A DNA stretch of 64,000 bases from Eutreptiella sp. 'Long Island Sound 2002'. Lineage: Eukaryota; Euglenozoa; Euglenophyceae; Eutreptiales; Eutreptiaceae. The notes under the pieces were generated by a model that saw nothing but the letters and a program-made list of their open reading frames with translations, was not told where the DNA came from and made no database searches. The translations under genes were made by a program, and so were the position numbers. How positions within the stretch are numbered: the stretch's first letter is position 1; the number at the start of each line of letters is the position of its first letter. The stretch lies in the NCBI GenBank assembly GCA_964036045.1, contig OZ038382.1:86413795-86477794 (forward strand), given 5' to 3'. This document shows, one piece after another, positions 1 to 64,000 of this stretch.

Positions 1-420
1 GTAGCTTTAGATTTTCGTCCTGTGCAGCAGATCACAGAACGCCGCCCACGGTGGCTGCCAGCTCCGGAGATCGCGCGAAACGCACGGGGACATCGGCAAT
101 GTCGTCCATTGTAACATACTTGGTGAAATTGGGTTGAAATCTCTCAATTTCTCATTTTTTGTGGGCAGCTGGCCTCTTATCGCCTGTTTTGAGCGCGACA
201 AATCGCGAGCGCGCGCGTGGCTAGCCGCGTGGGTCTTAGCCCAGAGCTAGCATAACCCCTTCTCAACACTGACCAAGAGGTGCACGAAATACGCAAGCTC
301 GTCTGCGAAATCCTTGCCGCAGCAGCAGAAGACGGCAAGCTTCTCCTCCAAACCACCCGGCCTACAACTGACCACGCAAGCGCGCCGCTGCGAGCGGACA
401 CATACACCTACACAACATAG
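1..420 (+). other. Left-edge sequence with a short coding-like fragment
   Basis: Positions 1-260 hold nothing I can support. From about 262 to 420 the plus strand reads as a plausible 52-codon tail (sequence begins LNTDQEVHEIRKLVCEILAA) ending in TAG, with ordinary amino-acid composition unlike the proline/threonine-rich DNA that follows. It could be the end of a retroelement or host exon cut by the window edge. No family recognised. Confidence 0.2.
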
Positions 421-2397
421 CCCACTGCGCAATCCCCGCCCATGCCCCTCCCCCCTCGCTGCCAGCCCGGAGACCCACACACGCCCACCATAGCGCGCAC
501 TCCCGGGCCCCGCGACACGGGCCTCCCCCACCCGCCCAAACAACAGCACACGCCCCCCACAGACCAACCCGCCGGACACCTCTCACCACCCCCCACACTC
601 GACAACCCGCACACACCCACCGAGGGGAGCCCCACGCCCCACGGCACGCCCACCCTGCCCAGTGGCCCGCACAGGGCCCCGACGCAGACCCCAGAAAACC
701 CAGGCCCACCCTTCCCGGCCCCGAATGCAGCCCACGCGAGCTGTTCCCCCCAGCGGACGCCAACCCAGACAACCTGACACATTGCAGGACCCCGGGGCAG
801 CCAAGCCCAAAAGGAGAAGACCGCAGCCCCGCACCTCCCTCCCCCGCCGCTGCCGACCAGATCGGCCCGCCGGGCCGCCAGGTCACGGCCGGCCCCCCCC
901 GGCCGCCCACGCCCAACCTACAGCCCGAGGACATGCCCTCCATCCTCCCCGCCGCGGCCGCAGCAGAAGCCGATGCCCACAAACCCGCGACTGCCCGCAT
1001 CACAGCGCAACCCGCGTCCCCAAGAACCACCACTTCCTGCTCGTCCTCGGCCTCATTGACATCTTCCACCTCATCCTCCGACCCCCCCCTCCCCGCTGAC
1101 CTCATCCACAAGGCCACGGCAAAAGCCAAAGCTGCGGCCGCACGCCAGGCTACCGGGGACCCCCTGACCCCCACACAGGCGACTCAGGCACCCCGGCAGC
1201 ACACCGGGAAACCCCCCCACCCGGCACCGGCGCCCTCACACCTGTGGACCGAGATCTTCCTCAATCTGGAACCGGACCCCAACCCCAAACCCGACCCCAA
1301 ACCCAAGCCGGCGCCCTAACGAGCGCACCACCAGCAACGGCACCACAACCAACACCACCCCACGCAGCCCACAACACCACAAACGTAACGACGCCAACCC
1401 AAGCGACACCGCCCTAACCCAAACCCTAACCCAAACCTGGACCCCCCACCCACCACAACCCACGCCCCCCTCCCACCAGATGCCGCCGCCACCACAGAGG
1501 CGGCCACCCAACACGACCCCGTCCAAACCCTCGTCAACATCCCTATCTCCAAGCGCCCCGTCATCCAACTCCCACAAACCCCCACCGCTGCTGGCCAGAC
1601 CGACCCAGGGACGTGGGACCCCTCGACCACAATCACCGTTAGGCCCGGCCCCCGACCCGCCCCTGCTGCCCACCAAACAGTACAGCCCCAGGGAATGGGC
1701 ACAATGCCAGACACCCCATCCCCACCAGGGGGACCAGAATATCCACAAGGGGTCCTAGGGCCATACCTGCAGCACGGTCCCCACAACTACCAGCGCCACC
1801 ACCACCAGCAGCCTCACCACCACCACCACCAACACCACCCCCACCACTACCATTGCCAACCACCCTACCCCACCGGGCCACAACCCCCCATTGCACGAGC
1901 AGCACCAGTCTATGGGATGGCAGCCACCAGGCGCTCCACCCCAATACCCCACCTACCACCAGGGGCCACCCCCCCCGTACCAGGCACCGCATGCCCCCAG
2001 CCACCACGTCCACGCCAAAGGGGTCCCCCGGACCCAACCCCACCAGGGACAGTCTCTCGACCCGTACCACCAGCCGCTGCCGCCAACACACCCTTACGTG
2101 GCAGATCCATGGAGGACGGGGAACCCCCCCCCCCTCAAGTACCAGGCGGCACCACGCGAGGCTCACCAGGACCCGCCGACACCTCCTGACTGACCCGACT
2201 CGAGCGACGAGGCCCGGTCCCGCAAACGGCGGCGCTTCCGCTCCCCCCCCGCAGGGCGCACCCACCCCTGGCGCCCACACGCCCCACACCGCCACCGCGC
2301 CTCAACCACCCACTCGCGCCGCTCCCGCTCCCCAAGGCGCAACCACAATCCTCCGGGGCCCCGCTCCCGCCCCTCCTGCTCCCCCAGGCACCACCAG

Positions 2398-2690
2398 GCG
2401 CGCCACTGCCGCCCCACGTCCACCTCCCCCTCCCCCCACGAGCCCCACCGGGCTTCCGGTTCCCCCCTCCGCCCGTACGCGACCCCCACCCCTAGCCCCC
2501 GCCACGACTGCTGCCGCTCCCGCAGGGGCCGCCAAGCACGCCACCGCCTCCCCATGTCCACCACCCCCTCCCCCCACGGGGCCCAACGAGCTTCCGGTTC
2601 CCCCCTTCGCCCGTACCCGTCCTCCACCCCCAGCCCCCGCCACCGCCGCTCCCGCTCCCCCAGGCACTGCCACGCCCGCCACCGCCGCAT
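2398..2690 (+). repeat. 138-bp tandem duplication, proline-rich
   Basis: Two adjacent units share the anchor CTTCCGGT at 2453 and 2591, a spacing of 138 bp (46 codons). The flanks CCTCCCCCCACG and CGCCCGTAC recur in phase. In the frame that leads into the 2691-3155 fragment region the unit encodes alternating proline blocks and an ARTRPPP motif. It is a coding-length (multiple of 3) minisatellite. Confidence 0.6.
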
Positions 2691-3155
2691 GTGTACGTCC
2701 TCCTCCCGCCACTCCAGGACCTCGAGCTCGAACCCCCCCCCCCCCAGGCCCCTGCCCAACCCGCCTGGTGGTCAGCCCCCGCCTTGCATGAGCTCCGCCG
2801 CTGGGTGAAGTGGGCCGGCGGAGCGGGAAGGCTAGAAGGGGTGCACATGGTGCACACCTTCGAGGAGATCCGCACCCGCACCCCCGCCAACCCCTACGAG
2901 GCCGCCCCGGAGGCCATCATGCCGCAGGCGGTATGGAAGGCCCTCCTCCGGGACGCGGTCCAGGGCCTCCGCCCCCCCTACACCCCCCGAACCCTCCGCC
3001 ATCGGCTCCAGGCCACCCACCCCCAGACCCGGGCCATCGGCGCCCCCCCGCCACCCCACCACCACCACACCGGGAAGGGAAAGGGCACAAGCAAGGGGAG
3101 GGCAAGGGACAGAAAGGCACACTCCAGCAAGGGGGCACGGAAGGGCCCCAAGTGA
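2691..3155 (+). CDS. Probable C-terminus of a retroelement ORF1-like protein
   Basis: A 154-residue stretch whose middle has normal, non-repetitive protein composition: a Trp-rich segment (HELRRWVKWAGGAGRLEG), then HMVHTFEEIRTRTPANPYEA and MPQAVWKALLRDAVQGL. It ends in a His cluster and a basic Lys/Gly tail. The basic tail and its position after a proline-rich repeat resemble the ORF1 of non-LTR elements, but I cannot name a domain. The N-terminus probably lies in the proline-rich frames upstream; the tracked ATG is only the first in this open stretch. It could also be a host gene fragment. Nothing downstream encodes an RT. Confidence 0.4.
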   Translation: MYVLLPPLQDLELEPPPPQAPAQPAWWSAPALHELRRWVKWAGGAGRLEGVHMVHTFEEIRTRTPANPYEAAPEAIMPQAVWKALLRDAVQGLRPPYTPRTLRHRLQATHPQTRAIGAPPPPHHHHTGKGKGTSKGRARDRKAHSSKGARKGPK

Positions 3156-3749
3156 CAGGCAGGCGCCCATAGGGACCAGGCACCGGAAGCCACACAACGT
3201 GGGAGCAGGAAACCACCCAAGGGCCAGGAAGGGGAAGGAACGGGGACCAAGGCGCAGAGAAAGAGGACACCACGGCGGGCACCAGGACCCACACGCAGGA
3301 AGGGCATACCACGACAGAGGAACCAGCGCCGCCCCACCCCCAGCGGACGCCGCATGACCCCCGGGGGAGCACGCCCCCAACACACGCCGCCGAAGCACAA
3401 ATCGGACGCCGTACGGAGCACACCGGCACACGCCCACCAGCCACCAGAAACCACACAGGGGATGGAGGGCACACCGACACGGGGAGAACGGGCTACACCA
3501 ACAGAGGAAACCGCCGGGAACACCGCCGCGCAGCCCACCACCACACCCTCAGCGCCCGGCGACGACCCCGGCCACCACAAGGGCCACCTCACAGGCACCC
3601 AAAGGGGACAAAGGCACGGCCACAGCGTCCAGGGCTAGGGGTCGGGACCCCAGGAGGACACAGGACCAAGGCACAAGCACCCAGGGAGGGCAATCCCACG
3701 GACACCTACGCGACCCACCAGCCCGAGCGGCACACCCAGACCCCCACAC

Positions 3750-4133
3750 CTAACCGCACCCCCCAGCCACCAGCCAGCCACATTCCCACCCGCACTGGGC
3801 ACCGGTACCGGGTACGCGACCATTTTTCCCCGAAATCCTTCTTGTATCAGCGCAAGAAAAACTTTTGAACACGTTGCCTTGTACAGCGCCACACCACCGA
3901 GCTTTTTTCTGCTTGTGCCTTTTTTCCTTTTGCCGCTTGATCCTGCTTGGTTTCTCGAAACTCCTGCTTGGTTTCTCAAAGATCCTGCTTGGTTTCTCAA
4001 AACTCCTGCTTGGTTTCGCACGCTCCTGCTTGAAGACCCGCACCAGCAGCAGCAACATACCAGTAGCAGCGACAGCACAAAAGGCGTAGACCCCGTCAAT
4101 GTGATTCATCGTGTTCACATCCAACGGAGTCAT
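3750..4133 (-). CDS. Small membrane-anchor-like ORF with FEKPSRx repeats (copy 1)
   Basis: A 127-codon frame with an N-terminal hydrophobic stretch (about residues 14-33, VYAFCAVAATGMLLLLV) that could be a single membrane segment. Four FEKPSR(S/I) heptads, a strongly basic run (KRQKEKRHKQKKAR) and a Cys-containing tail follow. Composition suggests a membrane-anchored, nucleic-acid- or lipid-binding peptide, but no family is recognised. The last residues lie outside the direct repeat, so the stop differs between copies. Coding status is uncertain because the plus strand is also open across the array (ILLGFSK repeats). Confidence 0.3.
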   Translation of the reverse strand: MTPLDVNTMNHIDGVYAFCAVAATGMLLLLVRVFKQERAKPSRSFEKPSRIFEKPSRSFEKPSRIKRQKEKRHKQKKARWCGAVQGNVFKSFSCADTRRISGKNGRVPGTGAQCGWECGWLVAGGCG

Positions 4134-4688
4134 TTTGGAGCAGAGCTCTTTTCTTATCCCTTCACGATGCAGCCAGCGCTTATAGCGGAAGGGGGCTGCG
4201 AGGAAGGGCCTTCTTCATGGCCTGGGCAGCCGCGATACTGCAGCTCGTAACTACAGTGAGGGCCACTGATGCCCGCTGCTTGGCGCACGGCTCGCGTTGG
4301 CTTACAAATAAATCTGCGAGCTTTGCATGCTCGCCTGGAGCAAAAACAAGCCTGCAAAGCAGACCACAGACAAACTGTTACTCTACACGGTACGCAGCGC
4401 CAAAGGCGTGCAGCGCTAACATCGCCTAATACCAATGCGACGGATCTCGTCGAACCTGCAGTCGAAGCACTAACGCATTGGTATCCCTACCTTTACCTGC
4501 TTACCAGCTCCTTTTATTATAAAAAATCCACAACAGGAATCACGCTTCACTCGATTAAATTATCCTTGATCAACGTGGAATTACGTCTTTTGCTGCGCGC
4601 GGAGGCCGTCGGGACAGTCGCGGCGACGACGCTGGTGGACGCAATTCTCTGAAAGCATCGGTAGCGGATGGGGGACAGCCCATTCCGC
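3803..4688. repeat. 886-bp direct repeat, copy 1
   Basis: Near-identical to 4964-5849 at a constant offset of 1161. Both start CGGTACCGGGTACGCGACC and end GGGACAGCCCATTCCG. By eye only a handful of substitutions separate them (for example near 4573/5734 and 4612/5773). The ends CGG...CCG form only a weak inverted repeat, and I found no TG...CA ends or target duplication, so LTR status is unproven. A recent duplication or a small mobile unit with long direct repeats are both possible. Confidence 0.85.
3941..4023 (-). repeat. 21-bp tandem repeat (heptapeptide-coding)
   Basis: About four units of TCCTGCTTGGTTTCTCRAA plus two variable bases, 20-21 bp each. On the minus strand, in the frame of the small ORF at 4133-3750, each unit encodes a seven-residue FEKPSR(S/I) motif. 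The identical array is at about 5102-5184 in the second direct-repeat copy. Confidence 0.8.
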
Positions 4689-4963
4689 GTCACCTCCCTC
4701 CTTAAGAGGATTGCGTACGCCATCCTTCACGCAGCTTCCTTGTTGGGAGACGCTTTGCTGAGTCGCAGGACTTCAAGTCGGCGGGGAGCAGCCAATGGAG
4801 CAGCCGCTCCAATACATCCCTCAGAGCCGTCACGTGGTCCCCGGCTCTGCTGCACTTGAGGGCGTCTCGTCCTGCTTCGTCCATTCTCTTTCGGCTCGTT
4901 CTCGGTCGCTGTTGCAAATGGCGTCTGTCTTGAATACGGACGCAGCTCAGATTTATTTTGAAG
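4689..4963. other. Unique spacer between the two 886-bp repeats
   Basis: 275 bp of ordinary mixed composition, clearly different from the A/C-rich DNA on either side. No ORF or RNA gene I can support. If the repeats are LTR-like, this is the entire internal region and the unit would be non-autonomous. Confidence 0.5.
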
Positions 4964-5294
4964 CGGTACCGGGTACGCGACCATTTTTCCCCGAAATCCT
5001 TCTTGTATCAGCGCAAGAAAAACTTTTGAACACGTTGCCTTGTACAGCGCCACACCACCGAGCTTTTTTCTGCTTGTGCCTTTTTTCCTTTTGCCGCTTG
5101 ATCCTGCTTGGTTTCTCGAAACTCCTGCTTGGTTTCTCAAAGATCCTGCTTGGTTTCTCAAAACTCCTGCTTGGTTTCGCACGCTCCTGCTTGAAGACCC
5201 GCACCAGCAGCAGCAACATACCAGTAGCAGCGACAGCACAAAAGGCGTAGACCCCGTCAATGTGATTCATCGTGTTCACATCCAACGGAGTCAT
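4953..5294 (-). CDS. Small membrane-anchor-like ORF with FEKPSRx repeats (copy 2)
   Basis: The same reading frame as at 4133-3750, from the same ATG context through the hydrophobic segment, four heptads and basic run. It then leaves the direct repeat and stops after VPGTASK instead of reading into A/C-rich DNA. Preservation in both copies fits either very recent duplication or selection; with so few differences I cannot separate the two. Function unknown. Confidence 0.3.
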   Translation of the reverse strand: MTPLDVNTMNHIDGVYAFCAVAATGMLLLLVRVFKQERAKPSRSFEKPSRIFEKPSRSFEKPSRIKRQKEKRHKQKKARWCGAVQGNVFKSFSCADTRRISGKNGRVPGTASK

Positions 5295-5849
5295 TTTGGA
5301 GCAGAGCTCTTTTCTTATCCCTTCACGATGCAGCCAGCGCTTATAGCGGAAGGGGGCTGCGAGGAAGGGCCTTCTTCATGGCCTGGGCAGCCGCGATACT
5401 GCAGCTCGTAACTACAGTGAGGGCCACTGATGCCCGCTGCTTGGCGCACGGCTCGCGTTGGCTTACAAATAAATCTGCGAGCTTTGCATGCTCGCCTGGA
5501 GCAAAAACAAGCCTGCAAAGCAGACCACAGACAAACTGTTACTCTACACGGTACGCAGCGCCAAAGGCGTGCAGCGCTAACATCGCCTAATACCAATGCG
5601 ACGGATCTCGTCGAACCTGCAGTCGAAGCACTAACGCATTGGTATCCCTACCTTTACCTGCTTACCAGCTCCTTTTATTATAAAAAATCCACAACAGGAA
5701 TCACGCTTCACTCGATTAAATTATCCTTGATCCACGTGGAATTACGTCTTTTGCTGCGCGCGGAGGCCGTCGCGACAGTCGCGGCGACGACGCTGGTGGA
5801 CGCAAGTCTCTGAAAGCATCGGTAGCGGATGGGGGACAGCCCATTCCGT
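4964..5849. repeat. 886-bp direct repeat, copy 2
   Basis: Second copy of the 3803-4688 unit. After its end (GGGACAGCCCATTCCG) the sequence returns at once to the A/C-rich low-complexity type found before copy 1. The pair plus spacer (3803-5849) therefore looks like a 2.05-kb insertion into the A/C tract. Confidence 0.85.
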
Positions 5850-7560
5850 CACCACGACACAGGCCAGACTGCCCTCCACCGACCCACCACGGCACAACAG
5901 GAGGCAGCACGGGACACCGCACCGCGGCGCGCCACAGTGCCACGCACCACGACAAGGCACCCCAAAGCACAACACGCCACTGCACGACGCGACGCAACAC
6001 GGCACAGAACGGCACACCACGGCACAGCACGGCGCAACACGGCTCACCACAGCACACCACAACACCAAAGCAAGGGACGCCAACCAAAGGTCTAACCAAA
6101 ACGAGCCACTGCGCATCCCGGAAGGAACCACACCAGCCCGCCACACACCAGCAAGGGGCCACCGCACGCCCGGCAACAACAGTGGCGGTCGACCCACGCA
6201 AACCGCCGCCAGAAAGTTGCAATCGGCACCGCGGGGGCGAAAGGACACTGAAAACTCGGCCACCCTAGCCCAGGGCCACACGAAGCCGCCTGGCGCAGCC
6301 GCCCAGCCGGCAGAGCTAGGGCCCATAACCCGGCAGGAAGGGGCGCCGAGCCCAACGTGTACATAACCCACCCAACCCATTAGGCAGGGGCACGGCGTGA
6401 AAACGCAACCAACAACAGCAACCAGGTAGACCGCATTGAATGCCGACCAGTGCGTGCGGCAGCCCAGGGAAGGCAGAGGGAGGAACAGGCAGACCCCCCC
6501 CAAAATTCAAACAGGGGGGCGGGCGCGAAAACGGCCCACAGCCACCAAACCGCCCACCAACACCGCAAGAGGCGGCCAAACCCCCTGGCCAGACGGCACC
6601 CAAGACAGGACCGCTTAAAGGGGCACAGGGGGACCACCCAACCAAAACCGGCAACAACAGGCCGGGAGCAGCGGCCCACCGGGAAAGTGGACGCCCAAAA
6701 CACGCGGACACACACCACGCTGGGACGAAAAAAAAAACAAACAAAGCAGCTCGGAAGAGAGGGGATGGGGGGACATCGACTACGAGCCCCAAGACCGGGA
6801 CAGCCAGCGACCGACACCACGAAGCCAAGACAGGACCCGCGCCCCGCAAAAAAAAAACCAAAACCAAAGGGGAGGGGGGGGGGGGCAAACCCCACCAACA
6901 GCAACACCCGCACATCCCCGTGCCACAGGCGGCCCCCAAGGAAGGGCGGGGGCAGGCAGGGCACACGCACGACCGCACACACACCCCAACAACCCAATCA
7001 AGAAGGGCGGGCCACAGCCGAAAACCGAGCCCCGCACGCACGCCCACAAAGCACACCCCAGCCAGGAAAGGCGGGGTACAAGCGGGGTGCCCACACAAAC
7101 ACACACACGCCGCAACGCCCCAGCCAGGAGTGGCGGGGCGCGGCACCACCCAGGCCCAACCACACACCCTGGCACAGCACCCCCCTAACCAGGAGGTGCA
7201 GGAGACCAGGCGGGACGGGCACACAAGCACACACAACCCCCCACACCTCCCCAAGGAGTGGCGGGGCGCAGCCGAAAACCAGACCTCAGCACGCACGCCC
7301 ACACCGCACACCAGAACCGGGAGCGGCGGGGTGCAGGCGGAGCACGCACACAACCAGGCCCGTCTGAAAACCCTAAACAAGAAATGTGGGGTGCAGGCCG
7401 AAACCCAAGCCCAACCGCAAACACCGCAAACCCCAGCCGGCAAAAGAGGGGCGACACCACAAACCGTACCTAAACACACCCACCCAAGACCCCAGCCAGG
7501 GCTGGCGGGGTTACCGAAACCACACCCAAGCACAACCCGGACCCAATCACAAACACCACA
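5850..7560 (+). repeat. A/C-rich low-complexity tract with CCAGGAGTGGCGGGG-type motifs
   Basis: Begins with CACGACAC/GGCACA-type degenerate repeats, then A/C-rich DNA. Variants of the motif GCCAGGAGTGGCGGGG occur around 7120-7140 and 7255, and degenerate forms (AGGAAAGGCGGGG, AGGGCTGGCGGGG) elsewhere. Long open frames on both strands here (for example minus 7917-6316) are composition artefacts: they hold no recognisable domain and mirror each other. Confidence 0.55.
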
Positions 7561-9700
7561 CAACAGTAGGAAACGCAGTGTCCATAGCCCGGGCACTGAG
7601 GCAGCCCATGCCATGCAGGTGACCCGGCCAAACGAGATCCGGAGACCGGGGGTAAGGCTGCATCCTAAGTCCTGCACTGCTTTGGCACTTGAGGCGGAGC
7701 GTGCGACACCCAAGCGCCTCGGAACCCCAGTACCCAAAACATGCATGCATGCCTTGGGAACAGGATACACCAGGAAGTCCGGTGAACCTCTAGGGTTCTG
7801 CCCAAAGGAGGGGACGTGCGCAAGCACGGGGGCACACGCTCCCGGCGAGACAAGCACCCCACGCTGGCGGCGATCAGCCTTCCCGGTGATGCACGGGGCC
7901 GCTTTGTTGGGGGCCAACAGTCAGGTCTAGCGGGATGTAACTTGCCTCCCCTCTTGAAGTGCGGAGCCTCTTCCTGTTCGTCACAGCAGCAACGCCAGCG
8001 GGAACCATGGGGAGCCTCTCCACGACCGAGTGCACCTACCTACCCACTGACCTGCACTTGCACAATGGTGTTATAAAGGAGCACACGGTTTGTGGAAAAG
8101 GGGGGGCAAACAGATTCGTCCCTCAAAGCTACCAAACAGTAGTGTAGTGGGCACCCGGTGTTGATAGATAACACCGGAGTTCCACACGCCGGACCAATGT
8201 TACATCACAACCGCCGTCGTGCTTTTGCCTTTTGGGTTCGTAGATTCCTGAACCAGCAGAATGAAGGCAAACTCGGAAAGCACAAAAGCAGACCAACCAC
8301 ACGCTTCTCTGAGGGATCAGTGGAAGCGGACAAAGGATGTGAGCGACGCCCGCTGCAGTCAAATGCATTCGGGCCCGGTACCTCAAGGAGATATCAAACA
8401 TTAATGCATTGGAAGAGTGCCGGTATAGCGGGGAGAGATACAACCGGAATTCCACACTGTGAACCTCTCTGACACAAAGTTTGTCCCATTGCTTCATATT
8501 TTATCGGAATTCTTTCTCCAACGGTCACTCCGTCCGGCATGACCAAAGGCACCTTTGGCATATATACTGATTTGCCACCCAAGTAACCCACAATTGAGAA
8601 GACGGACAGTCATAAAGTGCTGCTGTCGCCATGGCGGCAGAGAGTATGCCAGCTCTGTCGTGAACTTGTGAAATGGACCATGTTTGCTGCATGGTGCAGG
8701 GTCCGGTGCGGAAGAACAGGAAATTAATACGGAATGTGAAGGCAAAGAGCAATACTGCTGAGGTGCAACGAAACGCGCGATGTACAGACCCATGGTTGTA
8801 CAACACATCGTGAATAAAATCCACGAAGGAAGAAAGCAGTGCCATGGCCATTCCGTGCACTTTGCGGCAGAAGAAGCCGTTGCCTCGTAATTGGTGTGTT
8901 GCCCACTGGTGGATATGCACTGTTGGATGACACCTTTTGAAGACAACCAAGGAACAATCTTGCCCTCCGAACAAAAAAAACTCAAGTTAACACCACATGT
9001 CATCAAGTTGTCTGCATGTCATGGTTTGTCACCATAAGTGGTAAGGATTGCGAAGTGTGTGTCATACTACACTGTGTAATAAGGATGTCCAATTTAGCCC
9101 AGATTGCAGTTCAGGCTCCAGCAATGTTCCAGATGCGTGTGTAATTGTCTTACCTTTACATAGGTATATAAAATTTCATTAATTGCGTGCTTAGATGTCG
9201 AGTTGTATTTTCCGTGTATTTCCTGTTAGTGTGCACGCGTCGCAAATCGCGATGTGCTGGATTTCTCCGTTGTCGCCTGTTCTGTGTTAGTCTGTAAATT
9301 GATTCCATTTAGTTTTGTAGGATGGTAATGTAGATTTGTCGGTTTTAGACATGTGCCGATGTTACGGCGTTAACAGGACGTTACGAGGTGACAGTTTTCT
9401 GTTTGACTCAGATTTTGTGATTGTTAGTGTTAGTTATGTATGCGTCATGCATGTTTGTGTAGTGTTAAGTGTAATAGTGCAAATGCATGTGTTCACATCC
9501 GCATTGTCTCTTAGACATGAGGGTTTGGTGAGTCACCCCCCAACCATGGCTGCTTGGCAATCGCTAAGCCAAGCATGGAACCAAGGCCGGTGGCAAAGTC
9601 CGGCACCAAGCGGCACATGGTGAAGATGGTCTTTTGTACTTGCACTGCGTGTGGGTAGGGATTTGGGTTTAGGTTTAGTATTTTAAGGCATTTGGGATTT
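7561..9700. other. Gene-poor segment, nothing recognised
   Basis: Composition shifts to mixed sequence near 7.93 kb. Two loosely similar stretches (about 8150-8200 and 8410-8465), each with CCGGARTTCCACAC after an ACACCGG/ACAACCGG variant, suggest an old small duplication. Short ORFs on both strands carry no domain I recognise. No RNA gene seen. Confidence 0.4.
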
Positions 9701-9855
9701 TATTTTAAATTTTATGGTTTTTGATAGTTTAGCTTAGTTATGAGCCCCTAGGCTACGCCCGGGATCGCTTAGGACTCCTAGGAGACTGTTCTCCCTAGCC
9801 GGGACTTTAGATAATGAGCTAGTTGTTCTGCCCCCTTAGGGACTAGCTTATTACA
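9700..9855 (+). repeat. Probable 3' end of an LTR (family 3)
   Basis: The sequence ending ...GACTAGCTTATTACA at 9855 stops in CA and is followed immediately by a primer-binding site (9856-9866) identical in its first 11 bases to that of the intact Ty3/gypsy element at 38278. That is the layout of a 5' LTR. The 5' end of the LTR and any partner LTR were not found in the window. The inferred element interior to the right has no recognisable gag or pol, so this is a remnant. Confidence 0.5.
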
Positions 9856-9866
9856 TGGTAGCAGAG
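9856..9866 (+). promoter_or_regulatory. Primer-binding site, TGGTAGCAGAG
   Basis: TGGTAGCAGAG directly follows the CA end of the LTR-like sequence. It is complementary to a tRNA 3' end ...CTCTGCTACCA, which fits an initiator-Met-type tRNA as used by many Ty3/gypsy elements. The tRNA assignment is from family knowledge; no tRNA gene is in the window to test it. Confidence 0.55.
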
Positions 9867-10245
9867 GCGTGTAGGCGTGCTGTACCAGTGTGTACAGTGT
9901 ATAAGGCGCCTGCTCCTTATAGGACAATAGCCCGCAGGCTTACCAGACCTGCTGTGCCCTAGTGGTTGGAGGGGTGGACCCCACGTTTTAGGCCTGGGTT
10001 CCGACCGAGGTTTGGGTAATTTTTTTTTACCTTCGGCACCATTGTTTTTCAGTGCGGCGGGCGCTCTGTGTGTGTTTTCGGCGTGCCGAGTATGTGTTTC
10101 GCTTGTGTGGCGTGTGTCAAGTGCATGCCAGTGTGTCGGTTGGTCGGCGGCACTGCAGAAATCAAAATTTGAAGGTGTTTCGGTGAAATTGTCAATTTCA
10201 AATTGCACACCCTATTGTAAGCAATTTCTGTGCCATTCAGATGAC

Positions 10246-10437
10246 CTACAGTGGGCCAGACCCACGTGATTTACTGGGGTCAAACCAAGGCTTGTTGGCT
10301 GGCTGATTGACATTGCTGAGATCTGTCATTGATGCATTTACGTCTTCGTTCTCATCCATTCCAGTCATTAAAATTTGTCGAAGGAGCAGGGAAGGGTGAA
10401 GCTGCTGGGCAGGGGCGCCCAAGAACAATTTTTGCAT
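10246..10437 (-). CDS. Short unidentified ORF
   Basis: A 63-codon frame whose composition (LHPSLLLRQILMTGMDENED, then DLSNVNQPANKPWF) looks protein-like rather than random, and which sits inside the inferred remnant retroelement. It may be an exon or a fragment of an element protein. I do not recognise it. The start codon is uncertain. Confidence 0.2.
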   Translation of the reverse strand: MQKLFLGAPAQQLHPSLLLRQILMTGMDENEDVNASMTDLSNVNQPANKPWFDPSKSRGSGPL

Positions 10438-10523
10438 AGGGTGTGTGTATACACCACCCTATTGGGCTTTTGAAAGTTTCATCCCTCCCTCCAACGTTTT
10501 TGGGACTGAGGCTGTTACAGAGG

Positions 10524-10592
10524 GATTATCCCAGTGGCCAAGGCACTGGGGTGCAGCGCTGAACTCCTGTGTTCAATTCCCACTACGGCATG
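10524..10592 (+). mobile_element. tRNA-derived SINE-like head
   Basis: Contains an A-box-like CAGTGGCCAAGGCACTGG and, about 30 bases on, a B-box-like GTGTTCAATTCCCAC, the order and spacing of an RNA polymerase III internal promoter. Flanking sequence does not fold as a complete tRNA, which argues for a SINE or tRNA-derived repeat rather than a functional tRNA. Only one copy is visible, so mobility is inferred. Confidence 0.35.
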
Positions 10593-10599
10593 GTAGTAT

Positions 10600-11800
10600 T
10601 TTTGCCAAAGTATTTCAGGAGGGTTGGTCAGTTCAAAATGTTTTTTCCCATATCACCCTCCCATTTCTATTCCTTCCCCAGTTCATGCCCCCCCTCTGTG
10701 CTCCACCTGCCGAGGGCAATTACTCCTGGTGAAGGAGCAAGGGGTATGGGAAGGGGGATGAATGTGGGTGAGTGGGCATTTGCCGCTCTCAGGGAACACC
10801 CACAGAAAGTTCCCTTTACTCCATCAAGGACATCCCTCCTCATACCCCCCCACAACCCACCCAAGGTCTTCCCCCCCCCCCTCTCCTCCAAGGATTCTCA
10901 GTGTGGGAACACCCATTCGCCTCCCCCTTGAAGAGAAAGCCCCCACCCAAAAAAACCCATTCAGGGTTTTGCAGCCCAAGGAGCAAATGACATGAAAAAT
11001 TTGAGTGGGGTGTGAGTAGCCCATGAAACGTTTTTCTTCCATGTTTCTCCTCGAGGGTTACTATTTCATTAGTGTGTTTTATACTGTTTTCTCATTTGTG
11101 AGGTGAATTTTGGATGATGTTCTTGGGGTGACCCAGGGCAATGGGCTACAAACCCCTACCCCCCAACCAGGATGTCACCCCACCCCACTTACTCGTTCAT
11201 GAGTAAGGTACCCACACCACCCCCCTCCATTCTCTTGCCTCCCTCATATTGTATGTTTTCCGTTTCCCCTTGTAGTTTCCCCGACCCATTTACTGGGCTT
11301 AAGAGCGGAAACGCAGCGCATATGAGTGACCTACCACCCGTCAGTCAATGCATTTAGTGGAGGAAGCCGGTGGTAGGCGGTCAGTGCCAATACCCCAAAA
11401 AAAACCCCCATGCACCTCCGCTCGTTTAACCCCACCTTGAGCTGACGGTGTCCCTCCCATTTCGACCTCGAGACCTTAGGAATTGTAGTTCCTGTATCTT
11501 CATTTTTCTATGTTTTTCCTCAACCACAAGCGGATTGGCCCTCCTTGGGGAGTGGGAAGCCTGGAGCGACACCCCCGCTATATGGGGTAGGTACATTGAA
11601 CTCTCCTCCCCATAACCTGAGGGTGTGCTGTAGGTAGGCAAGCATGCGCACCCCCGTGTACGTGCTGGACTCTTTCCCCCCTGGCACCGAGTGGTACTGC
11701 GTGGCACGAGCTTCACAGCACCCAGAGGGGAAGGCCAAGGATAACAAGCCATGACAACCCTCTCGAGAGCTCTGAGAATTTCAGGGCCGTCATGCCCTTA
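10600..11800. other. Intergenic, no gene supported
   Basis: Mixed sequence with C-rich patches on the plus strand. Short frames on both strands overlap in different phases and carry no motif. No promoter, RNA or repeat I can support beyond local CCCCC runs. Confidence 0.35.
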
Positions 11801-12512
11801 CGAAAGATGTCCTTGATTAGTGCCCTAAAGATTTTGATGAAATCCTGCAGGTTTTTGATGGTGAAATCCCAAAACCAAAGGAGCAATTAGAGCAAGAACA
11901 GGATGTGGATCGAATCAATGATTGGTTCTGGAATCCAGTGTAACACAGAAGGGCTGCAGATAGACAATGCAGGTATAGATACAAAGATTCAATCACAAAT
12001 GGATAAAACAAAAGATTTTATGTGAAAACTGGTCTCACTCTAGCCTCCAGGTTAGCGTCAAGCACTTCATGTGCACTCCTTTGGATGAAATGGAGCTGGT
12101 TAGGAATGTGGGGCAAAGGAGTTAGGCCAGACACAGATTATGACCTGGCCAAGCAACTGAATTCAGAAACAGTTAAAAAGTAGAACCACAATAAGTGGTA
12201 GAGACAATTGAGTATAGGTGTCTTGGGGTGGGAGACCACTAGGCTTAACCACCAAGGCCTAAAGCATGAAATGCCTTTTTTATTTGGGTATATCCTCCAT
12301 GAAGGAAGATACCTCCGCTCAGTTGAGTGGTAGGGGTGAACTTCATGGGGGGCTAGGGTTACAACCCTAGTTACCTTGAGAAAGTGTACTAAAGGCTTCA
12401 AAAGAGTCTCAAAAATACTTAAGTTAGTCCTAGCATCAACAAGAGGGTTTTAAAGCGGGCTTTGCCTGGATCAAGCCCTCCAAGAAAGAAAAGGCAGTGA
12501 CTTTCTCTTACT
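11801..12512 (-). repeat. LTR of the minus-strand Ty3 family (copy D, with PPT side remnant)
   Basis: About 712 bp closely similar to the LTRs at 21415, 23777 and 32091, starting at GAAAGATGTCC and ending CTTACT. It is followed at 12513 by CCCCCCTGGAGTACTAGTTAGCC, the polypurine-tract (minus-strand reading) side also seen next to the LTR at 22123. So this is a 3' LTR with about 80 bp of interior left (12513-12600). No coding sequence of that element survives beyond. Small ORFs inside (for example minus 12401-12138) recur in every LTR copy and are not genes. Confidence 0.8.
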
Positions 12513-12745
12513 CCCCCCTGGAGTACTAGTTAGCCAAGCTAGTAGGACCAAGGAAAAAGGCTCAAAAATTCGCAAAATTACCCCAGAAAATGCAATAAAC
12601 TTACCGAAACATTCTCATCAGTTGATAGAAGCCTCTCACACTGTAGGTACCCTTGAAAAACAGTGTAATGTACCGTGAATGGTGTCCCTTCGATGGGGCA
12701 TTCCTCAAAAGTCGCCAGCGTGCGACGAACACTTTTGGTAACATT

Positions 12746-12846
12746 TTGGGGGTAGTGGGGTTTGAACCCAGGACTCCCTCCTTGGATCACATATGCTTGC
12801 CCACTAGGGTACAGTCGAACGCTCTAATGCGGACGGCTATCGCTGC
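12746..12846 (-). other. tRNA-like sequence (pseudo-tRNA or SINE head)
   Basis: Reading minus, the segment has GATAGCCGTCCGCATTAGAG (A-box-like), then after a long variable part the B-box-like CTGGGTTCAAACCCCAC with a four-pair T-stem. The acceptor stem and anticodon arm do not form convincingly and spacing between the boxes is long, so a working tRNA is unlikely. It may be an intron-containing relic or a SINE. Confidence 0.3.
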
Positions 12847-12849
12847 ATA

Positions 12850-14070
12850 AACAGCAATTTAGTCAACGTCCTGACCAAGGACCAGGGCGGAGCAATACTC
12901 CCAATGGAGGACACAAATCTCCAGCAGCTGAGAAAAATACAAAATGTAACCAACAGGGAGTGATTCCTGTGGTTTAGCGAAAGGTGTAGCGATTTAAGAA
13001 GTCAAATCGCTAGAAATTGACGAAATCACGCAAGAAATCGTCCTTTTTACACCACAACCCAAGGTCGCAGACAAGCGCAACGGAAGCGGACTTCAAAAAC
13101 AGGGTTGCGCAAGCGTAAACGGCTTTTGAAAAAGAAGGTATGAGCCGTAGTTTTTGAGGTTCTAAAGGAAATGTTTGCACAGTTGCATCAAAATTTTTAT
13201 AAACTTTAGGCAAAAGTATTCAAACTCAACCCACACCACAGAGCAGGTGGACAACCCACCTGTCAGGTATGCCAGTGTCATTTCACACGCATGCATTGCG
13301 TTCGTGCTGGTTGCTTCGTCAAAACGTTAGGTCTGTCAACGCTGTCTTCGTTGGGGGTTCGGGTTCTCCTCTCTCTGCTCTGCACAGGTCAAAACAGCAA
13401 TGTAAGGTATGCGATGCGAATGGAGTGCGCAGCGCGCACGTAGGGTTAGAATATGCGCTGTGCTCGCGATGCATGTGCCTAATTGAGGCATTCACACGCT
13501 GTGGGGCTTTCCCTGTACCCCGATTCACCCTTGTTCTCTCTTCACTGGTAAGAATAAAAAGTGTTTGCTCGTGTTTGTGAAGCCGTAGCGCTAAAGTAGG
13601 GTTGCTTAAAACGCTTAGGCTTGTTTTTCGCTGTGCAGTGTGCCACTCTCTCTCCGCTTTCTGCAGGAAACAAGACAAGGGTAGCATGCATGACACACGG
13701 TGCATTAATCGCTTAGGGTGGTTTATACTTCGCCGTAGGTTGGTTTAAGCGCGTAGGGTTGTTTTGCGCTCGTGTTTTTCTCAGCATTCACATGATGCGT
13801 GGTGAGTAAGGTAGGTAAGCCCAGAAGGAGCTCACCTCCTGGTTGAGTCACGCTTTGATTGGTTAAGCTGCGTATGATTAGGCAATAGAAGGAGAAATTG
13901 GGAACCCTGTGCATATTTTTGCATGCATATGACGCATTAAAGGGTAGGCCACGCGGAGTGCGCACGGTAAAACTCTTGTTTAGGTTACCCAGGGGTTCCA
14001 CCCTACGTTCTCTAAGAGAATGGGTGGAGTTCCTTAAGCTTGCCTGCTTGTACTGAGGTTCAGGAGAAGC
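12850..14070. other. Gene-poor flank left of the TIR element
   Basis: Mixed composition with a degenerate motif GCGCTTAGG/GCGTAGGGTTG recurring between about 13580 and 13770. Short frames only; none carries a recognisable motif. Ends in GTATT (14071-14075), the left target-site duplication of the next element. Confidence 0.4.
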
Positions 14071-14075
14071 GTATT

Positions 14076-14105
14076 CTTAGCCCACGCAAACTGCACCCCC
14101 TTTTG
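14076..14105 (+). repeat. Left terminal inverted repeat
   Basis: 30 bases beginning CTTAGCCCACGCAAACTGCA; differs from the inverted right end at positions 11, 24 and 25 of the repeat. Preceded directly by the GTATT duplication. Confidence 0.85.
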
Positions 14106-14641
14106 GAAGAGAAGGACCTAAAAAATGACCGCCCAAATAACTATTTTTTTTGGACATTTGCAACACACATGGCCCAGATGCCACCGAAAAAATACAATTT
14201 TACCCAATTTGCTGCTTTTTTCCACTTTTTGCTTATCAAAATAAACTATTATTTTGTCTGATTTGAGGGGTGTGTTTTACCAATCTTGTCGTTTTTGTAT
14301 TTCAAAAGCCAACTGGTGCGTGCCTGTTCGGGAGCTCATTTTCAAAATATGACATTCTGCGGGTCTCCAGTTGCACCTATGTTTGTCCTGCGAAATAAAT
14401 TGCTTTTTTGTGTACCTGAGTGCGCGAGGCCTCGCGCACTCAAGGTCATGGAAACAATTGTGTACAGAGGGCAACAAAAACAGGACACGAAGTGCACAAC
14501 GTACAAACACTGAGATAAAAGCTTGGCAAAAATGTACAACCCTTTAAGGGCATATAATTGCATTCGCGTCGAAGGCGAGTGCGCGAGCCCTCGCGCACTC
14601 ATGACTGCAAAAAGAGGCGTAACACTTGGGGTAATGGTGAC

Positions 14642-17590
14642 TTACTTCTTCTTCGGTCCAGCAACCTTAGCCAACCTGGAACCCAGGCTTCTTGCTGTTG
14701 TACTTGTCCCACTTGGAGAGGCAACGGTACCTCGAGACGGCAGGGTACCAGAACGCGAGGGCGGCTTGAACTCTGCAGTAGCACTGGCAGCAGTCTTCGC
14801 TTTCTTCTTGGACTGTTCCTTACCAGAGTCGGGGCTGCTTGCATCGAAGTGAGAGGCGGATGCCCGCTTGCGCTTCTGCTGGGTCTCCAGTACTTGCTCC
14901 AGATCGTCTTCTTCTGACTCCTCGTCAGTATCGTCGTCGTCTGATTCCGCGGGCTTGTCCGATTCCTTCTCTTTCCCTTTTGCTCGCTTCTTGGTACTCG
15001 AGGGTGTTCCTTTTCCGGCTGCAGTACCCTGAGTTGGTACAACTTTGGCAGTCTTCTTCATCTTGGCTTGCATTGGCAAGGTAGGTGCAGGCGCACCAGG
15101 CTCAGTGTCTTCAGCGGGGGCCTCAGTCACGACATCTTGCTGGACGGCTTCTGCAGCATGCACCTGCTGGTGCCCTTCATGCCCTCGTTTGCTGTCCAAA
15201 ACCCACAGTGGAATGCCACGCTGGAGCCACTCTTCTTGAGTATCCCAAGTTGCAGCTGTTGCTCCCTGCTCCGTCTGATCGGCCTCCAGCATGTACCGCA
15301 TCACGATTGCATGCTGCAGAGCACCTCCAACGGCATTCCCTAGGTCCTTTTGCTTGATCGTTGACACAGCCAGAAACGCCACTTTAGTTTTGAGGTCAGA
15401 CATCGCAATCTTTGCGGCCATGGCAGGCGTGTCGTCCACAACAACCACTGCATCAGGAAGCCCACTGCACAAAACGTATCTGTCCAGGTACCACAGCACG
15501 TGAATCAGAGGCATGAAACCGCCGAGGTTCTTCTCTTGCATCTCTTCGAAATGTCCAGCGGAATACGACACATAGTTCGGCAACTGTAAATGTGATGAAT
15601 ATAGACGAATAACGGAGGCAGCAGTGCGCGAGGCCTCGCGCACACAACGGCATCGTAACAATCGAAAGAAGCAGATATACCTGCTTATCCCAGCGACTCG
15701 TTGTTCCGATCCACATACAGTGCTCGTCGAACTGATACGTACTGCTGGTCACGGGACCCGATAACCAAGAGTACACCGGCAACCGAACATGGTAGAATGG
15801 CACTGTGGTTGGATCCTTGTCCTTCTCCATACGCCAGAGCCTCTGCATTTCGCGGCCAATACGGTGCACAACATCAGCCTCGCCATAGAAAATGACGTCT
15901 TTCCCCAGCATCATCACATCGAACAGCCACTTCGGAACAAATCCTGGAGAGTCGTATTCAATGAAAAGGTCAGCGTTGATGATCCACAACGGGTACTGCA
16001 GATCCCGGAAACGGCCTGGCGGTGTCTCTTCAATATTCTCAATACGGCAGGCTGTCAAAGCGTATTTGATCCCTTGCTCGTCCGACTTGGAGACATTGAT
16101 CACATCGCCATTACTGAGCTGTGTCTGTGAAGGTGCCGATGATGGTGCCTCAACCTTCCTTTGCAGTTGTTTCCGCACGGCCAACGTCTGTGGTAATGGA
16201 GGTGCGCCCTTGTCCCCAGTGCGCCACAGAGGTGCAGTGAGCAACGTCTTCCATTTTGGCCAGGGCGACCGAAACTTCGTACTTTTTGCGTCCACCCAAT
16301 AACCCCAATTTCCAAGCCCAATTTTCAATTGCGGCGTGCTGCGACTTCTGCTCGGATCTTCGCATCGGCAGCTGTACGGATGTGACAAACGTGGTGAAGT
16401 GCGCGAGCCCTCGCGCACTGCAGCTGCGACACTGACGCATACCTGCGGTCTGGTTGACATGCTGCGTATTGTCCGGATGGTCAAGATGGAAAATAACCCA
16501 TTGTTCCGTAATCTGCGCGTCAATGTAGTTCTGGGTGGTCTTCAAGGTCGAGTCCTTCAGGTTCATGTGCGCACAGACTTTCTGCAATAGGCTCGGTAGA
16601 TGCAGCCCCTCCAGCCTCTTGAAGGCATTCCTTGTAACGTCCTCTTTCTTGCTCTTACTCTCGAGGTTCCTCATACCAGTAACCGCCTCACGGCCGCAGT
16701 AATACGCCAGGGAGAAGATGTCCCTCCAATTCTTGAATGTCGAGTCCTGCGGGGGGAGACAGTGTCATGGAGTGCGCGAGGCCTCGCGCACTGTAACCGT
16801 GCGATACACGAATACATACTGTATGTCCTGCTTCCTCCAAAGCCTCGGGTGCAAGAAACGCAGAGTTGACGGCAGCTTGGACAACAGCAATCTTGAACCT
16901 CTCGAAATCTTGTGGCTCTTTTTCCCGCTTCTGATCCTCAATGTACAACAACATGTTGTCCAGCGCCTCGGACAGCGGAATCCACGTCACAGACTGGCTG
17001 CCAGCTTGTTGCAATCCTGCAACCTTGGCACGGATCCTCCAAGGCGTTTCGTACTTCAGAATGTCAACGTAGCAAAACTCCTGCCAATCCTCCAATTCTT
17101 TGCCTTCTTCGAGACGCTGTTGCTGAATCTTTCTGCATGTTTCTGTGCCATGTTGACCATTCAGAACGTAAAGGGAGCCATCTGCAAAGCAAATCATGTA
17201 CCGAAGCAAAAAGAAGAACCGTCTTCGATCGAAAGCGAAGCGAGTCATACCACCATCCTCCCACGCCGTTATGCGCAACGGTCCAGCTGGTGGCAGTGCT
17301 TGGTATCCTGCCACTTTTCTGGCAACGTCGTCATAGTTGATGGATCGGATCTGTCCGCGCTCCTTGGTCTTGTCAATTTTCAAATCAGCAATCTTTACCT
17401 TCACGGCTTTACCATTCTCCTGCCGCAGCCACTGTGCCACTTCGACTGTGAGCTTCATCTCCGGTATTGCTTTCTTCTCACCCTTCTTCTTGCGTCCTTT
17501 CTTCGGCGTGTCCCCGTGGTCGGTCCCTGGTGACGACTCCATGGCCTCTGCGTCTGTTACTGGACGTTCTGGCGACCCTGGTTCACTCAT
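14642..17590 (-). CDS. Four-exon gene: ParB/DGQHR-like protein of the TIR element (gene 1)
   Basis: Exons on the minus strand: 17590-16820, 16746-16443, 16357-15681 and 15583-14642, total 2694 nt, 897 aa plus TAA. The phases close exactly (0, 1, 0), which supports the splice calls. I chose ATG 17590; a TTG four codons earlier has no support. The N-terminus is Pro/Ser/Lys-rich. Near residues 140-160 is DGSLYVLNGQHGTETCRKIQ, resembling the (D)GQHR/ParB-Srx signature in which a protein binds a site and sometimes hydrolyses nucleotide. The middle (exons 2-3) is globular with many Trp. Exon 4 ends in a long disordered acidic-then-basic tail with nuclear-localisation-like runs (KKRAKGKEKE, KRKR). 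It lies downstream of gene 2 in the same orientation, 249 bp away. Role unknown; site recognition or a transposase partner is inferred. Confidence 0.75.
15584..15680 (-). other. Intron 3 of gene 1, carries a palindrome
   Basis: 97 nt, GTATAT...TTACAG, phase 0 (CAG codon to TTG codon). The palindrome at 15624-15643 sits mid-intron. Without splicing the frame reads the palindrome as ARGLAH and the upstream exon frame is lost. Confidence 0.8.
16358..16442 (-). other. Intron 2 of gene 1, carries a palindrome
   Basis: 85 nt, GTATGC...CGAAG. The donor gives phase 1, and only the AG at 16358-16359 keeps the exon-3 frame; the stronger-looking TACAG 14 nt earlier would bring an early stop. The acceptor is therefore inferred from frame. 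Palindrome at 16399-16418. Confidence 0.65.
16747..16819 (-). other. Intron 1 of gene 1, carries a palindrome
   Basis: 73 nt, GTATGT...CCGCAG, phase 0 after codon 257. Palindrome at 16772-16791. The unspliced frame runs on as a 304-residue ORF, so retention would give a truncated protein. Confidence 0.85.
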
Positions 17591-17838
17591 GATGCCAAAC
17601 AATACCTGAAAAGGGCAAATGGCATGACATGAAACACGGTCATTTGAACTCTGAAATCAGTCGAAACGGTATTTTGCAGGTCGTTTTCGGAAATCTGTTC
17701 CACAAACGTCTTTGTTGTGACTTAATCCACGGCACTTAGCGAAGTACTCAGTGCGCGAGGCCTCGCGCACTCACATCGCATTACATACCTGTTTTCATAA
17801 CGTTTAGTGCGCGAGGCCTCGCGCACTGCGGGTGTCAG
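17591..17838 (-). promoter_or_regulatory. Spacer between the two element genes with two palindromes
   Basis: 248 bp. The palindrome 17807-17826 begins 12 nt past the gene 2 stop, the other (17751-17770) is midway, and about 160 nt separate it from the gene 1 ATG. It must hold the 3' end of gene 2 and the promoter of gene 1 unless the two are co-transcribed. CAG/GTATTG just before the gene 1 ATG resembles an acceptor, so a leader intron is possible. Confidence 0.5.
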
Positions 17839-19836
17839 TTACCGCAAGCGTTGCCGCACGTTGCGTGTTGCTGCTTCCTGTCTGTCGGCATCCATATCTG
17901 TTCTCTGTCCCACAACAGCATCCAGTTTCCGTTTCAGTTGGTTGGTGGGATTTGTTTTCTGGTCAATGAGGGCATCTAGTACGCTGTGACCAAGTAGCCG
18001 GTAGTGGTCGTAACCGAGGGGTTGTGTAGGTGAGGGCGGAAATCTCGGTAACCTCCGCGGCCAAGAAGGTGCAACCGTGCTTACTCTGTCCGACTCCCAT
18101 TCCACATAGGCCATGCATATCCGGTCTGTCGCCAAAAATCTGGTCAGTCGTTGTCGCATGCTGTGTACCAGGTTCTTGGGAACGTTTTGCACCCCCACGC
18201 GTTTTCCACCAGGACCAACCTTTAGCAACAAGTAATGGTTTTCCACCTCCTGAACAGTAACAGAACCCGTGTTTCTCGCCTTGTCCCGCACCAGCTTGCT
18301 CAACATCCCTTCTCCAAACTCCTCTGAGTGTGCCTGACCGGGCAGGTCCTGGTGCCACTTGCTGTTGTACAACAATGTGCACATGATTGTGCGCTCGTAC
18401 TTCAGTATGGTGTCACACGGTCCTCGACGCAGCCTCCGCAACAGACACAAACTCAACTGCAACACCTCCTGAGCTCGTGTCCCTGTAGCGTTGTTTTCCC
18501 CCGACCAATTGCACTCCCGTACCAGGTGACCCAAGTACAACAACAACGGGCACCAATCCGACAACAAATGCAAGACTGCGTTTGCCACTGCTGCCCTGTT
18601 GGCATGCGTAGTGTCACGACCACTGATCGCGGTTGCAGCTTGTGCCTTGCGCCGATACGGGCGTAGTATTCGGGGTGTGGCAAGCATCAGCGCAGCAATA
18701 GTTTTTTCCATAACTATCAGTTTGGGGTATGATAGTATGGTGGAACCAGGTCGTAGCAGACCTTTCCGTAGGTAGGTTAGAATAGGCCAGAACACCCGAA
18801 AAGTATGAGTAACAACGAACTTGTAGGCATGCCAGACACCGTAAACTACAGGCACGTAACGCAGGTATGCACGCATGTTCCATCGTTGGTTCTTGGCACC
18901 GTACAACAACTTTAGTACCCTGTAGTGTATGTTTTCGTCAACCAACAGCGGTAGAACTCTGTTTGTCTGTTGTGCTACGTCCCTTGCAAAGTGTAACAAG
19001 TTTAACAGACCAACACCACAAGTTACCTTCTCTTTGGACAGGGCAAACGGGCGCCACACCGGTGCCTGTACAGTCCTTGCATCCCTCCTCACATCCAACG
19101 GCGCTCTCACGTTTCCAGCGTCTGGTGTACACCCATCTGCATACCCCATGTCACGCAATGTCTGGTGGATTCTCCGTTCACGCTGTTGCAGAGCCCTTGC
19201 GACTGTCGTTATCCGTGCTGCCAGTTCCTCAATGGCTGGATGTCCTGCCCAATACGTGGGTCTCTGTTTCAGTTGAAGTACTGCCATTGCAGTACAGTTT
19301 TGCGACCGGTCACTTTCGTCTGCGTGTGTCGTGTATTGTGCCCGGTACCAGTTGTCTATCCACAGCACGCAACACGACGAAAGCACCAGTGACCAAGTTG
19401 CTTTAAGTGCTGCTGCTGCCTGTTCGTCCACTGTGTCTGCGGCAGCGTCTGCTTGCCCAAGTCGTACTTTTGTTCGTCTTTCTGTTTGCGTCAGGTACCC
19501 TGTTGTGTTTCCCGGTTTTTTCCTGTTTGGTACTGCCCGTTGACGCATCAACAGGTACAGGTTCCAGCCCTCCTGTTGCAAAATGCGCACCCAGCGCTTG
19601 TCCTCCTGTCGTTTAGCTGCTGGTAAACTGTGGCGCGTTCTTTTGTTGAACCTGAGTCGCTGTGCAAATGTTAACACCAGTTGCGCCGCCAGGTCGTTCC
19701 GTTTCAGTCCTTTCCATAGGTCACCTGCTGTTTGGTATGCTTGTTCTGCCGCGCATGCCTCTCGTAGTGCTGCTGCTCCTTTGCTTACTTCTGCAATCAT
19801 GCGTTGCTCTACGGATTTTCTGGCTCGAAGTGGCAT
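17839..19836 (-). CDS. 665-aa protein of the TIR element (gene 2), unknown family
   Basis: A single-exon frame from ATG 19836 to TAA 17839. The protein is basic, Leu/Arg-rich and globular. Notable features: an N-terminal helical Ala/Gln-rich region; WRPFALSKEKVTCGVGLLNL followed by LPLLVDENIHYRVLKLLYG (about residues 300-345); a conserved-looking YVPVVYGVWHAYKFVVTHTF segment; a Cys/Leu-rich stretch (LSLCLLRRLRRG); and a C-terminal PLGYDHYRLLGHSVLDALI with a basic tail. The DEN..H cluster and downstream acidic residues could be a catalytic core of an unrecognised transposase, but I cannot assign a DDE triad. It is the first gene in transcription order, nearest the right TIR. Confidence 0.75.
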   Translation of the reverse strand: MPLRARKSVEQRMIAEVSKGAAALREACAAEQAYQTAGDLWKGLKRNDLAAQLVLTFAQRLRFNKRTRHSLPAAKRQEDKRWVRILQQEGWNLYLLMRQRAVPNRKKPGNTTGYLTQTERRTKVRLGQADAAADTVDEQAAAALKATWSLVLSSCCVLWIDNWYRAQYTTHADESDRSQNCTAMAVLQLKQRPTYWAGHPAIEELAARITTVARALQQRERRIHQTLRDMGYADGCTPDAGNVRAPLDVRRDARTVQAPVWRPFALSKEKVTCGVGLLNLLHFARDVAQQTNRVLPLLVDENIHYRVLKLLYGAKNQRWNMRAYLRYVPVVYGVWHAYKFVVTHTFRVFWPILTYLRKGLLRPGSTILSYPKLIVMEKTIAALMLATPRILRPYRRKAQAATAISGRDTTHANRAAVANAVLHLLSDWCPLLLYLGHLVRECNWSGENNATGTRAQEVLQLSLCLLRRLRRGPCDTILKYERTIMCTLLYNSKWHQDLPGQAHSEEFGEGMLSKLVRDKARNTGSVTVQEVENHYLLLKVGPGGKRVGVQNVPKNLVHSMRQRLTRFLATDRICMAYVEWESDRVSTVAPSWPRRLPRFPPSPTQPLGYDHYRLLGHSVLDALIDQKTNPTNQLKRKLDAVVGQRTDMDADRQEAATRNVRQRLR

Positions 19837-20898
19837 TTTGCGTCTTTCTCTGTGGAATTATATTTGCGCACATATGTTGGTTATCGTTTCGCACAGCGAC
19901 CTTTAAAAAAAATGTATTAGAAAACATCTGGCCTTTTCCTGTCGTCATTCTGGTGCGTGTGCTGTCGCCGCAAATTGGATTTGGTGTCTGCGTGCGCTCC
20001 GTTCCCAGTAACCGCAAACTGTTTTCGCAACCACAATTTCCTGTTCTGCGTCCGTCTTTAAACCCAGTTGGAAAAAAAAACCATGTCTATCGGTCAACGA
20101 AGGCTACGCCGCTATTAAAACCGGACACGTCTACCATCGAGTGGCTGTTGGAAAAAAGCAAATCATTCCCCTGATCCCCTGAAAAATATGACGAAGGTTA
20201 CCGATGTATAATCGACTGTCACAGGTGGTAGACGTGAAGGGGAATGTAAATACCGGCGTAGCCTAGCTTGATCGCTTTTTCATTTTCTTCTGTCATTTAA
20301 GTGCGCGAGGCCTCGCGCACTGATTGGTTCCGGGGAAACAATGTTCTATACCGTGTTGAATCTGATCAACATGGTGTCTACACACATATACACCGGAAAA
20401 ATCAAACGTGTTTGTCCGTCTCGTACTGTACCTGCAATTGTACGCGTCACATCCAGTCTGAAAATTCAATACATAACGTGACCTGAGTGCGCGAGGCCTC
20501 GCGCACTCAGGTTGCTTAAATTTGTATTTTATTTTCACTTTACAGTACATGTGTTTCCCCTAACATGGGAAGTCCGACAGCCATACACTTCCAATGCTCC
20601 CTGGTCAACACAATCCTAATTTTAATACCGTGTGGGAGCTGCGTATTTCCGCAAAAGCCAGTCCTTACGGGTTGTTACGTTTCGTGATAAACTCTGCTTT
20701 CGCTATCTTGAGTGCGCGAGGCCTCGCGCACTCAGAACGCCAGAGAAATGTAAAAAACGTCACATTGAGGAACACGGAGTTGCACAACACGAAAAAAGCA
20801 ATTTATTTCACTACGTCTAAAATCACGTTCATGAAACATCCAAAAAAATAGTTTTTTTGCCCTGTTGCGAACCGGTCCTTTTTTGCGCGTTCGGCGCG
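19837..20898 (-). promoter_or_regulatory. Upstream region of gene 2 with three palindromes and subterminal hairpin
   Basis: Contains palindromes at 20301-20320, 20481-20512 and 20709-20734, spaced about 180-220 bp. At 20881-20903 TTTTGCGCG and CGCGCAAAA form a 9-bp stem with a TTCGG loop, just inside the right TIR. The region must hold the gene 2 promoter. No ORF in it is convincing. Three binding-site-like palindromes upstream of the first gene fit autoregulation, which is inference. Confidence 0.45.
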
Positions 20899-20928
20899 CA
20901 AAACAGGGTGCAGTTTGTGTGGGCTAAG
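20899..20928 (-). repeat. Right terminal inverted repeat
   Basis: Inverse of the left end (27/30), ending ...GTGTGGGCTAAG at 20928 and followed directly by GTATT (20929-20933). Confidence 0.85.
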
Positions 20929-20933
20929 GTATT

Positions 20934-21409
20934 GTAGGGCAGCCTGAGAAGCGTATAACACGTGGAGGCTGTCTTAGTTCCTCAATCTTGAACCTCAGTC
21001 ATTGGCCTTTGCTTTACAGTTGAGAAGGTAAGGGCGATTGGTGAAGTCCCTCTGGGCAGCGCTAAAATATCTGCGTGGATCACAAAAACAAATAACTGCA
21101 GCTCAACCAGGCGTGGTGAGTGCAGGCCGACTTCAACGCCATCCACGCTGTGCACGCACGCTGAGCACTCCCTCCCTCCAAGCCCTGACAGGGAAACGCG
21201 TAGTGGCGTCCCTGTTAAGCCACAGCCGCTTAGTAGAGCTGTGTTCTCTTGCTTTCCCACAGGAGGGTCAATAGGACCCAAGACCTCATTGACAGCAACA
21301 CCAAGTAGCATGTGTAGGTGTTAGGGTCAGCAGGCCTGGCAGGAGTTGAGTGCAGGTGATGAGTGCTCACCCTGCCTTTGAAGGCCGGTGCTGGCGTTAG
21401 TGAGTGTAG
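20934..21409. other. Spacer between the TIR element and the LTR element
   Basis: 476 bp of mixed sequence; nothing recognised. If the LTR element to the right is removed (duplication TGTAG at 21410-21414 and 24486-24490), this joins directly to 24491 onward. Confidence 0.4.
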
Positions 21410-21414
21410 TGTAG

Positions 21415-22123
21415 AGAAAGATGTCCTTGATTTATGCCCTAGATAATTTGATGAAATCCTGCAGGTTTTGTAGTTGAAAACCCAAACCAAAGCAGCAAGT
21501 AGAGCAAAAACAGGATGTGGATCGAATCAATGATTGGTTTTGGAATCCAGTGTAACACAGAAGGGCTGCAGATAGACAAAGCAGGTTTATACACAAAGAT
21601 TCAATCACAAATGGATAATACAAAAGATTTTATACGAAAATTGGTCTGACTCCTGCCTCAGAGATAGCCTTAGGCACTTCATGTGCACTCTTTTGGGTGA
21701 AATGGTGCTGGTTAGGAATGTGGGGCATAGATGTCAGGACCACACAGAAAATGACTTGGCCAAGCAACTGAATTCAGAAACAGTTACAAAGTAGGACCAC
21801 AATAAGTGGTAGAAACAATTGAGTATAGGGGTCTTGGGGTGGGAGACCACTAGGCTTAACCTCCAAGGCCTAAAGCATGAAATGCCTATTTTATTTCGGT
21901 ATATCCTCCATGAAGGAAGGTACCTCCGCTCAGTAGAGTGGTAGGGGTGAACTTCATGGGGGGCTAGGGTCATAACCCTAGTTACTTTGAGAAAGTGTAC
22001 TTTAGGCTACAAAAGAGAGATAAAAACATTTAAGTTTGTCTTAGCATCAACAAAAGGGTTTTAAGGGGGGCTTGGCCTGGATCAAGCCCTCCAAGAAAGA
22101 CATGGCAGTGACTTTTTCTTACT
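21415..22123 (-). repeat. 3' LTR of the non-autonomous element
   Basis: 709 bp, near-identical to 23777-24485 by eye, with CTTACT at its high end followed by the C-run (22124-22129) that is the polypurine tract on the minus strand. Confidence 0.85.
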
Positions 22124-22590
22124 CCCCCCTGCCGTACTAGTTAGCTAAGCTAGTAGGACCAAGGAAGAAGGCTCAAATATTCCCAAAATTACCTCAGAAA
22201 ATGCATCAAAGAGCTCTCAAGAGCTAGCTCAATCAAGAGATCCACCAGTTCATCGTACGAGTGGGTCCTGCTCTTCCTCTCAGAGGTGGAGCGGCAATCA
22301 TCTCACGTACGTTGGGGGATCTTACTCATGAGCCACAAGTGGGGCTCAGTGGCTCCGTAGGAGCCCACGTTCATCCTCAAAAAAAAGTACTCCAAGTCGC
22401 ACACATATTCAGAAATTCGCGCAGCAGATGGAAACTCAGGGAGCATAGGTAGCTCCTCGATCTGTGTGCGTACGCTGAGGTCAGTCTCATATACTGGGAA
22501 TGTTTTCTCCAACCTCAGGAGTACCTCTGCCCAGGTAGAACAGGTTTTCACAATCTGTTTCACCTGTTTTTGCAAAAATTTCTTTTTTCA

Positions 22591-23694
22591 TCAGCGTTTC
22601 AGCAGTGAACATTTGGTGGCCACATCCACATGGGATTGGCCAGTCAGCAAAAGGAACTCTGCAAATTCTTCTGCCCATTCGGGAAGATTTTTGGGGTCGA
22701 ACTCCGGCAGTTCCAGCTGGATGTTCGCCTGGGCAATAGGTCGGCCCGTCTTCCCACCCCCCGGAGTTAGGCCTGAAGGCGACACGCCGGCAAGAGGTGC
22801 CAGGGCTGACAGCCCTCTTTTCTCAATCTCTGTGACAGGCACATCCTGTAGTTCAGCCATGGGCACAGTCCTGGCACGGGGGTGAAAGGGGCTGGGGCAG
22901 GTGACCTTAGGCAACAGCCTTGAGACCCTTGACCTCTTAAGATATTCGGCCAGGGTACTCAGTCCTGGAGAGAGAGAGGGCAACTCTGTCTTGGGTAAGG
23001 GTTCTGCAATACCCAGTTTAGCCTTAATGGCCTCCGATAGAGCCGTGACATCTGGATCTTCTGATCCAGACAGGAGTTTGGCCAACAGCTCGGCCGTATG
23101 ATCCAGGGCACCGTAGGTTGGCCTTGGATGATGTTGTTCTTCAACTCGAGTCGGGCCCACTTCGGGAGCCATCGGGATTGGACAACATGCTCTTGGATAC
23201 TCAGGTCTTGGTCGTCTTGGCAGGGATGCAGTCTCGGCTCTGTCGGACGGCGGGCCAGAGTGCGTGTAGGACCCTAGGTCTGTACGTGGTCTGGATCCAT
23301 GTACTGCCAATGGCTCCTCTCCATCTTCTCCACGAATGGATTTGTAGTACTCCTCATGGAGGATGTATTCATCCATTTTCTTCCTCAGTTCTTCATACTC
23401 CTCAGGGCCTTCAATCGCTGTTGAGGATGAAGCCGGACAGTTGGATCTGGATACTGAGGCTGCTACACGTCTGTGGAGATGACTGAAGCTGTCTCCACCG
23501 TGGGCTGCTAAGGCCTCGGTGATAAGGCCTTTATTTTCTTCCGCCCTTCTGCGTTCTGGATCTCCTTGGGACCCAGATGCGCCACTTATATGTTGTGGAG
23601 CTCGGTAAGGTGGTTCACTCATAGGGTGGGCCATGCTGCCCATTTGCACTTGGACAGTTCTGATGGGCCAGGTCCTGACGCTTGGCGTGGACAT
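22591..23694 (-). pseudogene. gag: Partial gag of the non-autonomous element
   Basis: From ATG 23694 (MSTPSVRTWPIRTVQ) to a TGA at 22591-22593; about 367 codons. It aligns along its length with the gag at 32019-31012 (shared motifs WPIRTVQVQ, ELLAKLLSGSEDPDVTALSE, FHPRARTVP, IQLELPEFDPK, WAEEFAEFLLLTGQSHVD). Here the frame is unbroken where the autonomous copy is frameshifted, but it stops after LLKR where the other continues. The homology goes on past the stop to about 22210 and then ends at a deletion junction; the CCHC zinc knuckle region is gone. Whether the truncated Gag is made is unknown. Confidence 0.75.
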
Positions 23695-23764
23695 GATAAA
23701 CTTGTTGTTGAGCTTTGTGTGCTGCACTTCTTCTCAGGGTCGGTTCAAAAGGTCACAAGGAACT

Positions 23765-23776
23765 GTCTCTGCTACC
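23765..23776 (-). promoter_or_regulatory. Primer-binding site of the non-autonomous element
   Basis: Minus strand GGTAGCAGAGAC directly after the LTR; matches the TGGTAGCAGAGG site of the autonomous copy except for the LTR-edge base and one internal base. Confidence 0.65.
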
Positions 23777-24485
23777 GGAAAGATGTCCTTGATTTTTGCC
23801 CTAGATAATTTGATGAAATCCTGCAGGTTTTGTAGTTGAAAACCCAAACCAAAGCAGCAAGTAGAGCAAGAACAGGATGTGGATCGAATCAATGATTGGT
23901 TTTGGAATCCAGTGTAACACAGAAGGGCTGCAGATAGACAAAGCAGGTTTATACACAACGATTCAATCACAAATGGATAATACAAAAGATTTTTTACGAA
24001 AATTGGTCTGACTCTTGCCTCAGAGATAGCCTTAGGCACTTCATGTGCACTCTTTTGGGTGAAATGGTGCTGGTTAGGAATGTGGGGCATAGATGTCAGG
24101 ACCACACAGAAAATGACTTGGCCAAGCAACTGAATTCAGAAACAGTTACAAAGTAGGACCACAATAAGTGGTAGAAACAATTGAGTATAGGGGTCTTGGG
24201 GTGGGAGACCACTAGGCTTAACCTCCAAGGCCTAAAGCATGAAATGCCTATCTTATTTCGGTATATCCTCCATGAAGGAAGGTACCTCCGCTCAGTTGAG
24301 TGGTAGGGGTGAACTTCATGGGGGCCTAGGGTCATAACCCTAGTTACTTTGAGAAAACGTACTTTAGGCTACAAAAGAGAGATAAAAACACTTAAGTTTG
24401 TCTTAGCATCAACGAAAGGGTTTTAAGGGGGGCTTGGCCTGGATCAAGCCCTCCAAGAAAGACATGGCAGTGGCTTTTTCTTACT
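23777..24485 (-). repeat. 5' LTR of the non-autonomous element
   Basis: 709 bp, same family as the LTRs at 11801, 21415 and 32091. Ends CTTACT at 24485, followed by the TGTAG duplication. Confidence 0.85.
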
Positions 24486-24490
24486 TGTAG

Positions 24491-25049
24491 TGGTGTCTCT
24501 TGTCCCGCTTGCTTTTCCACGTGGGCAGGGGAGTGCGTTAGCTTTTGGCCTTTAGCAAAAATGGGCGTTTTGTATGCCTTTAGCAAACTTGGCCACCCCT
24601 CCCGTCTAGTAGGTAGGGCTTTTGCCGTCTTCCCCCAAGGATAGGCGGCAGCACAGAAATTGGGCGCCATAGGAGTGGTACTGAACTGACTAGGACCTTC
24701 GGTCCGACATCAGCGAGGCCCATTGAGTTGGGAGCCACGCCGGGGAGAGAAGTGGGACACACACAGACATACGTAGCACACTTAGGGGTATGGTAAACCC
24801 TGTAAGGAAGGGTAGAACCCCACGGATCTGGACCAGTCAGGGGTCCTAACTGTGGGCCCGCTTGTCCCCAAGGAGGAAAGGCACACCTTGCCTCATAACA
24901 CCTTGCTTGTCATTCCCCCCCTGGTGTAGTAAGCCACCGTTCTTCGTTGGGTCCCCAAGGTCATTACATCAATACACAGGCACGTCTGCACCAGAGTGCT
25001 CACTGCACCTGTGAGGTTAGAACACAGTCAGTAAACTGACACAGGGGAA
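24491..25049. other. 3' non-coding side of the decayed autonomous element
   Basis: No ORF. A C-run at about 24907-24914 next to GGTGTAGTAAGCC resembles (minus strand) the polypurine-tract neighbourhood of the other copies, so the autonomous element's interior probably ends near 24.9 kb. The sequence beyond it does not match the family LTR, so its 3' LTR is missing or replaced. Confidence 0.35.
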
Positions 25050-27128
25050 TTAGTTTCGCTTTTTACGCTAGGACATAGTCTCAGCACGGGTTAGTAGCTG
25101 CCCCTCGTTGTTATCAACGAGGTAGGAGCGGAAGATGGGTTCGATACTCCCATCTGGTTGTATGAAGGCTGACATAGGTTCCCAGGTCGCCTCAGATAAC
25201 CCATAGCCATACCACAGGGTTAGGAATTTCGAGCCCTGTTTTTACTTGTGGCGAGCAATACCTGCAACCACGTAGTAACCATCGACTGCCATCTCATCGG
25301 CAGTCATCTCTTCGAGTTCGTCTGCCTCCTCTGGACTGGCAGCTTTCTCCAGGTCTATACGCCCGACCTCACTGTCGCTGAGGCGCCACTCATTCCAAGA
25401 CAAGTTGTCAGGGGAGTGATAGTGCCTGAACTGTTTAGGTGCACACAGCAGTTCACCACCTAGGCGTGGACTGCACCTGACATGGATCCTGGATCCATCT
25501 ATCCTGATGATACAATAGGGTCCAAAATAAGGGTCCTGTAGGCAGTTACGTGGCCAGGAGGGTAGGCGTGAATGGTGAACCAAAACAAGGTCACCAACCT
25601 TGAAGCTGGCAGGTCGCCGTAGGCGGTTCCGTCAGCTCAGTTCGCGGTCACAAATGTGTCACAGGTTAGTCCCAGCCTGGTTAGCCAGAGACTGCTTGTG
25701 TTCCAGCGAATCTCCCACAGCGCTCTTGAAGTCCTCAGGAAAGGGGGTTTTGAAGAACCATGCCAGTCACCCTCCATGGAACAGTTCGTGGGGGGTGAAA
25801 TCCGTAGTGGAGCTCCGCTGTGAGTTCATGGTCAGCACTGCCCAGGGCACTAGGCGTACCCAGTCCTTGGTACGCTCCTGTTTCATCAGGATTCTTAAGT
25901 TTTGCTCCACCACACGGTTCTGTCTCTCACAGAGAGGGTTAGACGTGTGGGTATAGGGCACACGTGTGGTTACCTCCACGTTGAGGGCACTTAGCACTCG
26001 TTTGTACCACCGAGTGTCACTGCGGATGCGTACATCCTCATCAGAGTGCACCTGCTTAGGTGCTCCATAGGGTTCGAACCACTGTTCGACCAACATTTTC
26101 ACAGTCTGCTCACCTGTGATTTTCTTATTGCAAGGGAACACACGGGTGAAGCGAGATAGGCCACAGGTGACCACTAGGCAACTATCATAGCCGCCGAAGC
26201 GTGGTAGGCCGTGGATGAAATCCACGTAGAGAAGAGAGTTAGCACAATAGGGTATCGGTAAGCTGGAAATCAGGCCCCTATCCCTACTGTCGCTCTGCTT
26301 GCTGGCATGACAGCCACAAGCATCCACAATGGTCTGCATACACGACCTCAGTTCAGTCAGGGTTAGACTAGAGTAGAAACACTCACGGAAGAAGTCCACC
26401 GAGCGATTAGCGCCAGTGTGACCACAACTGAGATGGGACCACTGTAGGCACCCGTCCAGTCATGCCTCAGGCGCCACAATTCGGTCCTCGTAGAATAGGT
26501 ACTGATTGTTTTTATACCACCGGTGCCCGTCAATGACACGGGGTTCGAGATCAGTGCTGAGGGTTCGGAGAACTTCTTTATACTCTGACTGATAGTCGGT
26601 TAGACTCCAACCCTCCAGGATTCCAGCAGTGCGCATGGACAGGTCAAGCTGGACATCCATACTCTCGAAAGCCTCTCTGGCGAGCGCCTCAGAGCTCTCA
26701 CCTATAAGCGCATCGAAGTTGTTGCGCGATATATAGTCAGACAGTTCATTCTTCATTCCGGGGATATGATGAACTGTCAGCCTGAACTGGCTCAGGTAAG
26801 TCTACCACCGCTTTAGCTTTGCTTTCTCTGGTGGTGGGCCCTTCTGAAAAGACTTCACAGGTTCCTGGTTACACAGCCAGACAATAGGGTTAGATCCCAG
26901 GAGTCGGGACTGTGACGAAAGCACCAACGTACCGGCCAAGAGTTCCTGGTCATAGGTGCTGTAATTGGAACGCGCTTGGTTCCATTTCCAATTCCAGTGT
27001 CCCAGTGGCACCAGCTGCCACTCACTGGTAGGATAGTCATGTTCCAACGAACCATCACGGTTCAGTCCACTAGTACGATAATGGCAGTGGGTTAGTTCAG
27101 CGGGGTTAAGCTCCTGCCGTTGGTAGAT
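25050..27128 (-). pseudogene. pol: RNase H, integrase and chromodomain remnant
   Basis: One broken frame. RNase H continues after the frameshift (YSTYDQELLAGTLVLSSQSR). A TAG at 26802 interrupts before TYLSQFRLTVHHIPG. The integrase zinc-binding part (HLSCGHTGANRS ... ACGCHASK) follows a TGA at 26460. The integrase core has DFIHGLPRFGGYDSC (first Asp), QVHSDEDVRI (second Asp) and CERQNRVVEQNLR (Glu). Further stops fall near 25767, 25650, 25620 and 25242. A divergent chromodomain (KFLTLWYGYGLSEATWEP) lies near 25130-25240, and the frame closes at a TAA at 25050. Many stops are TGA, as expected from CGA to TGA decay, an inference. Confidence 0.8.
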
Positions 27129-29854
27129 CGTACCCCCCCCCCCCCTACATCACTGGCATCAGTGATCAGGACTATCTCGCCCTTAGGGCGGGGTACTCCC
27201 AGGCAGTTGGAGGAGGCAATTTTCTTCTTCAACTCCTGGAAACACTCTTCCTCTCTGGCGGTCCACCTCCAGGGAGTATTTTTCTTGATTAGGTCAGTGA
27301 GGGGGGCAGAGGAGTAAGTAAAATTGTGGATATGACGCCAATAGAAATTACAGGCGCCCACAAAACTCCTCACGTCGTGTAGACCCTTCTTAGGGTCATC
27401 GCGAATCTGCATGTCCTGTGGGGGCTGCATCGTAGACGCGGCTGGTTTCCACCAACCATACCCCACGTCGAAACCCAAATATTCAATCTCCTCTTTCATA
27501 AACTTACATTTTTCGAGTTTGATTCGGAGATTGTTTTCTTGACAAACAATGAAAAATTTACGGAGGAGAAGGACATGGTCCTCTTGGGTATTAATACTCC
27601 AACTCACGTTGTCGATGTGGGCCTCCATTTCTGCACCCCGAGAAATCAACTCCTGTACTAGAGGCCTGCGCCTCAGTATGTACAAAATCTTGTTCATTAG
27701 CTCTTGGAAGTACGCTGGGGCATTAGCCACCCCGAAAGGCATAACCTTCCACTTAAAGACCCGGCTTTTAGGGGTTATAAAAGCCAGCAGCTCCTGAGCT
27801 GCGGCGGTTAGGTCCACCTGCCAGAAACCAGAGCGTTTGTCCATTTTGGTCTTGTACCTGCATTTGGCAATACGCTCCAGGGTATTTTCCATGTTAGGAA
27901 TACTCCCTGAGTGGTTCTGGGTTTTCTTGTTGACCTCACCATAGTCAACAACCGGTCGTAGGGCAGTCGACCCTGGTTTGGCAACCAGGAAACGGGGACT
28001 GCAGTGATGGGGGTAGTCCCCCTCCTTATATTCTTCAACGAGGCCAGCATCAATACATTCCTGGATCTGGCCCTCGATTTCTTTAACCTGTTCCTGTGGA
28101 GCGGGATAGGGATGACACCTCACTCGCGTCTTTTCAAATTCAGGTTTCAGTTTCAGGTCCATCTGGACCAGTTTGTTACAAGAGAGGGGGGGCGGCAAGG
28201 CGCCGAATACCTCCTCATAGGTTATCAGCAGTTTCTTCAGTCGGGGGTCAAGGTTAAGACTCTCAAGTTTCTGCAGGAAATCCTCCTCAACATGGTGGTT
28301 GCTCTTTCCATGTTCTTTCTTTTTCTGCCAATCAGCAGTTTCGGCAGGCACAGAACGATCGACCCATTCAGGGGAACATTGCTGCCCATAGTGCAGAGAA
28401 TACACTAGCGGTATCTCAGGATCAGGCAGCGTATAGGAATCATTGTCCTCCTCAGACCAGATGGAGGATTTCCAGGTCTGTCTGAGGTATTGCAGCCGCT
28501 CTTGGCGCTCAATACCTTCGGCCTTCAGGTACAACAGCCGCCGGAGTTCCTGAGTGTCATGCTCAGACAATGGCATGTTATTAGAAGCAGGCCGCGCCAG
28601 AGCATCAGCAATCCGGGCCACAGGTTCACCTGTGTGCATAGGCTGCATGTGTAGCACTGGCTTCCCAACAGGGGAAGATGGCTCAGAGGTTGACTCTAGA
28701 TCTACCTGCTGCAGCAACAGCTGGGCTACGAAGGCACTGTGTTTTAGGTCAACACAGCTGGGATCAACAGGAGGAATAGTGCTGGCGATCTCAGACATTT
28801 GGTCATCAGCATGCTCCTTTACAGCTGCAGGTTCCAGATAGCCATCGGGAGACTCACACCCTGTAAATGTGGCAGATAGGTGCTCAGGAGATCGATTTTT
28901 GAGATCAGAAAGGGTCAGGCCACGATTTTCGGCCATGACCTCTTTCAGTAGCACCTGGTCTAGGTCACACAGGGGTACAGGATTGAGAGATCCATAAATG
29001 ATGGACGGGAAACTGGCCCACTCAGGGGCCTGCATAGCTGTGTCTGAGTCCTCAGGCACATAGATGGGGCTGTCAGGGAGTTGCACTCTTCCCACGGTCA
29101 TTCGATCTAGCATACGGCGCCAGTAAGCATGTTCACCAGAGCAGCCCACGTCAGGGGTGCACATGACAGCCCTTCCTCCCTCATAAGCGATATTGGTTAG
29201 AACGTTCGCGAGCAGGGAGAAGGGAGGGTTAGCATAAGCTAGGCCCATTGCTTTCCAAAAGAAACGGAAAGCATTGTGCAATTGTTTCAAGCAGTACAAC
29301 TGCATGATGTGCTGTTGTTGGCTCGCAAACAATTCCACCTGAATCTCATCCAGGTTTACTCGAAGGGCCGCCAGTCCATTTTCAGGAACGTGACGGGCCA
29401 ATTGGTAGTTTTCAACACGAGAGTTAGTCTTTGATGCGTAGCGCAGCCCAGACTCTTTTCGTCCTGACAGCTCGAAAGGTACGGGGAACAGCCCACTGCC
29501 AAAGTCGCAGTGCAAAGAATAGGGGCGCTGGAGAGACAGCATTTTTTCCTTGGGGTTTCTTCGTAGGAAGTTTGTACCAATGACGATGTCAAAGGCGTCG
29601 GTGTCCAGCACTCTGCAGTGTTGGGTCACGGTTTCGTCGCCCAGGCATATAGTCACATCGACCCCCCCCAAGGAATGGATGGTACACCCATCCCCTACTC
29701 TTATGGCCATGGTCTCAGCTTTCTTGAAAGTCCTTAGCAGGCGCCGGGCCACTATGGAAAGTGTTGCACCGGTGTCAAGCACCGCTTGAAGAACTTGATC
29801 CCCGATTTTCACGAGGGTCCAGAAAACCAAGTCCTCCTCTTCGGAGTCGCCCCC
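27092..29854 (-). pseudogene. pol: pol: protease, Dam-like domain, reverse transcriptase
   Basis: Open from the codon after the gag TAG (29855-29857) to 27092. The protease has VLDTGATLSIVARRLL (D-T-G-A active site) and IVIGTNFL. A segment with AYANPPFSLLANVLTNI then EGGRAVMCTPDVG resembles the phage/Dam N6-adenine methyltransferase fold found in some retroelements; its other conserved half is poorly visible. RT motifs: CSPRFLVAKP, KMDKRSGFWQVDLT, MPFGVANAPAYFQELM, then EAHIDNVSW where the second catalytic Asp of the usual I/V-D-D is Asn (plus-strand GTTGTC near 27608). RNase H begins LITDASDVGGGG and the frame is lost in the C-run at 27129-27138. No initiation codon: pol is expected as a gag fusion. 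Confidence 0.85.
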
Positions 29855-32019
29855 CTACTCCTCATCAGGGAACTTGACATCCACCCCTGCAGCTATGAGG
29901 GACCTGGCTGTCCAGGCCAATCGCCTCTTCTTGAAGTTATTCCCCTCAGGGGTAGCGTTATCCCCCTGTGGTCGCTTCTTGGGATCACCTGCGGCAGGAG
30001 GGGCTGTAGCAGCAGGAGGCAGTGTAGCAACGGGCGCTGATGAGCGCCTCTGGGGGTTAGGGGGTCCACCTTTGCCACCCCCCTTGCCACCTCCTTTACC
30101 ACCTTTATCCCCATTCTGAGGGTTTTTGGTGGGTGTTCGGGCCTTCTGGCGTTCAGCCTCCTGCCGCTTGAGTTTATCACTCTTGCGTTTCTTTATGTGA
30201 CATTCGTCTTCGTAGTGACAACGTTTGCCACAATAGCAACAGGTGATGGTACACCTGAAATGATCCTGATGGGTCACAGGTTTCCCATCTTTGGTATGCT
30301 GCTGTTGTTTCATCTGCAGCATACAGCTACTGCGGTGATTGCAGTCAGGGGCATGACAAGGCCCCCCCTTGTCATTGACAGGTTTGCAGTAGAACAGAGG
30401 GGGTGTACCTGCATCAGGTTTAACCTCATTCATGGCACGTAGGTGACCCCTTCCTTTACCACTTCCCTGGTTGGCGTTAGTGGGATTTTTAGGCCCTTTC
30501 CCTTCGCCACGTTCGGGGGTAGGGTTACCCCCTGGACCCAAGTGCTTCTTGAGGAATTTCTCAATGTGGGAATCATTCTCCCTCTCAAGAGCTGTCTCAA
30601 TCAGAAGGTCCACCAGTTCATTGTACGAGTGGGTCCAACTCTTCCTCTCAGAGGTAGAGCGGCAAACATCCCACGTACGTTGGGGGATCTTACTCATGAG
30701 CCACAGGTGGGGCTCAGTGGCTCCGTAGGAGCCAACGTTCATTCGTGAAAACAGATACTCCAGGTCGCACATGTATTCAGAAACTCGCGCAGCGGAAGGA
30801 AGCTCAGGGAGCATAGGTAGCTCCTCTATCTGTGTGCGTACACTGAGGTCAGTCTCATAGACTGGGAATGTTTTCTTCAGTCTTTGGAGTACCTCTGCCC
30901 AGGTGGAACAGGTTTTCACAATCTGTTTCACCTGTTTTTGCAAAAATTTCTTTTTGCATGAGCGTTTCAGCAGTGAGCATTTGGTGGCCACATCCACATG
31001 GGATTGGCCAGTCAGCAAAAGAAACTCAGCAAATTCTTCTGCCCATTCGGGCATTTTCTTGGAGTCGAACTCCGGCAGTTCCAGCTGGATGTTCGCCTGG
31101 GCAATACCTCTGCCCGTCTTCCCACCCCCGGTGTTAGGCCAGAAGGTGATACGCCGGCAAGAGGTGCCAGGGCTGACAGCCCTCTTTTGTCAGTCTCCGT
31201 CACCGGCACGTCCTGTAGTTCAGCAATAGGCACTGTCCTGGCGCGAGGATGAAAAGGGCCCGGGCAAGTGACCTTAGGTAGCAACCTGGACACCCTTGAT
31301 CTTTTGAGATCATCAGGCAACGTGCTCAATCCGGGTGAAGGTGAGAGTGGCGCTGGCTTGGGTAAGGGTTCAGTGATACCCAATTTAGCCTTGACAGCCT
31401 CCGACAGAGCTGTCACATCCGGGTCTTCCGATCCGGATAGAAGTTTGGCCAATAGTTCGGCCGTACGATCCAGAGCCCCATGGGTGGGCTCTGGGCGAGG
31501 TTGATCCATTATCGGCAGGTCGGGATGACTTGCTCTCGGGTGTTCGTGTACTCTCGGTCGTCTCGGTAGTGATACTGTGTCCGCTATGTCTGTAGATGGC
31601 CCAGAATAGAGGAAGGAGCCCATCTCAGTTTCGGGCGGCGACACGGAGGCATCAAGAGGTAGTTCTCCATCTACTCTTACGGTGGACAGGTGGTACTCTT
31701 CGTGGAGCATGAAATCGTCCATCCTCCCTTGTAGGTCCTCTTGTTCTTCAGGACCAACTCCAAGTTCGGGAGGCGATGACGCTGGACAAGCCGACCGGGC
31801 GATGGAAGCTTCGACACGCCTGCGGAGCCTTTGCAGGCTCTCTTCACCATGGGCCGCTAAGGTTTCCATGGTTAATGGCATTGTTCTGGGCGTATTTACT
31901 TCCGCCCCTCTGTGCTCTGGATCTTCCTGAGACCCAGATGCTGCTCTGAGTGGCGGTTCACTCACTGGGTGAGATAGTTGAACTTGTACACTTCTGATCG
32001 GCCAGGTTCGGTGGGACAT
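29855..32019 (-). pseudogene. gag: gag of the decayed autonomous element
   Basis: N-terminal part from ATG 32019 (MSHRTWPIRSVQVQ) in one frame; the C-terminal part (about 31140 to 29858) in another, joined by a one-base shift in the C-run near 31125-31130, where the non-autonomous copy is intact. The C-terminal half holds the capsid-like region (MPELPSAARVSEYMCDLEYL, WLMSKIPQRTWDVC), a CX2CX4HX4C zinc knuckle (CYCGKRCHYEDEC within CCYCGKRCHYEDECH), Gly/Lys-rich RNA-binding runs, and ends DVKFPDEE before a TAG followed by GGGGGC. The same frame then continues into pol. Confidence 0.8.
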
Positions 32020-32079
32020 GTTCAGTGTGTTTTTCTTGTGCTTCTGCTCAGAGTCGGTTCGAAAGGTTCTCAGGGTTTG

Positions 32080-32091
32080 CCTCTGCTACCA
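32080..32091 (-). promoter_or_regulatory. Primer-binding site of the autonomous element
   Basis: Minus strand TGGTAGCAGAGG; its first T overlaps the last LTR base if LTR ends are AG...CT. Same priming tRNA class as at 9856 and 38278. Confidence 0.75.
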
Positions 32092-32801
32092 GAAAGATGT
32101 CCTTGATTAGTGCCCTATAGATTTTGATGAAATCCTGCAGGTTTCTGATGGTGAAGACCCAAAACCAAAGGAGCAAGTAGAGCAAGAACAGGATGTGGAT
32201 CGAATCAATGAATAGTTTGAAATCCAGTGTAACACAGAAGGGCTGCAGATAGACAATGCAGGTATAGATACGAAGATTCAATCACAAATGGATAAAACAA
32301 AAGATTTTATGTGAAAACTGGCCTCACTCTAGCCTCCAAGTTAGCATCAAGCACTTCATGTGCACTCCTTTGGATGAAACGGAGCTGGTTAGAAATGTGG
32401 GGCAAAGGAGTTAGGCCGGACACAGATTATGACTTGGCCAAGCAACTGAATTCAGAAACAGTTACAAAGTAGAACCACAATAAGTGGTAGAGACAATTGA
32501 GTATAGGTGTCTTGGGGTGGGAGACCACTAGGCTTAACCACCAAGGCCTAAAGCATGAAATGCCAATTTCTTTTCGGTATATCCTCCATGAAGGAAGATA
32601 CCTCCGCTCAGTTGAGTGGTAGGGGTGAACTTCATGGGGGGCTAGGGTTACAACCCTAGTTACCTTGAGAAAGTGTACTAAAGGCTTCAAAAGAGTGACA
32701 AAAATACTTAAGTCAGTCCTAGCATCAACAAGAAGGTTTTAAAGGGGGCTTGGCCTGGATCAAGCCCTCCAAGAAAGACAAGGCAGTGACCTTTTCTTAC
32801 T
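32091..32801 (-). repeat. 5' LTR of the decayed autonomous element
   Basis: 711 bp, AGAAAGATGTCC...CTTACT; closest by eye to the lone LTR at 11801-12512. After it the sequence is AGGCC; no matching duplication was found because the partner LTR is absent. Confidence 0.8.
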
Positions 32802-35800
32802 AGGCCTATGGCGGACTCAAAAGGGGAGCATCAACTCAAACACGCGTCCCCGCCACAACCCTCAGAGGGGAAATCAACCCCACCACCATCTTCCTCCCGG
32901 GGAAGTCTACCCCCGACGACCCTCATACGGAAGTCAACCCCCATCAAGTCGTCAGTACGGGGACAGCAGGCACTCTGTGACCCGCCGCCATGGGGAGCGT
33001 CACCCCCAAGCGGTCCATCACGGACTTGCCCTTCAAGACCGAGACGTGGACCTCAGGGTTTCTTTCCCTGCCGCCCCTAACCAGCAGCATGACCGAGACC
33101 GTTGAGTTCACCCACGGGCCTTTGCTGCAGCCCGACGATCTTTGGGCGGGATCGGGCCCCTTGTTTCGCCCAGCCCCAACTTCACGCCCCGCCCCCCTGC
33201 CTGGGGTATGGCATTCCCTGACTAGGACTGGAGGCATGGCGACCCCTCCCCAAGATAGGCAACCACAGCCCGTAATGCGCCATTCCCCCCACCCCAACAG
33301 AGTTCCAAGTTTTTTTGGAACGGGTGTCGGCAAATGTGTGAGGGGAGTGTCCGTCAGTATCACTTTTCTCTGGATTCTTTCGGGACTCAGTTTGGGCAGT
33401 GGGGTGCCAGTGCTGAGTTTAGCGCCAAGGGTAGATTGGGGATGGGAGCAAAAATAAGGGAAAGCCCGTGGAGGGTATTAGCCCCTTCGGATGATTCTCC
33501 TCACCGGGCAGGGCCCTCTCCCCATCGCAAAACACCACCCAAACTACTCGTCTTCTCCCCCTATCGGGTTATCTTCGGGTCATATCGAAACGGCTGATTC
33601 GGCTCTTCCATGTGGTGCTGACTTCTGCTCCTGTGGCAGATTTGTCACTGTTTTCTTCTCTGTGTGAGCTATTCAGTGTCCCGCTTCGGCCGTGTCTGTC
33701 ATGAGAGCTGTCCGGCGAACCGCCTCGGCCGCTTAGATCTAATGGGAGCAAGCTGGGATGGGATGTCTTTTGTGCCTCCCACAGGGGACGTGAGCTGTCC
33801 AGCCTTTGAGGCTTGATTGTTGGCGGTATCCTGATGCCAGATTTTCTGGACGTGACAGGGTATGGTAAGTATCTAGTACCCCAGCCCCAGAGTAAAGTAT
33901 CCGCCCCCCCAACCCCGACGGATTGAGCCGTAACCGTTGCCGGAGCGCCCGGTGAAAGTGCAACCCCTCCCTGAATTTTGCCTGAAGTTTTGTGGTTCAT
34001 ATCAGGTTTTTGAGGGCTTTGCTGGTCTTTTGGCGGCTGAGGCTGAGAGCCCCAGCCGACAGGTTATCCCCGATGGTGGCGTGAGGAGTTGAGGCCTGGA
34101 CGGCTGAATAACTCAGCACCGGGCATGCAGTCTGGCGTGATGGTGACCGGGCGTAAGACGGAAGGGGGCACCAAAGTTTTAGACATCCAGGGACATCCCT
34201 GCCTCCAGTCGGCCTTCGAGCCTAGATTGTAAGAGGGGCATATGACTGACTGCTGGCGCCGTGGTGCGCAGTATGTAAGGCTCGGGAGGTGGGGACTGAC
34301 CTGCTAGGGTTACAACCACTGCTGCCCTTGAGCCACGGCCACAACCTGGTTGGCCTGCCCTTGGGTTCCGCACCCCTTGGGACTACCCCCCTACTGATTT
34401 TTGGTAGAGAATTCTGTCCGCCATCGTCTTGGCGTGCGAGTCAGCTGAGGGGACTGAGTCTGGATTGGCTGAGGGACTGTGCATGTTGAGTGCCATTTTT
34501 ACAATCAACGAATTATCCTTGTAGTTATTGAATTTCTGTGTACCCCCCCTGCATTTGTCCCTTGGACAGCCCAAAACCCCCTATGACCCCCAAACAATAC
34601 CGTCTGTCAACACTTATCTCCAGCACGGACGTCCAAGCCTTTGACTTCCCTTTCGAGGACTCACCTGAGTTGTACTGTTGTGTTTTTCAGTCATTTTTGT
34701 GTGGGACAAGACACGTTTTTTGACGTATTTTTCAGGTTGGTACAGCTGGTGTACCATGGGAGTTCTCATGCCACTTTGCATATGTGCACTGCGTGTTCAC
34801 GGTTTATCTGCAGCCATTTTAACTGACACACGTTTGGCATATGCATACTTATAATAATATTCCCCACCTGGCTGTAGGCTGTCAGGAGGTCAGAGATGCA
34901 GATTTTTCTTCTCCTCCACCTTTCTTTCCACTTCTCTTCATACTAATCGTAACATATGAGAGTGGGAGATATTTGTATGCATTGTTTGTATGCATTGCAT
35001 TCTACCCCCTGATTTGTTCTACATGTCAGCCACGGATGCTGTCAGTATGCTGTATTCATACCCCCATTCCAAGCTAACTTGTACAGTATACAGTATGCAT
35101 TGTGTGGCAGTGGGAATGACTGTAGGACTTCTCCAGGGTACACCTTCCCCTAGTCTATGTGGTCTTCCTGATCTTTTTGAATCCCTGAGTGAAGGGTTCG
35201 GATCCTTCTTCCTTCTTTTAGATTCCACGCTGTGGCACCAGATGCAGTTGAGGGATACCCCACACCCGAGATATGTCTGGCCCTGCAGTTGTATTGTAGT
35301 TTGCCAGGGCATAGCAGTCTTCCTCCCCCTTTTTTCATTGGGACTTCTTGTGGACATACCGGCAGTTTGACTCGAGACAACCCTCACATAGTGTCTATGG
35401 ACCTCATGCAAGGTTTTTGTGTTGAGTCTCAGGACCAGATCTCAGGTCTGTCCGGTTCTGTGACTGAAGTTCTGCTGAGTATCTTTGTTTTTGTGTGTAT
35501 CCCCTGATTGCGCTGACATTGTGTTGCATGACATTGGTGCACCTGTGCTCAATCTTGCACCTCCCCATGAGAAGTACTGTTCCAGGTAGGTAGGTAGGTA
35601 TCTTTGGGAGCTCAGGATGCCTCTTTTGACAATGCAGGAAGAAGGTCTTACCAAGGGGACGTCCTGTTCCTCCCACTGCCCTAGGTCAGGTGCCTCTTAA
35701 GCCGCTCCCGCAGGTGCTTGGGAAGGCAGTGTTGCGGCCACACGGTCCAGGTGTCCCGGGTGGGAGGGTGTCCCCACATGTTTCCATGGGTAGGGCCACA

Positions 35801-36164
35801 TGCCCCATCCTTCGGGCGACAGCTCTGGGGGCTGCCCAGCCGTCTGGAGTATCTCTCACCACAAGGGGTATTGCTCCCGCTAGTCTACGGTAAGACCGCC
35901 TCACCCTTGTGGCTTGAGTTGCGGGGCCTCTCTGCCTGGCAGGCGACCCCCTCCGGGACTGTGTACCGGCTCACCTGTCAACGGTTGCTTCCATGGCTCC
36001 GGGTGACGTTTGCCATGGTCCCCGATGCAGCCTGGCCGGGCTCGGACCAGCGGCCTTGGGGTAGCGCCCCTGCTGCTGGCCCGGTGGGTCGGCTGGGTCG
36101 TCCCAGTGCGCCCGACCCATGTGGTGCTGGTTCTTTCCTGTCCCTCGGCCGCCCTACGTGTGCA
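32802..36164. other. 3.4-kb segment with no supported gene
   Basis: Mixed composition, first half GC-rich, second half T-rich. The longest frame (plus 32990-33457) has low-complexity Ser/Pro/Thr content and no motif. A short GGTA microsatellite is at 35586-35601. A GC-rich frame from 35718 runs into the 65-bp tandem array and is explained by it. No tRNA, LTR or PBS was found here. Confidence 0.4.
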
Positions 36165-36495
36165 CGCGTGTGCGGTGTGCTAGGCCACTTGGCTCCTGTT
36201 CACTGGTGTGCCCACCTGGTGCGTTGCTTTGCTTGTACGGTGTCCTGGGCCACCTGGCTCCTGTTCATCGGTGTGCCCCCTTGGTGCGTTGTTTCGCTTG
36301 TGCGGTGTCCAGGGCAACTTGGCTCCTGTTCACCGGTGTGCCTGCTCGGTGCGTTGCCTGTGTGTGCGTCGTCCTGGGCCACTTGGCTCCTGTTTCCCGG
36401 TGTGCACGCTCGGCGTGTTGTGTTGCGTCCGCGGTGTCCTGGGCCACTTGGCTCCTGTTCACCGATGTGCCCGCTCGGTATGTTGCCTGTGTGTG
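36165..36495 (+). repeat. 65-bp tandem repeat, five units
   Basis: The anchor GGCTCCTGTT occurs at 36191, 36256, 36321, 36385 and 36450 (spacing 65, 65, 64, 65). The unit is roughly GTCCTGGGCCACTTGGCTCC then TGTTCACCGGTGTGCCYGCT and CGGTGCGTTGC. As 65 is not a multiple of three, the open frames through it are not selected coding. The array ends abruptly at 36496, where the ~1-kb repeat begins. Confidence 0.9.
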
Positions 36496-37744
36496 CGGCG
36501 GCACCCACACCACCGGCGCCACCAACACCACCCTCACCCACGACACCACCCGGAGCATCGCCTGCACCACCTACACCAACAGCATCACCAGCAGACCACA
36601 CCACCTACTGCACACCCTCCCAGACAGAGCCACAGAAACCGGCCACCGCCCTGAACACAAGCTGCTGACCACCCACACACAGACCCACGCCAACCACCAG
36701 CAGCATCAGCAACGTCTGAAACGCCGTGAACCATAGCGGCGCCCACAACGACCTCACCATCGACATCACCGACACCGACACCGGCAGTGCGGACTCAGCA
36801 ACAACAAACCAGAGCGTCAACGGCAACCGCCACGGCGACACCGCCCGGTACAACACCATCGGCATCAACGACACCAAGGGAGCCAACACGCGGGCCAGTG
36901 ACACCCATGGGTACCTCCACCAGGAGTGGCGAGGTCCCACCCGCGCCGTCAGAACACCACGATCCACCAGGGCAACACTTGCAGCGCCCGCGCCTTCGAC
37001 ATCGCCCACAGCTCCGCCGGCGGCGCCCTCGCCAGCACCGTCACCAACACCGCGACGACCAGCCACGAGTGGCACGCCCGGAACCGCCGACCACCCAAAC
37101 GCAGGCCGCGCCCAGCACCAACACCAACAACACCCACGCCAACAGACCACCACGACACACGCCAACCACCAAGTAACACCTATGGCACCCTCGCCATCGG
37201 CAACACCAACGCCACCAACACCCACGGCACTATCCACACCACCACCAACCCCACCAACGACGGGCCGAGATGCCGTCACCTACAGCGCCCCCACCCCTAC
37301 CGCCACCACCACGGCCCCGCCACCTAGGGCACCCCCGCCAACCGCGTCACCAAGGCCGCCAGCACGGCTGGCGAACGAACACCACCGAGCCTTCAGCCAG
37401 GAGTGGCGAACGCCCACACCCAGCAACACCCAAACGGCCACGCCGGGACCCAGGGCCAGGAACTGCGACACCCACACCTGCACCGCCGCCAACACCCAAA
37501 CCGAACACCACAACACCCTCACCAGCGGAGACACCCGGAACCAACGGGGACGCCGTCGGCAACACCAGCAACCCCGACACCCAGCACGACGCCTGAGACA
37601 CCCTCGCCAACAACGGACCAACACAAGAAACCACCCAACGGCCAAGTTACACCCAAGGCGTTCCAACCGCGCCACCCACCGACCCGCACCCAGAACCACC
37701 ACCAGCAGCAGCAGCAGCCACTGACAACCCACACACAGACCCAC
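36496..37744 (+). repeat. Long A/C-rich repeat, copy 1 (interrupted by the Ty3 insertion)
   Basis: From CGGCGGCACCCACACC onward it is nearly identical to 62913-64000 at an offset of 26417/26416 (a one-base indel near 36628). It is also internally tandem: CCCACGCCAACCACCAG at 36684 recurs as CCCAC|ACCAACCACCAG split across the Ty3 insertion (37740 and 48711), a period of about 1056 bp. Contains the dispersed motif CCAGGAGTGGCG at about 36922 and 37399. Fragments such as NTLTSGDT and NSITSR recur in shifting frames, so coding is decayed or illusory. Confidence 0.85.
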
Positions 37745-38277
37745 TGTAAGTGCGGCTAACCCCCATCTGCTCAGATTTTCACAGATCTGCCCCAGATTGA
37801 CTACATTTTGGTCATTTTCTCTGCTTCGGCGGAATCGCCGCCTCGCAGCTCAGTCTCAGGATCAGACCTATATATTTCTGATATGCCGGAATCGATTCCG
37901 CGGTCCATTCATCGTAAATGCGTCGCGTTCCGATCATTTACCTGGAATCGCCAATTGCCGCTGATGCGCGCCCGAAGCCAAATCAGCCAAATATTTTTTC
38001 ACAATCGGACTTATATAAATCTTTTCAGACAGATATGGACACTCAGATGTACTTAGGATAATCCGCATCAATTTTCTTCATAGACTGGGATTTTCTGCCG
38101 GATAACAATCAGCATGGATCTTGCTTCCGTTGTTGCTGCTCTCGCCTCCGTTGGTGTCCGCGTATCCGGTTCTACCCCCAACAGCAGCGTTCAGGTCGAC
38201 TCCTCGCGTGCCTGCCCCACTGGTCTTGCCGGCTCTGAGCCCTCCGGCACCATCAACGACCCAGGGCAGCACTTTCA
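37745..38277 (+). repeat. 5' LTR, 533 bp
   Basis: Begins TGTAAGTGCGGCTAACCCCC and ends GGCAGCACTTTCA. TATA-like elements lie at 37869-37877 (TATATATTT) and 38012-38018 (TATATAA). The second is about 100 bp ahead of the first gag ATG (38114), which lies inside the LTR. Confidence 0.95.
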
Positions 38278-41146
38278 TGGTAGCAGAGGCTACCTGAATG
38301 TTGCTTCAGTGGTCTCTGCTCCACAGCCCGCTCCCCAGTACGGCCCCGTAGACCCCGCCGCTCCTGGAGAAGTAACGATTACGCTGCCATGGTGCTGCGC
38401 GAACGAGGCCTTGAGAGGAATGCCTTGGGCAAGTCCAAGCTGCCCAAGAAGGGCACACATCAGCAGCTGTGGAGACCCAGATTACCAAAATCCTAGTCGA
38501 AACTGGCCATCGAGCAGCTGGAATCCGCCAGCCTACGACGATGGCAACGCTCCGGTGGACCTTACGGAGCTGGCAGGTACCAACATTCCTTACCAATGTC
38601 CGACATTTGAGACCACGGACGCCGATCTTGACGACATTGAGATGGGCGGTCCAGGTGAGGTACCTAGCTATAATCGACCAGCCTCTTGGGCACAATGGGA
38701 CGACCATTTGTCCCTAGAAGTGACCCGTAACCTTGAGAGCCTTGAGGTCCTTTGTCTCTTGGCCACGTCTAAGCTGATCGAACAAGAAAGAATCGCCTCT
38801 GATTTTTTAACGGAATATTTTTTCCTCCTTCAGGACGAAATTAATACCAGGATGTGGTGGCGTTCTCAAGAAGCTGACACTTTTGCCATTTTTTTGCAGA
38901 TCTGGGAGGCAAGCCCCTTCCCGAAGGAGAAGGGCACAGCACCTGTTCCCGGGCCCTCCGCCCCTCATCCCCCTGTTCCCATCCGCGACGATCTAGCCGC
39001 TGCAGTTGAGGAGGGAATTTTAGAGGCGGCCAGGCAGGCAAGCCTGGAAATCAGGGCTGAAGGAGCTCCCCAAGTGGACTCCTGCCTGCGGACCACCGAG
39101 ATCAGCGGTCCGACAGCCTGCTCAGGCCCTTCAGGACACGGTATGTACTGTCCTGCCGACTGCTCCTGCAGATTCCAGCGAGATGCTGAGCTCCAATTGC
39201 TCAAAGATCAAATGAGCCTCATCATTCAAACGCTGGGAATTAAAGATCTTTTCAAGACGCACATGCGGTCTGAGGGCGCCTCATCGGTGGAACAAGCGAC
39301 AGAGCCTTCGGAGGAGGCGACAGAAATTTTTTCAATTGCTCCTTCGGTGGACTCCAGGACCACTGATCCAAGGATCAGCAGGACCAAGCTAAAGGAAAGG
39401 GTTAAGATCTCTCGTTCTGAGAGTAGGACGGCGAAGGCTAGGACTGAGGCTCAGAATGCCAAGCGAACTGCCTCCCGTATTGCCCCTCCTGCTGCTGATT
39501 CCAATACCTTAGCCCAGCTGTTGCTCGCCCAGACCCTCGCCGGAGCTGGTGTGGCGAATGATGCCGCCAAGGTGTCTGCCATTACGGCTGGTGTTGGGCT
39601 GGATTCGCTTCTCAATCCTACTTCCTTGCGACTTCGTCAGGTTGCCAAGCAACCGAAGTATAATGGGAACCCCCGACGTTGGCCTCAGTTCCAACGGGAA
39701 TTTAAACTGTGGGTTAAGACTCAAAAACTCCAAGATGATCAGTTCCTGATGGCCCTCTTGGATTGCCTTGAGGGAGCGCCGGCCAACACTTGGCTCAGGA
39801 CTTGGAGTGATCGCGAGGATACAAGTTCCCCCCTTACCTTTGATGAGGTGTGGGAACAGTTGGAGGTACGTGGATCCCGGCTGCCAGAGGATCATTACCA
39901 CCAAATGTTGAAGAATTTTCCTTCATTCTCGCGATTAATTTTGCACGAAGTGCAAGACAAAAGACAGCGCTTCTGGAATTTAGTGGAAGAAGCTGAACAT
40001 TCAGGCGAAAAATTTTCTAGTGCCGAGCTGAAAAATCTGATTTTTGACAAGATCCCCTCAGAAACTGCCGCCACCCTTCGGAACAAACAGTCCGAAGAAA
40101 AGGTCAAGACCTGGTGGGCGGAGGTGGAAGGCTTCGATGCCTCTGCCAACAGGTTCTCCGTCAGGGAGGCACTTCAAAAGTGCTCCCCCACGTCCTTCAC
40201 CAAGGTGAAATTCACTGAGGAGACGTGGAAAATCAAGTTTAATGAACACGAGGATCGGGACTTGTTTGTCCAAGTCCTCAATAGGGGAGTAGGCTTCCAT
40301 GGCCATCGCCTGGAGGCCAAAAACTGGGTGTTTTCGTACACCCCGAAGGAACTCTGGGAGGAGGTTGAGCGGCTCGCCGACGCCGCCAATCAGAATTTCC
40401 ATGAGGGTCTTGGGGGAAACAAGAATACCCAGCAAAACACCCAAAATGGGGCCCAAAAGGGCAACAAAAAGGTGAATGACACCCGGAATGTTCAGGATCA
40501 CTGTAGCATCTGCCTTCTTTTAGGTTCTACGAACCGAGCTAAGACGCATTCTACTGGTAATCACCGATGGTCTCCTTACGATCACAAGGTGATTGGTGAA
40601 AATATCAGTAATCCGCAGAATTCAGACAGGAATGACAGACAGGTGCATGGTGGGAAGGCTGGAAAAGGGAATCCGACCCCCTCCGGTGGGAACAAAAATC
40701 CTGGAGGCCCTGGCGGGTCCCAAGGCACAGGAAATCAGACTCCATCCGGCTCCGGTGGGCAGCCGAACGGCCAGAAAAATCCCAATAGCAACGCCGGAGG
40801 CGGAAATCGAAATCCAGGCCAAACCCCTCAATCCGGTGCAAACAAGGGAAATGCTCCAGGATTCCAGGGTAAAGGTAAGGGAAATCCTTCGGGAACCCCT
40901 TTCTCTGGTAAGGGCAGAGGGCGTGGCGACGGTGGAGGTCCATCATCCGGCGGCCATGGCCGTGGACGTGGAAAGGGCAACCATCGTGTGGATCAGGTCT
41001 CAGGTGCAGATCAGGTGTCCGATGCGGATCGAGATTACGTTGAAAATGCCTTGAATCCAGCAGATGATCCGCTCCAAGATGAGTGGGTCGACGAATCAGG
41101 GTGTGTCCACAATGTTAACGCAGCCACTGGAGGTCAGAACGCCTAG
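38114..41146 (+). CDS. gag: Gag polyprotein of the Ty3/gypsy element
   Basis: 1010 residues from ATG 38114 inside the 5' LTR, through the PBS, to TAG 41144. A later start such as the ATG near 38641 is possible, because the first ~170 codons are Ser/Pro-rich and less conserved-looking. Residues about 460-620 form the capsid-like core (PKYNGNPRRWPQFQREFKLW, LLDCLEGAPANTWLRTW, the typical retrotransposon Gag pattern). A Cys/His cluster (CSICLLLGSTNRAKTHSTGNH) may be a zinc finger, though not a CCHC knuckle. The last ~160 residues are Gly/Asn/Lys/Arg-rich with RGRG repeats, suited to RNA binding. The reading frame runs on past the stop into pol. Confidence 0.85.
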   Translation: MDLASVVAALASVGVRVSGSTPNSSVQVDSSRACPTGLAGSEPSGTINDPGQHFHGSRGYLNVASVVSAPQPAPQYGPVDPAAPGEVTITLPWCCANEALRGMPWASPSCPRRAHISSCGDPDYQNPSRNWPSSSWNPPAYDDGNAPVDLTELAGTNIPYQCPTFETTDADLDDIEMGGPGEVPSYNRPASWAQWDDHLSLEVTRNLESLEVLCLLATSKLIEQERIASDFLTEYFFLLQDEINTRMWWRSQEADTFAIFLQIWEASPFPKEKGTAPVPGPSAPHPPVPIRDDLAAAVEEGILEAARQASLEIRAEGAPQVDSCLRTTEISGPTACSGPSGHGMYCPADCSCRFQRDAELQLLKDQMSLIIQTLGIKDLFKTHMRSEGASSVEQATEPSEEATEIFSIAPSVDSRTTDPRISRTKLKERVKISRSESRTAKARTEAQNAKRTASRIAPPAADSNTLAQLLLAQTLAGAGVANDAAKVSAITAGVGLDSLLNPTSLRLRQVAKQPKYNGNPRRWPQFQREFKLWVKTQKLQDDQFLMALLDCLEGAPANTWLRTWSDREDTSSPLTFDEVWEQLEVRGSRLPEDHYHQMLKNFPSFSRLILHEVQDKRQRFWNLVEEAEHSGEKFSSAELKNLIFDKIPSETAATLRNKQSEEKVKTWWAEVEGFDASANRFSVREALQKCSPTSFTKVKFTEETWKIKFNEHEDRDLFVQVLNRGVGFHGHRLEAKNWVFSYTPKELWEEVERLADAANQNFHEGLGGNKNTQQNTQNGAQKGNKKVNDTRNVQDHCSICLLLGSTNRAKTHSTGNHRWSPYDHKVIGENISNPQNSDRNDRQVHGGKAGKGNPTPSGGNKNPGGPGGSQGTGNQTPSGSGGQPNGQKNPNSNAGGGNRNPGQTPQSGANKGNAPGFQGKGKGNPSGTPFSGKGRGRGDGGGPSSGGHGRGRGKGNHRVDQVSGADQVSDADRDYVENALNPADDPLQDEWVDESGCVHNVNAATGGQNA
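38278..38289 (+). promoter_or_regulatory. Primer-binding site TGGTAGCAGAGG
   Basis: Directly follows the LTR CA. Complementary to a tRNA 3' end CCTCTGCTACCA, consistent with initiator Met tRNA. It is translated as part of gag if the LTR ATG is used. Confidence 0.85.
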
Positions 41147-44100
41147 GGGAGCCACCAAAATCGCCCCTCCCCAGGCGAATTCAGGCATGATCCCCAGATT
41201 CCTTCGCGACCACTACTTGATGTAGGGTCGCTTGTCTCCTCTCCCCTGGATTTGGCAGCGGATCCTTCTGTTGTAGTGGACGAGGTTGGTGTACAGTCCA
41301 AGCACAGGGCCCGTCAGTTTGTCACAAAGATGTGGGTCTCTGATCGCAAGGGCAATTTCCACCTCGCCACTTGTTTGTGTGACAATGGATCGGAGGTAAA
41401 TCTCCAATCCAATTCCTTTTTGCCTGACGACTGCGTGTTTGATTCGCCTCTTCCTGTTACCCTCGAGGGAGTTTCTGGACATTCTCTCGCAGGTGGGCAA
41501 CGCGGTTGTTATATATCAGCTCATTTGGTCGCTCAAGACCTTTGGGAAGAAGGTAATGTGGAGGAAGTTATCCTTAAGGATGACTACTTCTATCGTGCCG
41601 ACATAAAGTATGACCTTTACTTGGGCCATCCTTGGCTTCGCAAGAACAGGGTGGCGCCCGTAGGTCATCGGCGTTGTTTTCTGCTGGAGTCAGGTCCCTT
41701 GGAGCGTCCTGAATTTCGTTTTTTGCACGCAGGATTTAAAAGTGCAGAAGAATTTTTGAAGCAAAAGGTTACACCAAAGTTTGGCGAAGATGTCACCATT
41801 GCAGAGGTGAATGGGAGTGCCGATTACTCCCGAGAGTTAGAATGTCTTCGTAGGGACTCCCAGCCACGACGCCCTTCGCGCTGGCACTCTTCATCCTACA
41901 GAGTTGTCGACAAATGGCGCGATACAATTTGTGAATATTTTTATGAACACCATTCCTTTTGGCCACAGTATGATGTTTTTGCTAACCGCGAGAACAAGCG
42001 CTTTGACAAGCACTTTTGCGACGCTTCGACCCATAAATGGGACAAGAAGTTATGGATTAATCCTCCGTTTCAATTAATCCAGCAGGTCATCCACAAAATC
42101 AAGCAAGATAAAACCCAGGCGATTTTAGTTGTGCACTTGTGGGACGACAAGCCTTGGTTTCAGGAATTGCAAGACATTTGTGTAGATTACATCGAACTTC
42201 CCAGGAAGATTAAGCTGTATGCCAGGGACGACACAGGTCCCCTGCCACAGCGGCCCTGGAGTTCGCTTGCATTCCTGGTGGATGGAAAGCTTTCTGACTC
42301 TGATTCTGCTGATTCTAGTACTGATTCCTGTGTTGGGTCTGAATCTGAGGTTGAGCGTGGTACTGATGATGAATCTATTCTTTCTGATTTTTGTCCGTCA
42401 GATGCCCAAGGTGATCCAACGTCAAATGGATCCGCCTCGTCTCCCTCTTCCCCAATACGATCGACATCGAAAAGAATCTTCAGTGCACGGGCGAAGAAAA
42501 ATTTTAAACCGCGCCGCAAATTCAGAGTTTTTTATGAAAAACCCCGTGTGGAAGCTTTCATAGATCCTTTCGAGGAGCTGGATCACGAAGAGAATCTCTG
42601 GAATGTCGACACTCGACCCACCTATCTTCAAGAGGCAGTTGATACGGACCTTTTTAGAGACATCCGTAAGAAGATTCTTCCTGCCAAGGCCGAAGAAGTC
42701 GCCAAAGTTTTTTCGACAGTAATTCCTGGCGATCAGGTGGACACTGAATTGTGTTCCAAGAAAAGAGACAAGATTTTTGAGGAACGGAAGGACACAACCC
42801 TTTCGGGGAAGTTGATCAAAGACCCCCCTGTCCGTGGGCAGTTTGGTGAAGCCTTCATCGAGCTTCGTGAAGGCTACAAGGCGAAGAAACAGCGTCCTTA
42901 TGAGAACCATGGACACAAACATGAGATACTCAGAAAAATAATCGAGAGAAATCTCAGGGAATTTGGTTGGCTTGAGGGTTGTATGACCAGCGAATGGTGC
43001 TGTGCACCCTTCACAGTCCCGAAGCCGCCGCCTGCAGACCAGAACACTATTGATGGTTGGCGAATGGTTATTGATTTTCGCAACCTCAACGCCGAAACCA
43101 ATGCGGATTCACACCCCCTGCCCCTCATTGAGGAGGAAATCGCTAACAGGGCAAGAGGTCGTTTGTTTTCTTTGCTGGATCTCCGTCACGGCTTTCACCA
43201 AATGCCGTTCAGGAAGGACAGCCGACCTCTCACCTGTATGTGCACGCCATGTGGCTCAGTCCAGTGGACGGTCATGCCCATGGGCCTGAAGAACGCCCCT
43301 TCGTTTTTTCAAAGAATGATGGAGGATGTGCTTTTTACAGCTCATCCTGAGCTTCGTGCCTTCGTGAGTGTGTACATAGATGACATAATCATCGCGACAG
43401 AGGGGGAGGGACTGACCGAAGCCGAGCTGGTGGCCCTACATGAAAAGCAGCTGAACCAGGTTTTGGACATTCTTGATGCCAATCAGCTGATTTGTGGGCC
43501 AAAGAAGGGAAAATTATTTTTAAAATCAGTTGAATTTTGTGGTTCTCTCCTTGAGAATGGCACCCGACGACCCAGTCCAGGGAAGCTCGTCGCTATTCAG
43601 AAGTGGAAGCGCCCTGAGACGATCACGGAATTGAGAGGATTCCTGGGTTGTTGCAATTTTTACCACACTTTTGTGCCGAATTATGCCAAATTTGCTGCCC
43701 CCCTCACTGAATTATTGAAGGTAGGGAGAGATGCGGGCAAGGCAGGTTCAAAGGTTCGTGTCAAGTGGACTGACGAGTGCGAGGAGGCCTTCCATCACTT
43801 GAAGGCGGCCCTCTGCGAAGTCGCCACGTTGCATGTGCCGAAATTCGACCGACCCTTCTACATAAGAACCGACGCTTCTAGGTACGCGATCGGAGCTGTC
43901 CTTGAACAGGTTGATGAAGCCACCGGCGATCATTACCCTCTTGCATTTTGGTCTCGGAAGCTAGCCTCACGCCAAATGCAATGGTCGCCGCGTGAGCAAG
44001 AAACCTACGCCATAATCTGTGCTTTGAAAAAGTACCAATCGTGGGTTGGCACCAATCGAGTCGAGGTCCTGACGGATCATCGATCTCTGGAGTATTGGGC

Positions 44101-45640
44101 CACCGAACACATTGATACTGTCGCGAGCCCAGCTGGTCGACGGGCCAGATGGCACGAATTTCTCAGTCTGTTTGACCTCCATGTGTCGTATTTGCCTGGA
44201 AAACACAACACGGTAGCGGATGCTCTGAGCCGATGGGCTTACCCGGCTTCAGAGGGGCTGCAAAGTACCAACATCCATGGTACGGAGCAGGACCGCCACG
44301 TCGTAATCGAGTGGGATCAGGAAGAAAAAAAGCTCATTCGACGTGCATGCATGCAATGCGCTGTTAAACAGCACGCATGCCCGTGTCACGACATCACGGC
44401 CTTTACAGATCCGGCGCATGCTCATGAGATTATAACCAAATCACTGAAAGTCGTGGAGAAAGTCACCGATCCCTCCTCAGGGAGTGTGAAACGGTTTGAC
44501 TATACCCGACGTGTAAGTGGATTTCGGTTGATCCAGGGCATTAAGCGTCGAGATCCGGCCAAAACTCCACCCCTGCCGAAAGATTCCCTTATCATCCGTG
44601 ACTGGACGAATGATCTTCTGCATGATTCCATGTTTAAAGAGGTCTTTGAGAATCTCAAATCCAAAGATGCTCATAAAGATGGAATTTATTCTGAATATTC
44701 GTTGGATGGGGGGAAGCTGTGGATGGAGGGTAAATTGTGCGTGCCAGACGCCCTGGCCCCCCGAGTGTTAAACTGGTGGCACAAATGGGAGTCCCCCCAC
44801 GCACATGGCCGTAGATTGTGGTCGATGATTAAACATAGGTTGTTCGGCTCAAGGCTATATACTCATTGTATGAAAGTAGCCGCCGGATGTGCCCAATGTG
44901 CTGTCGCGACGCCACCCAGCGCGAAGAAGCATGGCCATCTGAGGCCACATCCTCTTCCGGAGCGCCTCTTTAACAGAGTCACCAGTGATTTTTTCTATCT
45001 TGGTGAGCTCGACGACGAAGAGTGCCATTGGACCAACAAAAAGGTCAATGGAGTGCTCCTTATTCAGTGCCGTCATTCCGGCTACATTCAGGTGTTGCCT
45101 TGTAACACCGAGTCGATGACTGGCAAGGCTGCCGCCAAATGGTGCGCGCAGACCTGGATGGGAGGTTGGGACGTCCCATCCGAGGTGGTTACCGACTCAG
45201 GCAAAGAGTACACCTCCGAATGGTGGAGAGAATTATGTGCTCGCCTTGGAATCCACCACCTCAGATGTGAAATCCACTCACATCGAGCGCTGCTAGGCGA
45301 AAGAGCCGGCCGCTCACTTATAAATATGCTTCGTAAGGAGCTCGCCAGTGAGAAGGACTTCCATTGGCTTGAGATTCTTTTCGCCATGGTTCGCCGTTAC
45401 CACAACACGCCTTTGTACCATGGCCTTTCTCCAAATGAAATTGTCTTTGGACGAAAGAAGTGTTGGTGGAACATGCCGTTGAATAATCCTCGCCCTTGTA
45501 AAGATGCTTCGTTGTTTTTGGACGAAATCCAACGAGCAGAAAAAACTGTCTCGAAATTAATCGATAAGCATCAAGCTGACTGGCTTTGGGTCCAGAATCA
45601 AGGCCGAAAAAACCCCCACAATTTTGAAGTCGATGATTGA
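41147..45640 (+). CDS. pol: Pol: protease, Dam-like domain, RT, RNase H, integrase
   Basis: In frame with gag after one TAG; 35 open codons precede the TTG at 41252 and no ATG starts it. Protease: LATCLCDNGSEVNLQS (DNGS in place of DTG/DSG) and YLGHPWLRKN. Dam-like segment near 41960-42180: DVFANRENKRF, KLWINPPFQLI, AILVVHLW. RT: WCCAPFTVPKP, FSLLDLRHGFHQMPF, MGLKNAPSFFQRMM, VSVYIDDIIIA (catalytic pair intact). RNase H: YIRTDASRYAIGAVLEQ, LTDHRSLEYW, NTVADALSR. Integrase: PHAHGRRL with CAQC (zinc), SDFFYL, VVTDSGKEYTSEWW, LLGERAGRSL (D, D, E). The frame closes at TGA 45638 in what should be a tryptophan position (VDD-stop-VWLRKS). Confidence 0.95.
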   Translation, partial: GSHQNRPSPGEFRHDPQIPSRPLLDVGSLVSSPLDLAADPSVVVDEVGVQSKHRARQFVTKMWVSDRKGNFHLATCLCDNGSEVNLQSNSFLPDDCVFDSPLPVTLEGVSGHSLAGGQRGCYISAHLVAQDLWEEGNVEEVILKDDYFYRADIKYDLYLGHPWLRKNRVAPVGHRRCFLLESGPLERPEFRFLHAGFKSAEEFLKQKVTPKFGEDVTIAEVNGSADYSRELECLRRDSQPRRPSRWHSSSYRVVDKWRDTICEYFYEHHSFWPQYDVFANRENKRFDKHFCDASTHKWDKKLWINPPFQLIQQVIHKIKQDKTQAILVVHLWDDKPWFQELQDICVDYIELPRKIKLYARDDTGPLPQRPWSSLAFLVDGKLSDSDSADSSTDSCVGSESEVERGTDDESILSDFCPSDAQGDPTSNGSASSPSSPIRSTSKRIFSARAKKNFKPRRKFRVFYEKPRVEAFIDPFEELDHEENLWNVDTRPTYLQEAVDTDLFRDIRKKILPAKAEEVAKVFSTVIPGDQVDTELCSKKRDKIFEERKDTTLSGKLIKDPPVRGQFGEAFIELREGYKAKKQRPYENHGHKHEILRKIIERNLREFGWLEGCMTSEWCCAPFTVPKPPPADQNTIDGWRMVIDFRNLNAETNADSHPLPLIEEEIANRARGRLFSLLDLRHGFHQMPFRKDSRPLTCMCTPCGSVQWTVMPMGLKNAPSFFQRMMEDVLFTAHPELRAFVSVYIDDIIIATEGEGLTEAELVALHEKQLNQVLDILDANQLICGPKKGKLFLKSVEFCGSLLENGTRRPSPGKLVAIQKWKRPETITELRGFLGCCNFYHTFVPNYAKFAAPLTELLKVGRDAGKAGSKVRVKWTDECEEAFHHLKAALCEVATLHVPKFDRPFYIRTDASRYAIGAVLEQVDEATGDHYPLAFWSRKLASRQMQWSPREQETYAIICALKKYQSWVGTNRVEVLTDHRSLEYWATEHIDTVASPAGRRARWHEFLSLFDLHVSYLPGKHNTVADALSRWAYPASEGLQSTNIHGTEQDRHVVIEWDQEEKKLIRRACMQCAVKQHACPCHDITAFTDPAHAHEIITKSLKVVEKVTDPSSGSVKRFDYTRRVSGFRLIQGIKRRDPAKTPPLPKDSLIIRDWTNDLLHDSMFKEVFENLKSKDAHKDGIYSEYSLDGGKLWMEGKLCVPDALAPRVLNWWHKWESPHAHGRRLWSMIKHRLFGSRLYTHCMKVAAGCAQCAVATPPSAKKHGHLRPHPLPERLFNRVTSDFFYLGELDDEECHWTNKKVNGVLLIQCRHSGYIQVLPCNTESMTGKAAAKWCAQTWMGGWDVPSEVVTDSGKEYTSEWWRELCARLGIHHLRCEIHSHRALLGERAGRSLINMLRKELASEKDFHWLEILFAMVRRYHNTPLYHGLSPNEIVFGRKKCWWNMPLNNPRPCKDASLFLDEIQRAEKTVSKLIDKHQADWLWVQNQGRKNPHNFEVDD

Positions 45641-46330
45641 GTTTGGCTTCGAAAATCCGAAACCACCCTGGACGGAGATGATAAGCTTCTTCCCTTGTGG
45701 GAGGGGCCATTCGCTGTTACAGCGTGTCTAGGTATGAACAGGTGGAGGATACGTGTGGATGTCAGCAGGGAAATTGAAGTTTCGGGCGATCGCCTCAAGA
45801 GAGAGATCCCCTCCCCCAAGGATCGGGTTAAACCCCTTTTTTGGACTTCGAAATTTTTGTCCGATCGGGTCATCGAAGGGGGGAAGTACGAACTCAAGAG
45901 GATTTTAGAAGCAAGACGTGACGCCAAGGGCGAATGGGAATTTCTATGTGAGTGGAGGGGCTTTGATTCCAGTCACAACAACTGGGAACCAGCCCATTCT
46001 TTTGTTCATGGGTACACCAAGGGGTTCATCGACTTCCTCAAGAAGCACCCCGAAATTGGAGTACTCCTGACAGACTGTCTGTCGAAACCAGACAGACAGG
46101 TGGAGAGCGACGGAAAAAGACCTGTGGTGAATCGAGATCCAGCCTTTTACGGCCCTCAGCAGCCACATTCCAGGGCTGATCCGTCGATCCCCCCTCCTGC
46201 GGTCAGGCCAGCCCAGGAGCCAAATGAGGACCAAGCTTCGAGTTCGGCCGCTGATTTGCAACGCCCAAGCCGTACGAGGGCCCCACCAGACAGGTTGGTG
46301 GTCACATGTATTCGTGCTTGGCCGAACTGA
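45641..46330 (+). CDS. pol: Integrase C-terminus with chromodomain
   Basis: Continues pol in the same frame after the TGA at 45638-45640. It begins VWLRKSETTLDGDDKLLPLW, the usual barrel segment after a retroelement integrase, then LWEGPFAVTACLG and a chromodomain (YELKRILEARRDAKGEWEFL, then CEWRGFDSSHNNWEP) near residues 65-110. The chromodomain should direct insertion by reading modified histones. The tail is Pro/Ser-rich and ends at TGA 46328. The first ATG (45734) is internal, so this part needs the TGA to be read through or to be sense. A TGG-to-TGA mutation is the simplest explanation. Confidence 0.8.
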   Translation, partial: VWLRKSETTLDGDDKLLPLWEGPFAVTACLGMNRWRIRVDVSREIEVSGDRLKREIPSPKDRVKPLFWTSKFLSDRVIEGGKYELKRILEARRDAKGEWEFLCEWRGFDSSHNNWEPAHSFVHGYTKGFIDFLKKHPEIGVLLTDCLSKPDRQVESDGKRPVVNRDPAFYGPQQPHSRADPSIPPPAVRPAQEPNEDQASSSAADLQRPSRTRAPPDRLVVTCIRAWPN

Positions 46331-48167
46331 GGGAGATCCGTCGTGACTTGAGTTGCCGACGCCATAATCTGGGTAACAGTCGTCTAGTGCAGGGCGTCAT
46401 GGCACTCGTCGCTAGGGCTCAAGGGTGTAGGTTCGAAACCCTTGCATGTCCAACTCCTACAAAAGCTCCAGCCTCGCCCCGTCGACCACTTATTTCAATG
46501 TGAGTGTTCTGACGACTTGAAAAAACCACATTCTGCTCAATCCACTGTTCATTTTTCCTGATTACGACATGATGTGGAGAACTGCGAATGTTTGATAATT
46601 TGACGTCAATCAACTTTTCTTTGGTCTCCGTTCGGTAGACAAGGCGTAGATACGCTGCCGAAAGCCACGGAGTGTGCTGCCGTGTTCAGAAAAAACCAAA
46701 CTCAGGCTCAATTCAGGCAGATTCGGGGTAATCTTGTCTCTGTTGGTCTGTGCATCTTTGGAATTTGGCTACTCGTGCAGATGGAAGCAAATGTACATAG
46801 TAAAAACGCTGCGCAGCGACATTCACCCCTACAGGCACCCCCTGTAGCACTGGCTGCACCAGATGCGACGCCAGGAACTCAAATCTTACCTTCATTTGCC
46901 GTGATGCTGAAGCTAAAGTCCAGATTCAGATCCAGATTCCTTGAATTTACCTTGAATTCCTCAGGTTTGTCCATCATTCTGCCACTGTTGCACAAAACCA
47001 AGACGTCAATTGTTCAGACAACCTTCACATAGGAGCTCTAGGGACTTCTAACAGCAACCTCTGAAGTCCGTAAGCTTCGTTGTATTTTTGGCACACGCCA
47101 ATGTGAGCTCAATCCTACCTGAAACTGTCGAAAATGGTGAATCCAAGTGTCTTGTGGGACTCAATCGAAAGATGGGCCTTGTCCAAGCCGATTGACACCG
47201 CCGCCATTGTAAATAAAGGACTACTCGGTGTCTCTCAGTTATATACTGTCAGTAAAGCGCCTTCAGCGAACCTTCGGCGCGTTACATGCCAAGGATTCAG
47301 GGCCAGCATGTCCCATCATGATGCATCATCACATGATCCACATTTCCATGGAATCTGTTGGATGCTCGCGAACCAACGTGCCGGAAAGCACAATTGAGCT
47401 GAATAAACGACAATATATATTAACTCTAGTCTAAACGAAAGTGTTAGTAGTTTTAGTTCTAGACATTCCGCTTCATTTCACCTTCATCTTAGGAAATTTG
47501 CTGATTTTAGGACAGTTTAGGTTGATTTCCTTGTCATCTTCTCTCATTCCTCGAACATCTGTGTACAGATAAGTGAACAGAAAAACATTCCTGCCTTCAA
47601 TGGTTCACTTAGAACCTGCAGACTACATTTGTAATTGTTTTCCCTCTCTGTGATTGTTTCATCTCCTTCATCTCTGTTCTAATTGACTCTCAATCTTGCT
47701 GAATCTTGTGATCATCCACCAGATGCGCCAAATCTGACGCACATGCTGCACTTTTCAGAACGAGAAAAGCGGGATTAACACGATGTAGAGTACGTGGAGG
47801 ACACCGTAGCGTGCCCGCGACAGCTACACTGTGCCAGAGCGCCGAGATGTCACTCCATTTCTTGATTCCCCCACTCAATCCATCAATAATCTACCTCATT
47901 CTCAACCAGGGCATGGTTTGGTATCGATTCTCGATATGTTTGCATGCTTTTTAGCCCTTAACCTAATGTTTTACTGCACGGAGGACTGTTCGTCACTCCT
48001 CATTCTGTCTCATTTCAGGTTCATCCATCCTGATTCAGTGCCAATTCAGCCCAAATCAGGTCAGATCAAGCAGATTTCGCCCCATCGAGGCTACATTTCT
48101 ATTTTTTTCTGGGACTTACCCGCACTACGTTCTTCGTTGACGTAGCGACACACCCCAGTGTGTTTTT
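46331..48167 (+). other. 3' non-coding region of the Ty3 element
   Basis: 1.8 kb without a supported ORF. At about 46378-46462 lies a tRNA-like stretch (GTCGTCTAGTGCAGGGCGTC ... GGTGTAGGTTCGAAACCCTT) with a good B-box and a hairpin AAGGGT/AACCCTT; it may be a captured tRNA pseudogene. The rest is AT-richer sequence of unknown role. Confidence 0.5.
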
Positions 48168-48177
48168 GGAGGGGGAG
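48168..48177 (+). promoter_or_regulatory. Polypurine tract
   Basis: GGAGGGGGAG immediately before the 3' LTR TGTAAG, preceded by a T-run, as expected for plus-strand priming. Confidence 0.85.
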
Positions 48178-48710
48178 TGTAAGTGCGGCTAACCCCCATC
48201 TGCTCAGATTTTCACAGATCTGCCCCAGATTGACTACATTTTGGTCATTTTCTCTGCTTCGGCGGAATCGCCGCCTCGCAGCTCAGTCTCAGGATCAGAC
48301 CTATATATTTCTGATATGCCGGAACTGATTCCGCGGTCCATTCATCGTAAATCCGTCGCGTTCCGATCATTTACCTGGAATCGCCAATTGCCGCTGATGC
48401 GCGCCCGAAGCCAAATCAGCCAAATATTTTTTCACAATCGGATTTATATAAATCTTTTCAGACAGATATGGACACTCAGATGTACTTAGGATAATCCGCA
48501 TCAATTTTCTTCATAGACTGGGATTTTCTGCCGGATAACAATCAGCATGGATCTTGCTTCCGTTGTTGCTGCTCTCGCCTCCGTTGGTGTCCGCGTATCC
48601 GGTTCTACCCCCAACAGCAGCGTTCAGGTCGACTCCTCGCGTGCCTGCCCCACTGGTCTTGCCGGCTCTGAGCCCTCCGGCACCATCAACGACCCAGGGC
48701 AGCACTTTCA
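48178..48710 (+). repeat. 3' LTR, 533 bp
   Basis: Same length as the 5' LTR. By eye it differs at about four positions (near 48326-48327, 48353 and 48444). Followed by CCCAC. The ATG at 48547 opens a frame into the repeat but has no gag behind it. Confidence 0.95.
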
Positions 48711-51100
48711 CCCACACCAACCACCAGTGGCATCAACAACATCAGAGACACCGTGAACCATAGCAACGCCCGCAACGACCTCACCACCGGCATCACCGAC
48801 GGCACCACCGGCAGTGCGACCTCACCGACAGCAACCCGGAGCATCCCGCATCCCGCATCCCGGTAAGACGCCATCGGCAGCAAGGACACCGAGGGGGCCA
48901 AGGCCAACCCACCAGCCAACGACGCGCATGGGAACCTCCGCCAGGAGTGGCGAGGTCCCCCCTCCGCCGTCAGAACACCGCCAGGGCAACACCTACAACA
49001 CCCTACAACGCCAACACACACAGCTCCCCCGGCGGCGCCCCCACCAACACCAACACCGGCACCACCGACAGCGGCAGCACGGCGACACCGCCACCCAACC
49101 GCAGCATTGACACCCTAAACCGCAACCGAAGCAACACCTGTCACTACAGACCCAAGGACAGCCGAAGGGAATAACCCAACACCAGGGACAACCGACACCA
49201 CCAGGACCACCAGCCGGCCAAACACCAGCCACGAACGGCACGCCCGGAACCACCGAACACCAACACGCAGGCCACCCAGCACCAACACCAAAAACACCCA
49301 CGCCACCAGACCACCACGAGACACACCACCGCCAACCCCACCAACGACGAACCGAGGTACCGTCACCCACAACACCCCTATCACCACCACCACGACCCCG
49401 GCACAGAGTAACACCCAGGGCGCCCCCATCGACGACAACACCAAGGACGCCACCACGGCTGGCGAACAAACGCCACCAGCGCCACCCACCAGGCCCCCAG
49501 CCAAGGGTAGAAACAGCAACGCCACACACCATCACACCCACCGCATCGAAATCACCCGGAGCATCGTCAACATCAACCAGGGGTCCCCAGCACCCACCCA
49601 AGCAGCACAAAACACCACAGCAACACCACCACACCCTCGCCACCAGCGACACCGGCAGCACCCTCCGCCAGGAATGGCGAGGAGAAGGCCCAACAACGCG
49701 GACCCACCCAACGTCCCCGGCACCCTCACCATCGGACCGCCACCACCGGCGCCGACCCCCGACACACCACCGTCACCAACGCCACCGACCCCTGACGCAA
49801 AAACCACACAGCCCGCACAAACGGCACCAGCCAGAGCATCGCCGACAACACTCCCGGCCAACTCACAAGAACACCACCGAAAGCACCACCGTCGACCGAA
49901 CGCCACGACAACCCCAGGGTACGGGGCCCCTTACCCACCCCCCAGCATCTGCACAACCAGCGACACCATCACCAGCACCAACCGGAACCGACAACGACAG
50001 CCTCACCAACAACCGACACCCCCCTACCGCTGCCACCCACCAGTCGCGCCACCCACCGTCGATGCCACCCACCAATGCCGCACCCCGAACCACACTTACA
50101 CCCGAAACCAGCACCAGCACGCCCGGCCGAGCCATCGATGGCACCGCCGCCCATGGCGCCGCCTACACTCACCACCGCCACCACCACCCCGCGCGAGGCC
50201 AGGAACCCCCGGCGTCGCCAACGGCCTCAACGAGCACCGACACCACCAACACCACCACCGCCGGACGGGGACTACCCACAATCCAGAAACATCTCCACCA
50301 CCAACAACCAATACACCACCCGCGGCACCCCACCATTGCCAACACCACCACGGCACCCATCACACCTCCACCACCGGAGGCGATGTGGGCCACACCAGCC
50401 GTCAACTAAAGCACCCTCGCCACCTCCGCCACATCCGGCCCACAAACGTTACGCCCCAACGACCAGAAACAACACCCTCACTATCGACACCACCGACAAC
50501 ACCACATACGCCCATACGTCACCCGCGCCATGCTCACCAACCATCATCTCGTCATCAGAGGCACCAACACCACCGGCGACGACGACAGCGACAACAGCTG
50601 ACCCACCAGCTAACCACCATCAACCATAGCCCAGCACCAACTTCATCTACGCTAACGCCCATACCACCCTCGCAAACAGCGCCGCCACCGACACAATCAT
50701 CCACTCCGGCGCCCACACCACCCTCACCACCAACATCACCACCACCCCCCCAGGGTCAGGGCCCGCGGAAAACAGAACGGCAGAGCGAGCACGCCACCAC
50801 CCGCACGCGTCGCCCACCCTATCGTACACCGCTCCGCAACACGCCCCCCCCCCGCTTCCCCTGACAGGGCGTGCGCTCCAGCCCACTGCTGGGAAGACGA
50901 CTACGACATCCTCCCAGCCATCCGACACCTACTGGCAGCCACGGCCCTGCGCCCACAAGCCCACCAGCAACCCACGGAACCGCAGGAGCCCGACCACCCC
51001 ATGCCACCACGCTCCATATCCCCCGCGTCCACCGCAGACCGGAACGCGGAACACCAGCGAGAGGAGCCCGACCCCGGCCGCGCCGCCACGCCCCCACCGC
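48711..51100 (+). repeat. A/C-rich tandem repeat right of the Ty3 insertion, leading into the LINE
   Basis: Starts as the next, more divergent ~1-kb unit of the repeat split by the insertion (CCGTGAACCATAGC at about 48748; CGCCAGGAGTGGCGAGGTCC near 48941; CGCCAGGAATGGCGAGG near 49671). It grades into proline/threonine-type low complexity up to the LINE ORF1. Open frames occur on both strands in all phases. It could be the LINE 5' region or an independent array. Confidence 0.6.
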
Positions 51101-51151
51101 CCCCCCCCCCCAAAGGACATCTACGCCACGCTGGCCAGCACCCTAGCCCCC

Positions 51152-54100
51152 ATGGACGCCGAGCAGTACTACCAGTCCGTCCAACGAGACCTCCCTGAGG
51201 ACCACGCGACCCTCCAGGGGTGGAAGCAGGAGAAAAGGAACGACAACGAGTGGGGCACAGAGGAAGACCTTCTCTGGGAAGACACCTGGAAAGGCACCGC
51301 GGACGCCTTCCAGGAGGCAGCAGCCGAAACCTACCCCCGCTCGCCCGGGGACACTAGACACGGCCTCCACGCCCTCCTAGCGTTCCACAGCTGGAAACAC
51401 CGCCACACCGTCACCCTCCACCCCCTCGACCACAATCGACACCGATGGACACCTGAAGACGACGCCACAGCCGCCATCACCGTACAGCAAAGCGCCGAGA
51501 ACCCGGAGGAATACCACATCACCTGGAACGATCCGGCACCCCACCCCCCCGCCTCCCCCACCCTCCCAGATGTCTTCGCCACCATCAGTGCAGAGCTCCA
51601 GGAGGCGAAAGCCCCACAGCAACTTGACGAAGAGATGCCCCAGGCACCATCACCATCAACCACACAAGACCAACCCCGCACAGAGCCCCTCACCCACCTC
51701 ATCACCACAATGGAGCTCCCCCCACAACACCGCACCACCCCAGACCGAAACGGGTTTCGAGACCTGCCGCGGGAATGGGCGGTCCACAACGGCACACTCC
51801 GATGGGACGAAATCACACCGGGCCTCCAGGCCATCCGCCTCCACTCGATCACAGAGCCCACCACCAACTGGGCACTACCGACGGACCGCCACCACCTCCT
51901 CCTCACCCTCCAAGGCGATGCCTCGATCACACCCACGGAAGGAGACCCCGTAACAGCAGCCCCCGCCCACGCCGTCCACATACCCCCGCAAGCATCGTCG
52001 GCACCTATGACGGTGCATCCAGGCCCCACCCCATGGCAAGCCATCGTCATCACCTACCCCGCCCCCAATGACCACACACACACCTGGCAGCAACGGTGGG
52101 AGGACATCCGGGGGGACCTCCTCCAAGAACACCTAGGGCTCACACGCACCCACCACACCCTACACCCGATACGAGGAGTAGGCCAAGCACCACACGGCAT
52201 ACACGCCCCGGGAGTATGGGCGTACGCCACACCCATAAACCCGCAAGCAGCGGAGGACATCAAGACCGCCCTATCCATCCAGCAAGCCCAGACTCAAACC
52301 CCGCACCGCAACATCCAACGAGGCTACACCATTTGGTTGGCATACCAAGACCATGACACCCTCACCCCCCAACCGGGGGCCCCCCCTCTAGACACCAACA
52401 CCACCGCCCTCCTCCAAGCCGCAACAGCGGCAGCCACACAGGTAGGGGCCCCGGAAACCTGGAGCCCACAATACCTGGTCGAAACCAAAGTGGCACCCCA
52501 CGCGAAGGGCCAAGACAAGCCCCCAACACCGAAGCCGCTCCACCCCCCACTCAAGCTAGACCCGACAGAACACACCCCCCAGGACAAATGGGCGACCCAC
52601 TACATCATCCCCCACACCACCACCCGCAAAAACGACGCCGCCAAGATCACCGTCACCCGCCACCTCACCCACACCACACAGGTGTATGAGCTGACGGCCC
52701 CCAACGTCCTCGTCACCCGTCACCGACACGACGAGCGATACACCATACAGGCGGAAGGGGCCGCCGCGACCACCCTGTACACATGGGCAACACGGGGGTA
52801 CCTCCCACACCCCACCCTCCACCACGCCCCCTCCTGGCCCACCCCCTTCCACACAGCGGACCGCCCCAACAAGAAGCCCAAACACACGGGTGTGCACACC
52901 CCCACCCAGGAGGCCCGGCACCGACACGATGCGAGGCGCAAGGCCCGCGCCCTCCACGACGACCACACCATCTCCCGCATCGGCGCCCCCCCCGCCAGGG
53001 TATCAGATACCACCCACAACCGCAGGATCACAGGCATCACCACGGACTGTCTGAACCCAGCGGCGTCGCGGGCAGACGCCGTGTGGATCAGCGAAGGGCG
53101 CTCCCACACACGGGCGGTGGCGCGCCTCCACAACATCCAACCCGACAAACTCCAGCGCGCCGTTGGACCCTTCGCCGTACACGTCACCCCGTACGGCATC
53201 GACCACCCCCGGTGTGAGCAGCATGACCCGCCCTGCTCCACCCCATGCACCTCACCCCTGCGCCAACCGCTGCCGGCCCCCACCATCACGGGCAACATGT
53301 ACCTGGGCACCGTACCGGGAGACCCGGGCATATACATCCTGCCCAACAGGTCCAGGGAACACGCCATCCCCCTCCACGGTGTAGAATCCCTCGCCCTGGG
53401 ACCACCCCCACCAAAACACCAACACCAGCACATCCCGGGGGACAAACGGACACAGGCGCCAGATCGGGGAAAAAAGGCCCACCAACGCGCCCTGGCCCAC
53501 ATCACCGTCCACCCCGCAGTCCAACTGCCAAAGGACTTCGGCACGGAGCGCCACATCGTCCTGGAGGGGCAAGCCCACCACATCATCACCGCCGCCCTGT
53601 ACACCCTCGCCGCCCACGAACGCCACTGGGACCCCACAGCCATCCCAGCAATGCCCCCACCACCCCAAGGCCCCAAAAATCCCGTCACCCCCTTCCACAT
53701 CGATCAACTCCTAAGCCGCAAGGCCCCCCCACACCTCCACCCCTCCAGGATACCACTAGCCATCACATCGTGGGACACCCTGGACACGCCCCCCCAACAA
53801 CCCACCATCCACATCCTCAAAGCGGACGCCCAATGGTGGGTCCTCCACTGGGCACACGGAGTCCTCATGGCGGCCAAGGCCTATACCCCGCAAATAGACG
53901 CGGAAGACCCCCCACGGGGCCAGCAGCGACTCCTCCAAGCCACCACCCTCACAGGCCGCGAAGGCGCCCCCTGGGAAGCCCTCCACACAGCACTCTACTG
54001 GGCTCAAGGCTCCCCCAACGGCCCGGACACACCGGAACCCACAGAGGCCTGGGTCATGCAGGCCAAGGCCATGAGGAACTACCACCTACACCACCTCTTC

Positions 54101-54940
54101 GACGACAGCCCCGCCGCACTGCCATGGCCAACAGATCCCCCGGAGACCGTGCGCAAGCTCGCCGACATCATACGCAGCCACGCGAAAGCGAAAATGCAAA
54201 CACCGGCAGAACCCCCACTGAGGGATCCAGACCAGCAAGCAACGCACCCCTTCTTCAAACCCCAGGCCCCCCCAGCCCCGCTACCTCCAGTCCCACCCAA
54301 GCGAACGAGACGACAAAGGGGCGCACCCGCCCCCAGCCAAGCCGGAAAAGCAGCGACCTCCCGACCCCCCGCATCCCACCCGACCCACCCGGCGAACCCA
54401 GACCAAGCATCCTCGTCATCCTCCCTCCCACCAATACCACCGCCCCACCCGGACCAAGCATCCTCGTCATCCTCCCTCCCACCACTACCACCGCCCCACC
54501 CGGACCAGGCATCCTCATCATCCTCCCTCCCGCCACCAGCACAGCCCCCGCCCAAAGCGTACCCAGGATTCGAAAAAGGTGCGAAGGTCCAACAGCCCTT
54601 CCGCAACGACCACACAGGCGACTGGATCTGGTGTGAGGGCACGATCCGGTATCGCCTCAAGGAACCGGGGGACAACGGGGGGCCACAGATCCGGGTGATC
54701 TGGCACCGCCAAAAGAAGCTAGACCAAGGCAGCAGCGCCCCGGACAGACCAGTCGGCTACACCCTGGAGCTCACCAGCACCCACCCCATCCGGCTCCGCA
54801 CCGAAGAGAACAAGGCCCACACAGGCACCAAATACACTGGGGAGCTCCCCCCGGAGTGGAGCCACGGCCTCCCCCCGCCGCGCCTACCCAAACGCCCACA
54901 AACCGGCAAAAAGTCCCCGAGCCCCTCTCCCCCTCCCTGA
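51152..54940 (+). CDS. LINE ORF1, 1262 aa, with a cupin-like segment
   Basis: ATG 51152 to TGA 54938. The frame is open a little upstream (KDIYATLASTLAP), so the start is not certain. N-terminus acidic and Gln/Glu-rich. Residues about 235-305 read like a cupin beta-barrel (HHLLLTLQGDASITPTEGDP, HAVHIPPQA, WQAIVITYP). A Cys cluster CEQHDPPCSTPC lies near residue 690. Residues about 1080-1130 are three 17-residue PDQASSSSSLPP repeats. The C-terminus has an SH3/Tudor-like segment (FEKGAKVQQPFRNDHTGDWI, IRVIWHRQ). At over three times usual ORF1 length, and with no RRM or CCHC knuckle seen, it is an unusual ORF1. Its job is presumably RNA binding for the element; the domain calls are inference. 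Confidence 0.75.
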   Translation: MDAEQYYQSVQRDLPEDHATLQGWKQEKRNDNEWGTEEDLLWEDTWKGTADAFQEAAAETYPRSPGDTRHGLHALLAFHSWKHRHTVTLHPLDHNRHRWTPEDDATAAITVQQSAENPEEYHITWNDPAPHPPASPTLPDVFATISAELQEAKAPQQLDEEMPQAPSPSTTQDQPRTEPLTHLITTMELPPQHRTTPDRNGFRDLPREWAVHNGTLRWDEITPGLQAIRLHSITEPTTNWALPTDRHHLLLTLQGDASITPTEGDPVTAAPAHAVHIPPQASSAPMTVHPGPTPWQAIVITYPAPNDHTHTWQQRWEDIRGDLLQEHLGLTRTHHTLHPIRGVGQAPHGIHAPGVWAYATPINPQAAEDIKTALSIQQAQTQTPHRNIQRGYTIWLAYQDHDTLTPQPGAPPLDTNTTALLQAATAAATQVGAPETWSPQYLVETKVAPHAKGQDKPPTPKPLHPPLKLDPTEHTPQDKWATHYIIPHTTTRKNDAAKITVTRHLTHTTQVYELTAPNVLVTRHRHDERYTIQAEGAAATTLYTWATRGYLPHPTLHHAPSWPTPFHTADRPNKKPKHTGVHTPTQEARHRHDARRKARALHDDHTISRIGAPPARVSDTTHNRRITGITTDCLNPAASRADAVWISEGRSHTRAVARLHNIQPDKLQRAVGPFAVHVTPYGIDHPRCEQHDPPCSTPCTSPLRQPLPAPTITGNMYLGTVPGDPGIYILPNRSREHAIPLHGVESLALGPPPPKHQHQHIPGDKRTQAPDRGKKAHQRALAHITVHPAVQLPKDFGTERHIVLEGQAHHIITAALYTLAAHERHWDPTAIPAMPPPPQGPKNPVTPFHIDQLLSRKAPPHLHPSRIPLAITSWDTLDTPPQQPTIHILKADAQWWVLHWAHGVLMAAKAYTPQIDAEDPPRGQQRLLQATTLTGREGAPWEALHTALYWAQGSPNGPDTPEPTEAWVMQAKAMRNYHLHHLFDDSPAALPWPTDPPETVRKLADIIRSHAKAKMQTPAEPPLRDPDQQATHPFFKPQAPPAPLPPVPPKRTRRQRGAPAPSQAGKAATSRPPASHPTHPANPDQASSSSSLPPIPPPHPDQASSSSSLPPLPPPHPDQASSSSSLPPPAQPPPKAYPGFEKGAKVQQPFRNDHTGDWIWCEGTIRYRLKEPGDNGGPQIRVIWHRQKKLDQGSSAPDRPVGYTLELTSTHPIRLRTEENKAHTGTKYTGELPPEWSHGLPPPRLPKRPQTGKKSPSPSPPP
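54390..54545 (+). repeat. 51-bp tandem repeat inside ORF1
   Basis: Three in-frame units each coding PDQASSSSSLPP plus a proline spacer; GACCAAGCATCCTCGTCATC or a close variant starts each unit. The length is a multiple of three and the frame is kept. Confidence 0.9.
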
Positions 54941-54989
54941 CGGGGCAAGGGCCGAGGGCACAAGCCTCCACAGCCCCGGCCCGCCCCCA

Positions 54990-57265
54990 CCGAGGCCACC
55001 GTCAACCTCCTCGACCTCAACCACCCGGCCGTCACATACTCCAAGGACGCCACAACCGCCCTCCAAGAGCTCCCGATGGCACAGGGGCCGGGGTGGGTTC
55101 CCCACCTCCTCACCTTCCAGGAACAAGGCCTACAGCGCGACGACCCCCCAGAAACCACCCCCATATATACCCCGGACCAGAAAGCGTACAAATGCTACTG
55201 GCACAAGGGGAGCCACAGAGCACAAAAAAAAGGGGACCCCCCTATACGCCCAAACCGGCATCCACGTCCACCTCGTCCACCACCTCAGCGTCCCAGGGAG
55301 GCTAGGTGTCTATGAGGTCGTCGGGGACGGATGGCAACTCAACGTCATCAACACCCACGTCCCCTTCGGCGAAGCCACGGAACCCTTCCTCCAAGCCCTG
55401 GCCGAGGCATACCGCCAGATGGCCATGCTCGCCCCCGCAGTCATCATCGGCGACATGAACGCCGCCCCCACCCCAGCGGACCGAGGGGGACAGGCCACAC
55501 CCCAGGACCAAGCAGTCCGCGACACCATCGAAATGCTGGGGCTCGTGGACCTGACAGCCATCCTCGAAGGCCAACCATCCCACTTCCCCCACCAAACGGA
55601 TGCCGCCCCATCCCGCATCGACGTATGCTATGGCGACCCCACCACCATCATCCGAGCGGAGGCCCGATATGGACCCCTCCCGCTGGGACGCACAGGCCAT
55701 AGCCCCCTGCACATCCGCCTCACCATCCCCAACCTTCCCCCCAGCCCCCCAGAGGATGCGGACCAAGGCCTACCACCCCCCCTGAAGATGCCCCCGCTGC
55801 ATGACAAGCATGCCTGGTCCCAATATCACAGGGCCATAGACCGCGCCTGGCGCATCCAACCAGACCCCACCGACCTACTCACAACCATGCGCACGGCCGC
55901 CGTCGCCTGCGGCTTCCAACAACACCCCCACACAGACGACGACCAACCACCCACGGCCCTGAGGGACATGCTCCATGACCTCTGGCATGCGAAACAACAA
56001 CTGGCGACCCTCCTCCACACCGACACCCCCCAAACCCGCCGCCAGATACACCACTGCAGGACACGGATAGCCCACATCAGGGCGGACCTGCAGCGGTGGC
56101 ACATCCACAGGCAACAGCGCATCGCCCAGGAACACGAACGGTATGCGCAAGATGAACTCCCCTACAGAGCCATCCGCCACCTCAACGACGCCATGACCGA
56201 CACCGGCCACCGCACCATCACCACGGTCCGGCAGGAGGACATCTCCCTCACCAACGACCCAGCCACAGTGCTCCAAGCCACCCAAGACAGCTTCCCCCGG
56301 CAAAACATCCCCACCCAAGACACACTGGACCCAGACACCTAGGCCAAAATCGACCGCCTCCCTCGGGTCTGCAACCACGCCCAGAGGAGGCACCTGGAAA
56401 AACGCCCCTTCACCATCCACGAAGTCCGGAAGGCCATCCACAATCTCGGGCAACACAAAACCCCAGGCTACGACGGCCTCCCTGCAGAGGCATACTACCA
56501 CCTCCCCGCCCACCTCCTCCGCGTCCTCGCCCACCGCCTCTGGGACATTGTCACGGGGCGGACCCCCCTGCCACCAGACTGGGCAAACGTTGTCCGCCTC
56601 CTCTACAAAAAAGGGGACTGGGCAAACGCGGACGTCTGGCGCCCCATAGTCTGTGCGGTCATGGAGGTCAAAATCGTCTGGACCATCCTCCTGCGCCGCA
56701 TTCGCCCCCACCTGGACCCCCACATACCAGCGAGCCTCTGGGGGGCCATCCCAGGCCGGTCCCCACAGGAGGCCGTCTTCCTCCAGGACACCATCGCGGA
56801 CATGGACCCGGTGGACCTCATCATTGCCTCCCTCGACGTCAAGGGAGCCTTCCCGAATACCCCCTAGCTCCTTCTAGAAGCGGTGTGGAAACGCCTAGGC
56901 CTCCCCTTCTACAACTTCACCTCCGACTACATCCGCACCCGCAAATACACGGTCCGCACAGGAGCAGGCCTCACCCCCTTCCTGGAACCAGGCAGCGGGG
57001 TCCCCCAAGGGGGAACAGAGGGCCCCTTCCTGTACCTTCTAGTGACGCTCCCCCTGGCCCTCGCAATCGAGCAGGATTACCCGGCCTACGCACCCTACCC
57101 CCTCCTCTCCCCCCTGGTCGGCTTCGCGGACGACACCAACCTCACCGTCGCACACACCCCACACGACCCCCATGCCCCGGACCCCGGGCCAACGGTCACC
57201 CAACAGGCCAATGACTTACTGGACGTGACCGTCTCCTACCTCTCCCACAACAACAATGTGCCACA
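54990..57265 (+). pseudogene. LINE ORF2: endonuclease and reverse transcriptase, broken
   Basis: The endonuclease N-terminus is in frame 2 (HLLTFQEQGLQRD near 55110), then shifts to frame 0 at the AAAAAAAGGGGACCCCCC run (about 55227-55244). It continues LNVINTHVPFGEA, VIIGDMNAAP, SRIDVCYGD and GRTGHSPL, which give the catalytic Asp/Asn/His of an apurinic-type endonuclease. After TAG 56340 the RT begins: TIHEVRKAIHNLGQHKTPGYDGL, split here by the usual spacing, then IIASLDVKGAFPNTP (motif A), TAG 56865, GVPQGGTEGPFLYLL (motif B) and GFADDTNL (motif C, both Asp present). The sequence ends shortly after. All three lesions leave the downstream frame intact, so this is recent decay or read-through. 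Confidence 0.8.
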
Positions 57266-57982
57266 GTCTGTTTCGACCGGTATTATTTCGTCGCGCGATC
57301 GCAGCAGAAGAATAATACAAAACTAAGAAAACGACGCACCGCCAGCAAAAATAAAGCGGAAAATCGTCTTTTCCGACCTCAGAAACCCCCCCAAAAATTT
57401 TACGCCGCTGTTTGGCGAGGTCGCAAAATTTAGGACACTCACAAAACAAAGACGAACAATAGAGTCGCGACGGCGAAGAAGCTGAGCGTTGCTTGCTCCA
57501 AAACACGTGTCCTAGGCGCTAGGGACTTGTGCGCGCTCCACCAACAAAGAAGAAGAAAAGAGGCGAACACCAAAAAAAAGCGAGCCACGACGACGAAGAC
57601 AAGAACAAAGCGAGCTCCGAACCACCTAGCAACGTGCGTGCCATAGGAGCTGGGCGACTTGTGCGCGTCAAAAAAAAAAACAAAAAGAGAGAAGGAAACG
57701 CGACAAAAGGAGAAACACCAAACCACAAACAAAAAAGACGCGACCACGAACCACGGGAAAACAAGGTATGACAACCAAGTATGTTACGGCCCCATGCGTC
57801 CTACATATCGTATCCACCGCTACACATGCGTCGATGAGAAAACCAAGTATGTTGCGAAGGAGGGCGCCCAAGGGACAACACCGCACGCAAAAAGGAACGA
57901 CGAACCGCCACGCACGTCAAAAGGCATGCCCGCAAACACAAACCACAACCATATATCCCCCATATTATTTATTCCTCCATAG
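57266..57982. other. Start of the intron-like repeat region
   Basis: Purine-rich on the plus strand with A-runs; no gene supported. Two GTATGTT blocks (57779 and 57847) and one AAG|GTATG (57766) precede the first CTCCATAG acceptor-like site at 57982. Confidence 0.35.
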
Positions 57983-58866
57983 GCTCCGACCACCGCGAGA
58001 TACACGACGAAAAAAAAAAAAATCAACAAAAGCGCAAAAGGTATGGGGCGGCCACGGACAAAGGGGAAACAATGAAAAGGCGAACAAGCGAAGCCCACCA
58101 ACCACGGGGAAACAATGGTATGGCGAGCAAGTATGTTAACAATGCGAGGGAGGGCGTCAAAGGGACGGACCACGCACACACGCACACACATGAACAAGAC
58201 CGCAAGGTGCGAGAAGACGGAGACACGAGCAAGGAGAAACAAGGTATGAAACCCCACACCGCCCCGCCCGCAAACACGCACACGCTCTCGCTATAGGGGA
58301 TGGCCACGTACCACAGGGAAACAATGGTATGGAGGTATGACGAACAAGTATGTTAAAAATGCGAGGGAAGGCGCCAAGGGGACGGACCGCACACGAAAAC
58401 ACAAACGTACGCAAAGCCGCAAGATGCAAGAAGACGGAGACAAGACAAAGGAAAAACATGGTATGCAACCCCACCCCCGCCCCACCCACAAACAAGCACA
58501 CGCTTTCTCTATAGGGAACGGCAACAAGAAGCGGCACAAGGTATGACAAGTATGTTACAAAAGAAAAAAAAACGAAAGCGCCTTTCACGCCCTCTCTATA
58601 GGGGAAACGCAACGCGGAGAGGTATGTTATCGACGACGCAACGAAAAAAAAAAAAAGGATGAGACACAAAACACAACACGCAAAAAAAAAAAAGAAAAAG
58701 GACCTGCGCACGCTCTTTCTCTACAGGGGAAGAAAACATGGTGGGACAAAAGGAAAGGTACGTGCTACGCATCACGCATGCCACGCATTTCTGCTACGCA
58801 TCTACAGGACCTCTTCTTCTCTGTTTTTTGAACCATGCCGACGACCGACGACAAGAACCAGCCAAG
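57983..58866 (+). other. Array of candidate micro-exons bounded by GTATG donors and CTATAG/CTACAG acceptors
   Basis: Candidate exons: 57983-58040, 58297-58326, 58515-58540, 58602-58621, 58727-58757 and 58808-58866. Each starts after YNYAG (CATAG, CTATAG, ATAG, CTACAG) and ends AAG, ATG or GAG before GTATG or GTACG. Intervening introns would be 188, 61, 105 and 50 nt for the last four. The last exon contains ATG 58835 (MPTTDDKNQP) and stops at donor 58867, so the earlier ones could be 5'-UTR exons. Parts are also a degenerate ~217-bp tandem repeat (GTATGTTAANAATGCGAGGG at 58131 and 58348), so repeat expansion of an intron/exon junction is the alternative. No expression data; unproven. Confidence 0.35.
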
Positions 58867-61075
58867 GTATGACACACCCCACCCCACAAACCACACACCG
58901 CAAGCACACACACGCGCACGCACGGCAGCCACACCGCGCACGACCCCCCCCCCCCACGCCACCCACACCAACAGGAAGGGCCACACAGCGCACACACACA
59001 CACCAGGACCAAGGAGAAGGGCACCCGGAAGACACACCCACCGCACCACCACACCACACCACCAAAAACACAGACACCACAAACACGCAACACACAACAC
59101 AACACGGCCACCGCGCACACCCACACACACCACAAACACACACAACAAAGGACACCCCCGACCGCGAAACACACCACCACAACCGGCGGGCCCGAGCCAG
59201 GAGTGGTGGGAGCCCCACACCACCACCGGCAGCGAAACCCAGCCAGGAGTGGCGGGGAGTAGCACACAGGAACCTCCGCCAGGAGTGGCGAGGGACCAAC
59301 CACACCACACACCAGCCACAAACCCACCACACACGCCACCGCCGCACGCCACACGCCACACACCACACACCACACACCACACACCACCGCCGACAGCGAA
59401 AACCAGCCAGGAGTGGCGGGGAACCGCGCCCGGGACCCTCCGCCAGGAGTGGCGAGGACCGCCCACCACCACCGGCAGCGAAACCCAGCCAGGAGTGGCG
59501 GGGAGTAGCACACAGAAACCTCCGCCGGGAGTGGCGAGGAACCAACCACACCACACACCAGCCGCAACCCCACCAGCACACCACCGCCGCACACCACACA
59601 CCACCACCGGCACCGAAACCCAGCCAGGAGTGGCGGGGAGTAGCACGCAGGAACCTCCGCCAGGAGTGGCGAGGGACCGACCACGCCACACACCGCCGCC
59701 AACGGACCCCAGCCAGGAGTGGCGGGGAACCGCGCCCGGGACCCTCAGCCAGGAGTGGCGAGGACCGCCCACCACCACCGGCAGCGAAACCCAGCCAGGA
59801 GTGGCGGGGAGTAGCACACAGGAACCTCCGCCAGGAGTGGCGAGGGACCAACCACACCACACACCAGCCACAACCCCACCACACACCACCGCCGCCAGCG
59901 GACCCCAGCCAGGAGTGGCGGGGAACCGGGCCCGGGGCCCTCAGCCAGGAGTGGCGAGGACCGCCCACCACCACCGGCAGCGAAACCCAGCCAGGAGTGG
60001 CGGGGGGTAGCACACAGGAACCTCCGCCAGGAGTGGCGAGGGACGAACCACACCACACACCAGCCACAACCCCACCAACACACCACCGCCGCTCACCACA
60101 CACCACACACCACACACCACACACCACGCACCACCGCCGCCAGCAGGCCCCAGCCAGGAGTGGCCCGGAACCGCACACCACCACAGGCAGCGAAACCCAG
60201 CCAGGAGTGGCGGGGAGTAGCACACAGGAACCTCCGCCAGGAGTGGCGAGGGACCAACCACACCACACACCAGCCACAACCCCACCACACACCACCGCCG
60301 CCCGGAGACCTCAGCCAGGAGTGGCGAGGACCGCCCACCACCACCGGCAGCGAAACCCAACCAGGAGTGGCGGGGAGTAGCACACAGGAACCTCCACCAG
60401 GAGTGGCGAGGGACCAACCACACCACACACCAGCCAAAACCCCACCAACACACCACCGCCGCTCACCACACACCACACACCACACACCACACACCACACG
60501 ACACTGCCGGCAGCGGAACCCCAGCCAGGAGTGGCGGGGAACCGCACACCACCACAGGCAGCGAAACCCAGCCAGGAGTGGCGGGCAGTAGCACACAGGA
60601 ACCTCCGCCAGGAGTGGCGAGGGACCAACCACACCACATACCAGCCACAACCCCACCACACACCACCGCCGCCCGGAGACCTCAGCCAGGATTGGCGAGG
60701 ACCGCCCACCACAACCAGCAGCGAAACCCAACCAGGAGTGGCGGGGAGTAGCACACAGGAACCTCCGCCAGGAGTGGCGAGGGGGCAACGACACCACACA
60801 CCAGCCACAACCCCACCAACACACCACCGCCGCTCACCACACAACACACACCACACACCACACACCACACGCCACTGCCGGCAACGGAACCCCAGCCAGG
60901 AGTGGCGGGGAACCGCACACCACCACAGGCAGCGAAACCCAGCCAAGAGTGGCGGGGAGTAGCACACAGGAACCTCCGCCAGGAGTGGCGAGGGACCAAC
61001 CACACCACACACCAGCCACAACCCCACCAACACACCACCGCCGCACACCACACACCACAAACCACGCACCACACA
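58867..61075 (+). repeat. Minisatellite built on GCCAGGAGTGGCG, with ~371-bp higher-order units
   Basis: About 30 copies of CCAGGAGTGGC (a few with one change) between 59198 and 60990. They alternate two contexts: CAGCCAGGAGTGGCGGGGAG and CGCCAGGAGTGGCGAGGGAC, separated by ACCACACACC runs. A higher-order period of about 371 bp is seen in the right half (GCAGCGAAACCCAGCC near 60187, 60558 and 60929). Long frames on both strands (RHSWLGF-type repeats on minus, QEWRG/PGVAG on plus) come from the repeat and are not genes. Confidence 0.9.
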
Positions 61076-62240
61076 CCAACACAGACACCACGCGCGCACG
61101 CACCGCGCCACAAACACACACACCGACGGCGAACCACGACCAGAGGGGGGGGCGACACGCACACAAGCAACACGGCCAGGGACAGCGAAACCCCCCCCCC
61201 CCCCACGACCACCACCCCACCCCGGAGAGACGGGACACCAACCACCGCAAACCGCACAGCGGAATGGGGGGCAGGACGAAAAGGGCCCACGGGAGAGGCA
61301 GGCGAGGGACCAAACCTCAGGGGTTTGGGGGCCCCCCCGGTGACCGTATCGGCCCCACCTGAGCACACGCAATAAGGTGGGATACGCCCGGGACCGTTGG
61401 TCAGCGGCCCGCGGTGGCACCGGCCTGGGGGGGTGACCAATGGGCCTGACCAAGAGCACTCCCCACGGCACGTACTGCGGTTCGGGCCCAGCGAGGGGCT
61501 GCGGGTAGGGCACACCGTCCATCGGGGCAGGCAAGAGACACGCCTATCCCGCAAGGACTCCCCAGCGACCCACAGTGTACCCGACCCCGGTGTGGGGAAC
61601 GGCTGGAGTACCTGGCTACGGAGCAGGTCCATTTGTACCGAGCGAGTACAAATGGACGGCCCGTACAACAGAGTTACACCCTGACGGGGAGTGCAAGCAT
61701 CGGCCCCCCCACGGGGAAACACCAGGGGAAGGGACCCGAGCCGGCGACAAGGACCCCCCCCCCACCCACCACAGCCGGAAATGCCCGGGCACGACACCAG
61801 AGAAACACCGCCCCAAGCGACACGGAAAAGAGACAGAAGGAGGAGGGCACGCAAAGGGGACGGCAGGGGGACACACCACCAACAGACCCCAGCCAGGGGG
61901 GGCGGGGAACCGCACAGCCGAGACAGGGGGGGGGGCACGACACACAGCCCCCACACCAAACAGGGCCGCCAAACCACGCCCAGAAAGGCGAGGACAGGCA
62001 CCCAAACGCACCACCAACACACCGCACACACGCCCGAGCGTGCACACAACACACACCCCCACAACCGCCACCGACACGAGCCCCACAAACGCACACCACA
62101 CACCAAAGCGCAGGCGCCGCCCGCACCACACACGCAACACACACAACCGCAAACAACAGGAACCCAGCAACCCCCCCCGCCAGGGGGGCTGCAAGGCCGC
62201 CAGAAACCGCTAGGACACAAAGGAGGACCCACCAAGCCCG
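61076..62240. other. GC-rich segment between repeat blocks
   Basis: Sequence from 61260 to 61700 is less repetitive and may be a unique or transposon-derived insert; the remainder is A/C-rich. No ORF with a domain. Contains the hairpin at 61627-61657. Confidence 0.35.
61627..61657. repeat. Perfect 12-bp inverted repeat with 7-base loop
   Basis: GTCCATTTGTAC, loop CGAGCGA, GTACAAATGGAC. Only copy in the window. Could be a hairpin RNA, a binding site or an element end. Confidence 0.8.
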
Positions 62241-62912
62241 CAGCCAGGAGTGGCGAACGGCCACACCCAGTAACACCGGAACGGCCACGCCCAACACCAG
62301 GACCAGGCACTACGACACCCACACCAGCACCGCCACCAACGCCCAAACCGGACGCCACAACACCCTCACCAGCGGACACACCCGAAATCAACGGAGGCAC
62401 CATCGGCAACACCAGCGACCCCAGCACCCACCAAAACACTAGGACATAGGACACCCTCACCAACAACAGACCAACACAAAAAGCCCCCCAACACTGACCA
62501 ACGACCGCACCCAGCCGATCCGGTCCCCCACCGACCCGCACCCAGAACCACCGCCACCAGCATCCACGCCATCGGAAACACCAACACCACCAAAAATCAA
62601 GCCAGCACAACACCCTCACCAACACCGCCACCGCCGGCACCATCGCCTACCAAATCTACGCACACCACCCCCGGTTCCAGCACCTACATCACCCAAGCCA
62701 ACGGCATCAAGCACACCATCGCCGGCAACACCCCACCATCAGCGTCGCCACCAGCAACCTCCGCCACCGGAGGACACCAAAGCCACCACAGCCGGTGAGC
62801 CAACAAACCACCAAGCCCCGGCCAGGGGAAGCGAGGACACACGCCCGGAACCATCCACAGCAACACCCTCGCCACCAAAGCGACCGCAGGGCGCCATCCA
62901 CCATGCAATCCC
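62241..62912 (+). repeat. Divergent unit of the long A/C-rich repeat
   Basis: AGCCAGGAGTGGCGAACGGCCACACCCAG at about 62242 and the following 180 bp (GCAACACC, CACAACACCCTCACCAGCGG) match 37398-37570 and the segment from about 63815, with more differences. The end ACCCGCACCCAGAACCACC near 62537 matches 37685. No gene. Confidence 0.7.
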
Positions 62913-64000
62913 CGGCGGCACCCACACCACCGGCGCCACCAACACCACCCTCACCCACGACACCACCTGGAGCATCGCCTGCACCACCTACACCAACAGC
63001 ATCACCAGCAGACCACACCACCTACTGCACACCCTCCAGACAGAGCCACAGAAACCGGCCACCGCCCTGAACACAAGCCGCTGACCACCCAAACACAGAC
63101 CCACGCCAACCACCAGCAGCATCAGCAACGTCCGAGACGCCGTGAACCATAGCGGCGCCCACAACGACCTCACCACCGACATCACCGACACCGACACCGG
63201 CAGTGCGGCCTCAGCAACAACAAACCAGAGCGTCAATGGCAACCGCCACGGCGACACCGCCCGGTACAACACCATCGGCATCAACGACACCAAGGGACCC
63301 AACACGCGGGCCAGCGACACCCATGGGTACCTCCACCAGGAGTGGCGAGGTCCCACCCCCGCCGTCAGAACACCACCGTCCACCAGGGCAACACCTGCAG
63401 CGCCCTCGCCTTCAACATCGCCCAGAGCTCCGCCGGCGGCGCCCTCGCCAGCACCGTCACCAACACCGCGACGACCAGCCACGAGTGGCACGCCTGGAAC
63501 CGCCGACCACCCAAACGCAGGCCGCGCCCAGCACCAACACCAACAACACCCACGCCAACAGACCACCACAACGCACGCGAACCACCAAGTAACACCTATG
63601 GCACCCTCGCCAACGGCAACACCAACGCCACCAACACCCACGGCACTATCCACACCACCACCAACCCCACCAACGACGGGCCGAGGTGCCGTCACCTACA
63701 GCGCCCCCACCCCTACCGCCACCACCACGGCCCCGCCACCTAGGGCACCCCCACCAACCGCGTCACCAAGGACGCCAGCACGGCTGGCGAACGAACGCCA
63801 CCGAGCCCTCAGCCAGGAGTGGCGAACGCCCACACCCAGCAACACCCAAACGGCCACGCCCAGACCCAGGGCCAGGAACTGCGACACCCACACCTGCATC
63901 GCCGCCAACACCCGAACCGAACACCACAACACCCTCACCAGCGGAGACACCCGGAACCAACGGGGACGCCGTCGGCAACACCAGCAACCCCGACGACCAG
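62913..64000 (+). repeat. Long A/C-rich repeat, copy 2 (runs off the window)
   Basis: Near-identical to 36496-37584 (about 97-98% by eye, offset 26416-26417), including CCAGGAGTGGCG at about 63339 and 63816. The two copies share their left edge, CGGCGGCACCCACACC, but have different left neighbours: the 65-bp array at copy 1, A/C-rich DNA at copy 2. Confidence 0.9.

Follow-up and report, generated by a model that had tools for sequence, protein, structure and literature searches.

Transib/RAG transposons (ProtoRAG among them) generate 5-bp duplications and carry CAC-type termini. Target site duplications (TSDs) of ~8 bp are given for the P superfamily in PMC3706591, which also describes Dada as inserting into small RNA genes, with TSDs of 6-7 bp and a U1 family without terminal inverted repeats (TIRs). 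In PMC12730594, the TSDs of Zisupton and Plavaka are put at 8 bp and 2-3 bp, respectively, and fungal KDZ and Plavaka elements are described in which an accessory DNA-related protein (TET/JBP) lies beside the transposase. Here we describe a multi-copy DNA transposon of Eutreptiella sp. 'Long Island Sound 2002' that has two genes (A and B) and makes 5-bp duplications. IS481EU, for which PMC10045372 gives duplications of 4, 15 or 25 bp (versus 5 bp here), was considered for its TSDs and set aside. One copy of the transposon lies in the window, the 64,000-nucleotide stretch of DNA that was analysed, with the following extent and ends:

14076..20928, no strand, whole transposon copy, 6853 bp, from TIRs, TSD and alignment with 10 other full-length copies
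14071..14075, no strand, left TSD copy, GTATT
20929..20933, no strand, right TSD copy, GTATT
14076..14105, plus strand, left TIR, starting CTTAGCCCACGCAAACTGCACCC...
20899..20928, minus strand, right TIR, with one change that the other copies do not share

The two TIRs agree at 27 of 30 positions and GTATT is present on both sides of the element, just as the earlier note had described; in another copy (L009) the TIR is perfect over 23 bp. Alignment with the 10 other full-length copies, whose lengths of 6846-6860 bp bracket that of the window copy, placed a single private change of the latter close to its right end. Using the end pattern CTTAGNCCACGCAAACTGC, we found 1968 exact matches (982 + 986) in the 2.28-Gb genome, compared with none for the reversed control. 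We fetched 20 copies, drawn from the best-scoring 40, and 17 had both ends within the stretch retrieved (the right end was absent within it in L017, L020 and L021). An exact 5-bp TSD flanks all 17 two-ended copies, with every duplicated word different; addition of the window copy brings this to 18 of 18, with 18 unrelated words. The earlier note had proposed a search for further copies with the same ends and 5-bp duplications, and these 17 exclude the case that no second copy exists. A 5-bp TSD was also present in one copy of another family, f57. The termini, CTTAGCCCAC and CTTAGGCCAC, are of the CTTAG...CTAAG type, and the transposon, which has moved in many copies, displays the class II cut-and-paste features of TIRs on dispersed copies, TSDs of fixed length that differ from site to site and internally deleted copies.

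These internally deleted copies have the same ends and measure 703-6023 bp, and ~1.2-kb end pairs also occur. Judged by deletion coordinates, both genes are whole in none of seven deletion derivatives. Junctions were read in four of the seven (L018, L023, L025 and L028; L010, L014 and L015 were not included) and showed 0-2 bp of overlap or 3 bp of filler. The transposon is very abundant in the host, with 1636 genome sites for one codon variant of its transposase motif. The element has been active recently and, since at least 67 scored copies of gene B in a genome search are 100% identical and open, the superfamily is probably still active in the host. As a separate observation on this genome, light-harvesting domains are repeated inside long open frames.

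The genes of the window copy are arranged as follows:

14642..17590, minus strand, gene A, five exons by model, frameshifted in the window copy
17590-17251, 17181-16820, 16746-16443, 16371-15681, 15583-14642, minus strand, exons of gene A, splice model
17182..17250, minus strand, probable intron 1 of gene A, 69 nt, in frame, GTATG...TTTGCAG, without a palindrome, read by eye
16747..16819, minus strand, intron 2 of gene A, 73 nt, one palindrome
16372..16442, minus strand, intron 3 of gene A, 71 nt, one palindrome
15584..15680, minus strand, intron 4 of gene A, 97 nt, one palindrome
17839..19836, minus strand, single-exon gene B, product of 665 aa predicted to be a DDE transposase

The window copy had been taken as intact, with two uninterrupted genes whose frames close exactly. 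This holds for gene B, whose frame (19836..17839) is intact in all 11 full-length copies examined, the window copy among them, but not for gene A, which has lost 7 bp near 16335 that are present in 10 of 10 other full-length copies. With the splice sites used in those copies, the window gene reaches a stop after 373 codons, and its frame closes only via an alternative acceptor, GCGAAG; a splice model built on that acceptor (897 codons) was dropped because the other copies revealed the 7-bp deletion. The product of gene A is 881 aa in intact copies, or 904 codons with intron 1 retained, and this 904-codon frame is open in eight of the 10 other copies (L024 stops at codon 572, and the frame of the tenth, L012, was not correctly parsed by the script). 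The intron 1 stretch is unconserved between families and contains a stop codon in family f57.

Both genes are conserved between families, and for both products searches of Pfam, NCBIfam and PHROGs gave chance-level weak matches or none, with no clear match to a superfamily, in line with the earlier suggestion of a new or poorly described transposon family. The same holds for the earlier statement that neither shows a nameable transposase motif, as far as profiles are concerned; modelling, in contrast, makes a DDE transposase built on an RNase H-like core the most likely identity of B and so parts from its description as a large unknown protein. A single-sequence AlphaFold model of B had a pLDDT of 36 and was therefore replaced by one from a 19-row alignment (pLDDT 71); this alignment, A2, comprises 18 of 34 fetched motif loci plus the window, the 16 others being short broken frames. 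The resulting model has RNase H-like topology, and its nine best structural matches are all P-element, Hermes or ISCth4 transposases; a Foldseek comparison gave nothing significant. Candidate catalytic residues are D161, D300 and E505/E506. In place of a C/DxxH motif after the second D, B has GxWH (G333-x-W335-H336, within YGxWHxYK), in which the histidine is retained, 36 residues past D300; H336 is invariant among the aligned sequences by construction. Transib/RAG, Kolobok, Dada and KDZ are absent from the structural matches listed for B, which excludes none of them, and a search of viral structure models with B yielded nothing significant. None of 13 aligned B-family members matched a transposase Pfam model at E<=10, a threshold before which HMMER filters drop most weak matches; the same 13 gave no Pfam match to KDZ or Plavaka, and none at E<=10 to the hAT dimerisation domain or BED finger, a result compatible with distant homology. 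DUF6589 (PF20231), suggested by a likeness of motifs, is not supported as the family of B: hmmscan of B gave no match to it, and a DUF6589 search had 0 matches in the host genome and in 14 control genomes, a count that does not show absence.

Profile searches with A found no transposase match, and its best matches were CDC45, confined to the acidic tail (E 0.005; 15.5 bits, where the cut-off is 34), and, in one of five sequences, clostripain (E 0.05). The earlier note had called A ParB/DGQHR-like. This stands at the level of motifs: GQxR, PP and GxH follow one another as they would in boxes I and II of ParB, and we interpret them as candidate counterparts of these boxes. It does not extend to profiles, where PHROG ParB (E 0.41 in one of five sequences) and sulfiredoxin (E 1.6) fell short of significance, nor to F-plasmid SopB, which gave no match (0.2%, versus 0.1% for the control SopA). 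In place of the GxxR of box II, five families have GQHG, GQHS, GQHG, GQHI and GAHI.

The window element also contains ten near-identical 22-bp palindromes, perfect or near-perfect over 20-22 bp, an array absent from the earlier note:

14419..14440, no strand, palindrome 1 of 10, AGTGCGCGAGGCCTCGCGCACT
14578..14599, no strand, palindrome 2 of 10, one mismatch
15623..15644, no strand, palindrome 3 of 10, one mismatch, intron 4 of gene A
16398..16419, no strand, palindrome 4 of 10, one mismatch, intron 3 of gene A
16771..16792, no strand, palindrome 5 of 10, intron 2 of gene A
17750..17771, no strand, palindrome 6 of 10, gap between genes A and B
17806..17827, no strand, palindrome 7 of 10, gap between genes A and B
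20300..20321, no strand, palindrome 8 of 10, between gene B start and right end
20486..20507, no strand, palindrome 9 of 10
20711..20732, no strand, palindrome 10 of 10, ~215 bp from right end, kept in six of seven deletion derivatives

Counting both strands, there are 20 palindrome matches versus 0.09 expected by chance. Their sequence differs from family to family while symmetry and layout are kept, and gene A and the array occur together in all five families looked at.

We consider it probable that this is an autonomous cut-and-paste transposon of an undescribed superfamily, with B as its predicted DDE transposase, A as an accessory protein and the palindromes as putative protein sites. B would combine an RNase H-like core with an all-helical insertion and may group, as a deep branch of its own, with the hAT / P / MuDR-IS256 / Kolobok / Dada assemblage. 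The enzyme would cut at the CTTAG...CTAAG termini and join the ends to target strands 5 bp apart. A would be a co-mobilised accessory factor. The ~10 palindromes in non-coding DNA are most likely sites for an element-encoded protein, A being a likelier candidate than B, and the bound protein might mark the DNA of the transposon so that a complex can assemble there or the element be regulated. 'Undescribed' is meant relative to Pfam, NCBIfam, PHROGs, PDB sequences, IMG/VR, GTDB prokaryote contigs and the literature, with the host genome as the one eukaryotic database. No relative was detected in IMG/VR with B, exon 1 of A or alignment A1, or in GTDB prokaryote contigs with alignment A2, and nothing matching this transposon appeared in the partial texts covered by our literature search.

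The palindromes may be subterminal repeats bound by B, while A serves some unrelated purpose, silencing defence or target choice for instance, a possibility we take seriously while leaning against it. hAT and P elements often have subterminal repeats to which the transposase binds, and palindromes near both ends are retained by six of the seven deletion derivatives, none of which retains both genes whole; yet the palindromes are not confined to the ends but span the whole element, with three of the four gene A introns and the space between the genes included, and gene A accompanies the array in all five families looked at. A role other than protein binding, in RNA or through DNA structure (the formation of hairpins or cruciforms, with a part in intron splicing for example), would suit the near-perfect symmetry, its persistence between families while sequence changes and the placement of three palindromes within short introns. 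We regard this as improbable, since there are palindromes close to both ends and between the genes as well, and pure structure would need no shared sequence among ten near-identical copies within one element. A bolder version of our own reading, which we offer as speculative and rather unlikely, is a superfamily with its own parS-like array and A as a ParB-like clamp that would load at the palindromes specific to its family, spread, mark the DNA and either deliver the ends to B or confer immunity to self-insertion, A and palindromes co-evolving within each family as lock and key.

It is quite unlikely, in our estimation, that B belongs instead to a catalogued superfamily, for example to 5-bp-TSD hAT5 or close to P, Kolobok or Dada, and has diverged in sequence beyond the reach of Pfam. 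Its structural matches to the P element, Hermes (hAT) and ISCth4 lie close together, and hAT5 families with 5-bp duplications exist according to PMC12730594. Against this stand the failure of the 13 B members to match transposase Pfam models, no exclusion given the HMMER filters, and the GxWH found where C/DxxH is expected. Neither CTTAG..CTAAG termini nor a long companion gene is known to us in hAT, P, Kolobok or Dada. That A is the recombinase or a nuclease and B the accessory protein seems highly improbable: A is the longer protein and only B was fold-predicted, but B has the spaced D...D...E, the RNase H-like topology and the transposase structural matches, and A lacks any transposase match in profile searches.

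If the reading of an undescribed superfamily is right, these would be very abundant, probably active eukaryotic DNA transposons that tie a transposase of the P/hAT/IS256 type to 5-bp duplications, in an unusual two-part design whose internal palindrome arrays vary in sequence between families at a constant layout. Comparison of families would then be a direct route to the protein that recognises the palindromes, and the superfamily would aid annotation of repeat-rich algal genomes.

Among known systems, the ParB-CTPase fold proteins with parS palindromes, a fold also reported from eukaryotes in PMC12704722 (where 'transpos' has 0 occurrences), resemble this transposon in the motif order of A and in the palindromic site arrays, but A has neither a significant profile match nor GxxR, and no ParA partner was seen. 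The transposon shares its 5-bp TSD with Transib/RAG and differs in its termini, CTTAGCCCAC rather than CAC-type, as had been noted before, and in giving no Pfam match. Unlike Dada, it has 18 unrelated TSD words and a TIR that is perfect over 23 bp in L009. The closest likenesses of the B model are structural: to the Drosophila P element (PDB 6p5a, 6pe2), from which the transposon differs in lacking a Pfam sequence match for B, in its 5-bp TSD (18 of 18, not the ~8 bp of that superfamily) and in its second conserved gene; to hAT, hAT5 included (Hermes; PDB 4d1q and others), from which it differs in its CTTAG termini, in GxWH for C/DxxH and in B having no dimerisation-domain or BED-finger match; and to IS256/MuDR, through ISCth4. 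With KDZ and Plavaka it shares the plan of a eukaryotic element that carries an accessory protein, here an unrelated one.

The element in the window spans 6853 bp and has the ends that the earlier note described, namely terminal inverted repeats (TIRs) matching at 27/30 positions and a GTATT target site duplication (TSD) on either side. Searching the eukaryotic host assembly (G000; 2.28 Gb, 2205 contigs) with the first 325 bp of the element yielded 777 candidates. The best 40 were scored, and all of them were identical along the full 325 bp. Among 20 copies examined from these best-scoring 40, ten were full-length (6846-6860 bp, 99.5-99.8% identity to the window copy) and seven were internally deleted (703, 1393, 1742, 2813, 2890, 5674 and 6023 bp), and for three the right end was not found within the examined stretch. 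An exact 5-bp duplication flanks every copy having both ends (17/17) as well as the window copy, and all 18 duplicated words are distinct. Further copies with the same ends and 5-bp duplications, which the earlier note had proposed to look for, are thus present. Genome-wide, the end pattern CTTAGNCCACGCAAACTGC has 1968 matches, whereas its reversed control has 0. The first 100 ends listed contain 33 facing pairs and 34 unpaired ends. Of the pairs, 24 belong to the main type: 11 measure 1.16-1.21 kb, another 11 measure 6.55-6.86 kb, and 2 fall between these sizes. The other nine are of the CTTAGGCC type (eight of 6.57-6.98 kb and one of 3.2 kb). The element is a DNA transposon that has been active recently, and probably still is, and it has short derivatives of its own. 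On contig C1, the eleven main-type end pairs in the listed part that form the 1.16-1.21 kb size class are likely to represent one amplified non-autonomous derivative.

The element carries two genes:

19836..17839, minus strand: gene B (predicted DDE transposase), one exon, 665 codons
17590..14642, minus strand: gene A (companion gene), interrupted by introns

The gene B frame is open in all 11 full-length copies examined and in 67/67 scored genome matches (the best 67 of 8515 candidates). Because hundreds of near-identical copies mask relatives, we searched genome-wide for B's motif YGxWHxYK with CAC as the histidine codon, which is CAT in the main family (that of the window copy), and obtained 1636 matches, compared with 1 for the control. 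Of 34 motif loci examined, 18 had usable frames and were aligned with the window protein, to which 17 rows are 24-46% identical and one is 90% identical. Whereas the YGxWHxYK columns of this alignment are invariant by construction, several acidic residues are conserved independently of the search motif: D300 in 17/17 rows having a letter there, D161 in 11/12, E377 in 19/19, and E505 and E506 in 13/14 each. Comparing the main family with two subfamily copies (L029 and L055) gives a dN/dS of 0.11-0.20 for B, and the protein was therefore under selection during their divergence. For pairs inside three other families the value is 0.3-0.6, as would be expected from partly decaying copies.

In eight of the ten other full-length copies, gene A is open over 904 codons once three GT-AG introns (73, 71 and 97 nt) are spliced out; in L024 it ends early at a stop, and L012, which was not parsed correctly, falls outside the intact count. 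The earlier note had held that the frames of the window copy close exactly. For gene A they do not: the window copy is without 7 bp near 16335 that are present in 10/10 other full-length copies, so its gene A is broken, and the closing frame probably reflects an alternative acceptor that restores the frame by chance. From sequence comparison, a fourth, in-frame intron of 69 nt (17182-17250) is likely, because this stretch is unconserved between families, its flanks are conserved, and in the related family f57 it contains a stop codon; with this intron removed, the product is 881 aa. The best matches to A were CDC45 over the acidic tail (E 0.005, well under the cut-off) and clostripain (E 0.05 in 1/5). 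Residues invariant in five families (D, GQxR, PP, W, G, GxH, W, R and G) follow an order that resembles box I and box II of ParB. The ParB/DGQHR likeness proposed earlier for A stays at the level of motifs; formal tests were negative or marginal (PHROG ParB, E 0.41 in 1/5 sequences; sulfiredoxin, E 1.6; comparison with SopB, 0.2%, with 0.1% for the control SopA).

The element contains ten copies of the 22-bp palindrome AGTGCGCGAGGCCTCGCGCACT, of which seven are perfect and three have one mismatch. The palindrome is absent from the rest of the 64-kb window, with a chance expectation of 0.09 matches. All ten lie in non-coding DNA: two past the A stop, one in each of the 73-, 71- and 97-nt introns (introns 2, 3 and 4), two in the gap separating A from B and three beyond the B start. 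The chance that ten independent random placements would all avoid the coding 68% is ~1e-5. At least one palindrome near each of the two ends is found in six of the seven deletion derivatives, including the 703-bp copy, which has two; the right part of another derivative, L015, has none. At L023 and L029, a decayed sister copy, 82% identical and with altered palindromes, adjoins a young 1393-bp derivative.

Related families also carry such arrays. The f57 element (L064, L057 and L066; 6977 bp; B 24% identical to the window protein) has the TIR CTTAGGCCACGCAAACTGCCCACC, with one mismatch in the left copy, the TSD AAGAA on either side, and a gene-A relative downstream of B. Inside this element, the palindrome GTGCTGGnnCCAGCAC is found 13 times at ≤3 mismatches (mean 0.3 in 200 shuffles); the 3.6 kb of flanks contain none. 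In families f30 (B 46%), f45 and f60, a gene-A relative likewise flanks B on the same side; counted in partial stretches that showed no element ends, with at most one asymmetric pair and without a chance control, their palindromes number 6 of TTGCGCGAGGCCTCGCGCAA type, 13 of GCTGGGCTCTGCAGAGCCCAGC type and 7 of TTTGGGCACTGCAGTGCCCAAA type, respectively. Layout and symmetry are therefore kept, and the palindrome sequence varies by family. One f60 palindrome and one weak f57 palindrome are exceptions to the non-coding rule, lying inside the B frame. Another 1.3 kb of upstream sequence in f45 lacked a CTTAG end and revealed a 222-codon open frame, upstream of gene B (L071:307-975, plus strand, with L045); f45 may therefore have a third gene or adjoin another element.

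Elsewhere in the window, 27092-29854 (minus strand) and 41147-45640 (plus strand) specify LTR-retrotransposon-like polyproteins with Pfam-supported reverse transcriptase and RNase H domains. A marginal integrase match was obtained for the second polyprotein as well, and the 1020-codon frame beside it (38084-41146) has no Pfam match. An endonuclease/exonuclease/phosphatase-type frame at 54723-56342 (plus strand; PF03372 at E 4e-5, narrowly short of the Pfam cut-off) sits in a strongly C-rich, A-skewed stretch and is perhaps part of a LINE-like element. Repeats at 58800-61400 read SQEWRG / ARSGG in several frames and show strong strand skew. In the host genome, PF00504 light-harvesting domains are repeated within individual open frames as long as 6122 codons (for example, C5:109275285-109282430 and C23:19070551-19075362), resembling the light-harvesting polyproteins that occur in euglenids or dinoflagellates.

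In the mechanism we propose, B most likely binds the element ends, excises them and links them to the target at positions 5 bp apart on its two strands, with repair leaving the TSD. Along the element's own DNA, the palindromes would provide multiple recognition sites for A or B, possibly with the involvement of a ParB-like clamp; solely from co-occurrence, we infer that A may bind them. Neither protein has a significant match in Pfam, NCBIfam or PHROGs, in keeping with the earlier assignment to an unrecognised superfamily. Judged on these libraries, and with this genome alone as eukaryote sequence data, the element is not assigned to any of the catalogued superfamilies, since sequence models fail to match and B lacks a C/DxxH motif. 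In its way of working, the element probably resembles P/hAT/IS256-type DDE transposons.
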